From a virus: a stretch of DNA of 53,260 nt. The notes beneath the pieces were generated by a model. The model did no database searches. It was not told the DNA's origin and was given only the letters and a program-made list of their open reading frames with translations. A program made the position numbers and the translations under genes. The DNA is taken from positions 1 through 53,260 of the IMG/VR virus record IMGVR_UViG_3300031983_000023; one strand, given 5' to 3'. Shown here piece by piece: positions 1 to 53,260 of this stretch (positions are counted from its first letter, which is position 1; each line of letters starts with the position of its first letter).

Positions 1-55
1 GCCCTGAGAATTATGTCCTCCTGGATCACGGCCGGCGGGATCACCGAAAACGCGT
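1..55. repeat. Terminal direct repeat (circular assembly join), left copy
   Basis: These 55 bases are identical to the last 55 of the window (53206-53260). Joining the ends through this overlap keeps the tail-fibre frame open, giving 832 codons with no stop. The repeat is therefore best read as the k-mer overlap of a circular assembly and not as a biological terminal redundancy. The unit genome is 53,205 bp. Whether the virion DNA is circularly permuted or cos-ended cannot be seen. Confidence 0.93.
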
Positions 56-311
56 CCGGAAGGTCCACCTCGTGCTTTGCGTAGCCCACGGCCGGGGTGA
101 TGTTGAGCGTGTCCCCGGCGCCCTTGGTCACCACGCCCCCGGACACCAGGGCGGGAAGCGTCTGGCCCATGTCGGCCAGGATCTTTCCGACCAGGTTCCG
201 CAGGTAGTGGAAGTCCCTCCCCAGGTCCTGGCTGTAGTATCTGTCCCCCAGTGCCAGGGGAAGGTTCGGGGATCCCCCGTCGTACTCTTGGTTGTGGTGC
301 TTTATGGCCAT
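1..311 (-). CDS. Tail fibre protein, N-terminal part (continues at 53205)
   Basis: ATG at 311 follows GGAGGAG. This piece encodes the first 103 residues, beginning MAIKHHNQEYDGG, and then continues through the contig join into 53205-51021 for a total of 831 residues. The N-terminus is where a fibre would attach to the baseplate. It contains a short GAGDTLNITPAVGYAKHEV stretch typical of phage virion surface proteins. Its position just after the gpI-type tail gene supports a fibre or adhesin role. The host receptor cannot be inferred. Confidence 0.75.
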   Translation of the reverse strand, partial: MAIKHHNQEYDGGSPNLPLALGDRYYSQDLGRDFHYLRNLVGKILADMGQTLPALVSGGVVTKGAGDTLNITPAVGYAKHEVDLPDAFSVIPPAVIQEDIILR

Positions 312-321
312 GTGCTCCTCC

Positions 322-1635
322 TCATATCCTCACGTACTCTATGAATTGCCCGGCGACGTTCACGTAGCCCAGGATCACCCGAATGTAGGCGGGAACGACG
401 TCGGTCTCCAGCTCCTGGACCATGTTCTCCACCTCCTGGGCAGTAAGGGAATCGTTGTCCACGTCGATGTAGATGTTGCCGGCGATCTCCACCTCGTCCC
501 CGGCCCCTATCAGGGCTATACCGAGGTCGTCGTCTATCCCGTCCGCGCCGAGGGAAGCCCAGTAGTAGGCCGGCGGGGTGAGGCCGTCCCCGACCAGGAT
601 CCAGTCGTCCCCGGAGAACCCCTTGAGAATCTGCGCGTCCCCTCCCGCTATGGCGTCTATCTTCGGCTTCGCGTCCTCCTGCCACAGCCCCCGGCTCTTG
701 TGCCCCCTGACGGCGAAGCCAATCTTTTGCCTTTTTTCCCTCTCGGTCTCGTACCCCTTGAAGCCGGCCTGGAACATGAAGCCCAGCTCTTCCAGGGCCG
801 CCTCCTGCGCCCTGGCGGGGTCGTAGAGGTGCTGCAACTCCTTCGTCTCGCTTCCCCACGCCCCGATGAGCTCGTCCATTTTGCCGGTGAGTGCCAGGAG
901 GTCGGGCGACGGGTTGTCGCGGAAAATCTTCGGCACGTAGTCCACGAACGGCGCGGGCAGCCCGCTCTGCGGCTTGTAGGTCGAGGGAATGGGGGCTATG
1001 CCGATCCAGCCAGTCGTGGCCAAAAGCAGCTCGTCGACGTAGACCTTGAGCCCCTCCGTTATGTTGACACCCATGACGTCCCACTTTCCGAAATGGATGT
1101 TGTCGACCTCCGTCGGGGAGTTGGGGCTGTAGCTTCCCAGCAGTTGCCCGTTGACCCTCCATTCGAGCGAGCTCGATCCGGCCGCGCCTTTCTTGTAGTG
1201 GAGCTCCAGGTAGTGCTCGGCGTTCAGCGAAAACCCCGTGGCGTCGTCGACGCCGCCCGTGTTGGGATCGTAGTAGTTCCAGCCGACCGGCTCCCCCCCT
1301 GCCGGCCAGTTTATCCCGATCGTCTGGAGGATGCTTCCGCCGGAGCTTCTCAGCATGAGAATCGGCCAGCCGGCGGAGGTGCTGCAGTACAAGGAGGCGA
1401 GCAGCACTAAATGGAACCGGGCGTAGACCTCGAAGTAGGGGCCGTTGGGGAGAACTTTCAGGGCCAGGGCCCCCCACGAGCCCGCCCCCGCGACAATTTC
1501 GTACCCGAAGACGCCGCGGATCGCCGCTTCGGCCCGGAGGCGAAACTTTCCGTTGCCCGACTGCTGGACCGAGTCGAAATCCCAGGGGATAATGTCGGGG
1601 ATTCCTTCGCCGTCGGCCTTAAATATTTCTGCCAT
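322..1635 (-). CDS. Tail protein gpI-like with N-terminal lectin-like domain
   Basis: 437 residues. The N-terminal half (about residues 15-230) looks like a concanavalin A/laminin-G-type beta sandwich, with pieces such as LELHYKKG, WRVNGQLLG and VYVDELLLATTGWIG. Residues about 235-330 resemble P2 gpI/baseplate wedge tip proteins (LTGKMDELIGAWGSETKEL, then AALEELGF and TEREKRQKIGFAVRGHKSRG). It lies between baseplate J and the fibre, as gpI does in P2-like phages. The lectin-like part is absent from classical gpI and may bind glycans or another tail part. The domain calls come from sequence pattern only. Confidence 0.65.
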   Translation of the reverse strand: MAEIFKADGEGIPDIIPWDFDSVQQSGNGKFRLRAEAAIRGVFGYEIVAGAGSWGALALKVLPNGPYFEVYARFHLVLLASLYCSTSAGWPILMLRSSGGSILQTIGINWPAGGEPVGWNYYDPNTGGVDDATGFSLNAEHYLELHYKKGAAGSSSLEWRVNGQLLGSYSPNSPTEVDNIHFGKWDVMGVNITEGLKVYVDELLLATTGWIGIAPIPSTYKPQSGLPAPFVDYVPKIFRDNPSPDLLALTGKMDELIGAWGSETKELQHLYDPARAQEAALEELGFMFQAGFKGYETEREKRQKIGFAVRGHKSRGLWQEDAKPKIDAIAGGDAQILKGFSGDDWILVGDGLTPPAYYWASLGADGIDDDLGIALIGAGDEVEIAGNIYIDVDNDSLTAQEVENMVQELETDVVPAYIRVILGYVNVAGQFIEYVRI

Positions 1636-1641
1636 CGGTTT

Positions 1642-3399
1642 CTACGGTATCTCCGAAAGATTCAGGGTCCCCACGGCCGTGATCTCGTCCGCCGCCAGGA
1701 CTATCGGAAACGAGGGCGCGGTTATGGTGGTGTAGTCCACGCCGAACACGAAGACGTCTATATAGCCCAGGGCGTCGGATTCCTGCCTGTCCTTCCCGAA
1801 GTCGGCGCTGTCCAGGTTCGCCACCAGCCTTTCGACCTGGGTATAGTCGGCGGCGTCGAAGCTCGCCGAAAAAATCGAGTTGATCTTTTCCACGGCCCCC
1901 TCGATCCCCCCGCTTTCGTAGGCGGTCGCGATCTCGAACCCGGACTCGGAGAGGAACAGCTGCCAGGCGAGCTCGAAGTAGGGCTCCACGTTCGCGTAGG
2001 TGTACCCCTCCTTGACCTTCGCCGCGGAGGTGACGTTCACCGGCGTTATCGTGGCGGCGAGAAAGCGCGCGTCTATGGACTCCAGGATGCTCCTGTCTAT
2101 CAGGTACGCCTCGATCGCGGCCCTCAGGGCCGGGGACGGGTTGCCTCCCCCGGTGGCCACCCCGACGACCTTGCAGCTCAGGGGGCCGTACTCGTTGCGG
2201 GCCACGCTCACGAGGGAAACCCCCCCGTAGGCCAGGGCCAGCGCCTCCCCGTCCTCCGAGGTGACAAAGCGGTTCCTGGCCTTGAGCAGCAGGGGGGCCA
2301 GCCTCTTGGACACCTCCATGTTCTCCTCGTCGGCTCCGCCCGTCAACGCCGACGGGTTGGACACCCCGTCTATGTCGGAGTCGGTGCCGGCGTAGATATT
2401 CACCTGGCCCACCACGGAAACGTTGCTGTCGTCGCCGCCCCCGGTGGCGTAGGAGACGTACACGCTGAAAGCCTCCGGAATCTTGCCGTAGGTTCCGTTG
2501 CCGAACTGGAGAAGCGCCGAACCGTCGCTGAGAAATACCAGCTTGAAGTCCTTATCATTCGGCAGGGAGTCCACCCAGAAGTCGATTCTTGTCCACGCCT
2601 CGGAGTTGACCACCACGGCGATGGTGGCCTCCAGTATCCCCTTGTGCGCGAGCGCGAACTCCAGCCAGAGGGACTGGCCGTCGGAGTCGCCGGCCACGTA
2701 CTGGTCCACGGTCTCCTGCTGGTAGACGGTTTTCCGGAAGGAGAAGAGCGTTATCGTGTGCGTGCCCGTGCCCTGGGAGGTGATGTCTATGTAGGCCCCG
2801 GCGTAGGCGTACTCGAGGGATTCGGCGAAGCGGATCTCCGTCGCGCTCAGCCTTATCACCCAGTAGTCGGTCGCCAGCGCCAGGCCCCCGGGCAGGGTCC
2901 CGGAGCTCGTCAGTCTCACCAGCTCCCCGGTCAGGAAGTCCCTCGCCAGGTTCGTGAACTTGTCGCTCGCTATGTCCACGTCGGCCGCCGCCTCCGTGTC
3001 GGTCACCTCGCCGACCACCTCCTGGCTTCTTGCCTCGAACCTCTTGGCGGAAATTGCCAGGGAGCCCTGGGTTGTCGCGGCCAGGTCCCCCTGGGAAATC
3101 GTCACGGGAAAGGACACGCCGCGGTCGAGATAGAACAGTATCTCGCCGCTGGAGGGGGAGCGCCCGGCCGGGAAATAGTCCAGCAGGGCGACGAGGTCCG
3201 TGACCGCCCGGCGGGTGAAGGAGGTGCGCAGATAGGCGTTGTTCGCCCCGGCGTTGTTCCACATGGACAGCACGTCCCCGACTCCGGCGACGCACCGCTT
3301 CCACCAGGCCGGCTTGTCCTTCAGCAGCAAATCCGAGTTTATGTCGCCGAGTATGGAGTTGTAGGTCCTCGAGGTGTACTGGATCGGGTTTCCTGCCAT
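1642..3399 (-). CDS. Baseplate J-like protein
   Basis: 585 residues, larger than P2 gpJ (about 300). The baseplate J core is visible around residues 335-420: NPSALTGGADEENMEVSKRL, followed by the VTSEDGEALALAYGGV segment and then VGVATGGGNPSPALR. The N-terminal 300 residues are beta-rich extra domains. In contractile tails this protein forms the wedge ring around the hub. It is flanked by gp25-like and gpI-like genes, the usual order. The family assignment is good; the extra N-terminal domains are not assigned. Confidence 0.85.
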   Translation of the reverse strand: MAGNPIQYTSRTYNSILGDINSDLLLKDKPAWWKRCVAGVGDVLSMWNNAGANNAYLRTSFTRRAVTDLVALLDYFPAGRSPSSGEILFYLDRGVSFPVTISQGDLAATTQGSLAISAKRFEARSQEVVGEVTDTEAAADVDIASDKFTNLARDFLTGELVRLTSSGTLPGGLALATDYWVIRLSATEIRFAESLEYAYAGAYIDITSQGTGTHTITLFSFRKTVYQQETVDQYVAGDSDGQSLWLEFALAHKGILEATIAVVVNSEAWTRIDFWVDSLPNDKDFKLVFLSDGSALLQFGNGTYGKIPEAFSVYVSYATGGGDDSNVSVVGQVNIYAGTDSDIDGVSNPSALTGGADEENMEVSKRLAPLLLKARNRFVTSEDGEALALAYGGVSLVSVARNEYGPLSCKVVGVATGGGNPSPALRAAIEAYLIDRSILESIDARFLAATITPVNVTSAAKVKEGYTYANVEPYFELAWQLFLSESGFEIATAYESGGIEGAVEKINSIFSASFDAADYTQVERLVANLDSADFGKDRQESDALGYIDVFVFGVDYTTITAPSFPIVLAADEITAVGTLNLSEIP

Positions 3400-3400
3400 T

Positions 3401-3811
3401 CTATCCTCCGGGGCGGAGCGTCCCCGCCCTTATGGTCCTGGCGTTCTTGTAGCTCGCGTAGGGGATGTACTGGAGCCTCACCTCGACCTCGCCCCTGGCG
3501 GGGGACTCCACGGATATGGTCGACTGGCTGGCGGCGGCCCTCCGGTCGCGGGTGCCGCTCGTGCCGTCCCCGACCTCCTGGTTTCTCCTCGAAATCCACT
3601 CCACCACGGCGAACCTGAGCTCTATCTGCATCGCCAGGCTCTCGGGAAAGTTTTCGTAGGATGGCACCCCCGCGCCGAAATCCCTGTGGTAGAGCATGCT
3701 CCTTTTCGGCTGCATGAGCCCCTGCAGCAGGTCGGAGTCTATCTCGAACAGCAGGTCCAGCTGCCCGTAGTAAAAAAAGGCGTCGATGTGCGAAAGCTGC
3801 CCGAACATCAC
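3401..3811 (-). CDS. Baseplate wedge protein, gp25/gpW-like
   Basis: 136 residues. The N-terminal segment DLLLEIDSDLLQGLMQPKRSM-like and the C-terminal VEVRLQYIPYASYK strand fit small gp25-type wedge proteins, which sit between the spike and baseplate J genes. The middle SQSTISVESPARGEVEV is a linker plus strand. Identification rests mainly on size and position, so other small baseplate proteins remain possible. It overlaps the spike gene by 4 bases at its start. Confidence 0.5.
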   Translation of the reverse strand: MMFGQLSHIDAFFYYGQLDLLFEIDSDLLQGLMQPKRSMLYHRDFGAGVPSYENFPESLAMQIELRFAVVEWISRRNQEVGDGTSGTRDRRAAASQSTISVESPARGEVEVRLQYIPYASYKNARTIRAGTLRPGG

Positions 3812-4392
3812 TCCCCCTTGATCTCTTCGCTCAGCAGCCCAGAGGGCTGGGACGTCGAGGTCTGCGGAATCCCGCTCACCCCTCCCCCGGTTGTCACCCC
3901 GAGGTGCACGTGCGCGTTGAGCCAGGTCACCAGGCTTGAGAGAAACGAGTCGAGGTCGCCGCCCCTGACAAAGGCCTGGGTACCCCCGGCTATCCTGAGA
4001 ACCTTGCCGTCCGCGTCGTAGACGATCCTCATGCTACCAACCGCGTCGGAGAAGATCACCCTCGTGCGCGGCCCTTCGTACCCCGGCACCTCGGACCCCT
4101 TCATTTCCGCCATCTTCCCTATGTACACGGCCCGTGCCGGGTCGCCCGCCATGAAGTAGACCTCCACGTACTCGCCCAGCTCCGGGGTCACCTGCCCGCC
4201 GCGGTGCCTCGGCCAGGCCCAGGGGCCCTCGTCCTCGCTCGAGTGGCCGAGCTCCGCTATCGCCACCAGAACCCTGCCCCTCCCGAGCGGGTCCTTGTTG
4301 TCCAGGACCTTGCCGGAGTAGTGCCGGAGGAACCTGGTTTCATTCCGCACTATCTCCTCTATGATGCCCAGCTCGGTGCGGGAAATGTCCAT
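3808..4392 (-). CDS. Baseplate spike protein, gpV/gp5 OB-fold type
   Basis: 194 residues, with the ATG at 4392 overlapping the stop of the hub gene (TAATG). Residues 25-110 have the OB-fold pattern of gpV/gp5 spikes: GKVLDNKDPLGRGRVLVAI, then PELGEYVEVYFMAGDPARAVYIG. The later IVYDADGKVLRIAGG region resembles the start of a beta-helical needle. HVHLGVTTGGGVSGIP near the C-terminus contains an HxH pair like that binding metal at spike tips. It punctures the host envelope at the tail tip. Confidence 0.75.
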   Translation of the reverse strand: MDISRTELGIIEEIVRNETRFLRHYSGKVLDNKDPLGRGRVLVAIAELGHSSEDEGPWAWPRHRGGQVTPELGEYVEVYFMAGDPARAVYIGKMAEMKGSEVPGYEGPRTRVIFSDAVGSMRIVYDADGKVLRIAGGTQAFVRGGDLDSFLSSLVTWLNAHVHLGVTTGGGVSGIPQTSTSQPSGLLSEEIKGE

Positions 4393-5633
4393 TAAAGCAG
4401 CCCCTCCCCGGTCGGCGTTATGGAGAACGCGTCGACGACCTGGATGCCCCCCGTGTAGCCCTCCGGCCCTATCTTGTGCGACACCCGCCGCATGTAAAAT
4501 TTCGTGTTGGCGTTCCCTATCTGGTCCGGGAACCCGTTGCCGAAGGTCGCCTCGTTGGAGATCGCGTGCAGTGGGCTGCCGAGCACCCGCAGGTTGACGG
4601 TGTATCCGAGCCCCTGCGGGGCGGTGTAGCTCTCGATTTCCACGAAGAACCTTTTCACCTTCTCGAAGCTCTCCACGGCGAGGTACTCCCGGACGAACCG
4701 CACCTTCTCCTCGAAGCCGCCCTCCAGGCCCCTCCTCTCCAGCTCCGCGCTTATCTTCTCCGGGGCCAGGCGCCAGCCCACGACCCGGTCGTCCTCCACC
4801 ACGTAGCGGATGAAGCGGGGCTGGCCGTCCACGAAGCTTATCCGGACGTTGTCGCCCAGCCCGCTCTCGCCGTTGTGGTTCACCCAGTCGTAGCTGATGA
4901 CGTTGCTCACGGTCCCCCCGTAGTCGAAGAAGTTGCCCGTTCCCGAGCCGCCCGTCACCCACCTGTTGAACGGGCTGGAAACGATAAGGCCGGGGTCCAC
5001 GAACATGGCCGCCAGGGAGCCGTCCGGCATGTAGCCGATCTTGAAGGACACCCTCATTTCCCTGCCGAGCCTGGCCAGAAACTTGAACGCGCTCTCCCAC
5101 CGCGGCAGCTCCCTCCCCCCGGAAAGCGGGTCGCTGGCCGCCGAGAAGCGGACGTCCCTCTTTACTATGCCGAGCTCGTCCATGACCTCCCTGATCACCC
5201 CGCCCTTGGAGCCGCCCCTGTAGACCTTCCTCTTCTCCTCGCCCCTCTGGTCCAGGGCGGTGAAGCTGCACTTGTAGGTCGTCACCCCCTTCTGGTCCCC
5301 CCCGCCGGCGGGGCTCGTCACGAAAACGAGCAGCCCGCGGCGCTCCAGGGTGCCGGTCATCTCGTCGACGTTGAACTCCCTGCCCAGCGCGCTCTCCAGG
5401 GATAAATCGCCCTTAACGTACCCCCAGGTTATGGACAGCCTCGCGCCGACCCGCAGGAGCCTCGAGTGCACGTTGTTGGGGTCCCTCAGCATCAAGGAGC
5501 CGGAGTCCAGCTTGTCGAGCTCCTCGACCACCTCCAGGGACATGACGTCCGCGCTCAGGGACTCCCCCAGGCCCAGGTCCGGGGATTCCACGGTGAAGAA
5601 CGAGGAGTCCTTGTTCGCCAGGCCCATGCTCAC
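4392..5633 (-). CDS. Tail hub, late control gpD/gp27-like
   Basis: 413 residues. It has the layout of the gpD/gp27 hub family: an N-terminal beta domain (VMSLEVVEELDKLDSGSLML, then LLRVGARLSITWG) and a middle region with RWESAFKFLARLGREMRVSF, the conserved hub motif (usually S.w.fl..La...g). A C-terminal beta domain ends the protein. It forms the ring linking the tail tube to the spike, whose gene follows directly. Order and motif together make the call fairly firm. Confidence 0.75.
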   Translation of the reverse strand: MSMGLANKDSSFFTVESPDLGLGESLSADVMSLEVVEELDKLDSGSLMLRDPNNVHSRLLRVGARLSITWGYVKGDLSLESALGREFNVDEMTGTLERRGLLVFVTSPAGGGDQKGVTTYKCSFTALDQRGEEKRKVYRGGSKGGVIREVMDELGIVKRDVRFSAASDPLSGGRELPRWESAFKFLARLGREMRVSFKIGYMPDGSLAAMFVDPGLIVSSPFNRWVTGGSGTGNFFDYGGTVSNVISYDWVNHNGESGLGDNVRISFVDGQPRFIRYVVEDDRVVGWRLAPEKISAELERRGLEGGFEEKVRFVREYLAVESFEKVKRFFVEIESYTAPQGLGYTVNLRVLGSPLHAISNEATFGNGFPDQIGNANTKFYMRRVSHKIGPEGYTGGIQVVDAFSITPTGEGLL

Positions 5634-5902
5634 AGCGGTATCTCCAAAGTCTTGAGCTTCCCCAGGTCGAACCCCGCGTCGACTATCCTCTCCCTGTTGT
5701 GGTCGAATATCTTGTGGGCCATGGATTCGCCGCCCCGCCCGTAGACGTCGTCCTGGCTCGCTATTTCGTCAAGCCACTGCCTCCCGGCAAGGTCTATGGA
5801 AAACCACGCCCGCTGACCCTTCGGCTCGCGCATGTCCTTGACCGCCACCGATCGGCCGGCGCTGTTCGTGAAGCTCACGGTCTCGACGTCGATGTACCTC
5901 AA
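5630..5902 (-). CDS. Small tail/baseplate protein, family not recognised
   Basis: 90 residues, translationally coupled (4-base overlaps) between the CIS-tube-like gene and the hub gene. It starts MRYIDVETVSFTN and ends FDLGKLKTLEIPL. There is no membrane segment or signal. P2 gpX/LysM-type proteins occupy this position, but I see no clear LysM motif. A structural role in the tail is inferred from context alone. Confidence 0.6.
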   Translation of the reverse strand: MRYIDVETVSFTNSAGRSVAVKDMREPKGQRAWFSIDLAGRQWLDEIASQDDVYGRGGESMAHKIFDHNRERIVDAGFDLGKLKTLEIPL

Positions 5903-6495
5903 TAAGGCCTCCCCACGAACAGGCTCCTCGCCTGTGAATAGCCGGGAATGAACTGCCCGGCGAGCATGGCGAAGCGCCGGAACTCCTCCTCCGCCTTGTA
6001 GAGCGGGTGCGTCTCGTCAAGCAGGAGCTCTATGTCTATGTCGCTGTACTGCGGATAGCCGCGCTGGTTGACCCAGTGGCGGCGGTTGACCGCCTGGACC
6101 CTTGCCACCCAGTACACGAGCGGCACCTGGCTGCCGGTCCCCCAGTAGTACAGCACCTTCGGGGTGGGGGAGAACTGCCCCGTCCTTTTCAGCCTCCTGC
6201 CGAGCCTTCCGGAGGCCTGGTTTCTCAGGGCGAGGTACTGCTGGAGCAGCAGGATGTTTCCGATCGTGTTGTTCCGCTTGATCAGCGGAATGGTGAAGCT
6301 CACCTTCTGGTTGCCGCCCCCGGCCGGGTTGATCGGCGCGTAGTTGAGACCCGGGATCGGGGTCTCGGCCAGTATTATGTCCTTGGAGCTCGTTATGTCG
6401 CCGGGAACGAACGGCGAGGTTATGAGCTGCCTGTTGCTCAGGTCGTACAGGAACCACGGAATGTTGCCCTGGAAATCCGGAATCTGCAGGCCCAC
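5899..6495 (-). CDS. Contractile injection system tube-initiator/LysM-type baseplate protein
   Basis: 198 residues. The sequence follows the pattern of CIS tube/gp53-like proteins: a beta-rich first half (VSFTIPLIKRNNTIGNILLL), a PTPKVLYYWG strand, then YWVARVQAVNRRHWVNQRGY followed by DIDIELLLDE. These proteins dock the inner tube on the hub. It sits between the tape measure and hub genes, the usual place. Moderate confidence; no LysM repeat is evident. Confidence 0.55.
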   Translation of the reverse strand: MGLQIPDFQGNIPWFLYDLSNRQLITSPFVPGDITSSKDIILAETPIPGLNYAPINPAGGGNQKVSFTIPLIKRNNTIGNILLLQQYLALRNQASGRLGRRLKRTGQFSPTPKVLYYWGTGSQVPLVYWVARVQAVNRRHWVNQRGYPQYSDIDIELLLDETHPLYKAEEEFRRFAMLAGQFIPGYSQARSLFVGRPY

Positions 6496-6496
6496 C

Positions 6497-7750
6497 TTAG
6501 CCCCCCGCCCTCACCATGTCGTCCATTATCTTTTCGCGGAGCCCCTGCGCCACGCCCTCCCCGAAAAGCCTGCCGGCGGCCTCCGCGCTCCCCTCCGTCA
6601 CGCTCACGGAAATGTTGTTCGTTACCTGGATCTTGGCGCCCCCGAAGGGAAGCTGCGTTCCCCTCGCCGCGAATATGGTGTCCTCCGGGTGCGTCTCCAC
6701 CACCTGGCCCCTCTTGGTGATGATCACGTCCCGCACGGTCTTTGGAGGGCCGAAGCCGAACTCCGCCCCCTTGAAGCCTTCCTTGTATGCCTCGAAGGTG
6801 CTCCTCAGCCAGCCCAGGAAGCCCCCGCCGCGGCTCTCGACCTCCTTCTTGAACTCCTCCTCGGCCTCCCTGCCCCACTCCGGGCGCTCCTCCCCCCGGA
6901 AAAGCCAGCCCCAGGTCTGCTGGAACCTCTCGGATTCGAGGCCCTCCCTTATCCTCTCGATCATGTCGGCGATCCACTCCAGGGCCGCCGCTATGCCTTC
7001 CAGGGTCTTGACCACGATCCTGCCGACGGTTCCGCCCAGCATCTCGAAAAAGTCCTCGTACCCCTTGAAATCCGTCCCGAATATCGCCGCGGCTATCCTC
7101 CGGAAGGCCTCCCCGATCTTTTCCAGCGGCTCCCCTATGCCGGCCAGGCCGTCTATGAACCCCCTGAGAAACGCCCCGCTAAGGCGGGTGACCATCTTGA
7201 CTATTTCGCCCACCGCCTCGGCAACCGGCCGCAGCAGCTCGCCTATAAAAATTGCGGCCAGGGACACCTTGAAAAGGAAAAGGTTCATGCGCCGCTCGAA
7301 CTCTCCCAGGTCCCCGAATATCGCGGCGCCCACCTGCCTGGCGATTTTCAGGAACTGCCGTATTATGGTCATTCCGGCGCGGAACACCCCGACGAGAATA
7401 TGGCCCCACCTCGTGAAGGCCGTGCGGTGTTCCCGCACCCAGTCGAGCATCCTCTGGAGCAGCGGCATTATCTCGCGCCTCAGCGGGAAGAGCAGGTTCT
7501 TGAGGAATATTCCCTTGGCTATGCCGAAGGCCTGCCCGACTTCGGGCATTCCCCGCAGGACGTTCCGGACGGCCAGGAACCCCGCCGCCAGGGCCCCCAC
7601 CTTCGCGAGCACCTTGCCCATGCCGGCGCTCACCCCCTGGGCTATCTTCTTGGCGCTGGTCTGCATGGAGTCCATGCCCCTGGTCACCTTCCGCATGCCG
7701 TTCTGGAAGGGCTTCTCGTCGAACGTGAACGTTACGTCTCTTTCAGGCAT
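6497..7750 (-). CDS. Tail tape measure protein
   Basis: 417 residues, short for a tape measure, suggesting a short tail. Residues 35-65 and 150-180 are hydrophobic helices (VGALAAGFLAVRNVL, VSLAAIFIGELLRPVAEAV), and most of the protein is predicted helical with amphipathic stretches. The C-terminus ends in a beta strand with VTNNISVSVTEGSAEAAGRL, common in short phage tape measures. It follows the frameshifted chaperone directly. The function is to set tail length and pass into the host membrane at injection. Confidence 0.75.
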   Translation of the reverse strand: MPERDVTFTFDEKPFQNGMRKVTRGMDSMQTSAKKIAQGVSAGMGKVLAKVGALAAGFLAVRNVLRGMPEVGQAFGIAKGIFLKNLLFPLRREIMPLLQRMLDWVREHRTAFTRWGHILVGVFRAGMTIIRQFLKIARQVGAAIFGDLGEFERRMNLFLFKVSLAAIFIGELLRPVAEAVGEIVKMVTRLSGAFLRGFIDGLAGIGEPLEKIGEAFRRIAAAIFGTDFKGYEDFFEMLGGTVGRIVVKTLEGIAAALEWIADMIERIREGLESERFQQTWGWLFRGEERPEWGREAEEEFKKEVESRGGGFLGWLRSTFEAYKEGFKGAEFGFGPPKTVRDVIITKRGQVVETHPEDTIFAARGTQLPFGGAKIQVTNNISVSVTEGSAEAAGRLFGEGVAQGLREKIMDDMVRAGG

Positions 7751-8782
7751 TGCCTTTCGCCTTCCTTAGCAAGCTCTCCGCCTCGCGGACCACGGTTTCG
7801 TAGTCGGGCCACGGGCACCGCTCCAGGTATTCCGGACCGATCGCGCCCCACGTCGCCTGCGCCACGGCCATGGCCTCCCTGAGCAGCACCCCGCGGCTGA
7901 AGTCCAGGTATCGGATGCTTTGGAAAAGCCAGTGCTCTCCCGGATCCCTGGCTAAACGGAGGGGAGAGCGGAGGCGAAAAAATTGGAGGTGTTGACCTCC
8001 GCCTCCCACTTCTTGCCGCAGGAGGGGCACGTTTTCGGGATGGTGTCCTTCATGCCGTACCGCTCCATTTCCCGGCCGATTCCTCCGAGGCCGCCGGGGC
8101 CGACCTTCATTTTCTCGAAAGTGAACATGCCGTACTCCCCCCGCCATTTCGTGGACACCTCCTCGCCGTTCACCTTCCTGGTCGCCTCGATGTAGATCGC
8201 GAACTGCCTCCGCATCCGGTCGGACGCGCCGTATTTCCCGTAGGAGCTCATGGCGTGTCCGAGGGTGGGCCAGCTCATTTCTATCTCGCTGGCGCTGTAC
8301 ACGGCCTCGCCCGAGGACTTGTCCTTCATGGTGACCGGCTTCGCCAGGGAGACGGAAAAGGCCTCTTCCCGCTTCCCGTCCATGTAGGCCACTCCGATGT
8401 CGGATATCTGGTCCCTCGAGTCGCTGTCCTCGGACCTATATTCGGCAACCTGCCTTTTGCCGCACCTCGGACAGTCGTACACCCCCTCTATGCCCTCGTC
8501 GGCGTCTATCAGGAGCATGGCCCGGATCGCCAGGAGCTCCGCGCTCCTGATCGGGATGTGCTTCACCATGGCCCGGGCCTGGTCGCCCTCCATGCCGTCG
8601 CCCCCCTCCTCGCGAAGGAACTCCACGCACCCGCGGAGAAACTCGTGGATCGCCTGGAAGTAGTTGCCCTCGTCGAGGGCGCGCCGCGTGTCGGCCAGCG
8701 TCCCGGCGTCGGGAACCACCAGGTCGACCTCGCCGTAGGCCTTCCCCCCGCTGAAGACCGGAATGGGAATCCTTACGGTCAC
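7743..8782 (-). CDS. Tail assembly chaperone, -1 frameshift extended product
   Basis: A -1 slip on the heptamer at 7976-7982 joins the upstream frame to a second frame ending at 7743. The product would be 346 residues, adding about 77 residues from RLRSPLRLARDPGEHW to the stop. The extension has no start codon with a ribosome site of its own and overlaps the tape measure start by 8 bases. This matches the gpG/gpGT arrangement of tailed phages, in which the long form recruits tube subunits to the tape measure. Not proven, but position, slip site and open extension agree. Confidence 0.75.
7952..8782 (-). CDS. Tail assembly chaperone, short form
   Basis: 276 residues from a GTG at 8782 that overlaps the tube gene's stop (GTGA). 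It begins TVRIPIPVFSGGKAYGEV and has two CxxC pairs about 155 residues apart (CPRCGKRQ and CPSCGKKW) that could form a zinc ribbon, as in gp26/gp51-like baseplate and assembly factors. It ends 24 bases after the slippery heptamer. Its place between tube and tape measure identifies it as the G-type chaperone. Confidence 0.75.
   Translation of the reverse strand: MTVRIPIPVFSGGKAYGEVDLVVPDAGTLADTRRALDEGNYFQAIHEFLRGCVEFLREEGGDGMEGDQARAMVKHIPIRSAELLAIRAMLLIDADEGIEGVYDCPRCGKRQVAEYRSEDSDSRDQISDIGVAYMDGKREEAFSVSLAKPVTMKDKSSGEAVYSASEIEMSWPTLGHAMSSYGKYGASDRMRRQFAIYIEATRKVNGEEVSTKWRGEYGMFTFEKMKVGPGGLGGIGREMERYGMKDTIPKTCPSCGKKWEAEVNTSNFFASALPSV
7976..7982 (-). promoter_or_regulatory. Programmed -1 ribosomal frameshift site (T TTT TTC)
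   Basis: On the minus strand the codons AAT TTT TTC contain the heptamer T TTT TTC in the correct X XXY YYZ phase. A -1 slip leads into an open frame to 7743. The zero frame stops at 7952. Phage tail chaperone genes commonly use this type of slip. No pseudoknot was modelled. Confidence 0.75.
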
Positions 8783-9201
8783 GTCGCCGGCCCCACGTTC
8801 TTGACGTCCCAGGGCACGAGCCGGACCGTCACCTGCGCGTACACCGGATTTTGCGCGTCGTAGGCCGGCTTGCTCTTTGCGCTGAGCTCGCAGCGCGGCA
8901 TGATGTCCCTGTCGAACTCCGCCCCGTGGGAGTCTGTGCGGATCACCGTCACGTCGTGCAGCTCCCTCCTGGTGAACCAATCCTCCAGGGCCTGTCTCGT
9001 CACGCTGCCCCTGGAAAGCTTGTAGGTCGCTTCCACGGTCGGGATGGTGATCACCCCGTTCGTGATCTTCCGGACCTTGCCGAACTCCGGAACCTCCAGC
9101 TCCCCCTGTTCCATCGGAACCTCTGCGAAGTTGACGAGCCCCTGGAGCTCCTCCCCGTCCACGAGCAGACGGACCTTTTCGCCCATGTCTCCCTTCTGCA
9201 T
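8779..9201 (-). CDS. Tail tube protein
   Basis: 140 residues, the usual size for contractile tail tubes. The sequence is beta-rich, with VRKITNGVITIPTVEATYKL, a conserved tube-type segment, followed by DWFTRRELHDVTVIRTD. It lies immediately after the sheath gene and before the chaperone, the standard order. It polymerises as hexameric rings inside the sheath. Confidence 0.8.
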   Translation of the reverse strand: MQKGDMGEKVRLLVDGEELQGLVNFAEVPMEQGELEVPEFGKVRKITNGVITIPTVEATYKLSRGSVTRQALEDWFTRRELHDVTVIRTDSHGAEFDRDIMPRCELSAKSKPAYDAQNPVYAQVTVRLVPWDVKNVGPAT

Positions 9202-9213
9202 TTTCGCCTCCCG

Positions 9214-11031
9214 CTATCTCAGAAGAATGCCGACCCTCAGGCGTATCGTCCCCGCCGGGGTCGGGAAAGTGAAGTACACGTCTATGTACCGCTCGCCCGC
9301 GTTGATCGTGGCCTGGGTGTTGTTGGTCTCGTTCGCCACGACCTCGTAGTGCGCCTCTTCGGGCGCCGGGTTTCCCTCCTCGTCGAAGCCCTGCCCGAAG
9401 GTCTCCCCCGTGCGGGCCGAGCCGGTGTTCCCGTTTTCCCAGAGGTTGTGCATGAACCTCTGCAGGGCCGAGCCGTCCTCCCTGATCCTCTCTATGCTGT
9501 TGGGCGTGTTCTCGGAGATCTGGAGGCTGTCGGTTCCGCTGATCTTGATGTACTCCCTCATTAGCGGGCCGTTGGCGAACTGGTAGGCCTGGTCCTGGGA
9601 CGGCGTGAAAAAGTTTCTCGCCACCACGCCGATCCCGGCGAGCTCCTGGATCACGTTCACGCCGTGGCGCGCGAGGTCGGTCCTGTCCCCGTCGTCCAGG
9701 AACTGCTCCCCCACGACGCTGTTGGCCCCGTAGATCGGGGTACTTCTCAGGCTCGGGATGAAGTGTATGCCGAGCTGTGCTATGACGCGGACCCACAGGC
9801 CGGCTATGTGGCCCACGCACGGGACCGCGCGGTCCGGCGCGATCGGGCTCACGGTGAACGGGTCCGAGACCCCGAGCCAGTTCGCCATTATCACGCCGAG
9901 CACGTCGTCGGACCTCTGAAAGGATGCCCCTATGGTCAACAGCTGCGCCTTGGACTGGTCGCTCTGGACGTTGTACAGCCACTTCGGGTTGTCCCAGCGG
10001 CCCTTGCAGTAGGTCTCCCCGGCCTTCTGCACCGCCTCCAGGGTCGTGTCCGCGTTGGCGACGATCCGCACGGGAAGGTTGTCGAGCCTGGTGAGGGTCC
10101 TGGCCCAGTGCGCGGCGGTCGTCGGCGCGGTGCCGTCGTCCCCGCTGGCGAGGTAGGCCACCGTCGACACCTCGACCGGGATCGTTTCCTCGGGCGAGTT
10201 CGTGCTCGAGAGGTCGGAGGTCTTGAGGAACCTGTTGCTGGCGTGCACGTTCTGGACGTAGAAGTCGGACACCCCCGGCTCCATCGTGCACCACACCAGG
10301 CCCAGTTCGGACTCCACCTCCGTCACTATGCCCGTCGCGCTCTTGCGGAACGTCCTGAGCCTGAACCCGAGGACGAGAACCGGGTCGTCGACGACGCCGG
10401 CCTCTGCCCCCCAGACCGCGTCCGTCCACGTGACGTAGCCCGTCGCCTCGTCGATCGCGGTGATCTTGTGGTACTCGTCGTAGGCCGTGCCGTTGAAGTG
10501 CACCACGTCCCCGACCTTTATTCCGGCCACCGAGTCGACCTTCGCCGTGTACGCGCCGGCGGACACAGCCTCGGCCAGCTCGGTCGCGAACCTGGAGCCG
10601 TTCGTCACCATGTAGCCGGTCCTGTTTCCGCTCACCCCGTACTCGAGCTCCTCCTGGTAGGCGGCCTCGAGCTTGAGCGTCGGCTGCGGGGAGCTCCCCT
10701 GGTCATCCAGGCTCACGGTCGCGACCGCCGCGTCTATGGCCCCGGAGTCGAGGCCCACGTGGGACACGATGTACAGGGTCGCCGCCGCCCCGGCCAGGTT
10801 CTGGAAGAACCCGTTCACGGCGTCCCAGCCGTAGAAGGCCGAAATCGCGTGGTCGCCGAAAATGGCTATCGCGTCGGCCGGGTCCCGGACCGCGAACGCC
10901 TTGTCGAACTTCCGCTCGAACCGCCCTATGATGGCCGCTATCTGGAAGTCGGCCGGCAGCACGGCGCGTCCCCGCTTGGGCGGAAGGTTCTCCCCCCTCA
11001 CCCCGAGTATTTTTATGTTAGCCGGTGACAC
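9214..11031 (-). CDS. Contractile tail sheath protein
   Basis: 605 residues from a GTG at 11031 preceded by GGGAGGTG. Sheath hallmarks include the N-terminal RDPADAIAIFGDHAI region and GAAATLYIVSHVG. The C-terminal domain has ARHGVNVIQELAG and ERIREDGSALQRFMHNLWEN, and the protein ends with the extended-arm strand YIDVYFTFPTPAGTIRLRVG. The middle (about residues 120-250) is an insertion domain. The sheath contracts around the tube to drive injection. It establishes that the phage is myovirus-like. Confidence 0.9.
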   Translation of the reverse strand: MSPANIKILGVRGENLPPKRGRAVLPADFQIAAIIGRFERKFDKAFAVRDPADAIAIFGDHAISAFYGWDAVNGFFQNLAGAAATLYIVSHVGLDSGAIDAAVATVSLDDQGSSPQPTLKLEAAYQEELEYGVSGNRTGYMVTNGSRFATELAEAVSAGAYTAKVDSVAGIKVGDVVHFNGTAYDEYHKITAIDEATGYVTWTDAVWGAEAGVVDDPVLVLGFRLRTFRKSATGIVTEVESELGLVWCTMEPGVSDFYVQNVHASNRFLKTSDLSSTNSPEETIPVEVSTVAYLASGDDGTAPTTAAHWARTLTRLDNLPVRIVANADTTLEAVQKAGETYCKGRWDNPKWLYNVQSDQSKAQLLTIGASFQRSDDVLGVIMANWLGVSDPFTVSPIAPDRAVPCVGHIAGLWVRVIAQLGIHFIPSLRSTPIYGANSVVGEQFLDDGDRTDLARHGVNVIQELAGIGVVARNFFTPSQDQAYQFANGPLMREYIKISGTDSLQISENTPNSIERIREDGSALQRFMHNLWENGNTGSARTGETFGQGFDEEGNPAPEEAHYEVVANETNNTQATINAGERYIDVYFTFPTPAGTIRLRVGILLR

Positions 11032-11032
11032 T

Positions 11033-11311
11033 TTACACCTCCCTGACCGTGAACAGTTTGCGCACGGGGCTCTCCGCGAAGTCCCTGTGCTTGACCACTC
11101 GCTCCGGCACCTCCGCGGTCCCGTTGGGGCCGAAGAAGTACACGTCGCGCCCTATGTGCAGCTCGAAGCTCCTGTTGTGCCGGAACACGAGCAGGTACCT
11201 GCCCCCCTTCCTGGGGGCCGGCTTCCGCTCCTGGGCCGGTCTTTTTAGCTCGTTCTTATCGTTGCCCCGAGGGTCGTCTGCGTCGCTTTCGAAAGTTTTC
11301 TTGGAGTCCAT
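11033..11311 (-). CDS. Small protein between sheath and neck genes, unknown
   Basis: 92 residues, charged N-terminus (MDSKKTFESDADDPRGND) followed by a beta-rich body with LLVFRHNRSFELHIGRDVYFFGPN. Good start: GGAGATATGG-type ribosome site upstream of 11311. Its stop is one base before the sheath start. No recognised motif; a virion or assembly role is likely from position. Confidence 0.6.
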   Translation of the reverse strand: MDSKKTFESDADDPRGNDKNELKRPAQERKPAPRKGGRYLLVFRHNRSFELHIGRDVYFFGPNGTAEVPERVVKHRDFAESPVRKLFTVREV

Positions 11312-12435
11312 ATCTCCTCCTTGGCCTCCACGTCCACGTAGTACTGGACGCGGTAGATTTCCTCCGCCCCCTCCACCGGCTCCGGCTCCACGGGGGCGTC
11401 GTCGTACAATATATCATGGGGGCGCCCGTTGATGTACACCACGTTCCATGACAGCGCCCGCCTTATTGCCCTGGACATTTTGGCGACGAGCTCGTGGTGC
11501 CTGGCCACGGCGTCGATGGCCACGCGCCAGGAGCTTATCTTGCCCTCCGCCGCGAACGTGAACTCGGAGCCGTCCCAGTGCAGCAGCCTCTCGGTCCTTG
11601 TGTCGCCCCTAAGCACCGGCACGGGGGCCAGGCCCCAAAGCACCACCCCGGGAAGGAGAATCTCGGTCTCCCACCTCCCGAAGCTCACGGGCAGCAGAAG
11701 CGTCACGTCCGCCGCGGAGTAGGAGTTGAGCAGCGCGGGGCCGTCGAACAGGTGCCCCAGCCCGAAGCTCCCGCTTCCCTCCCGCTCCAGGTTGTGCGTC
11801 TCGGAGTTGCCCCCCCCGCTTACCTTCACCACGGCGTACCGCTCCACGAATCCGGGCGAGTCCAGGTCGACGGTCTTGTCGCCGGCGGAGCCGGAAAAGG
11901 TTCCCGAGGCCACGGCCACGCCCTCGCCGTACAGCTCCTGCAGGGCGAGCTCCAGGGAGACTTTCAGCCCCTCGAAAATGTCCCTGGGGGCCTCCGCCTT
12001 GTAGGCCACGGCGTTGGACAGCACCACCCAGTCGGAGTCGCCGTGCAGCGCCGTCAGCCTGATCCTCTCGGCCGTGGAGATCCCGGAGATGTCCAGGGTC
12101 GCATCGCTCAGGGTCCCCCAGACCGGCAGCCAGAACGCCTTGCCCGCCCCGAGGTCCAGCTTGTACTCGAAGTCGCCCACGGCCCGGAACGGCCCCCTGC
12201 CCTTCCGGAAGGACTTCATGCTCACCGCCAGGCGGTCGTAGCTGGACAGGTCCTTCGCCTGGGAGAACACCCTCTCGGCGTACTCCCCGGAGCTTCCGGC
12301 CGGAAACCCGACCAGCACGGACTTGGAAAGGTCGAGGGCGGCCACCAGGTCCTTGCTCTCCACGTCGGCAACCGTCACGCTGCCGGAGGTCGCCAGGGCC
12401 GTGCTGTCGTCGAAGGGCTCGATTCTCTCGTTCAT
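11245..12435 (-). CDS. Virion structural protein with beta-sandwich N-terminal domain
   Basis: 396 residues from ATG at 12435, overlapping the upstream stop (ATGA). Residues 25-125 have the look of a galactose-binding-like jelly roll: AKDLSSYDRLAVSMKSF, FEYKLDLGAGKAFWLPVW, then SDATLDISGISTAERIRL. The rest is beta-rich with no recognised motif. It lies between gpG-like completion and sheath genes, so a neck, tail-terminator or decoration role is likely. It overlaps the next gene by 67 bases, which is unusual here. Confidence 0.6.
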   Translation of the reverse strand: MNERIEPFDDSTALATSGSVTVADVESKDLVAALDLSKSVLVGFPAGSSGEYAERVFSQAKDLSSYDRLAVSMKSFRKGRGPFRAVGDFEYKLDLGAGKAFWLPVWGTLSDATLDISGISTAERIRLTALHGDSDWVVLSNAVAYKAEAPRDIFEGLKVSLELALQELYGEGVAVASGTFSGSAGDKTVDLDSPGFVERYAVVKVSGGGNSETHNLEREGSGSFGLGHLFDGPALLNSYSAADVTLLLPVSFGRWETEILLPGVVLWGLAPVPVLRGDTRTERLLHWDGSEFTFAAEGKISSWRVAIDAVARHHELVAKMSRAIRRALSWNVVYINGRPHDILYDDAPVEPEPVEGAEEIYRVQYYVDVEAKEEIWTPRKLSKATQTTLGATIRTS

Positions 12436-13049
12436 AGCAAGTCGTCCCAGTCGTCCCAGCCGGGGGCCCTCCGGGACACCCGGTCTATAAGGTCCTCCCT
12501 CGAGGTGTTGATGTATTTGACGATCGCTCTCTTGACCTCGCTCGCCGACGGCTCCATGTTGCGAATCCACAGCATCATGCTCCTGTACGCGTTGGCGAAG
12601 GCGGCTCTCGGCGGAATCCTGATGAGCTTCCCTCCCCTCATCCGTATCACGGTCCCGTACTCGTGCACGATGAACAGGTGCCGCAGCTGCAGCTCGGATT
12701 CGTGGTGCTTCGCGCGGCTCTGCGCCACCCGGTAGCCTCGGCCCTTGAGCTTGCGGATGCGCATCATGTTGATGTAGGACTTCCGCTCCAGGTCTCCCAG
12801 CGCGAAAAGCGGCGTCGACGGCTTCGGCAGGCCCCTCCTGGACTTCCTCTTCACGGTCGCGGGCTTGAGCCTCCTGAGCCCCAGGGTGTCGCTCCGGATC
12901 CCCTTCCGGAACGTTTCTATCAGGTTCACGGCGGCGTTTTTCGCCTGCGTGTCGGCTATGGGGATGATCATTTTGGGGAGCCTCCTGATCCTGGAGCGCT
13001 TCGCTTCGTAGTGGTCTGAGAACTCGAACCTGAAAAGCGGCTTAGCCAT
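12432..13049 (-). CDS. Phage virion morphogenesis/tail completion protein (gpG/gp10-like)
   Basis: 205 residues from ATG at 13049; a GTG one codon upstream is also possible. The basic N-terminal half contains LKPATVKRKSRRGLPKPSTP followed by LFALGDLERKSYINM, which fits the GpG/HK97-gp10 morphogenesis family (substrate-like pattern tPLf.tG.L..Si). HLFIVHEYGTVIRM and IPPRAAF resemble the conserved 'hqyG..iPaR.f' end of this family. It acts in joining heads and tails. Confidence 0.7.
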   Translation of the reverse strand: MAKPLFRFEFSDHYEAKRSRIRRLPKMIIPIADTQAKNAAVNLIETFRKGIRSDTLGLRRLKPATVKRKSRRGLPKPSTPLFALGDLERKSYINMMRIRKLKGRGYRVAQSRAKHHESELQLRHLFIVHEYGTVIRMRGGKLIRIPPRAAFANAYRSMMLWIRNMEPSASEVKRAIVKYINTSREDLIDRVSRRAPGWDDWDDLL

Positions 13050-13474
13050 CACTTCCTCACCAGGCCGAACGTCCAGTACAGGTGCGTGTCGGCGAACTGC
13101 GAGGCCCGGGACTTCTGGCCTATGCTGTACACGTGCCCGTCGACCTCGGCCGTGGCCCTCCGCAGGTCTATGTCCTCGAAGGCTATCCCCCCCTGCGTCC
13201 AGGAGAGCGCCGGGGTCCAGACGGCCACGTCGGCCTCCTCGAACAGGCCGGCCTTTTGCAGGCGGTACATGTCCGGGGCGTACTCTACGGGGAAGGCCTT
13301 TATCGTCTTGTCGGTCGACCCGGACTCCCCCTTGATGGAGCCCAGCCTGCCCCTGGACACCTGGGCCTCCTCCCGGAGGTGGAACAGCACGTCGTCGCCG
13401 TACTCGTCGCAGTGCGCCTTGGCGTCTATCAGCGCGCAGTCCCTCTCGAACTTCACCCCCGTGCTCGGCGCCAT
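13049..13474 (-). CDS. Head-tail completion protein
   Basis: 141 residues. MAPSTGVKFERDCALIDAKA starts the protein, TGATG-coupled to the connector gene. Beta-rich with ATAEVDGHVYSIGQKSRASQ near the end, reminiscent of small stopper proteins (gp16/gp9 type). Family not certain; assignment rests on size and position between connector and gpG-like genes. Confidence 0.55.
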   Translation of the reverse strand: MAPSTGVKFERDCALIDAKAHCDEYGDDVLFHLREEAQVSRGRLGSIKGESGSTDKTIKAFPVEYAPDMYRLQKAGLFEEADVAVWTPALSWTQGGIAFEDIDLRRATAEVDGHVYSIGQKSRASQFADTHLYWTFGLVRK

Positions 13475-14403
13475 CAGTCGGTCCCCCCGCTGGTCATGTG
13501 CGTCTTGAGGAGGCTCAGGGCGGAGCGGGCCAGCTCGTTCCGGATGTGCGTGAACTTTCCCCGCTTGCCGTACTGCCTGCCGAAGCTCGCCACGCTCAGC
13601 GCGCCGCCCCCGGTCCTGTTGGCCACGATGCCCAGCGCGGACTCCGCGACGAGCATCTTTATCGCCTCGTGTACGCCCTCCGGGATTGCCGTATTCTCGT
13701 ATCCGGCGGTATAGGTCACCTTTATGTTGCGGGAGCCCCTGGGGAACATGGGCGCCGTGAAGTTCTGGTTGACGTTGATCTTGGCCTTGAGCATCCCCTC
13801 CTCGGCCAGCACCTCGATGGACTGGAGGCTCGGCATGTACTCGCCGCCGCCCATCACGTACTCGACGGAGGTCAGCGCCAGGATGGGCCTGCGGTTCAGG
13901 ATCAGCAGCTCCTTGCCGGTGCCGCTCTTGTACTCGGCGTAGGTTTTCACGCCCCGGAAACTCAGGCGGCACTTTTGCTCGACCCATGGCACCACGAAGC
14001 GGTCCCTCCGGTTGATCAGCCACTTGTCGCTCAGCACCGCGGGCGTTATGCCGTACTCCTCGAGCAGCTCCCGGACGTCCTGCGCCGAGGGCATGGAGGC
14101 GGCCTCCTCCTCCCACTCCGGGACCACCTCGAGGTAGTACGTCCTTCCCGGCGTCTCCTGGGTCACGAGATAGGCCTTGATCCGCCAGGTCCCGATCGGG
14201 TCCAGCGCGCCGGCGGCGAACGTGTACTTCACCTTCTTGAGGGTTGGGGGGCTGACTATCGTCGGGGTCACGACGGTTTCCGCCCCCGCCGGATCCTTGA
14301 CGTGCAGCTTCACGTTGCCCGCTTCCCCGGCGAGGTCGATTCCCGTGTCCAGGGTGAGCTCGTACTCCTGGCCCTTCGCAACCACGCCGTCGGTGTCAGC
14401 CAT
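13474..14403 (-). CDS. Head-tail connector with N-terminal Ig-like domain
   Basis: 309 residues. The first 100 residues form an Ig-like beta domain (VKLHVKDPAGAETVV, YTFAAGALDPIGTWRIKAYL). The remainder resembles head-tail adaptor proteins of the gp6/gp15 type: SAQDVRELLEEYG, then a NIKVTYTAGYENTAIPEGV segment and a C-terminal helix pair IRNELARSALSLLKTHMTSG. It would bind below the portal. The Ig-like fusion is typical of surface-exposed virion decorations. Confidence 0.65.
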   Translation of the reverse strand: MADTDGVVAKGQEYELTLDTGIDLAGEAGNVKLHVKDPAGAETVVTPTIVSPPTLKKVKYTFAAGALDPIGTWRIKAYLVTQETPGRTYYLEVVPEWEEEAASMPSAQDVRELLEEYGITPAVLSDKWLINRRDRFVVPWVEQKCRLSFRGVKTYAEYKSGTGKELLILNRRPILALTSVEYVMGGGEYMPSLQSIEVLAEEGMLKAKINVNQNFTAPMFPRGSRNIKVTYTAGYENTAIPEGVHEAIKMLVAESALGIVANRTGGGALSVASFGRQYGKRGKFTHIRNELARSALSLLKTHMTSGGTD

Positions 14404-14412
14404 CTGCTCCTC

Positions 14413-15057
14413 CTATGCTATCTTTGAGTCGCCGCTTCCGGACACCTTCATTATCGTATCGCCGGTTCCCGACTCCCTGAACGCCACGGTGAGCGTCGCG
14501 GGGGAGGGGCCGAGGGCCACCGCGTTGTCCACGTCGTAGACCCTGAACTCGTACTCCTTGCCGGACAGGGCGTTCGCGGGGTCGACGGAGACCTGGAACT
14601 CCGACCACTGGTCTGTCGTCGTGCCGTCGCCGACGGTGAACGCGGCCGCCCCCTCCTTTTCTGTCCCGCCGTTGGGGGCCCCCGCGACGTAGACTGTGCC
14701 GTTGACCGGGACGCAGATCGCTTCGCCCGGTTCGAGCGGGTTGCCTTCGACGAGATCGGTCAAGCCGTGGACAAGCTGCCCCGTGCCGCCGAGCGCGGCC
14801 CACGCGCCGGAGTCCGTCTTGTTCCGCCACTCGAGCCGGCAGTTCGTGTTTGCTATTTCCCCGGCCGTGACGGCCTCGAGGGCGATCGCGACGACGAAAT
14901 GACTTGCCTTGTTCCAGCCGGTGACCGGGGTGTTTACCGTGTTGCCGAGGTTTCTTATGGCGTTATCGATGTTGCCCGAGGCATAGGCGGGCGGCGCGTC
15001 GGCGAACCACTGCAGGTGAACGTGAGAGAATGGGCCTTTCAGTCTGAGCTTTCCCAC
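14413..15057 (-). CDS. Virion structural protein with Fn3/Ig-like folds
   Basis: 214 residues from a GTG at 15057; the nearest GGAGG is rather far upstream, so the start is uncertain. The body is beta-rich, with HFVVAIALEAVTAGEIANTN, FTVGDGTTTDQWSEFQVSV and YEFRVYDVDNA suggesting immunoglobulin-like domains. It lies among head decoration genes. A decoration or minor capsid role is inferred; no catalytic motif is seen. Confidence 0.55.
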   Translation of the reverse strand: MGKLRLKGPFSHVHLQWFADAPPAYASGNIDNAIRNLGNTVNTPVTGWNKASHFVVAIALEAVTAGEIANTNCRLEWRNKTDSGAWAALGGTGQLVHGLTDLVEGNPLEPGEAICVPVNGTVYVAGAPNGGTEKEGAAAFTVGDGTTTDQWSEFQVSVDPANALSGKEYEFRVYDVDNAVALGPSPATLTVAFRESGTGDTIMKVSGSGDSKIA

Positions 15058-15078
15058 AGCTGCACCGTTCGTCGCCTC

Positions 15079-15498
15079 CTATGGCGTGTACCAGACCGTG
15101 ATGAATCCGCGGTTGAACGGGGTGGCATCGAAATCAGTACTGTCGAAAAACCCCGGACTGAATCGTATGATCATTATAACCATTGCCTGCGTCTGGAACG
15201 TCGCCCCTACGGCATCGGCAGCCGAGGCGTAAGGCAGGTAGTAAATGTTGAAGCTAAAGTCGTTGATGATTCCCACCTGGACCACTCGAATGTCGGCCCA
15301 CGTCAGCCCGTGGGCGATCTGTACCATCTGGGTGGCGTCCATGTCCCAGTTGCCGATCTCGATCACCTTGGGCACGACAACGGCGGGAACGGGGGCGTTC
15401 AGCTCCAGCTGCCTGATCCTTTCGCCGAGCCTCCCTTGCTGCGTCCCCGGGCCGAGGTTGTTTAAAGCCCTCGCTGCGCGTATGTCGAGTGTGTCCAT
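15079..15498 (-). CDS. Head decoration protein sharing a module with the tail fibre
   Basis: 139 residues. N-terminal RALNNLGPGTQQGRLGERIR is shared in pattern with the next protein (15514-15930). The body from GNWDMDATQMVQIAHGL to FNRGFITVWYTP matches the pattern of a segment of the tail fibre (about 52000-52260), where WDMDAD and FDTTDYNSTFKNRGF occur. This looks like a beta-sandwich virion surface module used twice. Location next to the capsid gene suggests capsid decoration. Confidence 0.65.
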   Translation of the reverse strand: MDTLDIRAARALNNLGPGTQQGRLGERIRQLELNAPVPAVVVPKVIEIGNWDMDATQMVQIAHGLTWADIRVVQVGIINDFSFNIYYLPYASAADAVGATFQTQAMVIMIIRFSPGFFDSTDFDATPFNRGFITVWYTP

Positions 15499-15513
15499 TT
15501 AAAACCCCCGCCG

Positions 15514-15930
15514 TCAGACTCTTCGCGCTATGACTGTCACCAGTCCCCGGTCAGCCGCGCCGTTCGTCACGAGGTTGATGTACTGCCCCTCTGTGAAGGA
15601 GCTGTAGTCGTCGTCGATCGACACGGTCCTCGCGATCGCCATGTCCGCCGCCATGACCACGGCGCTGCTTATGGCGTCCGTCTCCTTCCGGGCCGTCACG
15701 GTTCCGCCCGCGCTCGTCGCCCTGGCCTGGGCGAACACGTCCAGCACCTCCAGGTCGAACGGGCACCGTATCGCGTCGAGCCCCCCGGTCAGGTCGGACG
15801 CCACCTCGTAGGCCAGCTCGACCAGGGCGTGCTCCTCGAGGTCCCTGATCCTGTCGCCGAGCGCTACGTTCTGGTCTCCCGGGCTGAGGTTGTTGACTAT
15901 CTTTGCCTCGCCCTCACTGAGCTTTTTCAC
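15514..15930 (-). CDS. Head decoration protein, beta-rich
   Basis: 138 residues from GTG at 15930 after GGAAGAGAA. N-terminal IVNNLSPGDQNVALGDRIRD parallels its neighbour at 15079. The C-terminal half (TSAGGTVTARKETDAISSAV, then a VSIDDDYSSFTEGQYINLV stretch) is a jelly-roll-like pattern common in phage decoration or fibre heads. It overlaps the preceding gene by four bases (GTGA). Confidence 0.6.
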   Translation of the reverse strand: MKKLSEGEAKIVNNLSPGDQNVALGDRIRDLEEHALVELAYEVASDLTGGLDAIRCPFDLEVLDVFAQARATSAGGTVTARKETDAISSAVVMAADMAIARTVSIDDDYSSFTEGQYINLVTNGAADRGLVTVIARRV

Positions 15931-16535
15931 TTCTCTTCCTCCTCCCCCTCAGGGCCCCACGTCGGGCGGAACCCCGCCTCGACCAGGGCATCGGCCACCT
16001 GTCGGTCCTCCGTCTCCACCCTGCCGTCCACGACGTCGAGCTTCACTTTCTTGTTGCCGGCCTTGACTGTGAACTTACCGTTGATCGGGTTGGCCTGCGT
16101 GTCGTCCGGGTGGACGAGCTCGAAAACGCGGGCGTCGGGCGAGTCGGCTGGCTCCTTCTCGGGCTCCTTCTCGGGCTCTTTTTCCTTCCCCTCGTCGTCG
16201 GGAGGGGCCGCTTTCGCCTTGTCCTTCCCCTCCGGCACGAACCGGGACTCGTCCTTGAGCCCCTTCGACACCAGGAACCTGATAAAGTCCCTCGCCGCGT
16301 TGAGGGGCATCTTCGAGGGGAGCCTGAAGGCGCCGTCCTTGAGTTCCAGCTGCTCGGCCTTCCCGTCCGGTCCGGCAAAGGCTATGTTGCTCTTGCCCTC
16401 CTGGGGCACGTGGTCGCAGCGGACCTGGAACACGTACCTGCCCTTGACCTTCGCCGCCGGCTTCTCCTCGGCTTTCTTGGCCTCCGGCTTCTTGTCCGGA
16501 AGCCCCATTTCCTTGCTTGTCAGAACCTTCGCCAT
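15927..16535 (-). CDS. Acidic/lysine-rich virion protein, unknown
   Basis: 202 residues. A basic N-terminus (KKPEAKKAEEKPAAKVKG) leads to a small beta domain (GRYVFQVRCDHVPQEGKSNI). A short EPEKEPEKEP repeat at about residues 118-132 joins it to a second beta domain ending in an acidic EGEEEEK tail. The repeat implies a flexible linker. Position directly downstream of the capsid gene suggests an accessory head protein. No enzymatic motif. Confidence 0.6.
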   Translation of the reverse strand: MAKVLTSKEMGLPDKKPEAKKAEEKPAAKVKGRYVFQVRCDHVPQEGKSNIAFAGPDGKAEQLELKDGAFRLPSKMPLNAARDFIRFLVSKGLKDESRFVPEGKDKAKAAPPDDEGKEKEPEKEPEKEPADSPDARVFELVHPDDTQANPINGKFTVKAGNKKVKLDVVDGRVETEDRQVADALVEAGFRPTWGPEGEEEEK

Positions 16536-16563
16536 GTCTCCCTCCTCGTTCGCTTCGTGAATA

Positions 16564-16596
16564 TGCGGGCCGCCCCGGAAGGGGAAGCCCGCTTTC
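16564..16596 (-). terminator. GC-rich hairpin after the capsid gene
   Basis: GCGGGC and GCCCGC arms enclose an inner CCCC/GGGG pairing just downstream of the capsid stop. There is no clear U-run after it, so it may be an mRNA stabilising hairpin and not a terminator. Confidence 0.35.
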
Positions 16597-16605
16597 TTGT
16601 TTCCG

Positions 16606-17994
16606 CTACGCCACCCGCAGGCCGCGGTGTATGGTGCTGGTCGCCTCGAAGGCGGGGCACAGCGCCGCGTAGCTCTTGATCATGAACGGGAGGAAGTCGT
16701 CGGTCCTGGCCAGCTCCTCGATGGTCACCAGTCCCCCGAAGCGGCTGCCCGCGCTGTTGGTGTACGGCAGCTTCCCCATGCCCTGGTACTTGTCGAGATC
16801 CCAGAGCATGACGATCTCGGGCGGAACGCCCGCGGTGTAGTTCAGCGGGAGGTCGCTTTGCAGGTGCGTGGGCACCGAAGCAGACGCCACTGTCGGGTCC
16901 GAGGTGAACTGATGGTTCAGCGTGGGGCCGGTGATCGTCCCGGCGCCGTCGTACTGGAACCCGCTGAGCACGTGCCGGAGCTTCCCCGCGCCCGTCCCGC
17001 CATCGGCGAGCTTGGCGCAGTATATCTTGTAGAACATCGCCCCGGGATACGCCGTCCAGCTGATGGTGATCGTGTCCTCCGTGGTGATGACTATGTTGAC
17101 TTCCGCGCTGGCGATCTGCTCCCCGTCCCAGGTCACTGGCGCGACCTGGAAGTAGTACGTGCCCGCCCCCATGCCGCTGCCCGCGCCGGCAGAAGCCGTC
17201 CCGACGACGGTCATCTGGCCCGTGGGCCTCGCGGCGCCGCTCTCGATGATCGGAATGTCGCGGTAGGCGTTGAGCCTCCACCCGCCGTTGATCTCGACGA
17301 CGGTCAGCCCGGAGCCTATCAGCCCCTGGTTCAACCTCACGTTGGTGAGGAGGGAGCTGAACTTGGACAGCATCCGCGGGCTCATGACGAAGCAGCGGTC
17401 GTGCTGCTGCGCCTGGCGCTCGTTGCCCCGGTCGATCATCTCGTCCAGGTCGCTCAGGTCGGTGGGCACCACCCCGCCGATCGCCTCGTTGATCCTGTTG
17501 GTTGCGGCCCATCGGTCTACCCCGCCGTAGGCGTACTGGTCGGCCAGCTCGTTGCCGTACAGCATGTAGATGATCAGGTCGTACACGTGGGCCAGGAGGT
17601 GGTTTTCCATCTCCGCAGCCGCCGCGTCGATGTACCTCGCGCTGGCGTCCTGCAGGAAGTTCGTCACGGCGCCCTTGCGCCGGATGATCTTCATCTGCAC
17701 GCTCTGCCTCGCGTAGGTCGCGTTGCGCGTCGGAGTCACGGCCGCCTCGCCCATGGCCCCGCCAGCCGCCGGCAGCGTCATCAACTGGTTGTACTCGTGC
17801 AGCTTCTGCGGGTCGAACTCCGGCTGTATGATCGCCATTTCCGGGGCGAGCCTCACCACGGTGTTTGTGATGATCTCCTCCAGCTTCTCACGGATCAGGG
17901 CCTCGCCCGTGCCGGTGCTCGAATCGAGGGCCTTCCGGATGAGAGACTTTCGGACCTCCCCGAGGCGCTTGTATTCGTCTGCTCTTTTTAGCAT
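16606..17994 (-). CDS. Major capsid protein (HK97-fold) with Fn3-like domain
   Basis: 462 residues. The N-terminal and central parts fit an HK97-type capsid protein: EKLEEIITNTVVRLAPEMAI, ARYIDAAAAEMENHLLAHVYD, DLDEMIDRGNERQ and the C-terminal PFMIKSYAALCPAFEATST. About residues 258-385 look like an inserted Fn3/Ig-like domain, with GTYYFQVAPVTWDGEQIASA and FYKIYCAKLADGG. Such insertions decorate the capsid surface. It follows the protease and scaffold genes, as expected. A GC-rich hairpin lies just after its stop. Confidence 0.8.
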   Translation of the reverse strand: MLKRADEYKRLGEVRKSLIRKALDSSTGTGEALIREKLEEIITNTVVRLAPEMAIIQPEFDPQKLHEYNQLMTLPAAGGAMGEAAVTPTRNATYARQSVQMKIIRRKGAVTNFLQDASARYIDAAAAEMENHLLAHVYDLIIYMLYGNELADQYAYGGVDRWAATNRINEAIGGVVPTDLSDLDEMIDRGNERQAQQHDRCFVMSPRMLSKFSSLLTNVRLNQGLIGSGLTVVEINGGWRLNAYRDIPIIESGAARPTGQMTVVGTASAGAGSGMGAGTYYFQVAPVTWDGEQIASAEVNIVITTEDTITISWTAYPGAMFYKIYCAKLADGGTGAGKLRHVLSGFQYDGAGTITGPTLNHQFTSDPTVASASVPTHLQSDLPLNYTAGVPPEIVMLWDLDKYQGMGKLPYTNSAGSRFGGLVTIEELARTDDFLPFMIKSYAALCPAFEATSTIHRGLRVA

Positions 17995-18027
17995 GTCTTT
18001 CTCCTTGCCTCTGGTTTTGCCCGCGCC

Positions 18028-18888
18028 TTACACGCGGCCCGTGAAGATGCCGCCCTGGCCCATGGCCTCGCCGAGGCTCTTCCGAACCTGTTCCTGGCGC
18101 TTCGTGTTCTGCAGGCCGGAGTCCTTCGACTCCTCCTGTCCCTTCTCTCCGCCGGCCCCGAGCAGGTCCTTGAGGACCCGCAGCGTTTCCTGCGTGGATT
18201 CCACGGGCCCGGTTCCGCTGTTCACCAGCGTCTTGCCTTTCCCGTTTCCGCCCTGGATTCCTTCCAGGGACTTCTTGACCACCTCGTCGGTGATTCCGAA
18301 CGCCTCGTCGTAGGCACTGACTTTCATCTCCATGACGCGGATCGACTCCGCCTGCTGGGAGATGACCTTCGCCAGGCCGGTCACGGCCTTGGCTATGGTC
18401 CTCATGGCCTTGTTCTCGTCGCTCTTCGAGGCCCACCTCAGAACGCCCGCCTCCACGAGGCTCTTGGCGGCGTCCACTGCCTTCTCGATCTCGTCGAGGC
18501 TTTCCTCGTTGATCGTGGTCTGGTCCTCGATCCTCTTCTCCGCGTCGTCGGACGCGGTGGAGCCGTCCTCCTGCTTGGAGACCGCGACTTCTTCCTCTTC
18601 CTCTCCGGGAAGCTCCACTTCCGCCGGCTCCTCTTCCTCCGCGCCTTCCACGTTGAGCGCGGCCATCAGCGCGGCCTTTTCCGCCTCCGACAGGTCGGTG
18701 ATGAGCTCCATGATCTTGTCGAGCGATTTGGTTACGGTCTTGGATGCCTTCTTGGATGCCTTCACTTCCTCCTCCTCGTCCTCGTCCTTCGCCGGGGTGC
18801 CTGCCGCCTCGCCCTCGCCCAGCTGCTCCAGCTGGTCCACGAGCGAGCCGATGTTCGCTATGAGCGTTTTTGCCTCAGCTGGCAACAT
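18028..18888 (-). CDS. Capsid scaffold-like protein
   Basis: 286 residues, rich in E, K and A. It has acidic runs (KDEDEEEEVKASKKASK, LPGEEEEEVAVSKQ) and long predicted helices (ITDLSEAEKAALMAAL, DEIEKAVDAAKSLVEAGVL), typical of phage scaffolds. It lies between the prohead protease and the major capsid gene and overlaps the protease by 14 bases. No catalytic motifs. It would assemble inside the prohead and be cleaved out. Confidence 0.65.
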   Translation of the reverse strand: MLPAEAKTLIANIGSLVDQLEQLGEGEAAGTPAKDEDEEEEVKASKKASKTVTKSLDKIMELITDLSEAEKAALMAALNVEGAEEEEPAEVELPGEEEEEVAVSKQEDGSTASDDAEKRIEDQTTINEESLDEIEKAVDAAKSLVEAGVLRWASKSDENKAMRTIAKAVTGLAKVISQQAESIRVMEMKVSAYDEAFGITDEVVKKSLEGIQGGNGKGKTLVNSGTGPVESTQETLRVLKDLLGAGGEKGQEESKDSGLQNTKRQEQVRKSLGEAMGQGGIFTGRV

Positions 18889-19852
18889 GCTCTACCCCCT
18901 TGAACAGTAGTAGTAGCTCGTCCATGCTCTTGTAGATGGCGCTCATCACGTGAGACGCGTCTGCCGAACCGTTCCGAGCGTTTAAGGCCCTGGCGACGCC
19001 GGGGCCGGGCTCCTCCCCCTCGAAGATGGGGGCCGCGCCCAACACAAGCGGGACCATGAGGGACTTGAACTCGTCGAACAATACGCCGAGCAGTTCTCCC
19101 TTGTCCCCTTCCCCGGAGTTCATGACCTCGCGGATCATTTCCTCCAGGGCGTCCTGAACTTGGTACCGTCTGCGGAAGTAGGAGTCCTTGATCTCCCCCT
19201 CTTCGAGCCGGTTCCTGATCTTGCTGTGAATCGTCCCCTCCAGCGGCAGCTCCTCGCCCAGGGCCTTGTAGACGGCGTTCGCCACGGAGTCGGTGTAGGC
19301 CGGCCGGGGGGTCAGGATCACCCCGTCCAGGAACACCTTGTCCATGACCCGCTGGCCCTCGCGCGACACGAGGATTATGCTCTCCGGCGGGCAGTCCCCC
19401 TCCACGCTGAAGCCCTTCTGCCTGGGATAGCGGTACGGCGGCAGCCCCTTGACCTGGCGCCACTCCTTGCTCGCTATCTCGCGGGCCCTCTGATCCACCG
19501 GATCGTGCTCGTCGTACAGCCGGAACTCGGTGTGCCAGTCCCCGTTTTCCAGTATATCCCCCGCCACCAAGATGCCTATGTCCCCGGAAGCCGCTATGCC
19601 GTGGAGATCCGGGTAGAGCAGCACGTCGCCCCTGTTGGCCTGCTCCATAAAGAAGTCGATGGCCTTCTGCGTCATGCGCTCCCCGTGGGAATCCCACCTG
19701 GGGCCGGAGGTCACGCCCCCGAGGTACTTTCGCTTCACTCCGGAGGAGTCGGCCTTTTCGACCGCGTGTCCGCCGGAGTCGAAGTTGTAGGGGTGAAAGT
19801 GGAAGTGGACCCGGAGGCCCTCGGCCTGCCGGACCGTTGAAAGGTCTGTCAT
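18875..19852 (-). CDS. Prohead maturation protease (XkdF-like serine protease)
   Basis: 325 residues. The core (residues 40-200) shows features of the prohead serine-protease family: LGGVTSGPRWDSHGERMTQKA, an LYPDLHG histidine motif, and KGFSVEGDCPPESI, the GFSvEG serine motif, then VILTPRPAYTDS. The C-terminal 100 residues are helical and may act as a delivery or scaffold segment. It lies between the head morphogenesis and scaffold genes. The catalytic residue assignment (His plus Ser) is inferred from the motifs. Confidence 0.7.
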   Translation of the reverse strand: MTDLSTVRQAEGLRVHFHFHPYNFDSGGHAVEKADSSGVKRKYLGGVTSGPRWDSHGERMTQKAIDFFMEQANRGDVLLYPDLHGIAASGDIGILVAGDILENGDWHTEFRLYDEHDPVDQRAREIASKEWRQVKGLPPYRYPRQKGFSVEGDCPPESIILVSREGQRVMDKVFLDGVILTPRPAYTDSVANAVYKALGEELPLEGTIHSKIRNRLEEGEIKDSYFRRRYQVQDALEEMIREVMNSGEGDKGELLGVLFDEFKSLMVPLVLGAAPIFEGEEPGPGVARALNARNGSADASHVMSAIYKSMDELLLLFKGVEHVAS

Positions 19853-19910
19853 TCAGTCCTCGATAAAAGTGTAGGGCCTGGCGTGCTTCCCGTCAAGCCC
19901 GTTTTTGCCG

Positions 19911-20732
19911 TCAATCGCCCGGCCGCTGATACCATCTCGGCGGGGCCTCCTCGGGCTTCCTCGGCATGGAGATGATCACGTCGAAGTCGCAGTGGCAGTT
20001 GATCACCTCCCCGGCGTCCGCCTCCGGGTCGTGCGGGTACATTATCCGCACCCCGTTGCCGAGAACGAACGGCTCCTCGAGCTCCGCCTCCTGGCCGTCG
20101 ATCGCCATGTGGTGCTCCCTGGGCGTCTTGCTCAGGCTCCTGTTGTGCTTCCATCGCTTGAGGAACCATGCCTTCTCGTTTTTCTTTCGGAGGGCCTTGA
20201 CGTACTCCCACTTGATGTTGTCCGCCGCGGAGCGCACCTCCGTGACGGCTATGTCGTGGACGTTCGCCGGGATGCCATAGCTGGGGTCCCGCTTCGTGTA
20301 GTTCCAGAAGGTCTTGGTGATCCTTCCCTCGAACTGCTCCACCAGCTCCGGGTTGATCCTTCCGGCCGCCACGCCCCTGCGCGTGATGAAAGACTGCTTG
20401 CCGGTCTTGTCGAACTCCTGGAGCGTGTCGCGGAGGTTCGCGGTCAGGGAGTCCCTCAGCTCGTCGGTGAGCCTCTTGCCTCGCTCCGCCGCCTTCCGGA
20501 TGAACACGCTCCGCTTCGGCAGGGCTTCCGAAATGTCGGGCAGCACGAACCGCTTCTGCACCCCCTTGGGAAACCTGCGGACGGCCCTCTCGTAATGGTC
20601 CTTGCTTATCCTCGCCGTGGCCCTCGCTATGTTGCCGGAGTTGACGTCTATGATCTGGCGCATCAAGTCCTGGAGCGCCCCGCCGGTGTAGCCGTACTTG
20701 CGCCTCAGCCTGTCGAGGTAGAACTTCGCCAT
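19911..20732 (-). CDS. Head morphogenesis protein (Mu gpF / SPP1 gp7-like)
   Basis: 273 residues. The C-terminal signature of the Mu F/SPP1 gp7 family is clear: REHHMAIDGQEAELEEPFVL, then RIMYPHDPEADAGEVINCHC. The N-terminal half is helical and basic. These proteins bind the portal and act in early head assembly, often as a few copies ejected with DNA. It overlaps the following small gene's stop by one base. Confidence 0.85.
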   Translation of the reverse strand: MAKFYLDRLRRKYGYTGGALQDLMRQIIDVNSGNIARATARISKDHYERAVRRFPKGVQKRFVLPDISEALPKRSVFIRKAAERGKRLTDELRDSLTANLRDTLQEFDKTGKQSFITRRGVAAGRINPELVEQFEGRITKTFWNYTKRDPSYGIPANVHDIAVTEVRSAADNIKWEYVKALRKKNEKAWFLKRWKHNRSLSKTPREHHMAIDGQEAELEEPFVLGNGVRIMYPHDPEADAGEVINCHCDFDVIISMPRKPEEAPPRWYQRPGD

Positions 20733-20947
20733 CAGGCACTCCTGATGATGCCGTACACCTTGGCCTCGACCTCCTGGCGGATGATCCTTCTCGCCCTAGC
20801 CATCGCCAGGGGGTTGGCCGCCACTTCCGGATAGGTTCGGACGAACAATAGCACTGCCCCGCGGAACAGGGTCCCCGCCTCGTCGGCCTTCGCCTTCTCG
20901 CGGAGCTTCCGGGTGTTGACTTTCGTCTTTTCCCGACGCCCCCTCAT
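20732..20947 (-). CDS. Small basic helical protein, unknown
   Basis: 71 residues, very basic N-terminus (MRGRREKTKVNTRKLREKAK) followed by a helical stretch ending IRQEVEAKVYGIIRSA. Coupled on both sides by 1-4 base overlaps in the portal-head operon. No recognised family. Confidence 0.55.
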   Translation of the reverse strand: MRGRREKTKVNTRKLREKAKADEAGTLFRGAVLLFVRTYPEVAANPLAMARARRIIRQEVEAKVYGIIRSA

Positions 20948-21801
20948 TTATTCTGCCACTTTTTCATGGCCCGCTGGAACGCCTCGTCGGAAGGAAAGTT
21001 TTCCCTCTCCGGCTTCTTGGGCGGCGCGCCCCTGCCCGTCGCCCCTCTTCCTTCCGGGCCCGATCCGTCCGGAACCCCGCGCGTCCCGATCTTTCCCTTC
21101 GCAGTCTTGGACAGCGCCACCCTGCAGACCATCCCGGCCTGGGCCTTGGTCAGGCCCTTGACGTCCGCCATGTACTTCTCGCAGCCGACGTTGGCGTCCT
21201 TGAACGTGCCGTCCTTGTTGAAGTAGTCGGCCCTCTTGTAGTCCTTGTCCTTCGGCTTCCCGACGGCCAGGTCCTCGGCCTTCTTCTTGATCTTGGTTTT
21301 TCCGGCCACGCCCTCGGCCGCCTTTTTCTTGTCCTTCACGATCCCGGAGGATCCGCCGGCGGACTTCGCGAGCCTGGAAATCTCGTGGGAGTGGCCCGCG
21401 GCCTCCCTGACCGCGTAGGCCGCGATCTCGTGCTCGTGCGGCTGGGCCCCTCCGCCCAGGGACATGAGAATCGTCGAGGTCGTCCTGCCGTTGCCCTCCG
21501 CGTCCACCTCGAACGGGTGGGCGTGCTGCACCTCCGTGGAGGTGATCGCCTTTGCCACCCTGCCGTCGGTGATCTCCATGGCATGGTAGGCCTCGAAGAG
21601 TTCCTTGACCTTCCCCGCGCCCTTCTTGACTGCCACCACGAGCTCCGCCTTCTTGGCCTCCCGCCACTGGCTGAAGCAGGCGGCCAGCTTCTTGTCCTGG
21701 GACCAGTCCGGCTTCGTGTCGCTAATCTCGCTCATGCACCGGCCGACAAAATCGTTCTGCTTCTCGCCCGCCGCCGGCGTGCACTTTTTTTCGACCTTCA
21801 T
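20944..21801 (-). CDS. Phage head-region protein with two Cys-containing helical segments
   Basis: 285 residues. The N-terminus (KQNDFVGRCMSEISDTK then KLAACFSQW) is a motif seen in many phage head-gene neighbours of unknown function, with spaced cysteines. The middle contains PFEVDAEGNGRTTSTILMS and an AQPHEHEIAAYAVREAAGHSH histidine-rich stretch. A lysine-rich linker follows, and then a second copy of the Cys-helix idea (VGCEKYMADVKGLTKAQAGM). Possibly a capsid-associated protein; the reaction, if any, is unknown. Confidence 0.55.
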   Translation of the reverse strand: MKVEKKCTPAAGEKQNDFVGRCMSEISDTKPDWSQDKKLAACFSQWREAKKAELVVAVKKGAGKVKELFEAYHAMEITDGRVAKAITSTEVQHAHPFEVDAEGNGRTTSTILMSLGGGAQPHEHEIAAYAVREAAGHSHEISRLAKSAGGSSGIVKDKKKAAEGVAGKTKIKKKAEDLAVGKPKDKDYKRADYFNKDGTFKDANVGCEKYMADVKGLTKAQAGMVCRVALSKTAKGKIGTRGVPDGSGPEGRGATGRGAPPKKPERENFPSDEAFQRAMKKWQNK

Positions 21802-21818
21802 TACCCCCTCCTGTCCTA

Positions 21819-22031
21819 CTACTTTTCCCGCCCCTCGAACAGGGCGGACGCTTCCGCCATCACCTGGTCCAGCGACCAGCCCTCCTTGACGGCCCTGTCC
21901 AGCAGGTCCAGGGCCCGCTCCTCGGCGACCTTGTAGAAGGCCACCAGGTCCAGCTCCAGGCTGGCTTTGAGCTTCTCGGCCTCCGTCCTGGTTATCGCCC
22001 TGTCGCCGATCTCCCGCACTGTCTTGATCAC
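21819..22031 (-). CDS. Small helical protein, unknown
   Basis: 70 residues from GTG at 22031, which follows a weak GAGG. Mostly helix (KLKASLELDLVAFYKVAEER). Lies between portal and head morphogenesis genes. No family recognised. Confidence 0.5.
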   Translation of the reverse strand: MIKTVREIGDRAITRTEAEKLKASLELDLVAFYKVAEERALDLLDRAVKEGWSLDQVMAEASALFEGREK

Positions 22032-22034
22032 TGC

Positions 22035-23570
22035 TTAGCGCCGCCTCGAGCCCTGGGTGAAGATGGGCTCCTCCTCCGTCCCCGCCGGCGCCTGCGGCTG
22101 CTGCGCCTCCCCCGGCCTGTCGTACTTCTCGTCCGGGAAGGGGTCCTCGCCGAGGAAGTCGGTCCTAATCTGGTTGACGCCGTACAGCCCGCTCCTGGCC
22201 CGCTCCGAGTTGAGCTTGATCTCCTCGAACTCCGACAGCCCGCTCTTGTACTGCATCCTGTAGCCGGTGCCGAATCGGAAGGGGATTATCTCGTAGTTGA
22301 AGAAGTCCTCGTGCAGCTTCATGACGGGGAAGATCCCGCGGCTCCGGTCGATCCTCTCCTCGCTCTCGGAGGTCGCCCTTCCGGAGGTGTCGGCGGAGCC
22401 GGTGAGGTTCATCTCCAGGTTGCTCATGTTGAACACCAGGGCGATGTCCTCTTTTATCTGCTGCTGCCTCCCGGTGTAGTAGGGGAACGTGTCGGACTTG
22501 GTCAGGTTGACCACCTTCGGCTCGGTGCTCCCGAGCCCGCTCAGCACCTTGACGGCGCCCTTGCGGACCTCGTTCACCAGGGTCTCGATGCGCTTCTGCT
22601 CTTTCTCGTCCAGGGGGACGTCGAGGTTCTGGTCCAGGTCCCCGAACGGCGCCTTCTCGGAGAAGATCACCAGGAGCTCCGGGGGCTTGGTGCCGTCGGC
22701 CTGCTCGGCGCTCAAGCGGTCGAACATCATGGACTCCGCCAGCTTGTTGATCAGGGCGTCCAGCGGGACGAACCCGTAGTCCTGCGCGGAGGACGGGATG
22801 TAGGTTATGTAGGTGAGCTCGTCGGGGCCGTATATCTGCACCTCCTGGGCGGCCGGGACCACCTGGGCGTACAGCTCCGCGCTCCCGACGTACCGGCCCT
22901 TCATGGGAACCACGGTGCCGCCGGGGAGCATGTAGAAGTTCTCGAGCCTCTTGTCCCTGGCCTCCTTGTAGACGGAGACCGAGCCCTGGACGAGCAGGTC
23001 GAACACCGACTTTTTCTGGAAGGTTCCGAAATTGTCCCTCTGGTTGGGCTGCTGCAGCCAGTCCTCTATTTCCGTGGATCTGTCCTCGTGGCGCTCCTTG
23101 ATCCGCCTCTTCCAGCGGTACAGGGCGGAGTTGAAGTTCGAGAGGTCGGGGAGGAGCTCGGGGAGCTGCATGATCAGCTGCCGCATGAACAGCGCCCTGG
23201 TGACCATCGCCCTGCGGTCCGCCACGCCTTCGTACTCCTTGGCGATTTCCTTCCAGTCCTTCATGGCCGCGGCGACCCTATCCTCGACCTTGCTCTCCGG
23301 GACCACGGTCCACTCCAGCGCCGCTATGCGGTTCATCCTGGACGTCACGATTCCCATGACCGCGGAGCAGCTCTGGAATATCTGGACCCTCTCCATGGGG
23401 TCGAGGCTGAACACGGGCCGCTGGTAGGTGCCCGTTATGATCTGCCCTTCCTTCCACCTCCCCGTCACCCTCATGAGTTCCGAGATGTGGTAGACCGAAA
23501 GGCCCCTGTGCCCTGGCTTCCTCCGGAGGGAGGAGACGATCTGCTCCGCCGTGACGGCCATGTATGCCAT
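22035..23570 (-). CDS. Portal protein
   Basis: 511 residues from ATG at 23570 (spaced from GGGGGTG); a GTG two codons upstream is an alternative. Portal features include SRMNRIAALEWTVVPE near residue 80, FDLLVQGSVSVYKE, FYMLPGGTVVPMKGRYVG, ELTYITYIPSSAQDYG and the wing/stem IKEDIALVFNMSNLEM. The C-terminus is proline-rich. It forms the dodecameric DNA gate at the capsid vertex. Its own promoter lies just upstream. Confidence 0.88.
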   Translation of the reverse strand: MAYMAVTAEQIVSSLRRKPGHRGLSVYHISELMRVTGRWKEGQIITGTYQRPVFSLDPMERVQIFQSCSAVMGIVTSRMNRIAALEWTVVPESKVEDRVAAAMKDWKEIAKEYEGVADRRAMVTRALFMRQLIMQLPELLPDLSNFNSALYRWKRRIKERHEDRSTEIEDWLQQPNQRDNFGTFQKKSVFDLLVQGSVSVYKEARDKRLENFYMLPGGTVVPMKGRYVGSAELYAQVVPAAQEVQIYGPDELTYITYIPSSAQDYGFVPLDALINKLAESMMFDRLSAEQADGTKPPELLVIFSEKAPFGDLDQNLDVPLDEKEQKRIETLVNEVRKGAVKVLSGLGSTEPKVVNLTKSDTFPYYTGRQQQIKEDIALVFNMSNLEMNLTGSADTSGRATSESEERIDRSRGIFPVMKLHEDFFNYEIIPFRFGTGYRMQYKSGLSEFEEIKLNSERARSGLYGVNQIRTDFLGEDPFPDEKYDRPGEAQQPQAPAGTEEEPIFTQGSRRR

Positions 23571-23591
23571 GCTCACCCCCGTTTGCTTTGG

Positions 23592-23620
23592 ATTATACTA
23601 CCCGCACGTCCGGGCCGCAA
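23592..23620 (-). promoter_or_regulatory. Sigma-70-type promoter before the portal gene
   Basis: Minus strand TTGCGG (23620-23615), 17-base spacer, TATAAT (23597-23592). The start would be near 23585, just before the portal ribosome site. A dyad CCGGGC...GCCCGG overlaps the -35 region, and could be an operator or a leftover terminator of the upstream gene. Likely drives the virion genes. Confidence 0.7.
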
Positions 23621-23627
23621 GCCCGGG

Positions 23628-24092
23628 TCAGGGTTTCAGGAGCCTGTCCGCCGTCCACCTCTCGAACGTGTCGAACACCGCGTCGACCCATTCGCCCTTG
23701 AATCGGTAGCCCCGCTCGTCTATGTAGATGAACGCCACCGGCTTGATGCAGGTTACTCTGTCCACCTCTATGCCGTTCACCTGCAAGTACTTTCTGACGG
23801 CCCCCATGCCCTCCGACGTGCCGCACCTCACCGAGTGCACCACCACCTCGAACACGGTCCGCAGGGTTCTCACCGCCTCCGCCACGTCCTCGACCGGCGG
23901 GTCCGGAATCCGATCCGTCCCCTGCCAGCCGGACGTGTAGCTGTGGATCACCCCGTCGAAGTCCAGGGCGACGACCCTCCTTGTTTTCTTTGTGCCGGAA
24001 GGAACCATGCCGAACCTGTACCCGCACTCGCAGAGCAGCTCCGGCGAGTCCCCCGCCAGCCTCAGCGCCTTGTCGCACTTCGGGCATTTCAT
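23628..24092 (-). CDS. HAD-like phosphatase with N-terminal zinc ribbon
   Basis: 154 residues. Residues 3-24 carry CPKC and CECG, a zinc ribbon. VVALDFDGVIHSY (residues 40-52) is the HAD nucleophile motif, D44xD46. EVVVHSVRCG and PVAFIYIDERGYRFKGEW correspond to later HAD motifs, though the last acidic pair is reduced. Phage HAD proteins of this kind hydrolyse nucleotide or polynucleotide phosphates; the substrate here is unknown. It sits between the Acb2-like gene and the portal. Confidence 0.7.
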   Translation of the reverse strand: MKCPKCDKALRLAGDSPELLCECGYRFGMVPSGTKKTRRVVALDFDGVIHSYTSGWQGTDRIPDPPVEDVAEAVRTLRTVFEVVVHSVRCGTSEGMGAVRKYLQVNGIEVDRVTCIKPVAFIYIDERGYRFKGEWVDAVFDTFERWTADRLLKP

Positions 24093-24134
24093 CCTGCGCC
24101 CCTTCCCTCTACGTCGTTTCGCTTCCCCTCTCCT

Positions 24135-24566
24135 TTACGTCGGCTCCCCTCCCCTCTCGTAGTAAGGCTTTGGCCGGCCCTCGTTTCTCGCCACGCCGGC
24201 GTCGGCCCAGAACAGCGCCTCCTCCAGCTTCCGCAGGGCCACGGATTTCTCCCGGCCGGGCGGCACCTCGTCGTCTATCACCCCCGCCATCTGCCTGACC
24301 GACATCCGCAGCCTCGCTATGCTTATGCCCTGGCTCTCGCCGATGGCATGCGTGTCGAACCTCTTGAGAATCTCCTCCCTGCGATCCCGCGGATCGAGTG
24401 TGCTCCCCTTGCCAACCCGCAGTGGATCCATCGCCTCCGCGCTCGGCGGCCCCGGCCTCGGCCTCGCCGTCTCCGGTTTCGACAAGTTCTCCGACTCCAC
24501 GTTGTCACCGCCTTTCTGCATCCGGCTCTTTCCGAACCGTAGTCCTGCTTCTCTGTCTTTGTCCAT
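24135..24566 (-). CDS. Acb2/Tad1-hairpin domain protein (candidate anti-CBASS or anti-Thoeris)
   Basis: 143 residues from ATG at 24566 after GAGGAGGAA. The N-terminal 55 residues are low-complexity. Residues about 68-131 match the pattern of the Acb2/Tad1 hairpin domain: LKRFDTHA, a helical spacer, then PPGREKSVALRKLEEALFWA and GVARNEG. Proteins with this domain form hexamers that sequester cyclic nucleotide signals (CBASS) or gcADPR (Thoeris). The REKS...LEEA.fWA..gvARNE core is well kept. The family fit is from my reading of the motif; the bound ligand is unknown. Confidence 0.7.
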   Translation of the reverse strand: MDKDREAGLRFGKSRMQKGGDNVESENLSKPETARPRPGPPSAEAMDPLRVGKGSTLDPRDRREEILKRFDTHAIGESQGISIARLRMSVRQMAGVIDDEVPPGREKSVALRKLEEALFWADAGVARNEGRPKPYYERGGEPT

Positions 24567-24580
24567 TCCTTCCTCCTCAC

Positions 24581-25177
24581 CTATTCGTTCTGAATGTCCC
24601 GCATGTTCGCCAGGCTTATTTCCGTCGCTCCGCGCGCCCGGCGCAGCCGCCCCAGTCCCTTTGATTCCAGCTGCCTGATTCTGTTGCCGGTTACGTTGTA
24701 TATCTGCCCTATCTCGTCCAGCGTCTTTTGCTCCCCCTCCAGGCCGAACCGCAGCTTGATTATTTCCGCCTCTCGCGGAGGAAGCGTGTCGAGCACGGCC
24801 ATCAACTCCTCGCCGACCTGTCCCCGGCTCGCGGCGATTTCCGTCCCCCACAGCCGCAGCCTTTCCCTGGGAGCTTCTATCTGCGAAAAAGGGATTTCCA
24901 GCACGGCCCTCGTTTCCTTGAACCCGTACAACTCATCGGGAAAAAGGTCCTCCTTGAGCATCTTGAAATGGTCGCCCAGTCTGACCGCCTGCAGGCAGTA
25001 TGCCTCGTCCTTTTTCCTGGCCTTCCGTTTCAGGTTCAGCAGCTTTCCTATGGCAACCTGATTCCCCACCCCCGGGTTGGCCTCCACGAATTGGCTGACC
25101 GAACTGTAGCGGTCGAAAATGCAGTGCCACAAAACGTTGTTCCTTAGCCTCGCCTCCAGCCTGATCGGCTTAATCAT
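24581..25177 (-). CDS. Sigma-70-family region 4 protein
   Basis: 198 residues. The C-terminal 70 residues are a clear sigma region 4: LPPREAEIIKLRFGLEGEQ, then TLDEIGQIYNVTGNRIRQLE, the helix-turn-helix, and GLGRLRRARG. The N-terminal 120 residues do not look like region 2 (no DxxxxxxRL..A..kFD or aromatic melting motif) and start MIKPIRLEARLRNN with YSSVSQFVEANPGVGNQVA, which itself looks like a small HTH. It may act as a late-gene sigma or an adaptor recruiting host polymerase. It is in the terminase operon, just before virion genes. Confidence 0.8.
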   Translation of the reverse strand: MIKPIRLEARLRNNVLWHCIFDRYSSVSQFVEANPGVGNQVAIGKLLNLKRKARKKDEAYCLQAVRLGDHFKMLKEDLFPDELYGFKETRAVLEIPFSQIEAPRERLRLWGTEIAASRGQVGEELMAVLDTLPPREAEIIKLRFGLEGEQKTLDEIGQIYNVTGNRIRQLESKGLGRLRRARGATEISLANMRDIQNE

Positions 25178-25189
25178 ATCGCTCTCCTC

Positions 25190-26761
25190 TCACCTCGCCA
25201 TCGCCAGGATACGCCTGGCGACGAGCATGTATGCTATGGCGTGCAGGTAGTGGTCCGGGTCGTCGCCGGCCCAGACGTACTTGCCCCGCCTCTCGTCGTA
25301 GACCCTGGTCAGCGCCCCGAGGTGCTCCCGCAGCTCCGGCATTTCCTCCGCCTCCCTGGGCAGCACGAGCTCCCCGGTGAGCAGGGCCTCCTTGACCGCG
25401 TCGATCGTCTGCGTCCTCTCCACGGTTATGATCTTGTGCGCCCCGTCCACTATGTCCCGCTTGACTTCGCCGTAGAAGCAGTAGAATCCGCCCCGGAAAC
25501 TCCTGGCGAACTTCTTGGACAGCCGCCCCTCCGGGAGGGCGTCGATCACCCCGGCGACGCACCTGTACTGCCTGTACAGCCCGGCCAGCTCGGAGAAGTC
25601 CTCCACCTCCCCGGAGCCGAAGGAGCGCAGGAGCCTCACCACCAACCTGGAACCCTGGACTTCCCCGATCGCCACGTACATGGCGTTGCCCACGTCGCAG
25701 CCCAGCAGGCACCTGCCCTTCCCCGGGCCCATGGTGTGATCCCCGACCTCCCCTGCATCCAGGGAAATCTTTGCCCCGGAGGCCTCGTAGGGCAGCCCGA
25801 GGTCGCCGTTGTAGAACCTCTGCATAACGCTGTCGTTGACCAGGCCCTTCTCGAACCTCTCGAGCAGCTCGGCGACTCGCACTTTCGTGCTGAACATCTT
25901 CGAGATGTGGTACCCCGAGCCTACGCCCCGCTCGTTCGTCCTGACCCAAGCCCCCTCCGCGTACCTGTCCAGCTCCTTGCCGCACTCGCAGATCACCCGT
26001 ATGTCCCTGCTCCCCTCGCGATCCCACCTCTTGTCGATCACCGCGTAGTCCCCAGTATCGAGCCTCTGGACCACGTGCTTGAAGAAATCCGGATACACCC
26101 AGCGGCCGCACGCCTGGCACTTAATGTTCCACTGCTTCCGGTCGCTCGCCCTGTACAGCGCAGCCATGCCGTGGCCCGAGACGGAGGGCTGCCCGACCCT
26201 CGTCTCCGTCTTGTCCTCCGCCGCGCTCAGCCTCTCCACGGCCATGTTGAGGTTGCCCTGGTCGCACTCGTCCAGCTCGTCCACCACCAGGTCGTCCGCG
26301 GGGTACTCGGTGAAAACGCTCGTGGTGTTTGATCCGGCGAAGGCTATGCTCCCTATCCCGAGATGCTTGAGGTACATGCTCTCCGACTGCTTGGTTGTCA
26401 TCATCCTGGAGGCCCGGAGTACTTCCTTATAATAGGCAGTGAACTCTATCGTCCGGTCGACTCGATTCTTGACGAAGCGGCTCGCGAGCTGGAAGGTGGG
26501 CATAACGTAAAAAACCGCCCTCCCGTCTATGGCCGGGGTGATTGCCTTCATGCCGAGCAGCCATTCCGACGCCCCATTTTGCGTCGCCTTCTGGAGCACC
26601 ACCAGCGGGCTGTCGTCCGTGTAGAGCGCCTTGAGATACACCCTGCCCCGGAAGTCAAGCCTCTTATCCCTGTGAGTCCGGTGGTGCCGCAAGACAGCCC
26701 TCACCCGCCGGTTCGACTTTGCGAGCCCCTCGTCAATCCTTGCCTTTTCTCCGACGAGCAT
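25190..26761 (-). CDS. terL: Terminase large subunit
   Basis: 523 residues from ATG at 26761, after GGGGGAGG, overlapping the small subunit by 29 bases. ATPase: VVLQKATQNGASEWLLG is a terminase-type Walker A (QxGxS form), DDLVVDELDECD is Walker B. An internal zinc ribbon (CQACGRW, CECGKEL) is unusual but found in some GpA-like terminases. Nuclease: LLGCDVGNAMYVAI gives the first Asp and GDDPDHYLHAIAYM the last. It pumps DNA into proheads and cuts concatemers. Confidence 0.88.
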   Translation of the reverse strand: MLVGEKARIDEGLAKSNRRVRAVLRHHRTHRDKRLDFRGRVYLKALYTDDSPLVVLQKATQNGASEWLLGMKAITPAIDGRAVFYVMPTFQLASRFVKNRVDRTIEFTAYYKEVLRASRMMTTKQSESMYLKHLGIGSIAFAGSNTTSVFTEYPADDLVVDELDECDQGNLNMAVERLSAAEDKTETRVGQPSVSGHGMAALYRASDRKQWNIKCQACGRWVYPDFFKHVVQRLDTGDYAVIDKRWDREGSRDIRVICECGKELDRYAEGAWVRTNERGVGSGYHISKMFSTKVRVAELLERFEKGLVNDSVMQRFYNGDLGLPYEASGAKISLDAGEVGDHTMGPGKGRCLLGCDVGNAMYVAIGEVQGSRLVVRLLRSFGSGEVEDFSELAGLYRQYRCVAGVIDALPEGRLSKKFARSFRGGFYCFYGEVKRDIVDGAHKIITVERTQTIDAVKEALLTGELVLPREAEEMPELREHLGALTRVYDERRGKYVWAGDDPDHYLHAIAYMLVARRILAMAR

Positions 26762-27194
26762 TCGCCTCCCCCGCCTTCGTCTTGGGTTTCCGCAGGGCTT
26801 CCGGTTCGATGAAAAACTGGGATAGCAGCTCCCCGTACCACTCCTCGTCCTCTGCAGATAGCTCCATGTCATAGCTCAGGTTGACCAGCCGTCCTTCCAC
26901 GCTCACGTTCAGCTGAGGCAGCCCGTCGAGATAGTTCATGAAAAGGCGCTGCGCCGCCACGTTTCCCTTGATCACTTCCTGAAACATCGACCGGATGAAC
27001 ATTTCTTTTCGCTTCACCAGGACGGTGTGCATTCTCTTGCCCTTGCCGACTTCTATCTCCTGGGAGCCGTCCAGGTACTCCCGGATCATGTCGGTATAAG
27101 TCCGCCCCTTCTTTGGCCTTCCCGCGGGATTGCCGCTTGTACCAGGCGGCCAGGGCCGGCCCCTGGGTTTCCCTTCCTCTGGTATGTTCTCCAT
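26733..27194 (-). CDS. Terminase small subunit-like (DUF5681-type)
   Basis: 153 residues. N-terminus PPGTSGNPAGRPKKGRTYTD is the NPAGRPK motif of DUF5681 proteins, which commonly precede phage terL. The rest is helical (VAAQRLFMNYLDGLPQLNVS). It would recognise the packaging start site. Its ribosome site is weak (GAGGGGAAAA), and the guide array lies 82 bases upstream, so the array's transcript probably runs into it. Confidence 0.75.
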   Translation of the reverse strand: MENIPEEGKPRGRPWPPGTSGNPAGRPKKGRTYTDMIREYLDGSQEIEVGKGKRMHTVLVKRKEMFIRSMFQEVIKGNVAAQRLFMNYLDGLPQLNVSVEGRLVNLSYDMELSAEDEEWYGELLSQFFIEPEALRKPKTKAGEANARRRKGKD

Positions 27195-27276
27195 TTTTCC
27201 CCTCTTGCTATTCTCCCGCTGTTTTACAACGGCGGTTTAAACGGTGACGGTTTTCGCTTTCGCAGGTTCGCCGCCA

Positions 27277-28007
27277 ACCTCCGCTCCCACCGGCTGGGCT
27301 TCTCTCCGGCCGTGGCCCGCTCCCGTGGTCTGGGCTTCTCACTCGCCGGTGGCCCGCTCACCCACACTGGGTTTCTCCACTACCCTGGCCCGCTCTGCTC
27401 AAGTGGACTTCTCCGTCGCGGTGGCACGCTCTCTCGACCTGGGTTTCTCGGGGAAGATGGCCCGCTCCGGTGGTGTGGGTTTCTCCCAGGACATGGCCCG
27501 CTCGGTCCGGGTGGATTTCTCTGGAGAGGTGGCCCGCTCCATCCGCATGGGCTTCTCGCCTACAGTGGCCCGCTTCCCGTCCGTGGGTTTCTCGCTCTTT
27601 TTGGCTCGCTCTATCACAATGGATTTCTCATGGTGCCTGGCCCGCTCATCGAGCCTGGATTTCTCCCGGGCGATGGCCCGCTCTTGCAAGCTGGGTTTCT
27701 CCTCTGCCTTGGCCCGCTCTCCAGCCGTGGGCTTCTTGGACTTCCTGGCCCGCTCGCTCCTGGTGGGCTTCTCCCTGTTCTTGGCCCGCTCTGAGCATTT
27801 GGGTTTCTCGTTGGTCATGGCCCGCTCGACCGGCCTGGGTTTCTCGCGGTTCGTGGCTCGCTCCCCCCGTTTGGGTTTCTTAAGTTCGATGGCCCGCTCC
27901 AGTCGTCTGGGTTTCTCCACGATCGTGGCCCGCTCCCCCTCAATGATTTTCTCTTGGAAAGTGGCTCGCTCCCCGCCTGTGGGTTTCTTGCCGGAGGTGG
28001 CTCTTCC
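27277..28007 (-). repeat. TIGR-type tandem interspaced guide RNA array
   Basis: About 40 conserved 10-base repeats occur every 18 bases, alternating between two kinds. On the minus strand type A is GAGCGGGCCA and type B is GAGAAACCCA (with single-base variants such as GAGAAGCCCA and GAGAAATCCA). Each pair is separated by 8 fully variable bases, giving a 36-bp double unit about 20 times. Positions run from 27295 in 18-base steps, with one 9-base spacer at 27341-27349. The edges (27277-27286 and 27998-28007) are degenerate. All spacers I compared (about 39) differ from each other. The array lies directly downstream of the Tas-like gene on the same strand. A 36-nt unit holding two short guides is the known TIGR (tigRNA) design. 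Confidence 0.9.
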
Positions 28008-28824
28008 TCCACTCGCTATGTTTGTGCCCCAGATACTCCTCGTCGTAGAGGGGCCGTATGGGCAAGCCCTCCAGTGCCCGCCATATGACGTACAGGTCCT
28101 TGATGAACATTTTCACCATGTAGCGCCTGGCCGCGTTGTGCTGGTGTCCCGCCTTTGGCCGCTTCGGATCAGTCGGGTTCTTGCTCTCCTCGCCCCAATC
28201 CTCCGACTCAAGACGGTGCTTCACGTTGTCATAGTAAACTCTATACGGGCTGCCATGCACGAGAAACTGCTTGCCGAGCACGCCCAGCAGCTTGGATTTC
28301 AGGAAGGCGTTGTATGGGCGCACAAAGCCCTTCGTTTTTTTGTCGCCGCGGATCAGGGTATCGGTCGCGACCAGTACCCTTTTCCCCTTTATCTTTTTCC
28401 AGACCTTCCCGCGCACAAGGCCTGGATTCATACCGGCGAACTGCCAGCCTTTGGAGACGTTCTCGAACTTGTGTATGTCGAACTCTGTAACGATCACGGC
28501 AGCCAGCATCTCGCCGACTCCCTTCACGTCCCTAAGATAGCTAATCCAGAGCGGGTGCTTGTGGATTAGAGGGACGATCGCCTTTATCATGGCGAGCTCA
28601 AATTTCAGTTTATCGTCCCTCCGCTCCATGAGTACCATGAGCAAAGCGGCGTCGCGGTCCGGCCTCCCCTTTTTGGCCTCTCCATTTTTCGTCAAGCCAA
28701 GTCGGCCGTCCAAGGCTATACGCTCGTCTTGAGCGTCATAATAAGCCCGCGTGAAGATGCGGATCGACTCCATCATCTCCGGGGTAAACCTTTCATCCGG
28801 GTCCGGACAACATACCGTTTTCAT
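27940..28824 (-). CDS. tas: Tas-like protein (IS110/Nop-type C-terminal domain), guide array partner
   Basis: 294 residues. An N-terminal helical part (residues 60-90, coiled-coil-like) precedes the IS110 Tnp20/Nop-type core: LRDVKGVGEMLAAVIVTEFD (residues 97-116, helix-hairpin-helix), WQFAGMNPGLVRGK (127-140), and GHQHNAARRYMVKMFIKDLY (226-245). The RuvC/DEDD domain of IS110 and any HNH or RuvC fusion are absent, so this resembles the nuclease-free form of Tas proteins. ATG at 28824 overlaps the ParB-like stop (ATGA). The last 23 codons read into the first repeats of the array and stop inside it. It probably binds the 36-nt guides; targeting without cutting is inferred. Confidence 0.85.
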   Translation of the reverse strand: MKTVCCPDPDERFTPEMMESIRIFTRAYYDAQDERIALDGRLGLTKNGEAKKGRPDRDAALLMVLMERRDDKLKFELAMIKAIVPLIHKHPLWISYLRDVKGVGEMLAAVIVTEFDIHKFENVSKGWQFAGMNPGLVRGKVWKKIKGKRVLVATDTLIRGDKKTKGFVRPYNAFLKSKLLGVLGKQFLVHGSPYRVYYDNVKHRLESEDWGEESKNPTDPKRPKAGHQHNAARRYMVKMFIKDLYVIWRALEGLPIRPLYDEEYLGHKHSEWRKSHLRQETHRRGASHFPRENH

Positions 28825-29531
28825 GCCGATACCCCCACTTTCTTGAGAATGTCGGCAATCAGAGCGTAGACCTCCTGGAGGAGCTTGATCGTTTGGTCAT
28901 CGTACTCGATGGCTCCCTGGGCCTTCGCCGCGTTGATGAATCCTCTGAGAAGCATCGTCGGCGCATTCCACCCCCCTGCTGTTCTTGCAAAATGTTCCTG
29001 GTCGCTGTCGGCTTTTTTGCCATCAAGATGCTTGGCAAGCGGAGCAACAGCGGCAGATACCGCTATCCTCGTCCCGTTCTGGGTGACGATGGATCTCCCC
29101 TCCACCAGTTTCCGGACACGCTCCACGTCCATGTCCAGGGCCTTGGCGATTATAGGCCAGGGCACGCGGTCCCTCCGCATGCCGAGGGCAAAATGCACCT
29201 TGTCCTTCGGGGTGAGCTGCAGCGCCCCCGAGTTTGCGGAATGCGCCGCGTCAATCCGCATCGCGACCTCGTTCGCATACTCCCGAAGGATAACCACGGT
29301 TTCGGCCTTGTCGCCCTGCACTCTGAGCAGCGCTTTCGCCCTGTGGAAACCGTCAATGATCCGCAGACTTTTCGAGTCCACTACAATCGGGGTGTTGAAA
29401 CTACGCCCCGACAGCAGGATTTCCTCCAGCTTGTGAACGTTGGTTGAATCTAGCTTTCCGGCTTCGTGCCTCGGCCAGATTCTCCAGTCCTGGACCAGTT
29501 CCAGAACTTTGACCTTTTTTTTTGTGTCCAT
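28821..29531 (-). CDS. ParB-like nuclease-fold/DNA-binding protein
   Basis: 236 residues from ATG at 29531 after GGAGG. ParB N-domain signs: LEEILLSGRSFNTPIVVDSK, then the RIIDGFHRAKALLRVQGDKA box (the ParB 'G.hR..A' motif). LTPKDKVHFALGMRRDRVPW followed by PIIAKALDMDVERVRKLVEG is a helix-turn-helix. The codon mix is more AT-rich than the neighbours, as in the Tas gene. It is the first gene of the Tas operon and could regulate it or help load it on DNA. Whether it belongs functionally to the guide system is unknown. Confidence 0.75.
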   Translation of the reverse strand: MDTKKKVKVLELVQDWRIWPRHEAGKLDSTNVHKLEEILLSGRSFNTPIVVDSKSLRIIDGFHRAKALLRVQGDKAETVVILREYANEVAMRIDAAHSANSGALQLTPKDKVHFALGMRRDRVPWPIIAKALDMDVERVRKLVEGRSIVTQNGTRIAVSAAVAPLAKHLDGKKADSDQEHFARTAGGWNAPTMLLRGFINAAKAQGAIEYDDQTIKLLQEVYALIADILKKVGVSA

Positions 29532-29561
29532 TAGACACCTCCATACGGAACAATTTTTGTA

Positions 29562-29577
29562 TCTCCCACACGGGAGA
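29562..29577 (-). promoter_or_regulatory. Leader hairpin in the ParB-Tas operon (second)
   Basis: TCTCCC and GGGAGA arms with a 4-base loop, followed on the minus strand by an A/U-rich stretch (ATACAAAAATTG). It lies between promoter and the ParB-like start and could act as a weak attenuator or protein-binding site. Confidence 0.4.
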
Positions 29578-29583
29578 CCCCTT

Positions 29584-29600
29584 ACCGGCCAACGGCCGGT
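29584..29600 (-). promoter_or_regulatory. Leader palindrome in the ParB-Tas operon (first)
   Basis: ACCGGCC and GGCCGGT, a perfect 7-base inverted repeat with a 3-base loop, 18 bases after the promoter's -10 box. It is a candidate operator for the ParB-like protein or an RNA hairpin. Both readings are inference. Confidence 0.4.
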
Positions 29601-29617
29601 GGTTTTAAACCTTTTCA

Positions 29618-29646
29618 AATATATCTCTGTTCTATTACGTAGGCAA
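29618..29646 (-). promoter_or_regulatory. Promoter of the ParB-Tas-array operon
   Basis: Minus strand TTGCCT (29646-29641), 17-base spacer, TATATT (29623-29618). Start expected near 29611, about 80 bases before the ParB-like ATG. The array, 1.6 kb downstream on the same strand, has no promoter of its own that I can see, so this one is likely to produce the guide precursor. Confidence 0.6.
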
Positions 29647-29648
29647 CG

Positions 29649-30215
29649 CTATGGTTTTTGCAGCACCCCCAATCGCCTGGCTGCACGGAACAGCTCCCAG
29701 ATGCTTTCCGGTTCCTGGATCCCCGTCCGGAAGTGCATCCTTCCGCAGGCCCGGCAAAAGACCAGCAGGCAGTAGAAGCATCTGTAGGCTCTTCGCAGCG
29801 GGATCCTCCGCTTGCACTCCGCGCAGTCCACCTCCCCCGGACACTCGAGCAGTTCCCTCTCCTGGTCCGCTATCGTCCTGAGCAGGCTGTCCCTCTCAGC
29901 CGGGGTCTTTGGTATGCGGTGGATATTCACGCGTACCCCAGGTAGCCGTCGTAGAGGCAAAAGATTTCCCTGGACGAGCTGGGAGTCTCCCCCTGCCTCC
30001 ACAGCGGGGGGGGCGACGGTCTTTGTCTTTCGCCTGATGTAGCCCAGCTCCTCGAGGGTCTTGAGGCAGTTGGCCACGGTCGCCCTTGAAACGCTGGTCT
30101 TTTCGGCGATGTAGAAGCTCGTCGCCCTGGTTTTCATGGGCTTCAGATCCCTCACGGCCGAGTACAGAAAATTATACACTTTCCGGTCGTTCAGGCTCAG
30201 CTCTTCTTTTCCCAT
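29649..30215 (-). CDS. Winged-helix protein with C-terminal zinc ribbon
   Basis: 188 residues. Residues 8-62 form a winged helix (RKVYNFLYSAVRDL, then IAEKTSVSRATVANCLKTLE, the recognition helix). The C-terminal part has CAECKRRIPLRRAYRCFYC and CRACGRMH, likely binding two zinc ions. Such proteins act as phage regulators or replication helpers. It overlaps the upstream Cys-rich gene by one base. Confidence 0.65.
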   Translation of the reverse strand: MGKEELSLNDRKVYNFLYSAVRDLKPMKTRATSFYIAEKTSVSRATVANCLKTLEELGYIRRKTKTVAPPAVEAGGDSQLVQGNLLPLRRLPGVRVNIHRIPKTPAERDSLLRTIADQERELLECPGEVDCAECKRRIPLRRAYRCFYCLLVFCRACGRMHFRTGIQEPESIWELFRAARRLGVLQKP

Positions 30216-30472
30216 TACCAGTGCCTCGCGATCCCGTAGTGCTTCGCCCTGCACCTCTCGCTCCCGCAAAGTGCCGCGCCGCAGACTTTGACGGAGTAGC
30301 CGGCGAGGCCTCTGCGCCGCATCGACTCCCAGACGCACTCCCGCGTCGCCTGCCGCTCGCAGATCCGGCACAGTACCCCGTAGTGCTCCTTGCAGAACTT
30401 CTGGCCCTTCTCCACGGGAGCCCCGCACCTGCCGGCATATACCCGATCGTAGCCGCAAGTCCTCTTTTTCAT
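30215..30472 (-). CDS. Cysteine-rich small protein
   Basis: 85 residues with nine Cys and two His in zinc-finger spacing (CGYDRVYAGRCG, CKEHYGVLCRICE, CGAALCGSERC, KHYG). Could bind two zinc ions and nucleic acid. No family recognised. Part of the tightly packed 30215-32238 operon. Confidence 0.6.
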   Translation of the reverse strand: MKKRTCGYDRVYAGRCGAPVEKGQKFCKEHYGVLCRICERQATRECVWESMRRRGLAGYSVKVCGAALCGSERCRAKHYGIARHW

Positions 30473-30834
30473 GGCGGGTCCTTCCCCAGCTCATGGTATG
30501 CCATCGTCCAGTCCATAAAGCCCCTCTGCCTGCAGACCGCATTCAGCCACTTGGTGATCGCCTCCTGGCTCCCCCCGGGCCACGGATCGGAGCACATGTA
30601 CCAGTCCAGCAGCGCCCGCAGCGGCACCTCTTCCACCGCCTTGTCGGTCGCGCTTTTCTTCCTGCCCTTCTTGAACCTTTCCGTGTTCGTGCAGTTCCCC
30701 CAGTGCGGGGTCCCGTCCGCCTCCACGGGCATCTGCTTTCCGGCCGCCGTCCTCACGAAGTATAGCATCTTCCCGCAGGCCTCGCAGGGCCTTCCGGGCT
30801 TGCCCACCGGCACGCTGTATTTTGTTTCGTTCAT
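30469..30834 (-). CDS. Small zinc-ribbon protein, unknown
   Basis: 121 residues. GRPCEACGKMLYFVRTAAGK at the start and GNCTNTERF resemble the DUF-type ribbon often seen in phage early genes (C-x2-C...H..C). The rest, with CSDPWPGGSQEAITKWLNAV, is helical. Role unknown. Confidence 0.6.
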   Translation of the reverse strand: MNETKYSVPVGKPGRPCEACGKMLYFVRTAAGKQMPVEADGTPHWGNCTNTERFKKGRKKSATDKAVEEVPLRALLDWYMCSDPWPGGSQEAITKWLNAVCRQRGFMDWTMAYHELGKDPP

Positions 30835-30835
30835 T

Positions 30836-31171
30836 CTATCTGTCCCGGTCGGTGTATCGGGTCGTGCCGCCCGACCCGGTGTAGTTCGTGGTGAACATGT
30901 TGCACCCGCAGCGGAAGCACTCGGCGGTCCTGTCCCCCAGGTACTGGCCGCAGTCGCAGCAGAACCAGCCGGGCTTTCTGAACGCGAAAATCAGCAGGCC
31001 GATGTCGAGGGCCAGGAAGAAGAATCCGGCCACCCTCGCGTCGCCCGTTACGGGCGAGGGGAGCCTGGTGCCGGGAATGGCCCCGACCAGGCACAGCACG
31101 TAGGGCAGCGTCAGCAGGATGATGACCGCCGCCACTATCAGTCTGACTTTTCCTACAGTGTAGTACCTCAT
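30836..31171 (-). CDS. Two-transmembrane protein with cytoplasmic zinc ribbon
   Basis: 111 residues. Membrane helices at about residues 8-30 (VRLIVAAVIILLTLPYVLC) and 46-64 (AGFFFLALDIGLLIFAF). A rubredoxin-like ribbon follows (CCDCGQYLGDRTAECFRCGC). Could be a membrane sensor or an exclusion protein. Unrecognised. Confidence 0.6.
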   Translation of the reverse strand: MRYYTVGKVRLIVAAVIILLTLPYVLCLVGAIPGTRLPSPVTGDARVAGFFFLALDIGLLIFAFRKPGWFCCDCGQYLGDRTAECFRCGCNMFTTNYTGSGGTTRYTDRDR

Positions 31172-31174
31172 TTC

Positions 31175-31663
31175 CTATTCCTCCTCTCTCAAAGCTTTGT
31201 GTGTCGTCGTAGACCGCTCGATCACCTCATCATAGTCAAGCATCACTGCCGGCCTGGTATATTCCGGATTCCCGTCAACTGTCCTGCCCGACTGCGGCTC
31301 CCAGAAATGCCCATCGACATAGACCCAGGCATGCAGTCCTCCGTAGCACATCCCAACACACATCTTTCCCTTGATCCCTACGTCCCGACAGATTAAATAC
31401 ATGACCAGAATGCAGTAGTCCTCGCAATCGCCCGAACGCCACACGTACGTTTGCGCCGGCGACTGCCAATACTCATCTGCCGGATAGTGGATGCTATCGG
31501 ATACGTAGCGGATCTCCTGAGATACCCAGGTCATGGCATCCTGGATCGTCTGAATCCCAAGATTCGGGATCTCCTCAAAATCCCAGATAGGCTCTATCTT
31601 GCATCCGTTCAAACACGTCACCATGAAAATAATTGCCCACAGACTTACTCTGTTATAATTCAT
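31175..31663 (-). CDS. Lipoprotein with transglutaminase-like cysteine protease fold
   Basis: 162 residues. N-terminal hydrophobic stretch followed by TCLNGC, a lipobox (LNGC), predicts export and lipid anchoring. SGDCEDYCILVMYLICRDVG holds the Cys of a transglutaminase-like core (GDCED), and GGLHAWVYVDGHFWEPQSG the His and acidic partner. Its base composition is more AT-rich than its neighbours. A secreted, lipid-anchored enzyme in an early region could alter the envelope or block superinfection; that is speculation. Overlaps the next gene by 4 bases. Confidence 0.75.
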   Translation of the reverse strand: MNYNRVSLWAIIFMVTCLNGCKIEPIWDFEEIPNLGIQTIQDAMTWVSQEIRYVSDSIHYPADEYWQSPAQTYVWRSGDCEDYCILVMYLICRDVGIKGKMCVGMCYGGLHAWVYVDGHFWEPQSGRTVDGNPEYTRPAVMLDYDEVIERSTTTHKALREEE

Positions 31664-32238
31664 TTGCTTTTCTCTCCTCTCGTAATTTTTTTGATGCTTT
31701 TGTCCAGCCTGTCGCAGTACGCCTCCGCGAGGCTCAGGCTGTTGCCCATCACGTCGTAGGCCAGGCGCTTCGCCTCCTCTATGGTTTCCGCTACGGCTTC
31801 TCGGGTTCGGGCCTTGGCCTTCTCGCAGTCCCGCTGCACGTCGAGCAGCTGGCTGCCGATGGCCTCTATTTCTATCCGCAGCAGCTCCGCCTCGACCCCG
31901 GCTTTTTTCAACGCCTTCCTCGCGTCCAGGTACGCCGGGATCCAGGGCCTTTCGTCGTCGGGGTGAGCGGGACGGCCCACCTCGCCGAGCCATCTCATCC
32001 TTTCCCAGAGTCGCTCGATCTCCGCCTTCGCTTTCTCGGTGGGAAACTGTCCGGGCTCCGCCTCCCAGTAGAGTACGCTGCCCAGGTCTTTTGCCACCTT
32101 GTCGCAGCACGCCGGGCAGAGAAATCCTGCCGGTGACATCATGTGCAGGTTTTGCCACACCTGGTCGGAAACCTGATACACGGTTGAGTAGCCTTTCCCG
32201 CATCGGTCGCACTTCTCTCCGTCGTGTTTCTCGCTCAT
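31660..32238 (-). CDS. Zinc-finger and coiled-coil protein, unknown
   Basis: 192 residues. CDRCGKGYS and CPACCDK could bind zinc in the first 45 residues. Residues 65-185 are largely helical with a heptad look (AELLRIEIEAIGSQLLDVQ). SD GAGGAGAGG upstream. No known function. Confidence 0.6.
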   Translation of the reverse strand: MSEKHDGEKCDRCGKGYSTVYQVSDQVWQNLHMMSPAGFLCPACCDKVAKDLGSVLYWEAEPGQFPTEKAKAEIERLWERMRWLGEVGRPAHPDDERPWIPAYLDARKALKKAGVEAELLRIEIEAIGSQLLDVQRDCEKAKARTREAVAETIEEAKRLAYDVMGNSLSLAEAYCDRLDKSIKKITRGEKSK

Positions 32239-32258
32239 TAGCCTCTCCTCTCGAACGC

Positions 32259-32498
32259 TCAGCGGCCGTCCGTCAGCCTGCCGTAGTCGTCCATGATTTT
32301 TTGCTTGGCAAGCGCCTCGCCCACGGCGTCAACAATCATCTGCTTTAGGCTGGACGCCTCGACATCGATCCGCCCCCCGGTTTCTTTGTCGAACACCCGC
32401 ACGTGATCCACCGCCGGATTGGACAGGGCCTTCTCTAATACACCCAGGTCAAAATCCTGCACCTCGCCCCTTTCCCCGCTTTTATACACTTCCTGCAT
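32259..32498 (-). CDS. Small early protein, unknown
   Basis: 79 residues, mixed charge (DLGVLEKALSNPAVDHVRV). It overlaps the upstream ParB-like end by 17 bases. No motif recognised. Confidence 0.5.
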   Translation of the reverse strand: MQEVYKSGERGEVQDFDLGVLEKALSNPAVDHVRVFDKETGGRIDVEASSLKQMIVDAVGEALAKQKIMDDYGRLTDGR

Positions 32499-33096
32499 TC
32501 GCTTCTCCTTCCTCTCTTCTTGTCTCTTTCAGCAGCCACGCCACGGCGTCGCTGTTGGTCCTCAAGCCCTCGCGCATCCTCACCGCCTCGATGCGCTCCT
32601 TTGCCGTCCTGGACACGGCCAGGGACACGCTGTCCCCGCCCTCCCCGGATCTCGAGGCCAGGGCCTCCCAGTCGAACCCCACCATTTCCCTGAAATGCGC
32701 CAGCTCGGCATCGGTATACGGCATGGTCTCCGCCAGGTCCCCCAGGTCGAACTCCTGCAGCATGGCCTCCACCGTCTCCGACAGGGACAGGTAGTCGGTC
32801 GGGAAGTTCGTCTCGTTCGTCTCCACGGCCAGGCGCTTTGCGGCCGCGTTGGAAATCGGCCCGGTGTCGAAGCACAGGGCCTCTTTCACCCCCAGGGCCT
32901 CCAGGGCATCCAGGCGGTGGTTGCCGTTGATCACTTCCCAGCGGCAGCACCCGCTCGACGGGCGGACGATCAGGTTGATCAGCTGGCCGTTTCTCCTCAT
33001 GTTGGCCTCCAGGGCAGCCTGCATTTCCGGATCGTCCCTCTTGTAGTTCCACGGGGCTTTGTCCAGCACGTGCACCTCCAAGGTCCTCCAGCCCAT
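32482..33096 (-). CDS. ParB-like domain protein, copy 2
   Basis: 204 residues from ATG at 33096, chosen because it aligns with the start of the copy at 33949-34533. The paralog pattern is clear: APWNYKRDD, MRRNGQLINLIVRP, EVINGNHRLDAL, VETNETNF. The ParB nuclease/CTPase fold motif is NGNHR. The C-terminus (VSRTAKERIEAVRMREGLRT) may be a small helical DNA-binding part. No partner ParA exists in the genome. Confidence 0.75.
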   Translation of the reverse strand: MGWRTLEVHVLDKAPWNYKRDDPEMQAALEANMRRNGQLINLIVRPSSGCCRWEVINGNHRLDALEALGVKEALCFDTGPISNAAAKRLAVETNETNFPTDYLSLSETVEAMLQEFDLGDLAETMPYTDAELAHFREMVGFDWEALASRSGEGGDSVSLAVSRTAKERIEAVRMREGLRTNSDAVAWLLKETRREEGEANAGSV

Positions 33097-33127
33097 CACT
33101 CGCCCCCACGGCCGTGCCAAAATGCGG

Positions 33128-33952
33128 TCACCATCCAGCCTCTTGTAATTGCCGAGCCGCAATTATATATGGCCCGCCCCAATCTCTTCTAAGTTGTCGC
33201 CATTCCGGAGACGTTGTACCGGTTCTGTTTCTCCAGAGCATCGCCATGGGCATGAATCCAAGATTCAGTGTTTTCTGAAGTCGGATTGCTGCACCCTCCA
33301 GTGTGTCTTTTGGATATCCGATCAAAACAAAACAGCGAAGAGCATGCGAGGCAACCGTAAACCCAGCTTCAAACAGCATTTCTCCCGCCCGAACCAAAGG
33401 TTTATAATCATCGGGCGCGTCGTAGGCGAAAAATATTTGCTTTGGTTTTAATCCGCGCAAGAGCTCAGCGTGCCAATCTTTCAACCTGGCAGCTTCCAGG
33501 CCCCCAGTAAATTGAGCCTGCTCTGGCTGTCTTCTGAGCATTTGAAACACAGCTTTAACGTGCTCGTCCGAACATGCCAGCAGATTGTCATCGAGCACAT
33601 TCCAACCATCCCGGATCGGCAGCTCCCGCACATTTCCCTCCCGCCGCCAGACAGAACAAAACCAGCAGCGATTTGGGCATCCTCGAGAAGTGATTACATA
33701 TCCCTGCTTTAAATACATTCCTGGCTCAAAATCACCGCTGGCCATGCCGGTTGCAGGTCCTCCGATTTTCACTGGCGCTATTTTCTTCCAAGCCTGGGCT
33801 AGTCTCTCCGCCAGCGGGAGATCCCAGGTAAAAGCTACCGAAATATGCACTTCGTCGATATCATCAGGCACAAACAAATCCGGCTCGCCTATAAAAGAAT
33901 ATGCATCGATGGGCGTCGCCCTGGTTCGGCGTGGGAATACTCGAATTATCAC
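33128..33952 (-). CDS. Radical SAM protein
   Basis: 274 residues from GTG at 33952 (GTGA overlap with the upstream ParB-like stop). ITSRGCPNRCWFCSVWRREG carries CxxxCxxC, the iron-sulphur cluster motif of radical SAM enzymes. The preceding VKIGGPATGMASGDFEPGMY resembles the B12-binding-like lead-in of some radical SAM proteins, although it is short. Later strands (AYDAPDDYK, CFVLIGYPKDTLEG) fit the partial TIM barrel. The DNA is noticeably more AT-rich than its surroundings, suggesting transfer. Substrate unknown. Confidence 0.85.
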   Translation of the reverse strand: MIIRVFPRRTRATPIDAYSFIGEPDLFVPDDIDEVHISVAFTWDLPLAERLAQAWKKIAPVKIGGPATGMASGDFEPGMYLKQGYVITSRGCPNRCWFCSVWRREGNVRELPIRDGWNVLDDNLLACSDEHVKAVFQMLRRQPEQAQFTGGLEAARLKDWHAELLRGLKPKQIFFAYDAPDDYKPLVRAGEMLFEAGFTVASHALRCFVLIGYPKDTLEGAAIRLQKTLNLGFMPMAMLWRNRTGTTSPEWRQLRRDWGGPYIIAARQLQEAGW

Positions 33953-34533
33953 CGTTCCCCCGCCAGGAGCTCCAGGGCGCCGGACGCCTTCCGCAGGTTC
34001 CGCTCCAGCGCAAACTCGACCAGCTCCTCGTACACCTCCCTGGTCACGCTGACGGAAGTCGCAAGGCTCTCCCCCCAGGCGTCCCCGAACTGCGTCCAGT
34101 CGAACTCGAGCAGCGAGGCGTAGTCCCCGATCTCCTCCACGGTGAAGGGCATCGTCCCGGACAGGTCCTCCGTCCCGAACTCGCCGGCGGCCTCGGCCAC
34201 CACCTCCGCGAGCCGGACCTGGTCCGGCCGGAACCGGGTCTCGTTGGTTTCCACGGACACCCTCATGGCCTCCTCATCGCTCACCTTCCCGAGGTTCACG
34301 CAAACGGCAATCTCCATTCCGGCGGCTGCCATGGCGGGGAGCCGGTGGTTTCCGTTCACCGCCTCGTAGCGGTCCCCCGGCTTCTCCCTGACTATCAGAT
34401 TTTCGACCTGACCATTTCTCCGGAGATTCCGCTCGAGCTGGCCCTGCAGGAATAGGTCCTCCTTGCGATAGTTCCATGACGCCATGTCGATCGACACCAG
34501 CGGGATCTCCGTCAATCTCACGATATTTCTCAT
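33949..34533 (-). CDS. ParB-like domain protein, copy 3
   Basis: 194 residues from ATG at 34533 after GGAGGAGAG (ATGA overlap with the resolvase). Shows ASWNYRKED, NLRRNGQVENLIVREKPG, AVNGNHRLPAM and VSVETNETRF. Clearly paralogous to 32482-33096, the radical SAM gene lying between the two. It retains the NGNHR box. Likely DNA-binding; real role unknown. Confidence 0.8.
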   Translation of the reverse strand: MRNIVRLTEIPLVSIDMASWNYRKEDLFLQGQLERNLRRNGQVENLIVREKPGDRYEAVNGNHRLPAMAAAGMEIAVCVNLGKVSDEEAMRVSVETNETRFRPDQVRLAEVVAEAAGEFGTEDLSGTMPFTVEEIGDYASLLEFDWTQFGDAWGESLATSVSVTREVYEELVEFALERNLRKASGALELLAGER

Positions 34534-35135
34534 TCTCTCCTCCCGATTATTTCCCTCAGCCTTTCCGCCGCCCCCTCCCCGAAGTCGGTTTTCCCGGCGG
34601 CTATCATCTCCGCCGCCTTGAGCATCAGCCAGGCGTCGGCCACGTCCACGGAGGGGAACATCCTCCCATACTTCGCCCGGACCGCCGCCAGGTAGTCCCT
34701 CGTCCTCGTCTTTCTCACGTGCCGGAAGGCCTTGCCCATGGTCGCCGCCTTCCACGTGTTCTGTGCCAGCTCCACGAACGGGACCCCGCGCCTCCACAGG
34801 AGGTAGCGTATCGCCCCGCCGATCTCCCCCTGGGTCACCAGGTAGTTGCCCTTCGCCCCGTAGGCGTACTGCTCCACCACGGCGAAGCGCTTCTCCGGGT
34901 CGAGCCTGGAGATCTCCCCTCCCACGGCCGCCAGGATTTGCTGCACGGCCCTCCACTTTCCGGTCGAGCTCCCGGAAGCCACGGTCTGGTAGTACTCGAC
35001 CCCACGTATCCGGGTCACGATGCCGGTCGATCTCAGTGACGGGTCTATGGAGATCGCCTCCATAAAAAGCGGGGCGGGATTGTCCGCCCCTGCTTCCGCA
35101 AAGGGCGCCTCCATGACTTCCTCGCCCCACTCCAT
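34530..35135 (-). CDS. RuvC-like Holliday-junction resolvase
   Basis: 201 residues from ATG at 35135; ATG at 35114, with GAGGAAGTC before it, is an alternative. The RNase H fold metal residues fit a RuvC-like enzyme: AISIDPSLRSTGIV (first Asp), FAVVEQYAYGAKGN (Glu), and a final PSVDVADAWLMLKAAEM (VADA.L.A pattern). Phage RuvC proteins cut branched DNA before packaging. It is coupled to ParB-like genes on both sides. Confidence 0.8.
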   Translation of the reverse strand: MEWGEEVMEAPFAEAGADNPAPLFMEAISIDPSLRSTGIVTRIRGVEYYQTVASGSSTGKWRAVQQILAAVGGEISRLDPEKRFAVVEQYAYGAKGNYLVTQGEIGGAIRYLLWRRGVPFVELAQNTWKAATMGKAFRHVRKTRTRDYLAAVRAKYGRMFPSVDVADAWLMLKAAEMIAAGKTDFGEGAAERLREIIGRRE

Positions 35136-35136
35136 G

Positions 35137-36618
35137 TTACTCTTCCTTCTCCCTCTTGGGGATCCGCACATCGAACTCCCCGGCCATCTTCTCGAGCACC
35201 TTCCACCGCTCCGTCTCCGCGGCCCTTCTGCCGAAAGACACTTCGCTCTCCTCGACTTCCAGGGCGGCCACGAGCAGGCACCTCACGATGAACGGCTTGA
35301 GCTCCTCCTCCGGAAGCCCCCGGATTTGCCTCAGCCCGGTCTCCGTCCAGCCCTCCCGGTAGTATTCGCCCTCTTTTTTCGGAGGCCTCTCCCATCCGTA
35401 CAGCCCGCATAGGTCCTTGCGGTAATTGTCCCACAGCCTGTCGAAGAACTGCAGCGCCAGGATCCTCTCGACCCCGTGGGTCAGGCCCGCCCTGGCCTTC
35501 TCCGCCGCCGCGTCGATGAGCTCCTTCCGGAAACCCTTCTCCCTGCTCACCAGCTTCCTCGTTTTCTTGGCCTTTTCCTTCTCCTCTTTTGTCGTGGCCG
35601 TCCCGGACCTCGCTCCTCTAATGATGCCCCAGGTCAAGCGCCCCCTGCGGGCGCCCTCCGTCACCAGGCACCGGACGGCGCCTTCGTCCTTTTTTTTGCA
35701 CTCGGTCCACTGGTAGACGTCAAGCACCCCTTCCGGCGTCTTTCCGGTGTGCCAACCCTCCGAGACCATTTTGTACTCCTCACCCTCGAGCTTCCGCTGT
35801 TGGGCCTCCACGAGGGCGTCCAGCTTCCCGTTGTAGCAGGCCGGGTCCGTGCAGAGGTCGTCCTTCCCGACGTCCGGAAAAAGCGCGGGCTGCGCCCCGG
35901 ACCTCTTGAGGCACTCGGCGCAGGTCCCCGCCTCCGGAACCAGCCCCGCGTCGTCCCTCTTGAACGGAGCGTCCCCCAGCCTGGTCAGCACGCTCTGGGC
36001 GATCATGTCCCGTAGTTCCTTCGCCGAGTACTCGCCGCCCCATCTCGTGTGATCCTTCATCTGTTTTAGGCAGGCGATCTGGTCCTCCGGCTGGAGCCCG
36101 CACAGCGCCAGGGCGTGCCCGATGTTCATCCCGCCGGCAGCGAATGTTTCCCTTGCCTCCGGCTCCAGGTCCAGCAGCCTGACCCTTCTCTGCACGTGCG
36201 AGACGGAGCAGCCGATCTCCCTCGCCGTCTCCTCCGCGTCCATGAGCTGCATGAGCTCCATAATTGCCACGGCCTCGTCCAGCGGATGGAGGTCCTCCCT
36301 CTGCACGTTCTCCACGATGCTCGCCGCCCTCGCCTCGTCGTCGCTCATTTGCATCACCGAGCAGGGCAGGTCCTTGAGCCCCACGATCTTGGCGGCCATG
36401 AACCGCCGGGCCCCGACCACTATCTCCCAGTCCTCCCCGTCGGGCCTCACCACGATGGGCTGCAGCACCCTGCCTACCGCCCTTATCGACGCGGCCAGAT
36501 CCTCGAGCTTCTCCGGGCTGGCCCCTATCGTCCTCCTGTTGTTCCTGGCCGGGTGCAAGCGCTTTATCGGCAGCATCCTCACGTCCGGGCCCTCTTTCGT
36601 CAATCCTTTTTCTTTCAT
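35137..36618 (-). CDS. ParB/RepB-like protein with Cys-rich C-terminal extension
   Basis: 493 residues. Standard ParB N-domain: PARNNRRTIG, then GRVLQPIVVRP and VVGARRFMAAKIVGL, followed by ASIVENVQREDLHPLDEAVA (ENxQR..L.P.E.A) and the KorB-type HTH AREIGCSVSHVQRRVRLLDL. Unlike cellular ParB (about 290 residues), it has a long C-terminal part with cysteines (CAECLKRSG, CTDPACYNG) and helices. Many phage ParB homologues of this kind exist without ParA and may act in DNA handling or regulation. Confidence 0.85.
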   Translation of the reverse strand: MKEKGLTKEGPDVRMLPIKRLHPARNNRRTIGASPEKLEDLAASIRAVGRVLQPIVVRPDGEDWEIVVGARRFMAAKIVGLKDLPCSVMQMSDDEARAASIVENVQREDLHPLDEAVAIMELMQLMDAEETAREIGCSVSHVQRRVRLLDLEPEARETFAAGGMNIGHALALCGLQPEDQIACLKQMKDHTRWGGEYSAKELRDMIAQSVLTRLGDAPFKRDDAGLVPEAGTCAECLKRSGAQPALFPDVGKDDLCTDPACYNGKLDALVEAQQRKLEGEEYKMVSEGWHTGKTPEGVLDVYQWTECKKKDEGAVRCLVTEGARRGRLTWGIIRGARSGTATTKEEKEKAKKTRKLVSREKGFRKELIDAAAEKARAGLTHGVERILALQFFDRLWDNYRKDLCGLYGWERPPKKEGEYYREGWTETGLRQIRGLPEEELKPFIVRCLLVAALEVEESEVSFGRRAAETERWKVLEKMAGEFDVRIPKREKEE

Positions 36619-36630
36619 GCTCTCCTCCTG

Positions 36631-37104
36631 CTAAAATGGTATGTCGTCATCGAAGTCGTCCGCCCCCGGAGTTCCCACTGCCCCCGGAGCCCCTTCGCCG
36701 TTCTTGAAGGCGTCCTTCCCCGGAGGGGCCTGCTGCTCCTCCTGTCCGCCTTCCCGCTTTCCCTGGCCTCCGCCGTTCTGCTTCGACCCGAGGTCCAGCT
36801 CGTCGACCCTGATCTCGACCTTGCTCCTGGGCTGGCCGTCCTGCTCCCAGCGGTTCTGCGTCAGCCTCCCCTGGACGGTCACCTTCTTTCCCTTGGTCAG
36901 GTACGGCGAAACCCCCTCGGCCCTCCTGCCGAACATCACGCAGTTGAAAAAGTGCACCGTCTGGTCGTAGCCCTCCCCGTCCTGGGCCTTCCTGTACTCG
37001 TTCCACGCGATCGAAAAAGTGGCTATTGCCGTCCCCTTGGCCGAGTACTTCACCTCCGCGTCGCGGGTGAGGTTCCCGCAGATCGCAACCGTGTTTACCG
37101 CCAT
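36631..37104 (-). CDS. ssb: Single-stranded DNA-binding protein
   Basis: 157 residues. OB-fold start MAVNTVAICGNLTRDAEVKY, ATFSIAWNEYRK, a FFNCVMFGRRAEGVSPYL stretch and KKVTVQGRLTQNRWEQDG are the typical SSB strands. A glycine/proline-rich linker ends in DDFDDDIPF, the acidic tip that recruits repair and replication partners. Its position at the end of the replication block supports this. Confidence 0.95.
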   Translation of the reverse strand: MAVNTVAICGNLTRDAEVKYSAKGTAIATFSIAWNEYRKAQDGEGYDQTVHFFNCVMFGRRAEGVSPYLTKGKKVTVQGRLTQNRWEQDGQPRSKVEIRVDELDLGSKQNGGGQGKREGGQEEQQAPPGKDAFKNGEGAPGAVGTPGADDFDDDIPF

Positions 37105-37109
37105 GGCTC

Positions 37110-37160
37110 TCTCCTCTCTTCCCTAAAACCGCGGGGGGCATTCGGGCCCCCCTGCTCCAG
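37110..37160 (-). terminator. GC-rich hairpin between SSB and the upstream gene
   Basis: On the minus strand GGGGGGCCC and a facing CCCCCC enclose a short loop, followed by GCGGTTTT. The U-run is short; could attenuate transcription into ssb. Confidence 0.4.
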
Positions 37161-37463
37161 TCAAACGGCCTCCTCCGCCTGCTTCCCCTCGCCGTCCCCC
37201 TTCAGGCCTTCCTCCACGCAGTTGGGGCAGTGGATCTCCTGGTCTTCCGGGACGAACACGCCGTGGCATATCACGCAGCGCCGCGTCCCGTCCTCCAGCT
37301 CCAGCTGCAGCCCCTCAAGCTCCACCCGCACCGGCTCGTTCAGAAGGTCGAAAAGGGTCCCCACCAGGTCGCGGTCGGCCCGCGCCTCTATGGTCACCTC
37401 GACGACCTTTCCCTTGGCAACCTTCGGCCTCAGGGCCTTGAGCTCCCCCTCGAACTGTATCAT
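37161..37463 (-). CDS. Small zinc-ribbon protein, unknown
   Basis: 100 residues. The first half is beta-rich (VVEVTIEARADRDLVGTLFD), the second holds CVICHGVF and CPNCVEE, a ribbon. Overlaps the following gene's start by 4 bases at 37460-37463. No function recognised. Confidence 0.6.
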   Translation of the reverse strand: MIQFEGELKALRPKVAKGKVVEVTIEARADRDLVGTLFDLLNEPVRVELEGLQLELEDGTRRCVICHGVFVPEDQEIHCPNCVEEGLKGDGEGKQAEEAV

Positions 37464-38023
37464 GTTTCCCTCCTCGCGGCCCGAAGGCCGCATGATTTCA
37501 TGTGCATGGGAAGCACCGCCTGGCACTCCGGGCAGTACCTCGCCATCCTTCTCTCCCCCAAGGACGGGCAAAAGAACAGGTGCCCCCCGGAGCACCCGCA
37601 GGACTCGCAGAATTTTTTCCGCCTCTTGCCCCTTTCGCTGCTCGGGCCCTTTCTTGCGTCCAGGGAGGACGGGTATATCATCCCGCAGGACGTGCATCTC
37701 TCCGGGTTGCCGCCACCCACGAACCACTCCCTGTGAAGGGAGCGGTGGCAGTACGGGCAGTGCGGGAAGCAGCTGCAGGCCGGCTCGAAGTAGTGGAACT
37801 TGGCGAAGCGGTTCTCCGCGTCCGTCTGCTTCCATTCCTTCCCGCACAGCGGGCACGGCCCCCCTTCCTTCTCCTTTCTCTTGATATCGACCAGCTCCTC
37901 GGAAACGCCGACCGCCCGGTCCGCCTCCATCTCCGTCTCGATCAGGTCCTCTATGTCCTCCCTGGAAATGAACTTTTTCTGGAGGAACTTTAGCATGACG
38001 TCCCTACCAGTCTGCACGGCCAT
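37460..38023 (-). CDS. Multi-zinc-ribbon protein
   Basis: 187 residues with at least four CxxC pairs (CPLCGKEW, CPYCHRSLH, CTSCGMIYP, CESCGCSGG, CPECQAVLP). The N-terminal 55 residues are helical and acidic. Could be a single-stranded nucleic-acid-binding or primase-accessory factor, but no catalytic motif is seen. Good GAGGAGAGAGGAG ribosome site. Confidence 0.65.
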   Translation of the reverse strand: MAVQTGRDVMLKFLQKKFISREDIEDLIETEMEADRAVGVSEELVDIKRKEKEGGPCPLCGKEWKQTDAENRFAKFHYFEPACSCFPHCPYCHRSLHREWFVGGGNPERCTSCGMIYPSSLDARKGPSSERGKRRKKFCESCGCSGGHLFFCPSLGERRMARYCPECQAVLPMHMKSCGLRAARRET

Positions 38024-38825
38024 GTATCTCCTCTCTCCTCATGTACTCCAGCATCCCGCCCAGGCAGCCGTGGAAAACGCCGTACTCGTAGCCCGCGTCG
38101 GCGGCGAAGTCCTGGGTCTTTCTGTGGTCCCCGTCGAAGAACACCTCCATGGCGACCCGGAGATACCTGTCGTCCCCGTGAACCCTCGCCAGGTCCTTCT
38201 TGAGAAGGCCGGTTTCCTTCGCCCCCCAGCCCGGGCTTTTCGTGTCCTTGAAGTGAGCCCGGAACAGCTCAAAGAAGTGATCTGTACAGTGTCTGAATCC
38301 CGGAATCATTCCCTTCTTTTCGGCCCCGGCCGAAGGTCGGGAACTCTTGTTAGATGGTTCTAGTTCATTGGGTATAGTTTGTGTCAAGCCAGTAGACGGG
38401 GGGAGGGGTGTTGGTTGGACTACCCCCCCCTCGGCAGGTAGACTATCCTCCCCCTTGCTATTATACCGGCCCGTCCTTGAAGCCTTGTAAACGAAGTAAA
38501 AATTGCTCGTGGTGGCTCCGTCGGCTTTGATCCTTTTCTGTTTGTCGATCCAGCCGGTACAGACAAGTATCTGGGTCGCGTCGATGACAGCCTGCCTTGA
38601 ATACCTCGCGAGCCTCGCCAGCCTGGCTATGCTCGGAAAGGCTCCCCTGCCATGCTTGTCGGAGTGCCTGGCTATGGCCCAGTACACTGCCAGCTCCCGC
38701 CTGCCCAGCCGCTTGTCATCCTGCAGCTCGTCGGGAAGAATGGTGAAGTGGAAATCCGAACCCAGCCCGTCACCCTTTCGCGGCGACTCGTCCTCCTTTT
38801 TGACGGTTTTCTTTTCCTCGATCAT
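38004..38825 (-). CDS. Replication initiator-like winged-helix protein
   Basis: 273 residues. Residues 25-110 form a winged helix of the phage replication O/RepA/DnaD-like kind: DKRLGRRELAVYWAIARHSD, then a PSIARLARLARYSRQAV recognition region. A linker with many prolines (PTPLPPSTG) leads to a C-terminal helical domain. An inverted repeat and AT-rich DNA lie just upstream, which supports a candidate origin. No ATPase or helicase motifs, so it would need host DnaB. Confidence 0.65.
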   Translation of the reverse strand: MIEEKKTVKKEDESPRKGDGLGSDFHFTILPDELQDDKRLGRRELAVYWAIARHSDKHGRGAFPSIARLARLARYSRQAVIDATQILVCTGWIDKQKRIKADGATTSNFYFVYKASRTGRYNSKGEDSLPAEGGVVQPTPLPPSTGLTQTIPNELEPSNKSSRPSAGAEKKGMIPGFRHCTDHFFELFRAHFKDTKSPGWGAKETGLLKKDLARVHGDDRYLRVAMEVFFDGDHRKTQDFAADAGYEYGVFHGCLGGMLEYMRREEIHGRADW

Positions 38826-38842
38826 GCTCTCCTCCTGTGCGC

Positions 38843-38908
38843 AAAAAAGGGAACCCCCCCGCGGCCCGGAAACCTGCTACGGAATTGAGCGCGGCGGGAT
38901 GAGTTCCC
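38843..38908 (-). terminator. Terminator/attenuator before the initiator-like gene
   Basis: GGGAAC (38908-38903) pairs with GTTCCC (38854-38849), with CCGCGG-type pairing inside, and is followed by six Ts on the minus strand (38848-38843). It would end the M23 peptidase transcript and could attenuate the promoter at 38947-38975. Confidence 0.6.
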
Positions 38909-38937
38909 TTACTTTTTTTGTTTGTTTTTCCGTAGCA
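38875..38937. other. 10-base inverted repeat, candidate replication origin/operator
   Basis: TGCTACGGAA (38875-38884 on plus) recurs as its exact inverse TTCCGTAGCA (38928-38937), spaced 43 bases apart, with an A-rich stretch (AAACAAACAAAAAAAG on minus). The position next to a replication initiator-like gene suggests an origin or initiator operator. The inverted repeat is seen; the function is inferred. Confidence 0.4.
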
Positions 38938-38946
38938 TTACAGCAC

Positions 38947-38975
38947 ATCATATCACAGATCGGAAATCGGGACAA
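38947..38975 (-). promoter_or_regulatory. Promoter for the replication/ParB block
   Basis: Minus strand TTGTCC (38975-38970), 17-base spacer, TATGAT (38952-38947), overlapping the stop of the M23 peptidase gene. The transcript would start near 38940 and pass the attenuator-like hairpin before the initiator gene. Confidence 0.55.
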
Positions 38976-39579
38976 CCGCCCATAGATATCCCGGCCTGGG
39001 AAGCATCCCTGCCAGTGCCGTCTCCGGGTCCACCACCAGCTCGAAGTGCAGGTGCGGCCCCGTGGCGACTCCCGTGGATCCCACCAGGCCGATCGGCTCA
39101 CCCGCCTCCACCCAGTCGCCTTCGCGGACGAACGTCTCGGACAGGTGGCCGTACAGCGAGGCCCGCAGCAGCACGCCGTCGTGTTCGATCGTTATGTAGC
39201 CGCCGAACGTCGGGTGCCCGCGGTAGTATCCGTCCGGAGGCGGCCAGTGCTCGGCGACCTTCCCGGCGAGGGTCGCCATGACCGGCTCCCCCTCCTCGCC
39301 CGCCAGGTCCGTGCCCTTGTGCAGGTCTTCCGTTCCGCCGCCCATGGGGTCCATGCGGTAGCCGCAGCCGGAGCTCACTCTGTAGCCGGCCAGCGGCGGG
39401 AAGAGAACCACGGCCTCCTCCTCGATCGCGACTTTTTTCCTTATGAAGTCCTGCAGCCCGGAGATCTCCCGCTCCTGGCGCTCTATGGTTTTCGCCTCCC
39501 TGCCGTGGAACCAAAACACGGCCCCCAGGCAGGCCACCAGCATCACGGCCAGCACCATCGCACAGGTTTCGTTTTTCAT
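38953..39579 (-). CDS. Membrane-anchored M23 peptidase
   Basis: 208 residues. N-terminal anchor helix (MVLAVMLVACLGAVFWF), a coiled segment, then the LytM/M23 core: GCGYRMDPMGGGTEDLHKGT (metal H, DLHKGTD), YGHLSETFVREGDWVEAG and GPHLHFELV (HxH metal motif, HLHFE). All metal ligands appear present, so it should cut peptidoglycan peptides. Lies between the SMC-like ATPase and the initiator gene. A role in infection, lysis or host-wall change is open. Confidence 0.88.
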   Translation of the reverse strand: MKNETCAMVLAVMLVACLGAVFWFHGREAKTIERQEREISGLQDFIRKKVAIEEEAVVLFPPLAGYRVSSGCGYRMDPMGGGTEDLHKGTDLAGEEGEPVMATLAGKVAEHWPPPDGYYRGHPTFGGYITIEHDGVLLRASLYGHLSETFVREGDWVEAGEPIGLVGSTGVATGPHLHFELVVDPETALAGMLPRPGYLWAVVPISDL

Positions 39580-39594
39580 GCTTGCCCCCTTCAC

Positions 39595-39622
39595 AAAAAA
39601 TGCCGGGGGTTTCATCCCCCGG
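39595..39622 (-). terminator. Intrinsic terminator after the SMC-like ATPase gene
   Basis: CCGGGGG and CCCCCGG arms with a 6-base loop, then CA and a run of six Ts on the minus strand. Strong rho-independent form. Confidence 0.8.
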
Positions 39623-39629
39623 TAAGATT

Positions 39630-41003
39630 TTACAGCTCCGTCTGAAGGCGGTCTATCCTCTCCGCCTTCGTTTCCACGTGCTCGAACTTGCTCACCACCG
39701 AGCCGGCCCGCATCACGATGCAGTCCTCCCCGGGCCTCTCCCCTACGTGCTCGACGAGAATCTGGTAGCCGAACTTCTGGGACAGGTCCCGGACCACGGC
39801 GTAGCTCTCGTCGTCCAGCATGCTCCCCTCGCGGATGAACATGATCCGGAAGTCGGGCCGCAGCTCCATGCCTATGCGGGCGCTGATCCGCAGCTTCTCG
39901 GCGTCGGACTTCTGGCTGAACGGGATGTCGTCTATCAGGAGCCCCAGGTCGTCGCTGAACTCCGCGTTCTTGAACGGGAGCTCGGACTCCTCGATCATCC
40001 TGGCGCACTCGGTCCGGAGGGCCCCTATCTTCTTGGTCAGCTTCTCGCTCTCCAGGACCTTGCTCTTCTGCTCCTCCAGGGCCTCGGAGTACTCCTTGTA
40101 CTTCTGCGCCTTCTCGTTCTGGCGCCCCGCGTCGTCTATCATGGCGTCGAGCTGCTCCGTGGGCCTCCGCTTCTCCGGAATCGGGAGGGCTTTCAGCTCC
40201 TCCTCCAGCTTCCCGAAAGTTTCCGTGAACTCCTCAAGCTCTTTTTCCAGGGCGGCGATCCTTCTTCGCACTTCCTTCGCGTCCTCGTTTACGTCGGACT
40301 TGTCGCGGGTCTTGTCGTCTATCTTCCGCTGCCTCCTGTCCTGCTCGGAGTTGAACTCCTCCACCTCCCTGCGCTCGCTGTTAATCGCTGTTATGTCGGT
40401 GAAATCGGCCGGTTCACAGACGAGCCTCTGCGCGGATCCCTGGGCCCGCTTGAGCTCACGGTTAACCAGGGTCCGCTCCTGGAACAGGTCGACCGCCTTC
40501 GCCTCCACCTTCGCGGTGTCGATCCCCGCCAGGCTTTTCACCACCTCGACCTGCTCCTTCGGATTCTTGCGGGCGAACGCCAACGGGTCCATGGTGAGCT
40601 CGCTCACCAGGTTGTCGAGGAACTCCTGCCCGAGCTTCTCGCCCTTCGTGTCCTGTATCACCAGGGAGCCCCCGGTCTCGATGGAACCGTCCTCCCGCGT
40701 TATCTTGGTGATGGACCGCTTGACCTCGATCTCCCTCTCGGCGCTGCCGATCAGGGCCTTCATAAGGGCCTTGTTCTCGCCCTTCTTGATGACCGCCCAG
40801 GCGTGCTTTCCCCCGAAGTGCTTCCGGCCTATCAGGGCGCCGAACAGCCCGTCCACGACCGTGGTCTTGGCCGCCCCGTTTTCCCCGTTAATCTCCACGA
40901 ACTTCTTGTTCCGGAAGTCCACCTCCACGATCTCCACGTTGCGGAGGTTCTGGATTTTCAGGGCGAGGACGTGGTACCTTTTCTCCTCTTGCTTCTTTGC
41001 CAT
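39630..41003 (-). CDS. SMC/SbcC-like ATPase
   Basis: 457 residues. N-terminal head: VEINGENGAAKTTVVDGLFG (Walker A, GENGAAKT). Residues about 170-350 are long coiled coils (RRRIAALEKELEEFTETFG). The C-terminal head ends with LRISARIGMELRPDFRIMFI and a GSMLDDESYAVV motif in place of the usual Walker B. Shorter than SbcC (about 1000 residues). Phages often pair it with an exonuclease and an annealing protein. Likely DNA repair or recombination. Confidence 0.75.
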   Translation of the reverse strand: MAKKQEEKRYHVLALKIQNLRNVEIVEVDFRNKKFVEINGENGAAKTTVVDGLFGALIGRKHFGGKHAWAVIKKGENKALMKALIGSAEREIEVKRSITKITREDGSIETGGSLVIQDTKGEKLGQEFLDNLVSELTMDPLAFARKNPKEQVEVVKSLAGIDTAKVEAKAVDLFQERTLVNRELKRAQGSAQRLVCEPADFTDITAINSERREVEEFNSEQDRRQRKIDDKTRDKSDVNEDAKEVRRRIAALEKELEEFTETFGKLEEELKALPIPEKRRPTEQLDAMIDDAGRQNEKAQKYKEYSEALEEQKSKVLESEKLTKKIGALRTECARMIEESELPFKNAEFSDDLGLLIDDIPFSQKSDAEKLRISARIGMELRPDFRIMFIREGSMLDDESYAVVRDLSQKFGYQILVEHVGERPGEDCIVMRAGSVVSKFEHVETKAERIDRLQTEL

Positions 41004-41025
41004 GTTGCTCTCCTCTCTTCTTTGC

Positions 41026-41301
41026 TCAGCCCCCGGCCTTCGCCGGAGTGGGGGAGATGACGAGCTCCCCCTTCTCGTTCATGTGTTCGTACACCTTGTC
41101 GCCTATTTCGAGGCCGTTGTAGACCAGGAATGTGGCAGGGACCGATACCTTCGCTCCCTCCTTTCCGGACCTCTGGATGGTGTACGGCTTTCCGCCCCTC
41201 AGCGGAATTGGCCTGGCTCTTTCTTTTTCCATTTCATCCTCCGGTGTACCCATTACGGTTCTATACAATTCTCGGTCCATGCCGTCCACTTTGTCGTTCA
41301 T
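41026..41301 (-). CDS. AbrB/SpoVT-like or other small DNA-binding protein
   Basis: 91 residues. The C-terminal half has a small beta-barrel look (KPYTIQRSGKEGAKVSVPAT followed by IGDKVYEHMNEKGELVISP), consistent with a swapped-hairpin AbrB fold. Weak call. It sits between the exonuclease operon and the ATPase. Confidence 0.5.
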   Translation of the reverse strand: MNDKVDGMDRELYRTVMGTPEDEMEKERARPIPLRGGKPYTIQRSGKEGAKVSVPATFLVYNGLEIGDKVYEHMNEKGELVISPTPAKAGG

Positions 41302-41501
41302 GTCACCCTCCTGTTTATCGACTTGTAGTAGACCTCGTTCAGCTTAATCGACTGCTGCATCCTGAGATCCTGCCCCCTCGCCCTCCAGCGCCGAACGGAG
41401 GCAAGGAACTGCCGCTCCCACGAGCTCAGCAGCTCCTCGCTCTCGCTGGCGATCCTGATTCTCTCGTCCCAGGACCTCCGGGTCTCCTCGCTGAGCGGCA
41501 T
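41298..41501 (-). CDS. Small protein, unknown
   Basis: 67 residues from ATG at 41501, overlapping the exonuclease stop by one base. Helical (RIASESEELLSSWERQFLA). No motif. Confidence 0.5.
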   Translation of the reverse strand: MPLSEETRRSWDERIRIASESEELLSSWERQFLASVRRWRARGQDLRMQQSIKLNEVYYKSINRRVT

Positions 41502-42397
41502 CAGAACTCCGACAGCTGCACGTCCTCGAGGTAGGGATTGCCGCCGGTAAAGGCGCATTCCTTCGCCACGGGACAGTAGCCGCCCTTGCACTTGGCCCCG
41601 TCCCAGCACTCCTTGTCGGTGCACATGGGAGGCATGCCCCCGGCGGTAGCCTCTTCCGGGGTTAGCTCCTCTTTGTCCACGTGAAGCGACCGTTTGACGA
41701 GGTGCTCGAGCAGCTCCTTTCTCTTGCGGTCGAAGTACCCGTTCACCTTCTCGTCGTCCATGAACGGGACGTCCAGGTAATAGGTCTTTTGGTCCACCCC
41801 CCTGGTGCGGGCGATCTGCAAGCCCCCGTCCCTTACCACGACGAAGCACTTCATTCTCTTGACCTCGAGCCCCGCCTTCTCGGCGTACATCCGGTAGCGG
41901 TTCATCTGGAGCTCCAGGTCCTTGAGGTCTGCCCGGTCGGGATCCCTGCTGTACACGGCGTCCTTGCCCTTGCCCTCCTTGATGATTCCCAGGGCCTTGA
42001 CCACCGCATAGGAGCCCCAGGTCTTGTAGTCGATGAGCGTGCCGTCCTCCTCGAGCATGTCCAGGGTCCCGGCGACGTCCTCGTCCGGGAACGCCCTCTC
42101 GGCCTCGTCCAGCGCCCCGGCGTGGTTTGCCAGGAGCACGTGCGCCGAGGAGCCGACCACCAGAAAGGCTCCGCCGTCCGGGTCCTCTGCGTAGTCGACC
42201 AGCATCCGGAGGTAGTTCTCCCTCGTCCCCCGGAGCAGCTGCGTGACGTGCAGCTTGGAGCCCGGCTTCTCCTCGAGCTTCCTCTCCCCGGCCACGGTCC
42301 GCAGGTACGCCCCCGGATACTTGAACGAGAGCGCCCCCCCCATGGCGTCCTTGACAGGGATCAGCTCCCCGCCAACCTTGAAGTGTGTTAATGGCAT
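41501..42397 (-). CDS. PD-(D/E)XK exonuclease, Cas4/AddB-like
   Basis: 298 residues. GTLDMLEEDGTLIDYKTW (about residues 110-127) gives the D...DYK nuclease core, and LQMNRYRMYAEKAG the downstream Q. The C-terminal CTDKECWDGAKCKGGYC cysteine cluster could hold an iron-sulphur cluster as in Cas4/AddB nucleases. It would resect DNA ends for the annealing protein. Coupled to two small genes. Confidence 0.8.
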   Translation of the reverse strand: MPLTHFKVGGELIPVKDAMGGALSFKYPGAYLRTVAGERKLEEKPGSKLHVTQLLRGTRENYLRMLVDYAEDPDGGAFLVVGSSAHVLLANHAGALDEAERAFPDEDVAGTLDMLEEDGTLIDYKTWGSYAVVKALGIIKEGKGKDAVYSRDPDRADLKDLELQMNRYRMYAEKAGLEVKRMKCFVVVRDGGLQIARTRGVDQKTYYLDVPFMDDEKVNGYFDRKRKELLEHLVKRSLHVDKEELTPEEATAGGMPPMCTDKECWDGAKCKGGYCPVAKECAFTGGNPYLEDVQLSEF

Positions 42398-42411
42398 CTT
42401 CCAGCCCTCCT

Positions 42412-42570
42412 CTATATTTTTTTGCGGCGCCAGGGCCCCCTCGAGCCTGACACGGCCTCCAGAGCCGCTTTCTGCCTTTGTCGCATGTCCTCCATTTCAA
42501 AAAATGCCTCGTCCCAGTTCATCGCCCTCCAGGGCATCAGGTCCGGCTCGGTCACGACGTATATCTTCAT
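42412..42570 (-). CDS. Small protein, unknown
   Basis: 52 residues, MKIYVVTEPDLMPWRAMNWD start and a basic end. Overlaps the upstream gene by four bases. Short early-region gene without recognised family. Confidence 0.45.
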   Translation of the reverse strand: MKIYVVTEPDLMPWRAMNWDEAFFEMEDMRQRQKAALEAVSGSRGPWRRKKI

Positions 42571-42842
42571 CGCGGGCCCCCGTACTTTTCGATGGGCACC
42601 CAGATCGAGCGCGGCCGGCGCACGAAAAACGCCCATTCCTTCCGCCACATGTCGAAGGCCACTCTCTCGAACTGCTTCGGGGCGCCGAGCGTCCAGCCGT
42701 CGTTTCGCAAGAAAATAATGTCGGAGACGATGTTGTACTCGTATCTCGCGCGCTTGCTGCCGACGCCCAGTCCCTCCGCGTCCACTATAACCCGCATGGG
42801 CCAAAATCCCGGCTTCAATACCGGCATGTCCTTTGCGTCCAT
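42567..42842 (-). CDS. Small protein, unknown
   Basis: 91 residues, alpha/beta mixed, with aromatic residues (FDMWRKEWAFFVRRPRSIW). Strong GAGAGGAGAG ribosome site. No family. Confidence 0.5.
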   Translation of the reverse strand: MDAKDMPVLKPGFWPMRVIVDAEGLGVGSKRARYEYNIVSDIIFLRNDGWTLGAPKQFERVAFDMWRKEWAFFVRRPRSIWVPIEKYGGPR

Positions 42843-42861
42843 TTGCTTGCTCTCCTCTCGT

Positions 42862-43053
42862 TCAGGACCAGGTCGTGAGCACGCCCTTTTCCACGGCCTC
42901 GCCCATGGCTTTGACCAGGGCGAGCGTTTCTATCGCCCTGTTGAAAATATCCTTCTCCCCGCCATCCAGCCTGAAATAAAATGCCATCTTTTTACATATC
43001 TGGAAAATCACCGCACCTCTGCCCCCTTCTATCATGTACTTGACCAGGATCAT
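42862..43053 (-). CDS. Small protein, unknown
   Basis: 63 residues, with a FQICKKMAFYFRLDGGEKD segment and a helical end. Overlaps the NinB-like/HNH gene by 4 bases. No motif. Confidence 0.45.
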   Translation of the reverse strand: MILVKYMIEGGRGAVIFQICKKMAFYFRLDGGEKDIFNRAIETLALVKAMGEAVEKGVLTTWS

Positions 43054-44132
43054 ACCTTGAGCTCCTCTTGCTTTTCCTCCGCCGGTTTCTCCAGAAGCTT
43101 CTTGTCCTCCCCGGCGAAAACCTTGCGGACGAGCTTCTCCGCCTTCCCCTGCAGGTCCTCCCGCCTGGGGACCGCCGGCGGCTTCGCCCCGACCAGCTTG
43201 TAGGCTCTTTCTATTATCCAGCCTATGTGCGGGTGGGCTTCTATCAAGGGCTCCCATCCCTGGCGGTGCGCGGCGGGTTCCCCCTCGGATCCCCCCATGT
43301 GGCAGCCGGTACACAGCCTGATGCGGTTGCGCGGGTCGGTGTTGGACCCCCCGGCCTCGTGCGTGACCACGTGGGCGAGCTGCCCCTCGCCAACCTCGAG
43401 GTGGACGAAACAGGCCTCGCAGTAGTTCACCCGCTCCGTATAGTCCCTGATGGTCTTGTACGCCGCGGGGTCGATCTTCTGCCTTCCCCTCCACCAGGCC
43501 CACTCCCGCCAGTACTTCCGTATCGCTATCGAGGAGTCGAAGCTGATCCCGGTCATGGGCGACAGCTCCCCGAAAATGCCCCCCACCATCTTGCTGAACT
43601 CGGTAGTGTCCATGCTGTGCGACCGCTTGGGGACGAGCGCGAACAAAATCCTGTGCTTGTGCTCCATCCACACGTTCCAGGCGGTCAGGTCGCCGGCCTC
43701 CCAGGAAACTACGCGGTGCACGTGGAAATCGGACGGCCCGATAATCTGCGTCGTTTCGCCGTTGCCGAGCCTGTCCGCCGTGTATAGGTGAGAGTGCTTT
43801 TCCTTTTCCTCTGTCATAGTTTCCCGCTGCAGCTTCGACCGGACTCTCGGCGCGTACCGGAGCAGGATCCCCTCGTGGTACTCCTCCTCGAACCCGAAGG
43901 CGCCCTCCTGCTCGTAGGCGTATATCCGCACCAGCGCCCAATAGAGCCGGTTTTGCCCGGAGGTCCGCCGTGGCTTCCAGAAACCGAAATTCCCCTCCAT
44001 GACGGGATTGCCCCTTCTCCGTATCTCGTTAAACAGGGCCTTCGCCTCCTTGCTGCTGTCGGGCCGCACCTTGAACATTATCACGTCCCTCTTGCCGCTT
44101 TTCAGCGGATCGAGCAGTAGCGACGTCACCAT
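43050..44132 (-). CDS. NinB-like recombination protein fused to an HNH-type zinc domain
   Basis: 360 residues from ATG at 44132 (TGATG). The N-terminal part (FKVRPDSSKEAKALFNEIRR; GNFGFWKPRRTSGQNRLYWA) resembles NinB-like phage recombination proteins. Residues about 250-300 have NYCEACFVHLEVGEGQLAHV, then NTDPRNRIRLCTGCHMGG, an HNH-like zinc fold with CxxC pairs. A direct fusion of NinB-like and HNH parts is unusual. It would handle recombination intermediates. Confidence 0.65.
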   Translation of the reverse strand: MVTSLLLDPLKSGKRDVIMFKVRPDSSKEAKALFNEIRRRGNPVMEGNFGFWKPRRTSGQNRLYWALVRIYAYEQEGAFGFEEEYHEGILLRYAPRVRSKLQRETMTEEKEKHSHLYTADRLGNGETTQIIGPSDFHVHRVVSWEAGDLTAWNVWMEHKHRILFALVPKRSHSMDTTEFSKMVGGIFGELSPMTGISFDSSIAIRKYWREWAWWRGRQKIDPAAYKTIRDYTERVNYCEACFVHLEVGEGQLAHVVTHEAGGSNTDPRNRIRLCTGCHMGGSEGEPAAHRQGWEPLIEAHPHIGWIIERAYKLVGAKPPAVPRREDLQGKAEKLVRKVFAGEDKKLLEKPAEEKQEELKV

Positions 44133-44887
44133 CACTTCACCGCCTTTTCCAGGTCCTTGAGCCGACCCTCCAGCTTCCCCGGATCGTCCATGTCCTTGAT
44201 GCAGTCGTTCCACAGCTCGTTGGCCTCCTCCTGGGACACGATCTTGTCCGCGATCATTTGCTTGATCCTGGCGAATATCTCGTTACCCAGGCCCCTGATG
44301 CGGCTCTCCTTGTCCTCCCCGGGCGTCTTGTCCGCGGCGCCGGACCTGCCGGCGAACCTTTCTTTCCGCTCGCCCTTCTTTTCCTGGAAGCTCCCGAACA
44401 GCTCCTTGATCATAATGTTGATGAACGGTATCCCCACCATCCCCTCCAGGCCCCTCTTGAGGCCCCTGGTCACGGATATGCTCAGGGCGTCGTGGAACTT
44501 CCTTTCCGTGCTTCCCCCCTTCTGCTTCTTGCTCTTCGCCTCCACCTCGCTGGTGGAGCACCCTCCGGACTCCGTTATGTAGTGCTCGGGCTTCTCCCAC
44601 TCCCAGACCCTCACGTCGGAGGCTATGTTGACCACTTCCCCGGTCGTCACGTACTCGTGCCTCACCACTTCGTAGCCGAATCGCCCGACCTTGACGGCCT
44701 TGAGCGAGAAGTTGCGGGTAATCTCCACGTTGCCCTTGATTATGCAGAAGTCCACGTTGTGCTCGTCCTGCCTGAAGTCGAGGACCGGATTCCGGTCCAC
44801 CACCCGCAGCAGCTTCTCGTACAGCTCGATTTCCTGGACGGACAGGATGTCCGCCCTGTCCCTTACGGTAAGCTCGTTTTCTCCCAT
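44132..44887 (-). CDS. Candidate single-strand annealing protein
   Basis: 251 residues. First gene of the recombination operon behind its own promoter, followed by NinB-like, Cas4-like and SMC-like genes. The middle has STSEVEAKSKKQKGGSTERK and DALSISVTRGLKRGLEGMVG, a helix like the 'A.TRA.kRa' element of Rad52/RecT/Erf-type proteins. FCIIKGNVEITRNFSLKAVK and VVNIASDVRVWEWE are beta strands. The assignment as an annealing protein is inference from context and this motif. The C-terminal tail is helical and acidic. Confidence 0.5.
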   Translation of the reverse strand: MGENELTVRDRADILSVQEIELYEKLLRVVDRNPVLDFRQDEHNVDFCIIKGNVEITRNFSLKAVKVGRFGYEVVRHEYVTTGEVVNIASDVRVWEWEKPEHYITESGGCSTSEVEAKSKKQKGGSTERKFHDALSISVTRGLKRGLEGMVGIPFINIMIKELFGSFQEKKGERKERFAGRSGAADKTPGEDKESRIRGLGNEIFARIKQMIADKIVSQEEANELWNDCIKDMDDPGKLEGRLKDLEKAVK

Positions 44888-44916
44888 GCTCTCCTCCTCG
44901 AAAGAAAAATCCCCTT

Positions 44917-44945
44917 ATTATACACTATTTTTTTGTCCTTAGCAA
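44917..44945 (-). promoter_or_regulatory. Promoter of the recombination operon
   Basis: Minus strand TTGCTA (44945-44940), 17-base spacer, TATAAT (44922-44917). The start would be near 44910, 23 bases before the annealing-protein ATG, with GAGGAGGAGAG between. Back-to-back with a plus-strand promoter. Confidence 0.8.
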
Positions 44946-44949
44946 GGCC

Positions 44950-44978
44950 TTGACAGGAAAACCCTCGGCGGATACTAT
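44950..44978 (+). promoter_or_regulatory. Plus-strand promoter facing away from the operon
   Basis: TTGACA (44950-44955), 17-base spacer, TACTAT (44973-44978). This near-consensus sigma-70 promoter is the only good plus-strand one I found, and it faces a stretch with no plus-strand gene. It would start a short transcript at about 44985. Confidence 0.7.
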
Positions 44979-44984
44979 TGCCGC

Positions 44985-45060
44985 ATCGAGGGCTCTCCTC
45001 TCGAAAAAAAGGGATCTCGACCGCACCCTTCCCAGTCTGCGGCGAGACCCCTTCTATTTT
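44985..45060 (+). ncRNA. Candidate small RNA with anti-Shine-Dalgarno loop
   Basis: Predicted start is just after the plus promoter. The first structure is a hairpin, UCGAG (44986-44990) with CUCGA (45000-45004), whose loop GGCUCUCCU holds CUCUCCU, complementary to the AGGAGAG ribosome sites used across this genome. A second GC-rich hairpin (45011-45051) with a UUCUAUUUUU tail would end it. The RNA would be about 76 bases. All parts are read from sequence; expression is inferred. Confidence 0.5.
45004..45051 (-). terminator. Bidirectional terminator after the DUF932 gene
   Basis: Arms GGGATCTCGACCGCA and TGCGGCGAGACCCC (plus strand, small bulges) form a stem. On the minus strand it is followed by seven Ts, and on the plus strand by CTTCTATTTTT. 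It ends the DUF932 transcript and the plus-strand RNA. Confidence 0.75.
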
Positions 45061-46095
45061 TCAGTCCACCAGCTCGGCCCATTCCTTCGCGTCCCCGGTC
45101 AGAACCTTGAACCCGATCTTCTCCAGGTCGTACTGCCGGTTGCGGTCCTCGAGGCCCTTCGCCATGGCCGTGATGCTCTGGCCCAGACCGTAGCGGGAGA
45201 AATCCTTGTCCCTTGCCATGCCCGCGATCAGTTCCTCGCCGGCCTTCTCCGAAAGGTCGTACTTTTTCCCCACCCTCTCGACCGTCTTTACGGGGTCCTC
45301 GATCTCATCCCCCTTCGCCCTCCGCATCTTGTTCACGGTCTGCTGGAAACCGGCGTCGGTGATCGCGAAGGACACCACGTCGCGGGTCCGCAGGCGGAAG
45401 CTCTCCAGCTCGGCCCTGATGGTGTCGTCCCTGTAGATGTTGTAGTCCTCCTCCAGCTCGCCGACCTTCCGGCCGACGTGCACCTTCCGGAGGACGCTCG
45501 CCCCGATGGCGCCGTTCTCGCACCACAGCCGCCAGATCAGCTCCTCCACCTCGTAGGAGCCCGCGCCTACCTCGCTGTTGCGGAACGTCAGCCCGGCCTG
45601 AACCACGTCCCCCACGGACACCTGCTCCTGCACCTTCGGAAAGACCACCTGCAGGTACATGCGGGTGTCGGTCAGCGTCGAGCTCACGACTTTCACCTCG
45701 TGCTCCTGGAGCGCCGGCAGGATCGCCCGCATCATCAGCCCGTTGTCGAGCGGCTTGAACTTGTCGCTCACCACCGCCCTGGCCGTCCCCTCCAGGGTCC
45801 GCACCAGCCTTCTCTCGTCCGGCCTCTTCCGCAGCAAGGCGTTGACGTTCAGCGCCCGGAGCTCCTCGACAGAGCCGATCCTGTCATAGTAGGCCCTGGG
45901 GATCTTGAGGTACTCGGCCAGCTGCCCGTGGGCGTACTGGTTGAGCGGATAATCCCCCTCCCCGTCGATTGCCAGCGTCCTGTTGTCGCCGACCATCCTC
46001 ATGCGACTGCCGGGCACGAGGAAATCGTCCTTCTGTTCCTCGAGCCTCTCCACCTCCGCCGCCAGGGCGGATATGCTCCCGAAGTTCCCGTTCAT
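45061..46095 (-). CDS. DUF932-type phage/plasmid-like protein
   Basis: 344 residues. DUF932 signs: YPLNQYAHGQLAEYLKIPRA, then ALNVNALLRKRPDERRLVRT and GTARAVVSDKFKPLDNGLMM. The family is common in phages and plasmids with no settled function; links to DNA or RNA handling are suggested by context only. It is a single-gene unit between two terminators. SD GGAGGG lies upstream of 46095. Confidence 0.75.
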   Translation of the reverse strand: MNGNFGSISALAAEVERLEEQKDDFLVPGSRMRMVGDNRTLAIDGEGDYPLNQYAHGQLAEYLKIPRAYYDRIGSVEELRALNVNALLRKRPDERRLVRTLEGTARAVVSDKFKPLDNGLMMRAILPALQEHEVKVVSSTLTDTRMYLQVVFPKVQEQVSVGDVVQAGLTFRNSEVGAGSYEVEELIWRLWCENGAIGASVLRKVHVGRKVGELEEDYNIYRDDTIRAELESFRLRTRDVVSFAITDAGFQQTVNKMRRAKGDEIEDPVKTVERVGKKYDLSEKAGEELIAGMARDKDFSRYGLGQSITAMAKGLEDRNRQYDLEKIGFKVLTGDAKEWAELVD

Positions 46096-46145
46096 TTTGA
46101 GAACCCTCCTCTGTATATGGTATATTTCGGCGCAACGCGCCTATT

Positions 46146-46171
46146 TCGAGGGCGGGAATCGAGCCCGCCAG
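46146..46171 (-). other. T-arm-like hairpin in leader region
   Basis: GGCGGG-CTCGATT-CCCGCC on the minus strand imitates a tRNA T-arm, but no acceptor or anticodon arms fit. It lies between a terminator and the DUF932 gene, as part of its leader. Confidence 0.4.
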
Positions 46172-46195
46172 GGCCTCTTGGCCCCGCTTCCTGCC

Positions 46196-46247
46196 AAAAA
46201 AAGGGAGTCCGCTCAGGGGAAGCCTGGGGGCTTCCCTGAGCGATCCC
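46196..46247 (-). terminator. Intrinsic terminator of the early small-gene operon
   Basis: Plus-strand GCTCAGGGGAAGCC (46211-46224) pairs with GGCTTCCCTGAGC (46229-46241), with a GGGA/TCCC extension, followed on the minus strand by seven Ts (46202-46196). The region 46096-46317 otherwise holds the T-arm-like hairpin and a GGCGCGTTGCGCC stem, and no gene. Confidence 0.85.
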
Positions 46248-46317
46248 TGAAAAACCCGGTATAGTTTGACCTTTACTGCCCTGAAAATGGCTCCTGGACC
46301 CCTTCACGTTCGTGTTT

Positions 46318-46518
46318 TTATCCGGTCATGAGGTCGGTTCGGATCCACACCGTGATGTCGGTGTATTTCTGCCCGCACTGGCCGCAGGCCCGGTTTTCCT
46401 CTTCCTTCTCCAGCTTTTCTATGTCGGACGTCGAGCCGTAGAGTCCGCTGACCATCATTTTCGCGTCCTCCGGGTACATTTCCAACGCCCGCGTCAGATC
46501 CCTCACGGTTCTGATCAT
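46318..46518 (-). CDS. Small CxxC protein, unknown
   Basis: 66 residues from ATG at 46518 (overlaps the 54-residue gene by 4 bases). MIRTVRDLTRALEMYPEDAK resembles the short 'vgdLi..L.k.p.da.V' proteins of phages. RACGQCGQKYTD adds a CxxC. Function unknown. Last gene before the terminator. Confidence 0.6.
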   Translation of the reverse strand: MIRTVRDLTRALEMYPEDAKMMVSGLYGSTSDIEKLEKEEENRACGQCGQKYTDITVWIRTDLMTG

Positions 46519-46679
46519 GACTTCTCCTCGCCGCCAGTTCCCTGGCAGCCGGCGCAGGTCCTCGGATACCCCGGCGGGTCCGGCGCCTCTTCGTCCCCGT
46601 CCGGTATCATGTCGTACATTATCTCGCCGCATTCCTGGCAGAGCGTCCCCTCAAACACCATGTCCGCAATCTCCCCCAT
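46515..46679 (-). CDS. Small zinc-ribbon protein
   Basis: 54 residues from ATG at 46679, in phase with the operon by short overlaps. CQECGEIMYD and YPRTCAGC form a four-cysteine ribbon, as in many short phage proteins ending '.PGYPR.C..C'. No function known. Confidence 0.6.
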   Translation of the reverse strand: MGEIADMVFEGTLCQECGEIMYDMIPDGDEEAPDPPGYPRTCAGCQGTGGEEKS

Positions 46680-46881
46680 CTTCGCCTCTCTCGTCCATGC
46701 TTTCGTAGATTTCCAGAAGGTCCTGAATGTCCGCCAGGGCCAACCGCAGCCCCTTCTCGCAGCCCCCCAGCCCGAAGTCCTTCCCGAACAGCTCGTCGGC
46801 CCTCGCCGCCGTCAGCCGGACAAGCTCGGCCTGCCCGGAGACGGCGGTTGCGAGGTCCCTCAGCCTTTCCCGCGTTCTCAC
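46651..46881 (-). CDS. Small helical protein, unknown
   Basis: 76 residues from a GTG at 46881 that overlaps the upstream stop (GTGA). VRTRERLRDLATAVSGQAEL then mostly helix. The start is chosen from the overlap. No motif. Confidence 0.5.
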   Translation of the reverse strand: MRTRERLRDLATAVSGQAELVRLTAARADELFGKDFGLGGCEKGLRLALADIQDLLEIYESMDERGEDGGDCGHGV

Positions 46882-47249
46882 CTCACCTGCTCCGCTATGC
46901 ACTCGGCGGCGAACAGGGAGACGGACTTGTCGGCCTTCTTGGCTGCCTTCCGCAGGAGCCCCAGGTCCACGGGGTCGATCGCCACGGAAATCTTGGCCTT
47001 GGCGATCTTCGGTTTCGCCTTCGCGGCTTTCGGCTCCGCCTTCTTTGCCTTCGCCTTGGGCTTCGCCTTCGGGTTTTCCTTCGGCGTCCTCAGCGTTCCG
47101 TCCTCCAGGATGTCGAAAGCGCCCTTGATCACCTCCGGCAGCCCCTCGGCCGGATTCTTTACTGTCCCGATCGCTCCCAGCTCGTCGCGGGCCGAAATCG
47201 ATCCCTTGAAACCGCGAACCTCCGCACTCTTCTCTTTGACACTTTCCAT
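46878..47249 (-). CDS. Lysine/alanine-rich protein with ribbon-helix-helix-like end
   Basis: 123 residues from ATG at 47249 (SD GGAGGG). Residues about 60-90 are KPKAKAKKAEPKAAKAKPKI, histone-H1-like repeats. The end, SVAIDPVDLGLLRKAAKKAD followed by KSVSLFAAECIAEQV, resembles an Arc-type ribbon-helix-helix. It could bind DNA non-specifically or as a regulator. Confidence 0.6.
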   Translation of the reverse strand: MESVKEKSAEVRGFKGSISARDELGAIGTVKNPAEGLPEVIKGAFDILEDGTLRTPKENPKAKPKAKAKKAEPKAAKAKPKIAKAKISVAIDPVDLGLLRKAAKKADKSVSLFAAECIAEQVR

Positions 47250-47267
47250 AGTAGTGCCCTCCTCTAA

Positions 47268-47335
47268 AATTGGGTTGAGCGGAGGGGGAGGAACCGTCCT
47301 CCCCCCGGCGGGGATTCTCCGCCGCCTCCCTTGCC
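47268..47335 (-). other. GC-rich hairpins in the untranslated gap
   Basis: Two strong hairpins follow each other on the minus strand (GGCGG...CCGCC and GGGGAGGA...TCCTCCCC) between the 73-residue gene and the next start. They could be attenuators or RNA stabilisers. Confidence 0.4.
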
Positions 47336-47340
47336 CCATT

Positions 47341-47562
47341 TTACCAGCCCCACTTGAACATCTTGAGCTCGAAGGTTTTCCTGTCTTTCCGCCTCTTTTC
47401 GACCAGCTCCCGGCTCTCGCAGTTTAAGTCCGTTTTTTCCCGCCGATGCTTCCTCTCCTCCTCGCTGTGCGGCACCTCGTAGGCTCGGCACTGGCCCTGC
47501 CAGCACTGGCCGCAGCCCTCGCAGACGGAATCCGGCACGTTTCTGAGCTTGTGTTGAATCAT
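47341..47562 (-). CDS. Small Cys-rich protein, unknown
   Basis: 73 residues; CEGCGQCWQGQC near the start could bind zinc or a cluster. The rest is charged helix. Ribosome site GGAGGAGG. No family. Confidence 0.55.
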   Translation of the reverse strand: MIQHKLRNVPDSVCEGCGQCWQGQCRAYEVPHSEEERKHRREKTDLNCESRELVEKRRKDRKTFELKMFKWGW

Positions 47563-47582
47563 CTTGTCCTCCTCCCAGCAGC

Positions 47583-48116
47583 CTACTTCGCCAGGTTCTC
47601 CCGGAGGAACTTGACCTCCTCGTCGGTCAGCGCAACTCCGGCTGCGGCCTTCGCAGTCACGACCTCGGCCATGGAGAACTCCTTGAGCGTATTCCTGATG
47701 ATGCTTTCCATAAAATCGAACTGGTCAGTTCCCGAAAGTGCCGCGGGCGGCTCCCGCACCACCACGAATGCTCTTGCCATCCTCTCGCGGAACTCGGCCG
47801 CAGCCTTCTGGAAGGCCATGTTCACGGTGAGCGCCTCGTCCACCTTGTCCCGGAGCACCTTGATCTCCAGCTCCAGCTCCCCGACTTGCTTTCCCTTTTC
47901 CATCGCCTTCTCCACGTCCGTTTCGTGGAAGATCGGGAAATCGTCCTTGATGTTCTGCACCATCAATTCCACCTCGTCCTCGTTGAATTGTTCGTGGAAG
48001 TACGTGTCGCCCGCCCCCAGCTTCTCGATCGCCAGCATCTCCAGGGCTTTGTCCCAGTCCTCGAGCTCCATTTTCGCCAGCGCCTTTGTCAGATCCTCGT
48101 GATGTTTTTTTACCAT
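47583..48116 (-). CDS. Early protein, helical, unknown
   Basis: 177 residues from ATG at 48116 (GAGAGGAGA upstream). Acidic and helical, coiled-coil-like at residues 75-110 (GELELEIKVLRDKVDEAL). First gene of the early operon behind the 48420-48449 promoter and the tRNA-like element. No motif. Confidence 0.6.
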   Translation of the reverse strand: MVKKHHEDLTKALAKMELEDWDKALEMLAIEKLGAGDTYFHEQFNEDEVELMVQNIKDDFPIFHETDVEKAMEKGKQVGELELEIKVLRDKVDEALTVNMAFQKAAAEFRERMARAFVVVREPPAALSGTDQFDFMESIIRNTLKEFSMAEVVTAKAAAGVALTDEEVKFLRENLAK

Positions 48117-48157
48117 GTCGGTCTCCTCTCGCGTTTTACGCCCGCCGGCGGATTTTC

Positions 48158-48230
48158 TGGAGAAGGCGGGAATCGAACCCGCCGCAGTCTGCTTGCAAAG
48201 CAATCTCGCCACCTTGGAACATGCTCCCCC
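48158..48230 (-). tRNA. tRNA-Ala(UGC)-like gene, degenerate D-arm
   Basis: Exactly 73 bases fit a tRNA. Acceptor GGGGGAG pairs with CTTCTCC and has a G3-U70 wobble, the alanine identity pair, and A73. T-arm GCGGG-TTCGATT-CCCGC is perfect. Anticodon loop TTTGCAA gives anticodon TGC with a partly paired stem. Weaknesses: base 8 is C and the D-stem pairs poorly. It may be a decayed or unusual tRNA. It lies in the leader between the early promoter and the first early gene. Confidence 0.55.
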
Positions 48231-48541
48231 AGTGTTTCCCTTCCCATGCCTCCCGAACTCGGCCCTCTCCTTTCCCGGGCCCCGTCCGGCGTTCTCGGCT
48301 TCCCCTTCCTCTTTCCCCCCGGCTCCTGATACAAGGTTTCCTCCCGCATGGTCTCAGCCTTTCGGCGTTCCCTGTATCCCTTCCCCGGTGCTTGTCAAAT
48401 ATCCTCTAATAACTATACCATAATAGGGGAAAAATATCCTATCTGTCAACCGCATGGGGGTGAAAAAAGTGTGATTTTTTGCCTTTTTTTTCGAAAAATG
48501 ACTTAACGAATGGATGGTCGATTCGCCGCAGTTTCGGCCGC
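48231..48541 (-). other. Early leader region
   Basis: About 310 bases without a supported gene. It contains the strong promoter (48420-48449), two copies of AGGATATTT around it (candidate operator), a purine-rich leader, and an AT-rich upstream stretch (48450-48500) that could serve as an UP element. Confidence 0.55.
48420..48449 (-). promoter_or_regulatory. Strong early promoter
   Basis: Minus strand TTGACA (48449-48444), 18-base spacer, TATTAT (48425-48420). AT-rich DNA upstream. AGGATATTT occurs in the spacer and again about 35 bases downstream, a direct repeat that may bind a repressor. It drives the tRNA-like element and the early genes to 46318. Confidence 0.8.
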
Positions 48542-49081
48542 TCAGCGGAAGGCCAGGGCCCCCAAGACAATGCCCAGCACGAAGGCGGCCGGGATCCCCA
48601 GCTTCGCCACCAGGCCGAGGATCCGGCTACGGCTCTCCGCCGTCTCCGCTGCCATCTTGAAGGGCTTCACGGTACTCTCGAAACTCTCGGAGAGCTCGCT
48701 CACTTTCTGCTCTGATTTCGCCAGCAAGGACGAGAGCTCTGCCGCCTGCTGCTCCGCCCTCTTTGATCTCCCGACTGAGCTCTCGAGCTCTTGCCTCAGC
48801 CCGGATAGCTCGCTCCTCAGCCCCGCGAGCTCGGTCCGCAGTTCGCTCGCGCGCCTCTCGCTCCTCTCGAAGCTGCCCTGCCAGGCCAGCAGCTCTTTCT
48901 CCAGCGTCGCGGATTTCCTCGTCAAGGAGATCAATCTCAGTTCTATGCTGTTCAGCCGCTCGTTCTCCGTCAGCGAGAAGATCGGCGATGGCAGCAGAAG
49001 CAAAATGCCGCATGCCAAAATAGAAAATGGCCGCCCCAAATAATAGACCAATCGCGAAAGCCAACAAGATCCATTTAGCAC
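48542..49081 (-). CDS. Membrane/coiled-coil spanin-like protein, main frame
   Basis: 179 residues, from a GTG at 49081 or a later in-frame start. N-terminal hydrophobic signal (FSILACGILLLLPSPIFS), a long coiled coil (about residues 45-135), then a C-terminal membrane helix (LGIPAAFVLGIVLGALAF). Third codon positions are mostly G or C, as in the rest of the genome, so this frame looks truly coding. The signal plus C-terminal anchor resembles a unimolecular spanin. The ILAC lipobox is imperfect. It would link inner and outer membranes at lysis. Confidence 0.6.
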   Translation of the reverse strand: MLNGSCWLSRLVYYLGRPFSILACGILLLLPSPIFSLTENERLNSIELRLISLTRKSATLEKELLAWQGSFERSERRASELRTELAGLRSELSGLRQELESSVGRSKRAEQQAAELSSLLAKSEQKVSELSESFESTVKPFKMAAETAESRSRILGLVAKLGIPAAFVLGIVLGALAFR

Positions 49082-49085
49082 GCAT
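48627..49085 (-). CDS. Overlapping frame, i-spanin-like
   Basis: 152 residues in a different frame of the same DNA, with its ATG at 49085. N-terminal anchor WILLAFAIGLLFGAAIFYFG then an arginine/glutamate coiled coil, the shape of an inner-membrane spanin (Rz). Third positions are less GC-biased than the other frame. Rz/Rz1 gene pairs commonly overlap, so both may be expressed. One of them could be chance. Confidence 0.4.
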   Translation of the reverse strand: MRAKWILLAFAIGLLFGAAIFYFGMRHFASAAIADLLADGERAAEQHRTEIDLLDEEIRDAGERAAGLAGQLREEREARERTADRARGAEERAIRAEARARELSREIKEGGAAGGRALVLAGEIRAESERALREFREYREALQDGSGDGGEP

Positions 49086-49778
49086 TTATCCTTCCACCCA
49101 CATTCTTCCGCTTAAAACATTATAAATACTTGATAAATTGATATTCAAATAACGCGCAATCTCATTTGCGCTCATACCTTGATTTCCAAGAGTTCTTATT
49201 TCCTGTGCCTTTTCTATACTCAATTTGATACCTTTGCGATTTCGATTATTTTCTATAGGCAAAGCCCATCGACAATTAGCCGGCTCATAATTACCATTAT
49301 TATAGATTCGGTCTATTCCGTGTTTAGAACTAGGTAGACTTCCCATATCCCGATAGAAAGCTGTAAATGAATTTTTCCATTCCTCGCAAACAGTAATACC
49401 GCGGCCCCCATAGTACCGATACATGTTGTTTTTAGGATTATTGCATCTTTGGCGCATGCCCTTCCAGGTCTTATATACCCTGGTGCCTACCATTTCATGT
49501 TGCTCTGATTTGATTCGCAATCTACCAGATACCCCCGGATCGCCATATTTCCGCCAACGGAAATAATGCATGTCGCACATTCCGCGCCTCGCGCCTTCCC
49601 GTTCGCATCCAGCCACGATACATATTTTTCTGTCTTTCTTTCTTTCATAATATTTTTTCAATCTATTTGGTTTCCCTGGGTTACCATGGCTCAGCCATCG
49701 GCGATAGTGCATACCACACATCCCGCGACATCTAATCTTTTTCTCACATCCAATCACGCTACATACTTTTTCCATCAT
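49086..49778 (-). CDS. HNH homing endonuclease
   Basis: 230 residues, markedly AT-rich against its surroundings. Two N-terminal Cys/His fingers (CSVIGCEKKIRCRGMCGMHY, CIVAGCEREGARRGMC). Endonuclease core: YYGGRGITVCEEWKNSFTAF, GIDRIYNNGNYEPANCRWAL (HNH/DRi.N.g.Y.p.NCrWa). The C-terminal HTH is QGMSANEIARYLNINLSSIY. It probably inserted in the lysis region as a free-standing homing gene. Overlaps the repressor stop by 4 bases. Confidence 0.9.
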   Translation of the reverse strand: MMEKVCSVIGCEKKIRCRGMCGMHYRRWLSHGNPGKPNRLKKYYERKKDRKICIVAGCEREGARRGMCDMHYFRWRKYGDPGVSGRLRIKSEQHEMVGTRVYKTWKGMRQRCNNPKNNMYRYYGGRGITVCEEWKNSFTAFYRDMGSLPSSKHGIDRIYNNGNYEPANCRWALPIENNRNRKGIKLSIEKAQEIRTLGNQGMSANEIARYLNINLSSIYNVLSGRMWVEG

Positions 49779-49909
49779 TTGTTTTCCTTTACAGCTTTTT
49801 CGATGAGCTGATTAAGCAAAACATTCATGGATACATCTTTTTCTACTGCAAGATGCCGTAGTTTTTTGTGGACATCATCCGGCACATTCCGAATCATTAT
49901 AGTTTTCAT
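49775..49909 (-). CDS. Arc-type ribbon-helix-helix repressor, leaderless
   Basis: 44 residues: MKTIMIRNVPDDVHKKLRHL then a helical end (VSMNVLLNQLIEKAVKENK), an Arc/CopG fold. The -10 box ends six bases before the ATG, so the transcript starts at or next to the start codon with no ribosome site. An inverted repeat overlaps the promoter, suggesting self-repression. It could control lysis or the nearby genes. Confidence 0.7.
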   Translation of the reverse strand: MKTIMIRNVPDDVHKKLRHLAVEKDVSMNVLLNQLIEKAVKENK

Positions 49910-49913
49910 GCTG

Positions 49914-49944
49914 ACAGTATAATTAAAGCTTACTATGCTGTCAA
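49914..49944 (-). promoter_or_regulatory. Repressor promoter with overlapping operator dyad
   Basis: Minus strand TTGACA (49944-49939), 17-base spacer, TATACT (49921-49916). TGACAG in the -35 region and CTGTCA overlapping the -10 form an inverted repeat, likely the operator for the ribbon-helix-helix protein it drives. Confidence 0.75.
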
Positions 49945-49956
49945 GTATCCTTTTCC

Positions 49957-50166
49957 TCAGCCTCCCCCGTTCTCGTACCTCTTCTGGATCCCCTTCACGC
50001 CGATGCCGACGGCCGCAAGGGCGGTGCCCGATATCACGGCCTGGGCCATCGAGCAGGCCAGGCCCCCGATCGCCACGGCCGCGCCCAGGCAAAAACACGC
50101 GAAGGCCAGCAGCCTGACCATGCTCAGGTTGCCCTTGTCGTCCCGAAAAAATCCGTCTCGGTTCAT
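49957..50166 (-). CDS. Holin-like protein
   Basis: 69 residues, two likely membrane helices (VRLLAFACFCLGAAVAIGG and AQAVISGTALAAVGIGV), charged ends. Overlaps the amidase gene by 4 bases, fitting a holin that lets the endolysin out. Could instead be a small membrane antiholin. Confidence 0.65.
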   Translation of the reverse strand: MNRDGFFRDDKGNLSMVRLLAFACFCLGAAVAIGGLACSMAQAVISGTALAAVGIGVKGIQKRYENGGG

Positions 50167-50699
50167 TCCAGCATCCTCCCCACCTTCCTCTTGAACTCTG
50201 TGAACTCCTCCGGGTGCGCGACGTACCACGGCGGGCAGTCCTTTTTCACTATGTTGTTGTGCATCAGGATGTCTTTCTCCGGGTCCAGGCCGAACTCTGC
50301 ACACCAGATCGCGCACAGCCCCATGGCGTACCGGACGGTTTTCTCGCGGAACCACCCCCTCCAGTCGGGATGGCAGAGCTCTATTCCCAGCACGTAGTGA
50401 TTCGGGTATCTCTCGCCGAAGCGGAACACCTTGTAGGCGGTGTACTCGAACCCGCCCTTGCCGACGTGGAAGGCCACCTCGTCGGACGGCACGGCGAGCA
50501 CTATGTCCCGGTCGTCTACGATCGCATGCGCGGAGCCGTACTTTTTCAGGCCTTTGAGGGTCTCGAAGTAGTCCCGGTTGAACATGGCGTCCGTTCTCGG
50601 ATTCGCAACCCAGTGGATGGCTATGGCCTCCGGACTGAACAGGGCCTTTCGCCCGGGCCGCGAGAACTTGTTCGGAGTCAGGTATTTTTCTATGATCAT
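50163..50699 (-). CDS. N-acetylmuramoyl-L-alanine amidase (endolysin)
   Basis: 178 residues, amidase_2 type. AIAIHWVANPRT carries the first zinc His, GSAHAIVDDRDIVLAVPSDE the fold core, YVLGIELCHP the conserved strand, and LMHNNIVKKDCPPWYV the second His with the KDCPP motif. The metal His and catalytic residues seem complete. It cuts the amide bond in peptidoglycan. No signal peptide, so it needs the holin. Confidence 0.9.
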   Translation of the reverse strand: MIIEKYLTPNKFSRPGRKALFSPEAIAIHWVANPRTDAMFNRDYFETLKGLKKYGSAHAIVDDRDIVLAVPSDEVAFHVGKGGFEYTAYKVFRFGERYPNHYVLGIELCHPDWRGWFREKTVRYAMGLCAIWCAEFGLDPEKDILMHNNIVKKDCPPWYVAHPEEFTEFKRKVGRMLE

Positions 50700-50712
50700 C
50701 GCCTGCCGCCTC

Positions 50713-51015
50713 TCAAAGAAAAATTATCAGCAGCGCCCCCGCCGCCATGAATATCGTCGAGATGATGCCCACGGTGAGCATGAGCTCGCCCCTGGTGACG
50801 GAGCGCGCCTGGGCTTTCCACAGCTGTCGTATGTCCTCGAGTACCCCGCCGCCGTTGCCCATGACGCCCTTGAGCCACTCCATGGTCCCGTATGTCTTGA
50901 CCAGCAGCTCGCGGTCGGAGAGCTTCTGCGCCTCCTTGTTGGCCTCCTCGAGGAACTCCTTGATCGACAGTTCCCGTGTCTCTTCCGGTTTCGTCCGGCC
51001 GTCTTTTTTTCTCAT
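50713..51015 (-). CDS. Small C-terminally anchored membrane protein, lysis region
   Basis: 100 residues. A charged N-terminal helix (KEFLEEANKEAQKLSDRELL) is followed by a hydrophobic C-terminal helix (LMLTVGIISTIFMAAGALLIIF). Lying between the fibre and amidase genes, it could be an antiholin, holin or second lysis protein. Not recognised further. Confidence 0.55.
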   Translation of the reverse strand: MRKKDGRTKPEETRELSIKEFLEEANKEAQKLSDRELLVKTYGTMEWLKGVMGNGGGVLEDIRQLWKAQARSVTRGELMLTVGIISTIFMAAGALLIIFL

Positions 51016-51020
51016 GCCTG

Positions 51021-53260
51021 CTACGGGATTATCGTCCCGTTGTTTACCAGCGAGCCGTTCACCGTCAGGGTATGGCCGTTCTTGTCCAGCGTCGTGCCGG
51101 CGTCCAGCGTAAAGTCGTTGACCGACCAGTCGTCCTGCATCTCCACCCAGGTGTTGTTTACCTGCAGGTGCACGTCGGGGTCCTCCGTGTTGGCGGCGGA
51201 GGTGATCAGCTGCGGATCGCCCGATCCGGTGGCGCCGTCGAAAATCCACACGCCGCCGTTCACCGTGTCGATCGTGGTGTGCGCGGATGCCACCAGGGTG
51301 ACGTCCGCCCGGACGCGCAGTTCTCCGGCCCCCTGGTTCCCGTCGCAGACGATTGTCAGGCCGTAGGTCGAGACTCCCGCGATGTCTCCCTTGCAGATAA
51401 TCTCTCCGTTGATCTGGACGGTTAGTTGTCCTGTGCCGGAGTTGCCGTACATTGAGTTGACACCAGCCAGGTCGAAGGTAAGGGTTGCTCCTTTTGCCAC
51501 CCGGAAAAATCCTTCGGACGATGTAGCAACCGTTAACAGCTTGCCGAACGTGCAGGTCGCCGGAACCAGAATGCAGTTTTTGGTTCCGAACTCAAGATCC
51601 ACCTGGACGGTCGCGTCCTCCATGTCGCTGTCCGACCACAGGGGGACGAATCGCGGGATCGTGATGGCGGCGAGGCTTCCGCGGAGCCGGATTATTGGCG
51701 GAGTTCCGCCTTTTATAGTGCCGCCGGTCTTGATCCATCCGCCGGCGTAGGTGTCCATAGTCACTCCTCCGGAGTCAAGAATCCCCCCGTCCTGCCGGAA
51801 GCCGTAGTTCGTGCTGTTGAACTGGATGTACACTTCGTGAGCCATGTCGGCGGGGATGTGGGCTATTTCCGCGCTGTTTTGAGACGGCGTGTGCCCCTCC
51901 ACCCAGTCGGCCGCAGTAAACCAGACCTTGTTTGCCCCCGTTTCGATAGACAGCAGAACGGGCATCTGCTTCGTCAAATATGCAAGAAAGCCCCTGTTTT
52001 TGAACGTTGAATTGTAATCGGTAGTATCGAATGTCCCTGCGCCCAGCCTTTCGATAGTCACTTCGGACCACTCGAAGTCGGTGTCCTCAGTGTAAATCCA
52101 CAGCTCGAAGTCGGTCGACCCGAAGGGAATCATGTGCTTCACGGCGTCTATGTCGTCATGGTTGATCATTCCGCCAAGGGGCGTGAATCCGTCCGGGGAC
52201 CCCTCCACGACAAGGCTCACGGAGGGGTCGGCGTCCATGTCCCAGGTGGAAAGCTTTTGCATCTTCTTGACCAGACCGTCCTGCCCGGCCATTTTCGAGC
52301 GCAGGTAGACGGTAATGGACCCGGTGTTGATATGGGAGAAATGATAAACGCATCGGTGGGTCGGATTGCCGGAAGAGTACCAGCCGTTCTTGGCCGCGTC
52401 CCAGGTCGGCGGGAGGATGCTCATGTAAAAGGCGGGGGAGCCGGAGTCGTCCCGCACGTAGACGTAGCCGTGCATGACGTTGGAACCGGCCAGGGTGTAG
52501 CCCCCCACGGTGAACTCGAACATATCCTCGTCCGGGGATGCGAAAGCGGGGGCGTTGAGTATCGCGCCGTCCGCTTCGACCGAGCCGGCCAGCTTTTTCC
52601 CGTAAAGATCGTCGTTTCGCCCGGTTTTCGCGATTGACTCCCTTTCGGACGTCAGCTCGTTCAAGCCCTTGAAGGCGTTCCTGACCACCTGGTGTAGTTT
52701 TTCGGTGGTGATGCTGGCGTTCAGGTAATGCCGCGTCAGCACGGAGCTGTTCGCGACGCCGGAAAGGTCGATCAGGAGGTTGAGTATCCGCTGGACCGCG
52801 TACCTCACCGTCGAGGTAGCGGTCAGCCCGGCCGCCGCGCCGCCGGTCGGCGCGTGGGTGATCGCCTGGCCGAGGGGCATCAGGTCCCCGTCCGCCTCGT
52901 CGGCCCCCGCGCCCCAGTCGATCATGTAGCCCTTGAGGTTCAGCGTTGGGTTGGCCTGCGTGATGGTGAAGGCCCCCCCGGGCGTCCCGGTGAAGGTGGC
53001 GAGCAGCACGTCGTAGGCGGTGTTGGCCGTCGGATTCACGATGATGGAGAAGCCCGCGGACTGCTCGTAGTAGTAGGAGCCGGCCTTCTTGGCCCTGGCC
53101 CTCGAGTCCCCGTCCACCTCGGCGTAGCGCAGCTTGACGTAGTTCACCGTCGAGCCGTCCAGGGTCGCGCCCGAAACCGCCATGTTCGTCTGCTGCGTGC
53201 TCTCGGCCCTGAGAATTATGTCCTCCTGGATCACGGCCGGCGGGATCACCGAAAACGCGT
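51021..53260 (-). CDS. Tail fibre protein, main part (start at 311 across the join)
   Basis: The C-terminal 728 of 831 residues. The stretch about 52000-52260 has WDMDADPSVSLV, STDFELWIYTEDTDFEW and FDTTDYNSTFKNRGF, a surface module shared with the decoration protein at 15079. Earlier, GGAAAGLTATSTVRYAVQRI and TSERESIAKTGRNDDLYGKK look like fibre linkers. The C-terminal 250 residues, ending LDKNGHTLTVNGSLVNNG, are repetitive beta-strand text typical of a beta-helical fibre tip, with LTFDLAGVNSMYG. It should determine host binding. Confidence 0.75.
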   Translation of the reverse strand, partial: AFSVIPPAVIQEDIILRAESTQQTNMAVSGATLDGSTVNYVKLRYAEVDGDSRARAKKAGSYYYEQSAGFSIIVNPTANTAYDVLLATFTGTPGGAFTITQANPTLNLKGYMIDWGAGADEADGDLMPLGQAITHAPTGGAAAGLTATSTVRYAVQRILNLLIDLSGVANSSVLTRHYLNASITTEKLHQVVRNAFKGLNELTSERESIAKTGRNDDLYGKKLAGSVEADGAILNAPAFASPDEDMFEFTVGGYTLAGSNVMHGYVYVRDDSGSPAFYMSILPPTWDAAKNGWYSSGNPTHRCVYHFSHINTGSITVYLRSKMAGQDGLVKKMQKLSTWDMDADPSVSLVVEGSPDGFTPLGGMINHDDIDAVKHMIPFGSTDFELWIYTEDTDFEWSEVTIERLGAGTFDTTDYNSTFKNRGFLAYLTKQMPVLLSIETGANKVWFTAADWVEGHTPSQNSAEIAHIPADMAHEVYIQFNSTNYGFRQDGGILDSGGVTMDTYAGGWIKTGGTIKGGTPPIIRLRGSLAAITIPRFVPLWSDSDMEDATVQVDLEFGTKNCILVPATCTFGKLLTVATSSEGFFRVAKGATLTFDLAGVNSMYGNSGTGQLTVQINGEIICKGDIAGVSTYGLTIVCDGNQGAGELRVRADVTLVASAHTTIDTVNGGVWIFDGATGSGDPQLITSAANTEDPDVHLQVNNTWVEMQDDWSVNDFTLDAGTTLDKNGHTLTVNGSLVNNGTIIP
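53206..53260. repeat. Terminal direct repeat (circular assembly join), right copy
   Basis: Exact copy of bases 1-55; within the tail-fibre coding sequence. Confidence 0.93.

Follow-up and report, generated by a model that had tools for sequence, protein, structure and literature searches.

Introduction

Acb2 proteins are small and soak up the nucleotide alarm signals that bacteria use against phages. In the Acb2 of phage PaP2, K26 and Y11 are presumably contacts to the dinucleotide and R67 a contact to the trinucleotide. The Acb2 of phage T4, Vs.4, is experimentally verified: it sequesters 3'3'-cGAMP and suffices to overcome a CBASS operon (PMC11722364). Its Y8A mutant is binding-deficient, and T68M lowers binding (PMC12657230). 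A short helix followed by a helical hairpin is the layout reported for Acb2 (PMC10419184). The family is partly annotated already in public genomes as Acb2 or cyclic-oligonucleotide sequestering protein (PMC13348362; PMC11953737).

Here we describe a gene in IMG/VR virus record IMGVR_UViG_3300031983_000023. The window is the whole stretch of DNA analysed, 53,260 nucleotides. We put the probability that this gene encodes an Acb2-family cyclic-oligonucleotide sponge at about 75%. It adds a member to the known Acb2 family and is no new kind of system. This member is ordinary except in two respects: its N-terminal part is unusual and disordered, and a single residue of the pocket has changed.

Results and discussion

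The gene and its family

The gene and the features within and next to it are as follows.

24135..24566 (-): acb2-like gene, 143 aa; ATG at 24566, stop at 24135-24137
24572..24578 (-): GAGGAGG, Shine-Dalgarno sequence of the acb2-like gene, 5 bases ahead of its start codon
24393..24566 (-): residues 1-58, the N-terminal extension, disordered in the model (sister ortholog without it)
24183..24392 (-): Acb2-type domain, residues 59-128, helices 59-69, 77-100 and 105-128 (AlphaFold)
24186..24317 (-): match to Pfam PF24729 Acb2_Tad1_hairpin, residues 84-127 (Pfam profile)
24231..24233 (-): codon CGG of Arg112, equivalent to T68 of T4 Acb2 and T74 of PaP2 Acb2 (alignment)

The gene is genuine. Its third-position GC is 0.82 inside the open reading frame and 0.42 upstream in the same frame; this drop, together with GAGGAGG 5 bases upstream, favours ATG 24566 as the start. 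Codon composition and the strong Shine-Dalgarno sequence at 24566 also led us to reject a longer frame from a mechanically called GTG at 24851. The motifs RFDTHA, REKS, LEEALFWA and ARNE, on which the initial annotation had based its reading, all lie within the translated 143 residues. A scan for promoters and terminators gave no signal above chance.

The protein matches PF24729 with an E-value of 3e-11 and 43.8 bits, where the curated cut-off is 27 bits. It also matches phrog_1454 (E 5e-19), and its best sequence match of solved structure is PDB 9ptq, "Acb2 homolog 43" (E 5e-8). Given these three matches the motif is not a chance resemblance. PF24729 also detects T4 Vs.4 (E 7e-20). Across the window record the acb2-like gene is the sole match. 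The Acb2 family is common: relatives were found in 304 phage records by tblastn, chiefly of mycobacterial, Paenibacillus and Gordonia phages, and in 506 confirmed IMG/VR stretches by a pattern scan. The proposal of an Acb2-family protein is thus borne out by Pfam, the structural sequence match and the relatives, as well as by the predicted fold described below.

Compared with its nearest described relatives the protein is both similar and distinct. The 9ptq protein has FDTH, GREKSV and KLEEA in common with it, but is 76 aa long, has no extension and retains the Thr (KTKLEEA). T4 Vs.4 (PDB 7uq2) and PaP2 p26 (PDB 8h2j) share PF24729, the short helix plus hairpin and the basic pocket residue (K23 and K26, corresponding to R87), and R67 of PaP2 corresponds to R105. 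They differ in that the window protein has a 58-residue disordered N-terminus, Arg in place of Thr68 or Thr74, and a shorter hairpin, whose long helices have no insertion between them; further, its gene lies in the head module, unlike theirs. Actinophage members such as those of Mycobacterium phage Jordennis and Gordonia phage Bantam are about 37-46% identical over the core and about 70-80 aa long, and their genes mostly adjoin replication or nucleotide-metabolism genes. Microbacterium phage Statler may be compared with these (PMC13348362).

Genomic place and the sister phage

All named neighbours of the gene are on the minus strand.

26733-27194 (-): DUF5681 protein (domain match)
25190..26872 (-): terminase large subunit, GpA-type ATPase (domain match)
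24581..25177 (-): upstream neighbour, 198 aa, sigma-70 region 4 (E 1.5e-17)
23628..24092 (-): zinc-ribbon/HAD-like protein, next gene downstream (conserved in the sister phage, 50%)
22035..23576 (-): portal protein (67% identity to its sister counterpart)

In the 198-aa protein sigma-70 region 4 alone is recognisable, and no counterpart was found in the terminase-portal gap of the sister phage. Upstream of the terminase genes lies a 173-aa frame (27399-27920 (-)) with repeats of about 12 residues, EKPxxxERAxxx, and no family match. Just upstream of the packaging genes is an IS110-like transposase-related protein (27940-28824 (-); phrog_4285, E 2e-30).

The sister phage is IMGVR_UViG_3300037307_000413 (G001, with loci L098 and L103), in which the terminase is 66% and a head protein 72% identical to those of the window. 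Its acb2 ortholog, 81 aa (L103:1363-1608), lies directly after the terminase gene terL and matches PF24729 with an E-value of 2.5e-15. It is 52% identical to the window protein over 71 aa, and the shared region starts at residue 2 of the ortholog. The rest of the sister gap contains an HAD-like gene and, upstream of the portal, a gene for a 108-aa Tad1-like hairpin protein (L098:4981-5307 (+), between the HAD-like gene and the portal). The Tad1-like gene is additional to the acb2 ortholog, and the window has none. The sister gap also holds a repetitive frame (GALSFSGS...), which is unlike the repeat frame of the window.

In 28 loci having both a related terminase and a related portal, fewer than 700 bases mostly separate these genes; the distance is 1614 bases for the window, 6172 for G001 and 3333 for L094. 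Since the sister phage also has a separate Tad1-like gene there, the interval looks like an accessory or counter-defence slot in this phage group.

The initial annotation had regarded a place among virion genes as odd. The gene does lie between the terminase and portal genes, but the placement is recurrent, since homologs occur in the head or tail modules of other phages as well as in the sister. In L038, from the wider group of the window phage, an Acb2 homolog directly follows the portal (L038:6013-6225). Another (L168:2993-3238) lies between a portal-like protein, as we read that frame, and a MuF-like gene, and in phage Henu3 a homolog is found near the terminase. In cyanophage S-2L there is an unannotated Acb2-family frame of 70 aa in the tail module (L005:5986-6198; MW334946 35199-35411; Pfam E 4e-19).

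The position between terminase and portal could also fit a hairpin protein that has decayed or been repurposed and has lost nucleotide binding. It might then be, for instance, a small virion component or assembly factor, retained because of its place in the head module. Two usually conserved positions deviate, and a crude dN/dS between window and ortholog of about 0.84 (0.48/0.57) does not strongly show constraint, but with 71 codons and high divergence this value is unreliable. Further, the frame is intact and its Shine-Dalgarno sequence strong; the helical core, R87, R105 and LEEAxFW are conserved; and most related phages have no room between terL and portal, so the protein is not a needed virion part. 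We regard such a loss of binding as distinctly unlikely.

Among 50,697 phage records the head (16606-17994 (-)) and portal (22035-23576 (-)) proteins have relatives only in Leptospira phages LE3/LE4. These are the nearest cultured phages, at 38% identity for the portal and 49% for the head protein. The host need not be Leptospira, since the GC of the window is 54-65%. A scan of genome contigs for host identification found no relatives.

Predicted fold and N-terminal extension

AlphaFold2, run as a monomer prediction on an input alignment of 64 sequences, gives one short and two long antiparallel helices with high confidence (pLDDT 80-97 over residues 61-130, by ten-residue blocks). The initial annotation had made its case depend on a hairpin fold, and a hairpin is what is predicted. 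Modelled from its sequence alone, the sister ortholog has a layout in agreement with this (helices 5-11, 18-42 and 47-79). When the two models were compared with the PDB by Foldseek, nothing significant or specific was returned, and Vs.4 first appeared at rank 18. Helical hairpins are too generic for such a search to be specific, and the absence of Acb2 at the top was therefore not used as evidence.

Ahead of this domain, residues 1-62 are rich in Arg, Gly, Pro, Asp, Lys and Glu, and residues 1-58, which few relatives cover, are unstructured in the model. Composition and model thus agree with a low-complexity N-terminus of about 55 residues, as first described. The extension is indeed unusual: 103 residues precede the GRE/SRE motif in the window, against a median of 44 in 86 relatives and more than 58 in 4 of these, in a count where the relatives' start codons were chosen by rule and some are uncertain. 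The extension is also absent from the syntenic sister ortholog, and on this ground we consider it lineage-specific. A search for homologs of the extension gave none that was convincing (best E 0.03, low-complexity). Near full-length alignments to mycobacteriophage records were rejected as N-terminal homology, as they continue into the ThyX gene upstream. Most likely the disordered N-terminus was added in this lineage and is dispensable for the sponge core.

The fold also bears on whether the protein is a Tad1-type sponge, that is, an anti-Thoeris protein acting on gcADPR, which the initial annotation had proposed side by side with the anti-CBASS role. PF24729 spans the hairpins of Acb2 and Tad1 alike, and Tad1 hairpins join the relatives of the window protein in a profile search. 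Tad1 (PDB 7uav, 8kbb) resembles it in a hairpin helix with the pattern RE..A..LEEAL.W. However, Tad1 also has an antiparallel beta-sheet domain at its N-terminus and a conserved tail at its C-terminus, and neither is seen here: no beta strands are predicted, in a model where few relatives cover residues 1-58, and the C-terminal stretch RTEDRERRGVEGTH of the sister Tad1-like protein is absent. Further, a scan with the Tad1-like profile phrog_2428 left the window without a match at E<=1 but detected the sister phage at 9e-24. The sister 108-aa protein matches this profile at 4e-22 and the Tad1 structure 8kbb at 3e-12. On the missing phrog_2428 match the Tad1 assignment was dropped, and an anti-Thoeris role is highly improbable.

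Pocket residues

In a MAFFT alignment with T4 Vs.4 and PaP2 p26, R87 corresponds to K26 of PaP2 and K23 of T4, R105 to R67 of PaP2, and R112 to T74 of PaP2 and T68 of T4. The R87 position is Arg in 68 of 69 relatives. Position 112 is Thr in 78 of the 83 distinct relatives typed; three have Ala, one His and one, the sister ortholog, Arg. As the 52%-identical ortholog shares Arg112, and the codon is CGG in both, it is not a sequencing slip. At position 72 an aromatic residue (Y, F or H) is found in 60 of 69 relatives, with Thr in the window and Phe in the sister ortholog. The Tyr of the characterized proteins (T4 Y8, PaP2 Y11) aligns either with T72 (MAFFT) or else with the near-invariant F70, and the family varies at both the Tyr and the Thr places. 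To judge from these alignments, the basic residues are conserved and the pocket presumed to hold the dinucleotide has changed.

Since Arg replaces Thr here and T68M weakens binding in T4, the ligand range may differ from that of the relatives. An Acb2 sponge with a changed dinucleotide pocket (T72, R112) would take another ligand; it might, for instance, be restricted to cyclic trinucleotides or prefer a rarer dinucleotide. This is a real but minority possibility. It fits with an Arg112 that is common to the ortholog and seen in no other distinct relative typed, with the conserved R105, and with ALRKLEEA at the Arg112 place in the sister Tad1-like protein. However, Ala and His also occur at position 112, which is therefore not strictly constrained, and 9ptq also has T72. 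A wider proposal is that window and sister form an Acb2 subgroup whose Thr to Arg pocket would be tuned to a signal that T4-type Acb2 binds poorly, encoded in a terminase-portal slot that collects different sponges; this we find rather doubtful.

Proposed function and significance

For the Acb2-family sponge, our preferred reading, the mechanism would follow that of characterized members. If the protein behaves as its T4 and PaP2 counterparts do, its short helix and hairpin would assemble into a hexamer. This hexamer would bind, without cleaving them, the cyclic dinucleotides, trinucleotides or both that the CBASS cyclase of the host makes, or else the cA3 of type III CRISPR. With the signal sequestered, the killing effector would stay off and the phage would complete its cycle. 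Against a sponge stand Arg112 in place of the usual Thr, T72 at a mostly aromatic position, although the 9ptq homolog shares it, and the lack of a significant Foldseek match, for which the generic hairpin accounts.

If this reading holds, counter-defence is now added to an uncultured phage group that is nearest, by its head proteins, to the cultured Leptospira phages LE3/LE4. Further, the presence of Acb2 homologs in head and tail modules is recurrent, being seen in several unrelated phages. The natural pocket variant Arg112 offers a means to test what determines ligand choice in the family.

What the first reader, a model, noticed from the sequence alone, without database searches (positions are those of the whole stretch)
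27277..28824. TIGR-Tas-like guide system carried by a tailed phage
An IS110/Nop-type protein without its own nuclease domain is followed on the same strand by about 40 ten-base repeats. The repeats are of two alternating types, with 8-base spacers that all differ. The 36-bp double unit matches the dual-spacer guide design of TIGR-Tas systems described in 2025. Spacers vary at all 8 positions regardless of codon position, which argues against a repetitive protein. A nuclease-free member beside terminase genes could block or regulate target DNA instead of cutting it.
Basis: partly seen in the sequence, partly recalled or inferred. Interest (0 to 1): 0.97.

Follow-up and report, generated by a model that had tools for sequence, protein, structure and literature searches.

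The report
Phage TIGR-TasA guide system with TasParB
An apparently complete, undescribed phage genome carries a textbook TIGR-Tas locus (a small nuclease-free RNA-guided DNA-binding protein, a ParB-like partner and 20 two-part guides); it is a clear new member of a family described in 2025, and what its guides target in nature is still unknown.

Summary
The observation and the family call are both right. On the minus strand, 28007 to 27281, lie 20 units of 36 nt: edge repeat GAGCGGGCCA, 8-nt spacer A, loop repeat GAGAAACCCA, 8-nt spacer B (one spacer is 9 nt). The array follows a 294-aa solo-Nop protein (27940-28824) that passes NCBI's curated TIGR-Tas model (127.6 bits, cut-off 100); its predicted fold confidently hits only TasH/TasR structures. 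This is the tasParB-tasA-array operon already described in the founding paper (PMC12045711). Of 45 tas loci, 41 have a 36-nt array, against 1 of 87 control fragments. The repeats resemble those of Salicola phage CGphi29, whose 36-nt guides were sequenced. Coding, IS110 and CRISPR readings fail. The record has 55-nt direct terminal repeats, so the genome looks complete; no guide targets it, and 341 guides from 19 phages do not hit their own records above chance. No natural target was found. Most likely role: RNA-guided, non-cutting DNA binding against other elements or host loci, perhaps loading TasParB there (inferred). New member of a known kind; target and TasParB role remain open.

The parts
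28821..29531 (-). tasParB, 236 aa ParB-fold protein; ATG at 29531 with a GGAGG ribosome site just upstream; overlaps tasA by 4 nt (ATGA)
   Evidence: Homologues beside tasA in 16 of 44 related loci; AF2 pLDDT 92.9; Foldseek hits ParB/Noc/KorB, best E 8.5e-7; invariant GxHR motif
27940..28824 (-). tasA, 294 aa solo-Nop Tas protein without nuclease domain; C-terminal ~25 aa run into the array
   Evidence: NCBIfam NF052498 127.6 bits, cut-off 100; PDB TasR/TasH; AF2 pLDDT 89.4; Foldseek TasH/TasR
27281..28007 (-). TIGR dual-repeat array, 20 units of 36 nt: edge GAGCGGGCCA, spacer A 8 nt, loop GAGAAACCCA, spacer B 8 nt; one 9-nt spacer; ends in a truncated edge (GGAGCGG) at 27287-27281
29618..29646 (-). 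weak sigma-70-like promoter (TTGCCT-17-TATATT) upstream of tasParB; inferred only
   Evidence: 1 found in the region, 1.4 expected by chance
26733..27194 (-). DUF5681-domain gene next downstream, likely small terminase (context, not part of the system)
   Evidence: Pfam DUF5681 E 1.1e-13; position before terL
25190..26872 (-). large terminase subunit (context)
   Evidence: Pfam GpA_ATPase; phrog_675 E 3.1e-70

Best explanation
This is a TIGR-TasA system of the TasParB subtype in a tailed phage. tasParB, tasA and the array are read as one minus-strand unit. The array transcript is cut inside the edge repeats into 36-nt tigRNAs, each held by a TasA dimer through box C/D-like ends (AG...CCA) of the edge and loop repeats. 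[quoted passage not shown] TasA has no nuclease, so it binds and probably bends or blocks the site rather than cutting it. Because TasParB is translationally coupled to TasA and has a ParB fold, I think it is most likely brought to or loaded at the guided site. The targets are most likely other mobile elements or host genes, not this phage. Shown here: family, architecture, association, absence of self-targets. Inferred from studied relatives: processing and two-strand binding. Inferred only: TasParB recruitment and the nature of the targets. Likelihoods: TIGR-Tas membership ~0.98; non-cutting guided DNA binding ~0.85; directed at other mobile elements ~0.5; TasParB loading at the target ~0.3.
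For: NCBIfam TIGR_Tas_endo above cut-off; TasR/TasH by profile and by fold; canonical dual-repeat array with no codon constraint; 36-nt arrays beside 41 of 45 tas loci vs 1 of 87 controls; repeats like those of CGphi29 SpTIGR, AAGCGAGCCA/AAGACAACCA with 8-nt spacers, for which 36-nt RNAs are reported; same operon in L001 with a clear terminator; TasParB neighbours cluster in one part of the TasA tree and fold as ParB; tasParB-tasA operons with 10-nt repeats described by Faure et al.; no self-targets.
Against: No RNA or binding data for this locus. No clear terminator after the window array. No target found anywhere, so the element-directed role rests on absence of self-targets plus published speculation. 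The GERR CTPase motif of ParB is GFHR in TasParB, so clamp loading by CTP is uncertain. Chance hits prevent a meaningful whole-database target search with 16-nt guides.
Confidence: 0.85

Rival explanations
1. The TasA-TasParB pair acts on the phage's own replication, partition or packaging: guides place ParB at sites on the phage genome.
For: ParB partner; the locus sits in or next to the packaging module in the window, L008, L011, L014 and Mvi-JY20; three further ParB-like genes in this phage.
Against: No guide matches this apparently complete genome above chance; 341 guides from 19 phages do not match their own records. Placement varies: other relatives sit beside replication genes.
Confidence: 0.1
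2. The guides act on host genes, silencing or rewiring transcription or host defence without cutting.
For: No self-targets; spacer GC follows contig GC across 34 loci (r 0.77), as expected if targets share host/phage composition.
Against: No target in about 0.5 and 0.64 Mb of two MAGs that hold relatives, which is only part of each; host of the window phage unknown. The GC correlation could also come from mutation bias.
Confidence: 0.3
3. The array is a repetitive protein (e.g. the 441-aa plus-strand ORF 27244-28569 or the 173-aa minus-strand ORF).
For: The unit of 36 is a multiple of 3 and one frame stays open through the array.
Against: Spacers vary at all positions alike; stop counts in each frame fit shuffled spacers; one 9-nt spacer shifts the frame; relatives keep the repeats with freely varying spacers.
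Confidence: 0.02
4. An IS110-type transposase remnant with a bridge RNA, or a degenerate CRISPR.
For: Weak Pfam Transposase_20 (E 0.0019, below cut-off).
Against: No DEDD domain; NCBIfam IS110 16 bits vs cut-off 140; Foldseek prefers TasH/TasR by orders of magnitude; 10/8-nt alternating units are not CRISPR repeats; no cas gene found beside it.
Confidence: 0.01

Closest known systems
TIGR-TasA with tasParB operon (Faure et al. 2025, PMC12045711, methods section on tasParB, fig. S14)
   Same: tasParB-tasA operon, dual-repeat array with 10-nt edge and loop repeats next to the genes, solo-Nop TasA
   Different: New phage; 20 units is above the usual 5-15; tasA 3' end overlaps the array
SpTIGR-TasH of Salicola phage CGphi29
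   Same: Edge AAGCGAGCCA and loop AAGACAACCA closely resemble the window repeats; 8-nt spacers; phage-borne
   Different: TasH has an HNH nuclease; no TasParB
TaTIGR-TasR (PDB 9mty)
   Same: Nop fold, tandem-spacer guide
   Different: RuvC nuclease fused; 9-nt spacers; box D is UG rather than AG
IS110 transposases (IS621, 8wt6) and box C/D snoRNPs
   Same: Nop-type RNA-binding domain
   Different: Extra catalytic or recruiting domain; single bridge RNA or snoRNA rather than an array
ParB / Noc / KorB
   Same: TasParB has the ParB fold
   Different: GxHR in place of GERR; genetic coupling to an RNA-guided protein

Membership tests
TIGR-Tas (TasA) | Tas protein with Nop domain related to TasR/TasH | tested here: met
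   NCBIfam NF052498 127.6 bits vs 100; PDB profile; Foldseek
TIGR-Tas (TasA) | No HNH or RuvC domain (TasA rather than TasH/TasR) | tested here: met
   The model is a solo Nop-type fold; no nuclease domain in Pfam
TIGR-Tas (TasA) | Adjacent array of two alternating 8-12-nt repeats with short spacers, 36-nt unit | tested here: met
TIGR-Tas (TasA) | Shared box C/D-like ends in edge and loop repeats | tested here: met
   AG at positions 2-3 and CCA at 8-10, each in 39 of 40 repeats; AG instead of the UG of TasR, as in CGphi29
TIGR-Tas (TasA) | Truncated edge at the 3' end followed by a rho-independent terminator | tested here: inconclusive
   Truncated edge present; no convincing terminator in the window, clear one in L001
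TIGR-Tas (TasA) | Processing into 36-nt tigRNA | not testable with these tools
   needs RNA sequencing
TIGR-Tas (TasA) | Two-strand tandem-spacer DNA binding | not testable with these tools
   needs biochemistry; no natural target found
TasParB-TasA subtype | parB-like gene in operon with tasA | tested here: met
   4-nt overlap; ParB fold; 16 of 44 relatives, clustered on the TasA tree with 2 label changes vs 9.4 shuffled
IS110 transposase | DEDD/RuvC catalytic domain and full IS110 model | tested here: not met
   16.2 bits vs cut-off 140
CRISPR-Cas | Single 25-36-nt repeat with similar-sized spacers and cas genes | tested here: not met
   two 10-nt repeats with 8-nt spacers; no PADLOC hit for TasA or TasParB
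ParB CTPase | GERR and ENxxR nucleotide motifs | tested here: not met
   GFHR, and the N without the preceding E, in TasParB

The most novel reading that the evidence does not exclude
TasA-tigRNA serves as a programmable parS: it loads the coupled ParB-fold protein TasParB onto any guided DNA site, silencing or mis-segregating rival elements or host loci by ParB spreading rather than by cutting.
Probability: 0.25. Interest if true: 0.85.

Novelty: new member of a known kind. Interest (0 to 1): 0.42.

Why it matters
TasA is described as the commonest Tas effector and the least understood one, and its natural targets and the role of TasParB are stated open questions. This gives a compact, apparently complete phage genome (55-nt direct terminal repeats) with 20 guides and a coupled TasParB, plus 44 related loci, and shows that guides of such phages do not target their own genomes. 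It also points to Microcystis phage Mvi-JY20, a GenBank phage with a recorded host, as a TasA system that could be tested directly.

Tried and rejected
Self-targets in the window: none above permuted pairings. All guides vs all held loci: a slight excess of 15/16 matches spread over all gaps and partly repeat-derived, rejected. A guide conserved in two related phages (L002, L046) resembles a universal 16S rRNA site, but matches of that quality to rRNA occur by chance, so dropped. 341 guides vs own 19 phage records, 1.03 Mb: chance level. Parts of two MAGs: chance level. Whole IMG/VR scans of two window guides and three Mvi-JY20 guides: hit counts and contexts look like chance or homologous copies of one site. 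Terminator behind the window array: no convincing hairpin. Close relatives of the phage: none in the phage collection by DNA for its first 25 kb; best large terminase in IMG/VR 47% identical. The 441-aa plus-strand ORF through the array: rejected as non-coding.

Full report
WHAT IS THERE. The window is an IMG/VR virus record of 53,260 bases whose first 55 bases recur at its end, so it looks like a complete phage genome with direct terminal repeats. Portal, head-morphogenesis, baseplate and terminase genes make it a tailed phage. On the minus strand run tasParB (28821-29531), tasA (27940-28824), a dual-repeat array (28007-27281), then a probable small terminase gene and the large terminase gene.

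THE ARRAY. Twenty units of 36 nt alternate GAGCGGGCCA (edge) and GAGAAACCCA (loop) with 8-nt spacers, one spacer being 9 nt. Box-like ends are kept in 39 of 40 repeats; period-36 identity is 18.7 standard deviations above shuffles; no other such array exists in the window. Spacers are all different, vary alike at every position, and stop counts in each frame fit shuffled spacers. A coding repeat is excluded for practical purposes.

THE PROTEIN. NCBI's curated TIGR-Tas family model matches at 127.6 bits, cut-off 100; the IS110 model gives 16.2 against 140. A profile of 28 relatives finds TasR (9mty) and TasH (21kl) in the PDB. An AlphaFold model (pLDDT 89.4) matches TasH and TasR structures in the first 11 Foldseek ranks, with IS621 far behind. 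There is no nuclease domain, so it is TasA. The last ~25 residues are read from the array itself, are low-confidence in the model and absent in relatives.

THE PARTNER. The gene immediately upstream overlaps tasA by 4 nt, as do several relatives' genes. Pfam does not recognise it at cut-off, but its model (pLDDT 92.9) matches ParB, Noc and KorB. Homologues lie beside tasA in 16 of 44 related loci and cluster on the TasA tree: 2 label changes against 9.4 for shuffled labels. The founding paper names this gene tasParB and describes the same operon with 10-nt repeats.

ASSOCIATION. Of 45 tas loci (44 relatives plus the window) 41 show a 36-nt array within 2 kb, against 1 of 87 control fragments. 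Edge and loop sequences are shared across the clade and resemble those of Salicola phage CGphi29 (AAGCGAGCCA / AAGACAACCA, 8-nt spacers), the paper's TasH example whose 36-nt guide RNAs were sequenced. That is the best evidence that the window array makes functional guides.

TARGETS. In the geometry reported for TasR/TasH (spacer A on one strand, spacer B on the other, gap 0-2) no guide hits this genome above permuted pairings. The same holds for 341 guides of 19 phages (this one included) against their own records, 1.03 Mb; several of these records are fragments. Parts of two MAGs that hold relatives gave nothing. Whole-collection scans return chance-level hits because 16 nt is too little for that database. 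So self-regulation is unlikely, and the true targets are unknown. Spacer GC follows contig GC (r 0.77), which fits targets in phages or hosts of like composition but could also be mutation bias.

MECHANISM. Shown: family, operon, array, association, lack of self-targets. By homology with tested relatives: 36-nt guides and two-strand DNA binding. Inferred: non-cutting interference, possibly with TasParB loaded at the site. TasParB keeps GxHR in place of ParB's GERR, so a CTP clamp is not assured.

VERDICT. It is a new member of a published subtype, valuable as a clean test case, not a new kind of system.

Noticed in passing
L045 (IMGVR_UViG_3300043219_000566, 216,501 bp), locus 1169-6534: A large phage contig with about 227 TIGR repeats (about 109 guides) on both sides of its tasA, far above the usual 5-15 units, with quite variable repeats.
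   Followed up: partly
L287 (Microcystis phage Mvi-JY20, PP438412.1), locus 3974-5107: A GenBank phage with recorded host carries a TasA gene annotated as hypothetical, a 36-nt array (ATGCGAGCC / ACGAAACCC, about 9-nt spacers) and a terminator just before its large terminase gene.
   Followed up: partly
L002:9921 and L046:406: Two related phages share one guide (15 of 16 nt, CCGCAAGG/TTAAAATC) while their other guides differ and the arrays sit in different places: one guide seems to be kept.
   Followed up: partly
window 32482-33162, 33949-35130, 35137-36618: Three further ParB-like genes in the same phage, one with full ParB_N and HTH domains.
   Followed up: no
window 33128-33952: Radical SAM-like gene (Pfam E 4e-6, just below cut-off) in the phage genome.
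   Followed up: no
L048 (JAUXAU010000001.1), 5313-7566: TasParB-TasA with an array of about 19 or more units on a Thermoplasmatota MAG contig, so the subtype may reach archaea or their viruses.
   Followed up: partly
L288 (Mycobacterium phage Pippin), 3869-4579: Distant Tas-like hit (26% identity, E 8e-4) beside a Cas4-like exonuclease, but no 36-nt array nearby.
   Followed up: partly

What the first reader, a model, noticed from the sequence alone, without database searches (positions are those of the whole stretch)
27295..28007. Array has two alternating repeat families, all-different spacers and decayed ends
Type A (GAGCGGGCCA) and type B (GAGAAACCCA) alternate without fail over about 20 double units, while every spacer compared is unique. 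Both repeat types start with GAG and end with CCA. Only one spacer is 9 bases long (27341-27349), and both array edges are degenerate. Such order with maximal spacer diversity implies an active process that creates or selects new spacers, not simple duplication.
Basis: seen in the sequence. Interest (0 to 1): 0.75.

Follow-up and report, generated by a model that had tools for sequence, protein, structure and literature searches.

The report
Phage guide-RNA array with TasA and ParB
The odd repeat in this phage genome is a TIGR array, a recently described kind of CRISPR-like guide-RNA store, sitting next to its effector gene, and comparison with relatives shows that such arrays change by swapping whole guides rather than by capturing or redesigning single spacers.

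Summary
On the minus strand, 28007 to 27286 holds 20 units of edge repeat (GAGCGGGCCA), 8-nt spacer, loop repeat (GAGAAACCCA), 8-nt spacer, with one 9-nt spacer and truncated edges at both ends. It is a TIGR array (TIGR-Tas, Faure et al. 2025), not a CRISPR array. The gene just upstream encodes a nuclease-less TasA: its predicted fold matches TasH and TasR at Z about 19. An overlapping gene before that encodes a ParB-like TasParB. This combination is already described, so the locus is a new member of a known kind.

The added value is comparative. Across 122 related loci, units turn over much faster than the genomes. When spacer A is shared by two phages, its partner across the loop is conserved in 274 of 277 cases, but its neighbour across the edge in only 138 of 272. 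The evolving unit is therefore the whole tigRNA, with breakpoints at edge repeats. Duplicated units and point drift also occur. So "an active process, not simple duplication" is only partly right. No target was found above chance. The function of TasA remains inferred.

The parts
27281..28007 (-). TIGR array: 5' truncated edge (28007-27998), 20 edge-A-loop-B units of 36 bp, 3' truncated edge GAGCGG (27286-27281)
   Evidence: period 36 also by TRF
27341..27349 (-). the only 9-nt spacer (A spacer of the unit whose edge is 27350-27359)
27940..28824 (-). tasA: Nop-domain protein without nuclease domain (P0001, 294 aa); its last 22 or so codons run into the first units of the array
   Evidence: phrog_4285 E 1.9e-30
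28821..29531 (-). tasParB: ParB-like protein (start probably ATG at 29531, with GGAGGTG upstream; the longer TTG ORF reaches 29618); its end overlaps the tasA start by 4 bp (ATGA)
29618..29646 (-). sigma-70-like promoter match (TTGCCT-17-TATATT) upstream of tasParB; a consensus match only
26733..27194 (-). next gene downstream of the array: DUF5681 protein, next to the large terminase gene; no terminator-like site on the minus strand between array and gene

Best explanation
This is a phage-borne TIGR-Tas locus of the TasParB-TasA type. Shown here: the array, TasA and TasParB lie together on one strand; TasA has the tigRNA-binding Nop fold and no nuclease; edge and loop repeats have the conserved box-like ends and the pairing pattern described for TIGR; related arrays evolve as whole A-loop-B units with breakpoints at the edge repeats. 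Inferred from the published system: the array is transcribed from the tasParB-tasA side, cut within the edges into about twenty 36-nt tigRNAs, and each tigRNA guides a TasA dimer to a 16-bp DNA site, A pairing with one strand and B with the other. Without a nuclease, TasA, probably together with TasParB, would then block, bend or silence the target instead of cutting it, most likely on a competing mobile element or the host. New guide sets arise by gain, loss, copying and exchange of 36-bp units between repeats plus point drift, with no dedicated adaptation genes seen; selection keeps A and B together because only the pair makes a guide.
For: Array anatomy. TasA sequence match to TasR 9mty (E 8.9e-11) and TasH 21kl (E 1.2e-10). 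AlphaFold model pLDDT 87; Foldseek's 11 hits with E <= 0.001 are all TasH or TasR chains. VIA Z 19.1 to TasH and TasR, 14.2 to an IS110-family complex, 7.3 to Nop5. TasParB model hits ParB, KorB and Noc CTPases. 115 of 122 distinct relatives carry a parsed dual-repeat array; all 219 chains, the window's included, lie on the tas strand. Edge positions 3-8 covary (GC 1024, AT 333, GT 265 of 1653) and 4-7 pair (CG 1541, TA 35), while loop 4-7 does not pair (9.8% Watson-Crick), as PMC12045711 section 8 describes for edge against loop. Unit linkage: across the loop 274/277, across the edge 138/272 starting from A; 244/255 against 118/245 starting from B. Counted per distinct spacer shared by 2 or more loci: more than one loop partner in 3/160 A and 6/164 B; more than one edge neighbour in 50/160 and 43/164.
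Against: No target found: exact A+rc(B) matches are at shuffled-control level in the phage itself, relatives, sister phages and parts of two MAGs that hold related loci. No terminator-like site follows the array on its strand, though TIGR arrays typically have one. The turnover data come mainly from TasA families at about 30-35% identity to the window's TasA and mostly without TasParB; the window's own nearest relative (L229, TasA 65%) shares no unit, so turnover of this very array is extrapolated. Expression, processing and DNA binding are untested here.
Confidence: 0.83

Rival explanations
1. A CRISPR-like memory: an unknown adaptation machinery captures pieces of invaders and inserts new units.
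For: Maximal spacer diversity in the window; fast unit turnover between related phages, for example 5 of 12 and 8 of 25 units shared at about 95% DNA identity.
Against: No polarity of new units (shared fraction by fifth of the array, 5' to 3': 0.28, 0.38, 0.28, 0.30, 0.37); duplicates of existing units inside arrays; no matches to relatives or putative hosts above chance; repeats of 10 nt are far shorter than CRISPR repeats. No adaptation gene was recognised among the ORFs scanned, but not every ORF was scanned.
Confidence: 0.12
2. The repeat is protein-coding: a repetitive, variable peptide read through the array.
For: 18 bp is a multiple of 3, so ORFs run through it on both strands (27399-27920 minus, 173 aa; 27244-28569 plus, 441 aa); tasA itself reads into the first units.
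Against: One 9-nt spacer breaks the register; spacers vary at all 8 positions; relatives have spacers of 7, 9 and 10 nt (40, 101 and 16 of 3,522); the last 20 or so residues of TasA are predicted with low confidence.
Confidence: 0.02
3. A guide array used for DNA bending in phage integration or recombination (an IS110-like role of the Nop protein) instead of competition or silencing.
For: Fold kinship with the IS621/IS110 recombinase RNA-binding part (Z about 14); published suggestion that TasA might aid integrases (PMC12045711, section 10).
Against: No recombinase domain in TasA (model begins at the coiled coil); 20 different guides would be many for one attachment site; no integrase was recognised in the ORFs scanned, which are not all ORFs.
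Confidence: 0.1
4. A decaying repeat left by neutral tandem duplication, spacers drifting by point mutation only.
For: Point drift between relatives is real, and duplicated units are found in relatives.
Against: Repeats stay conserved while spacers differ fully; A and B stay linked across the loop but not the edge; edge pairing covaries; tas gene and array go together in 115 of 122 relatives.
Confidence: 0.03

Closest known systems
TIGR-TasA with TasParB (Faure et al. 2025, PMC12045711, section 44)
   Same: tasParB-tasA operon, dual-repeat array with 10-nt edge and loop repeats, nuclease-less Tas; the paper also reports many TIGR loci in phages
   Different: 20 units, more than the 'most often, 5 to 15' of the paper; GC-rich repeats (GAGCGGGCCA); no terminator-like site found after the array; tasA reads into the array
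SpTIGR-TasH of Salicola phage CGphi29
   Same: 36-bp units with 8-nt spacers and near-identical repeats (AAGCGAGCCA / AAGACAACCA); same fold
   Different: TasH has an N-terminal HNH nuclease, absent here
IS110/IS621 bridge-RNA recombinases
   Same: Nop-like RNA-binding fold (Z about 14)
   Different: No catalytic recombinase domain here; an array of many guides instead of one bridge RNA
Archaeal box C/D snoRNP protein Nop5
   Same: Nop domain fold (Z 7.3)
   Different: Works on RNA with fibrillarin and L7Ae (recalled and PMC12045711); none recognised here
CRISPR arrays
   Same: Repeats separated by unique spacers beside an effector gene
   Different: Two alternating 10-nt repeats, 8-nt spacers in pairs, no leader polarity in relatives, Nop protein as effector

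Membership tests
TIGR-Tas | Array of two distinct alternating 8-12-nt repeats separated by spacers of about 9 nt | tested here: met
   10-nt edge and loop repeats, 39 of 40 spacers 8 nt and one 9 nt
TIGR-Tas | Adjacent gene encoding a Nop-domain Tas protein | tested here: met
   P0001: phmmer to TasR and TasH; Foldseek and VIA to TasH/TasR, Z 19
[quoted passage not shown]
   GGAAGAGCCA at 28007; GAGCGG at 27286
TIGR-Tas | Typical, not defining: rho-independent terminator after the array | tested here: inconclusive
   Simple consensus scan of 27150-29700 found none on the minus strand after the array
TIGR-Tas | Edge repeat with box pair plus an additional covarying pair; loop repeat with the box pair only | tested here: met
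   Pooled repeats of 115 relatives and the window: edge 3-8 and 4-7 pair and covary, loop 4-7 does not
TIGR-Tas | Array processed to 36-nt tigRNAs bound by Tas | not testable with these tools
   Only the 36-bp period agrees
TIGR-Tas | A and B spacers pair with opposite strands of one DNA target | not testable with these tools
   Evolutionary linkage of A and B across the loop in relatives agrees; no target found
TasA subtype | No HNH or RuvC nuclease domain | tested here: met
   294 aa, model starts with the coiled-coil helix at residue 15; no nuclease in Pfam
TasParB-TasA operon | ParB-like gene in one operon with tasA | tested here: met
   P0002 phrog_1033 E 4.2e-6, ParB/KorB/Noc fold, 4-bp gene overlap; Pfam gave no match to P0002
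CRISPR-Cas | Single repeat of 25-36 nt with spacers of similar size and Cas proteins | tested here: not met
   Two alternating 10-nt repeats; PADLOC scan of P0001 and P0002: no match
IS110/IS621 transposase | N-terminal DEDD RuvC-like catalytic domain | tested here: not met
   IS621 match covers model residues 14-252 against chain residues 124-314 only; nothing precedes it in P0001

The most novel reading that the evidence does not exclude
TasA with its tigRNAs acts as a programmable parS: it marks chosen 16-bp sites on a rival or host genome and loads the ParB-like clamp TasParB there, which then spreads and silences the surrounding DNA without cutting. The guide set is reshuffled as 36-bp cassettes between arrays of co-infecting phages, so a phage population shares one pool of interchangeable guides and needs no adaptation genes.
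Probability: 0.15. Interest if true: 0.85.

Novelty: new member of a known kind. Interest (0 to 1): 0.52.

Why it matters
Faure et al. [quoted passage not shown] The comparison made here answers part of it for phage TasA arrays: the unit that is gained, lost and copied is the A-loop-B guide, breakpoints fall on edge repeats, there is no leader-end growth, and spacers drift no faster than the genome. That supports, from natural variation, the tandem-spacer model derived from biochemistry, and it makes array growth testable by phage passage or by reads from one community.

Tried and rejected
Targets. In the window only, A+rc(B) with a gap of 0-2 gave no exact match and one match with 1 mismatch. 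551 pairs against about 2 Mb of 47 record groups (near-identical groups G020, G021, G031 dropped) gave 5 exact hits, 0 in the own record, against 1-6 for other geometries and 1-3 for shuffled pairs. 1,299 distinct pairs against 3.12 Mb gave 45 exact hits, of which 33 lie in loci that I had fetched with those same patterns (L285-L317). The remaining 12, from 11 units, equal the shuffled controls (6-13). Two conserved units scanned in viral contigs gave 13 and 33 stretches, with no pile-up on one homologous gene beyond near-identical contigs. Window units against 7 contigs related by terminase or portal: none with 1 mismatch or fewer. Units of L050 and L051 against 636 kb and 484 kb of the MAGs that hold them: 0 exact; with 1 mismatch 4 and 0, against 1-5 and 0-2 in shuffles. 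The geometry A+rc(B) is my deduction from the 8-nt 3' overhangs and the C-5 rule in the paper.

Codon-like periodicity of spacer drift, expected if guides track a coding target: not seen (13 of 73 pairs of variable sites at multiples of 3, expected 24.5%). Hypervariability of spacers: not seen (B 4.2% diverged where A is identical, genomes 7.6%). 5' or 3' polarity of turnover: none. Empty-site comparison with the sister phage L136: its contig starts inside the terminase gene, so it says nothing. Rfam: no match in the window. Plasmids: no Tas relative by tblastn of the L039 Tas. Phages collection: only CGphi29 (two records) and Microcystis phage Mvi-JY20 with P0001, the latter alone with the L039 Tas. 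Megablast of stretches L160 and L022 in the phages collection: none. Genome contigs with P0001 alone gave nothing; with alignment A2, 5 MAG loci. The A3 scan kept 80 of 183 loci, so the sample is not exhaustive. My motif parser is tuned to RAGCGDGYCR / RAGNMAMCCR and would miss divergent arrays; seven of 122 loci have no parsed array, among them L036 and L046, where a looser period search did see array-like repeats.

Papers: PMC12045711, sections 4-10, 25, 44 and the figure legends read, other passages by term search, supplements not read; PMC12385481, search listing and a term search only. That no paper describes TIGR array turnover rests on the library searches alone; no preprint server is in that library.

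Full report
1. Observation. Reading the minus strand from 28007 to 27286, 41 repeats alternate strictly between an edge type (consensus GAGCGGGCCA) and a loop type (GAGAAACCCA). They enclose 40 different spacers, 39 of 8 nt and one of 9 nt (27341-27349). A chain test finds 39 alternating repeats in register; 30 Markov simulations of the window reach 2. The array follows ORF 27940-28824 (minus) and overlaps its 3' end by 68 nt.

2. Identity. The 294-aa ORF product (P0001) matches TasR (9mty, E 8.9e-11) and TasH (21kl, E 1.2e-10) by phmmer, the PHROG family 4285 annotated 'transposase' (E 1.9e-30) and, weakly, Pfam Transposase_20 (E 0.0019). Its AlphaFold model (pLDDT 87, 32 sequences) finds only TasH and TasR chains at E <= 0.001; VIA-align gives Z 19.1 to TasH and TasR, 14.2 to an IS110-family complex, 7.3 to Nop5. 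There is no nuclease domain, so it is TasA. The gene before it (28821-29531, minus) overlaps it by 4 bp and is ParB-like: PHROG 1033 E 4.2e-6 and a model matching ParB, KorB and Noc. PMC12045711 section 44 describes exactly such tasParB-tasA operons with arrays of 10-nt repeats. The edge repeats carry the two pairs and the loop repeats the one pair expected, with covariation over the pooled repeats of 115 relatives and the window: edge 3-8 GC 1024, AT 333, GT 265 of 1653; edge 4-7 CG 1541, TA 35, TG 45; loop 4-7 9.8% Watson-Crick. The locus is a TIGR-TasA system.

3. Relatives. Scans with P0001 and alignments A2, A3 and A4 of viral contigs, plus A2 of genome contigs, gave 122 distinct loci after removal of duplicate contigs (182 loci compared). 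A motif parser found dual-repeat chains in 115 of the 122 and in the window: 219 chains, 3,522 spacers, all on the strand of the tas gene. tblastn with the window's TasParB matches 18 of 122. The nearest relative, L229 (54,872-bp contig), has TasA 65% and TasParB 66% identical, arrays before, between and after the two genes, and no unit in common with the window. No relative shares a window unit at 2 mismatches or fewer of 16; 18 of the 20 window units were tested, as parsed.

4. How such arrays change. Loci were grouped into 83 families (80% or more DNA identity over 800 bp or more). In 104 same-family pairs of loci (pairs at or above 98.5% identity dropped), identical spacers were 286 A-A and 264 B-B, never A-B. 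Given an identical A, B across the loop differs by 2 or fewer bases in 274 of 277 cases, but the neighbour across the edge in 138 of 272. Given an identical B the figures are 244 of 255 and 118 of 245. To avoid counting one event many times I also counted distinct spacers shared by at least two loci: 3 of 160 A spacers and 6 of 164 B spacers have more than one loop partner, against 50 of 160 and 43 of 164 with more than one edge neighbour. So the tigRNA unit is what is inherited and exchanged, and the breakpoints lie in edge repeats, although loop repeats are the more conserved (1.7% against 4.1% divergence in shared units). Recombination on repeat homology alone would be expected to hit loops at least as often, so either selection removes uncoupled pairs or the process recognises edges (inference). 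Turnover is fast: 5 of 12, 8 of 25 and 0 of 11 units are shared at 94.9, 94.5 and 91.1% DNA identity, but 22 of 22 at 96.0%. Order is mostly kept (1,515 concordant, 81 discordant pairs of shared units) and no end is favoured.

5. Copies and drift. In 101 representative loci, 56 pairs of identical same-type spacers lie within one array chain, against 0.67 expected from composition and 0 among 17,478 pairs of different type. One-mismatch pairs are 54 against 13.4 expected. In 27 of 55 the loop partner is also conserved (2 mismatches or fewer); the edge neighbour is conserved in 1 of 52. Copies are thus mostly single units or single spacers, often far apart, not long blocks. The half of the cases in which only one spacer is copied shows that the loop is not an absolute barrier. 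Examples with drift are L017 (positions 3-6), L020 (3-6 and 13-16) and L040 (30-33). Where A is identical, B is 4.2% diverged while the genomes are 7.6% diverged, so spacers do not mutate faster than the rest. These families are mostly TasA lineages without TasParB and distant from the window; applying the rule to the window is inference.

6. Targets. With the deduced target A+rc(B), gap 0-2, no excess over shuffled pairs or wrong geometries was found in the window, in about 3 Mb of related and sister phages, or in parts of two MAGs that carry related loci. Two conserved units scanned through viral contigs showed no pile-up. Drift shows no codon period. The natural targets stay unknown.

7. 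Mechanism. Shown: anatomy, fold, repeat pairing, unit-wise evolution. Inferred from the published TasA, TasR and TasH experiments (PMC12045711, sections 5-8): transcription of the array, Tas-dependent processing to 36-nt tigRNAs, and binding of a DNA site by both spacers. Speculative: what TasA and TasParB do at the site. Silencing or blocking of a competitor is the simplest reading, since TasA cannot cut and ParB-family clamps spread on DNA (general knowledge, not tested here).

8. Verdict. The system is known since 2025, so the locus is a new member of a known kind. The new element is the comparative rule that arrays turn over by whole guides at edge repeats. I found no paper describing it in the library searched.

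Noticed in passing
window 33949-35130 and 35137-36618 (minus): Two further ParB-like genes besides tasParB (PHROG ParB-like, Pfam ParB_N), so this phage carries three ParB-family proteins.
   Followed up: no
window 27940-28007; also L015, L026, L029, L229: The 3' end of tasA is read through the first array units, adding about 20 residues predicted with low confidence; the same seems to happen in several relatives.
   Followed up: partly
L047 (216,501-bp contig) 7169-12496: A very large phage contig with 16 parsed TIGR array pieces over about 5 kb on either side of its tas gene; its repeats often end in CCG in both edge and loop.
   Followed up: partly
L018 3773-4083: A 36-bp tandem repeat that is not of the edge/loop type lies about 4.6 kb before the tas gene of the same contig; unexplained.
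   Followed up: no
L026, L027, L028: Three nearly identical phage contigs (99.7-100%) differ in the array only by two substitutions in one B spacer.
   Followed up: partly
PHROG phrog_4285: A phage protein family annotated 'transposase, integration and excision' matches this Tas protein; phage annotations with this label may hide TIGR loci.
   Followed up: no
window 31175-32212 (minus) and 38953-40008 (minus): A transglutaminase-like protein near the TIGR operon and an endolysin-like metallo-endopeptidase.
   Followed up: no

Follow-up and report, generated by a model that had tools for sequence, protein, structure and literature searches.

A putative short antisense RNA with a Shine-Dalgarno-complementary 5' hairpin beside a DUF932-like phage gene

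A plus-strand promoter in a gap between two leftward operons

What could a consensus plus-strand promoter do between two phage genes that both run leftward? We addressed this question in the window, a linear virus contig of 53,260 bases (62% GC), whose minus strand carries nearly all of its genes. A gap of 173 nt (44888-45060) separates a DUF932-like gene from the next leftward gene, for which searches found no family (Table 1). A sequence-only reading had placed back-to-back promoters here and had proposed that the plus-strand promoter drives a small anti-Shine-Dalgarno (anti-SD) RNA that turns down early translation globally. Both promoters are indeed present, facing away from each other, and no credible plus-strand gene was found past the plus-strand promoter, as that reading had stated.

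Table 1. Features of the gap and its flanking genes in the window
Feature	Position	Strand	Details
Next leftward gene	44132-44887	-	family search without match
Promoter TTGCTA-17-TATAAT of next leftward operon	44917-44945 (read 44945-44917)	-	
Palindrome CAAGGCCTTG at both -35 boxes	44943-44952		single copy in window
Sigma-70-type promoter TTGACA-17-TACTAT	44950-44978	+	predicted +1, A44985
T2, second hairpin	44953-45000	-	AGGAGAGCCCUCG...CGAGGGUUUUCCU
SD-like CGAGAGGAGAG, 6 nt, ATG CGG CAA TAG (three-codon ORF)	44975-45003	-	
Predicted short RNA, ~76 nt	44985-~45061	+	antisense to DUF932 mRNA 3' UTR/terminator
5' hairpin of predicted RNA	44986-45004	+	UCGAGGG-CUCUC-CUCUCGA
CUCUCCU	44993-44999	+	complement of phage SD AGGAGAG; part loop, part stem
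T1 (same terminator as next row, read on -)	45004-45052	-	stem with U7 behind it; z -5.2
Bidirectional intrinsic terminator, read on +	45011-45061	+	hairpin then UUCUAUUUUU
DUF932-like gene (phrog_1362)	45061-46095	-	profile match, E 1.4e-50

On the plus strand, the promoter is followed by the likely start, the 5' hairpin, seven A residues, the T1 stem, and UUCUAUUUUU, which extends to 45061. On the minus strand, the order is the DUF932 stop codon, T1, CGAGAGGAGAG-CCCTCG-ATG CGG CAA TAG, T2, the leftward promoter, and the SD of the next gene. The earlier reading had missed that the minus strand thus carries a canonical SD plus ATG, a stretch that doubles as the left arm of T2. The T2 hairpin folds at -31.5 kcal/mol on the minus strand versus -20.3 kcal/mol on the plus strand, and none of 500 shuffled sequences was as good as -31.5. 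From the palindrome shared by both -35 boxes, we infer a possible operator.

Promoter-like sites scoring at least 10/12 number seven on the two strands of the window, two of them on the plus strand (0.3 expected per strand), and shuffling of the 173-nt gap gave a chance of 0.004 for such a site on one strand. When a unit was defined as a site of this score with a terminator 35 to 115 nt downstream, the predicted unit at 44985 was the sole one on both strands of the 53-kb window at these thresholds; the other fetched loci contained 18 units in 1,963 strand-kb.

The plus-strand promoter would thus produce an RNA of ~76 nt ending at the back of the DUF932 terminator. The predicted RNA (44985-45062) has a computed folding energy of -31.8 kcal/mol (z -4.4), and neither the window nor 20 relatives yielded an Rfam match at the gathering score. 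The terminator lies about 76 bases on, as had been claimed, but it is bidirectional and also ends the DUF932 mRNA on the minus strand, where its better U-tract (U7) is found. The DUF932-like stop codon adjoins the end of the plus-strand terminator, so that the predicted RNA, with its U-tract ending at 45061, reaches no more than 1 nt into the coding sequence. In our judgment, this short antisense RNA, a predicted plus-strand transcript, is probably real.

The first 20 bases would form a hairpin (13 of 1,000 shuffles fold equally well), whose loop and 3' arm are complementary to the ribosome-binding consensus GAGAGGAGAGC of the same phage. The hairpin had been described with the loop CUCUCCU; the hairpin itself holds, but in the fold of lowest energy the loop consists of CUCUC and the final CU is paired (the last two bases are unpaired with probabilities of 0.01 and 0.18).

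Complementarity to SD sequences and computed pairing

The AGGAGAG motif, said to precede a dozen or more early genes, occurs in 20 copies on the minus strand of the window, about 11 of them before genes, and it was found in 11 ribosome-binding sites (RBSs); the gene at 48116, which had been listed among them, has AGGAGAC instead. AGGAGAG precedes many genes at 25 to 48 kb and none of the 10 genes inspected below 25 kb. The longer GAGAGGAGAG has seven copies in the window, all on the minus strand, of which six are gene SDs; the proposed loop is complementary to the seventh. Since only 0.3 to 0.6 copies are expected per 25 kb by chance, this seventh site is not random. Read on the minus strand, however, the "anti-SD" of the predicted RNA is exactly a canonical phage SD with an ATG behind it, and its complementarity to other SDs is therefore not independent evidence of anti-SD function; given this textbook SD and ATG, the sequence of the loop may be a minus-strand feature. 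In addition, the plus strand is pyrimidine rich across the whole region around the predicted RNA.

Computed pairing with the ribosome sites, which the sequence-only reading had named as a check, did not favor the predicted RNA. Duplex energies calculated without self-structure (mean of -19.2 kcal/mol) were dropped as evidence because antisense copies of ordinary RBSs do equally well (-10.8 to -21.4 kcal/mol). When the RNA's own fold was included, the mean net pairing energy was -9.75, compared with -10.8 (sd 2.1) for 60 shuffled heads, of which 39 were as good as the predicted RNA. The net pairing gain was larger on early RBSs than on late RBSs (-4.9). A global damping of early translation is not supported, as the complementarity is that of any SD antisense and net pairing equals that of shuffles here and is worse in a diverged phage (L051; 24 of 25 shuffles better).

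A similar layout in a diverged phage

L051 encodes a DUF932 protein about 42% identical to that of the window and formed its own cluster at every threshold tried. Its antisense strand reads TTGACT-17-TACTAT-AGATC-CAT-GTCGGC-UACCCC-GCCGAC, followed by another loop, UUACCCC, and then a terminator, and the unit ends 23 nt from the DUF932 stop codon. The window counterpart is TTGACA-17-TACTAT-TGCCG-CAT-CGAGGG-CUCUC-CUCUCG. Both phages therefore have TTGACW-17-TACTAT, N5-CAT, a hairpin with a CU-rich loop, and a terminator. In L051, the terminator has a U-tract in the antisense direction only; there is no clear DNA similarity between the two units. When the fetched loci were scanned for a promoter, a spacer, CAT, and a hairpin, TACTAT, a 6-bp stem right after CAT, and a CU-rich loop occurred together only in the window and L051; this layout was recognized post hoc in L051 and concerns two phages. 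Searching 32 records for the layout pattern returned a 2.4-Mb bacterial genome, L051, L050, and G007; the L050 match was rejected as an ordinary promoter with a hairpin ahead of an RBS.

The loops differ between the two phages in the same direction as their SDs. L051 often uses the SD flavor AGGGGGTA, and both of its loops contain UACCCC and match its own SDs rather than those of the window. According to RBS calls that are approximate, GCUCUCCU ranked best of 280 permutations on the 87 RBSs of the window, and UACCCC ranked best of 30 permutations on the 50 RBSs of L051, whereas the window loop fitted none of these 50 RBSs and the loop of L051 was unremarkable on the RBSs of the window. Each loop thus ranks best on the RBSs of its own phage, so the difference in the loop is accompanied by one in the ribosome sites. 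The sequence-only reading had held that a loop varying among relatives with constant ribosome sites would count against it; L051 shows the opposite pattern, with a similar promoter and layout, but the close DUF932 relatives L047, L049, and L050 contained no clear unit.

Read on the sense strand, both phages have an SD within a hairpin loop and, about 6 nt further on, an ATG, two more codons, and a TAG complementary to the -10 box. A minigene on this strand would account for the ATG but not for the matching antisense promoters, the antisense-only terminator, or the second SD-complementary loop of L051, behind which the sense strand has no start codon. An antisense RNA explains both promoters, that terminator, and the second loop. 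The CAT after the promoter may be merely a "CA" start site, and a hybrid, in which an antisense RNA is aimed at a tiny translated leader, may also apply.

Relatives and antisense units downstream of DUF932 genes

Neither the DUF932 gene nor the gene at 44132 used as a single query retrieved close relatives, and a terminase query retrieved diverged relatives only (best identity, 49%); the fetched relatives are at best 45 to 49% identical in terminase or DUF932. An exact 18-mer search of IMG/VR and a DNA similarity search in phages gave no match, and an intergenic alignment of the window, L051, L047, and L050 revealed no clear common sequence.

Among 69 DUF932 loci, antisense promoter-like sites past the stop codon exceeded expectation (18 versus 9.0 at 9/12; 6 versus 1.4 at 10/12). 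Within 400 nt downstream, 9 of 112 nonidentical loci had an antisense unit (about 1 expected) and none had a sense unit. These include few independent lineages, since five of the clear units (L061, L072, L073, L082, and L088) belong to one large cluster. Together with L066, these five form a gut-phage group with an antisense promoter and a predicted RNA of about 50 to 65 nt near DUF932, within or adjoining a small zinc-ribbon ORF. Their units have a common terminator hairpin with a CCCG...TGC...CGGG core and no Rfam match at the gathering score. The terminator hairpin of the window has CCGCACCCTTCCCAGTCTGCGG in place of this core, and homology between the two was rejected for this reason; the zinc-ribbon units are not members of the same RNA.

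Several other elements were observed. A tRNA/tmRNA-like element (GGGGGAG...GGCGGGTTCGATTCCCGCCTTCTCCA; 48155-48230, minus strand) lies downstream of a strong promoter (48449-48420) and scored 21.3 bits against Rfam tmRNA (gathering score, 47; E 7.7e-6 in a 3.9-kb search), and ARAGORN called no gene there. A T-arm-like hairpin, GGCGGGCTCGATTCCCGCC, is located at 46154-46166 (minus strand), shortly past a terminator at 46202, and L050 has the similar GCCAGTGGGTTCGACTCCCACTGGC just past its DUF932 stop codon. At 38848 and 39600 (minus strand), the SD and start of the next gene come directly after intrinsic terminators with U6, an arrangement that suggests control by readthrough or antitermination. 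In L044, TGAGTC...GACTCA-type hairpins directly precede the SDs of at least two genes (1380-1410 and 3240-3300).

Discussion

Taking the shared layout and the matching loops together, we consider an antisense RNA that contacts SDs to be the best single mechanism, with a probability of roughly 0.4, ahead of the two alternatives weighed below. The predicted RNA would reach the phage's SD-type translation starts through its hairpin loop; its complementarity to the DUF932 mRNA 3' end is complete as well. Transcription, target binding, and an effect on translation are steps that we infer, and function of the SD mimicry itself is possible rather than proven. Of the original anti-SD proposal, what survives is a likely short RNA, in view of the unique unit and the recurrence of antisense units at the DUF932 flank, and a second phage whose loop fits its own SDs; the SD complementarity has a trivial component.

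The locus could instead be ordinary punctuation between leftward operons, consisting of T1, T2, and a promoter, with AGGAGAG as the SD of a relic or of the three-codon minigene and the plus-strand promoter as a weak or chance match. Such a layout accords with the strand bias of GAGAGGAGAG (all seven copies on the minus strand, the other six before genes), with the ATG located 6 nt past the copy in the gap, with the far greater strength of T2 on the minus strand, and with the terminators at 38848 and 39600 that also have an SD close behind. It is nevertheless somewhat improbable, given the low local chance of the plus-strand promoter, the uniqueness of the unit in the window, and the repetition in L051 of promoter, hairpin, and antisense-only terminator, along with a second SD-complementary loop lacking a sense-strand start codon.

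We regard as unlikely a local, OOP-like action in which the predicted RNA affects the 3' end of the DUF932 mRNA, via a duplex of about 58 nt over the 3' UTR and terminator, or acts by promoter interference, the SD match being a by-product. In position, orientation, length, and a terminator beside the stop codon, the unit resembles lambda OOP, and antisense units are concentrated in the 3' flank of DUF932, including in the gut-phage group with its different hairpin core. However, the tie to DUF932 is loose, because the gut-group unit lies within a zinc-ribbon ORF and that of L066 is about 400 nt away, and the match of both loops to the SDs of their own phages would be left unexplained. Lambda OOP extends between pO and tO and shares 52 bases with cII (PMC5869508). 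Like the predicted unit of the window, OOP is a short antisense transcript between two phage genes that has its own promoter and terminates intrinsically where the upstream gene ends (PMC5869508); a further mark of OOP-type antisense RNAs is RNase III-dependent decay of the target mRNA. At the sequence level, the window has this promoter and terminator opposite its flanking genes, but it would extend into the coding region of its target gene by at most 1 nt rather than 52, the genes are unrelated, and the SD complement lies in a 5' hairpin.

Other comparisons concern the SD-contacting RNA. The Firmicutes sRNAs LhrC and RsaE have an unpaired CU-rich (UCCC) motif complementary to SDs, stem-loops, and a terminator (PMC4132741). 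The predicted RNA also has stem-loops and a terminator, and its CU-rich, SD-complementary motif is in part exposed, with CUCUC unpaired and the next CU paired, but it is phage encoded, has CUCUC(CU) rather than UCCC in its loop, fits an extended, phage-specific SD, and lacks an Rfam match; pairing with targets better than chance, a trait of CU-rich anti-SD sRNAs, was not found in the window. The c4 antisense RNA of P1/P7 likewise has loops complementary to a ribosome-binding region and acts on one mRNA, ant (PMC12197685). In contrast, many SDs match the predicted RNA of the window, which is also antisense to a 3' UTR.

A broader generalization, rather doubtful on present sequences, would be that a group of phages keeps antisense RNAs beside DUF932, each with a 5' loop complementary to the SD "dialect" of its own phage and damping a phage-wide set of translation starts, and that the loop evolves with the ribosome-binding sites. 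The phage RNAs known to contact ribosome-binding regions, such as c4 (PMC12197685), each target one or a few mRNAs. Should SD targeting fail, the locus still illustrates that the antisense of any SD resembles an anti-SD RNA. If true, targeting would explain why GAGAGGAGAGC, whose last bases are dispensable for 16S pairing, is common to many early genes, and an RNA directed against the SD dialect of the whole early gene set would provide a simple posttranscriptional shutoff of a gene class.
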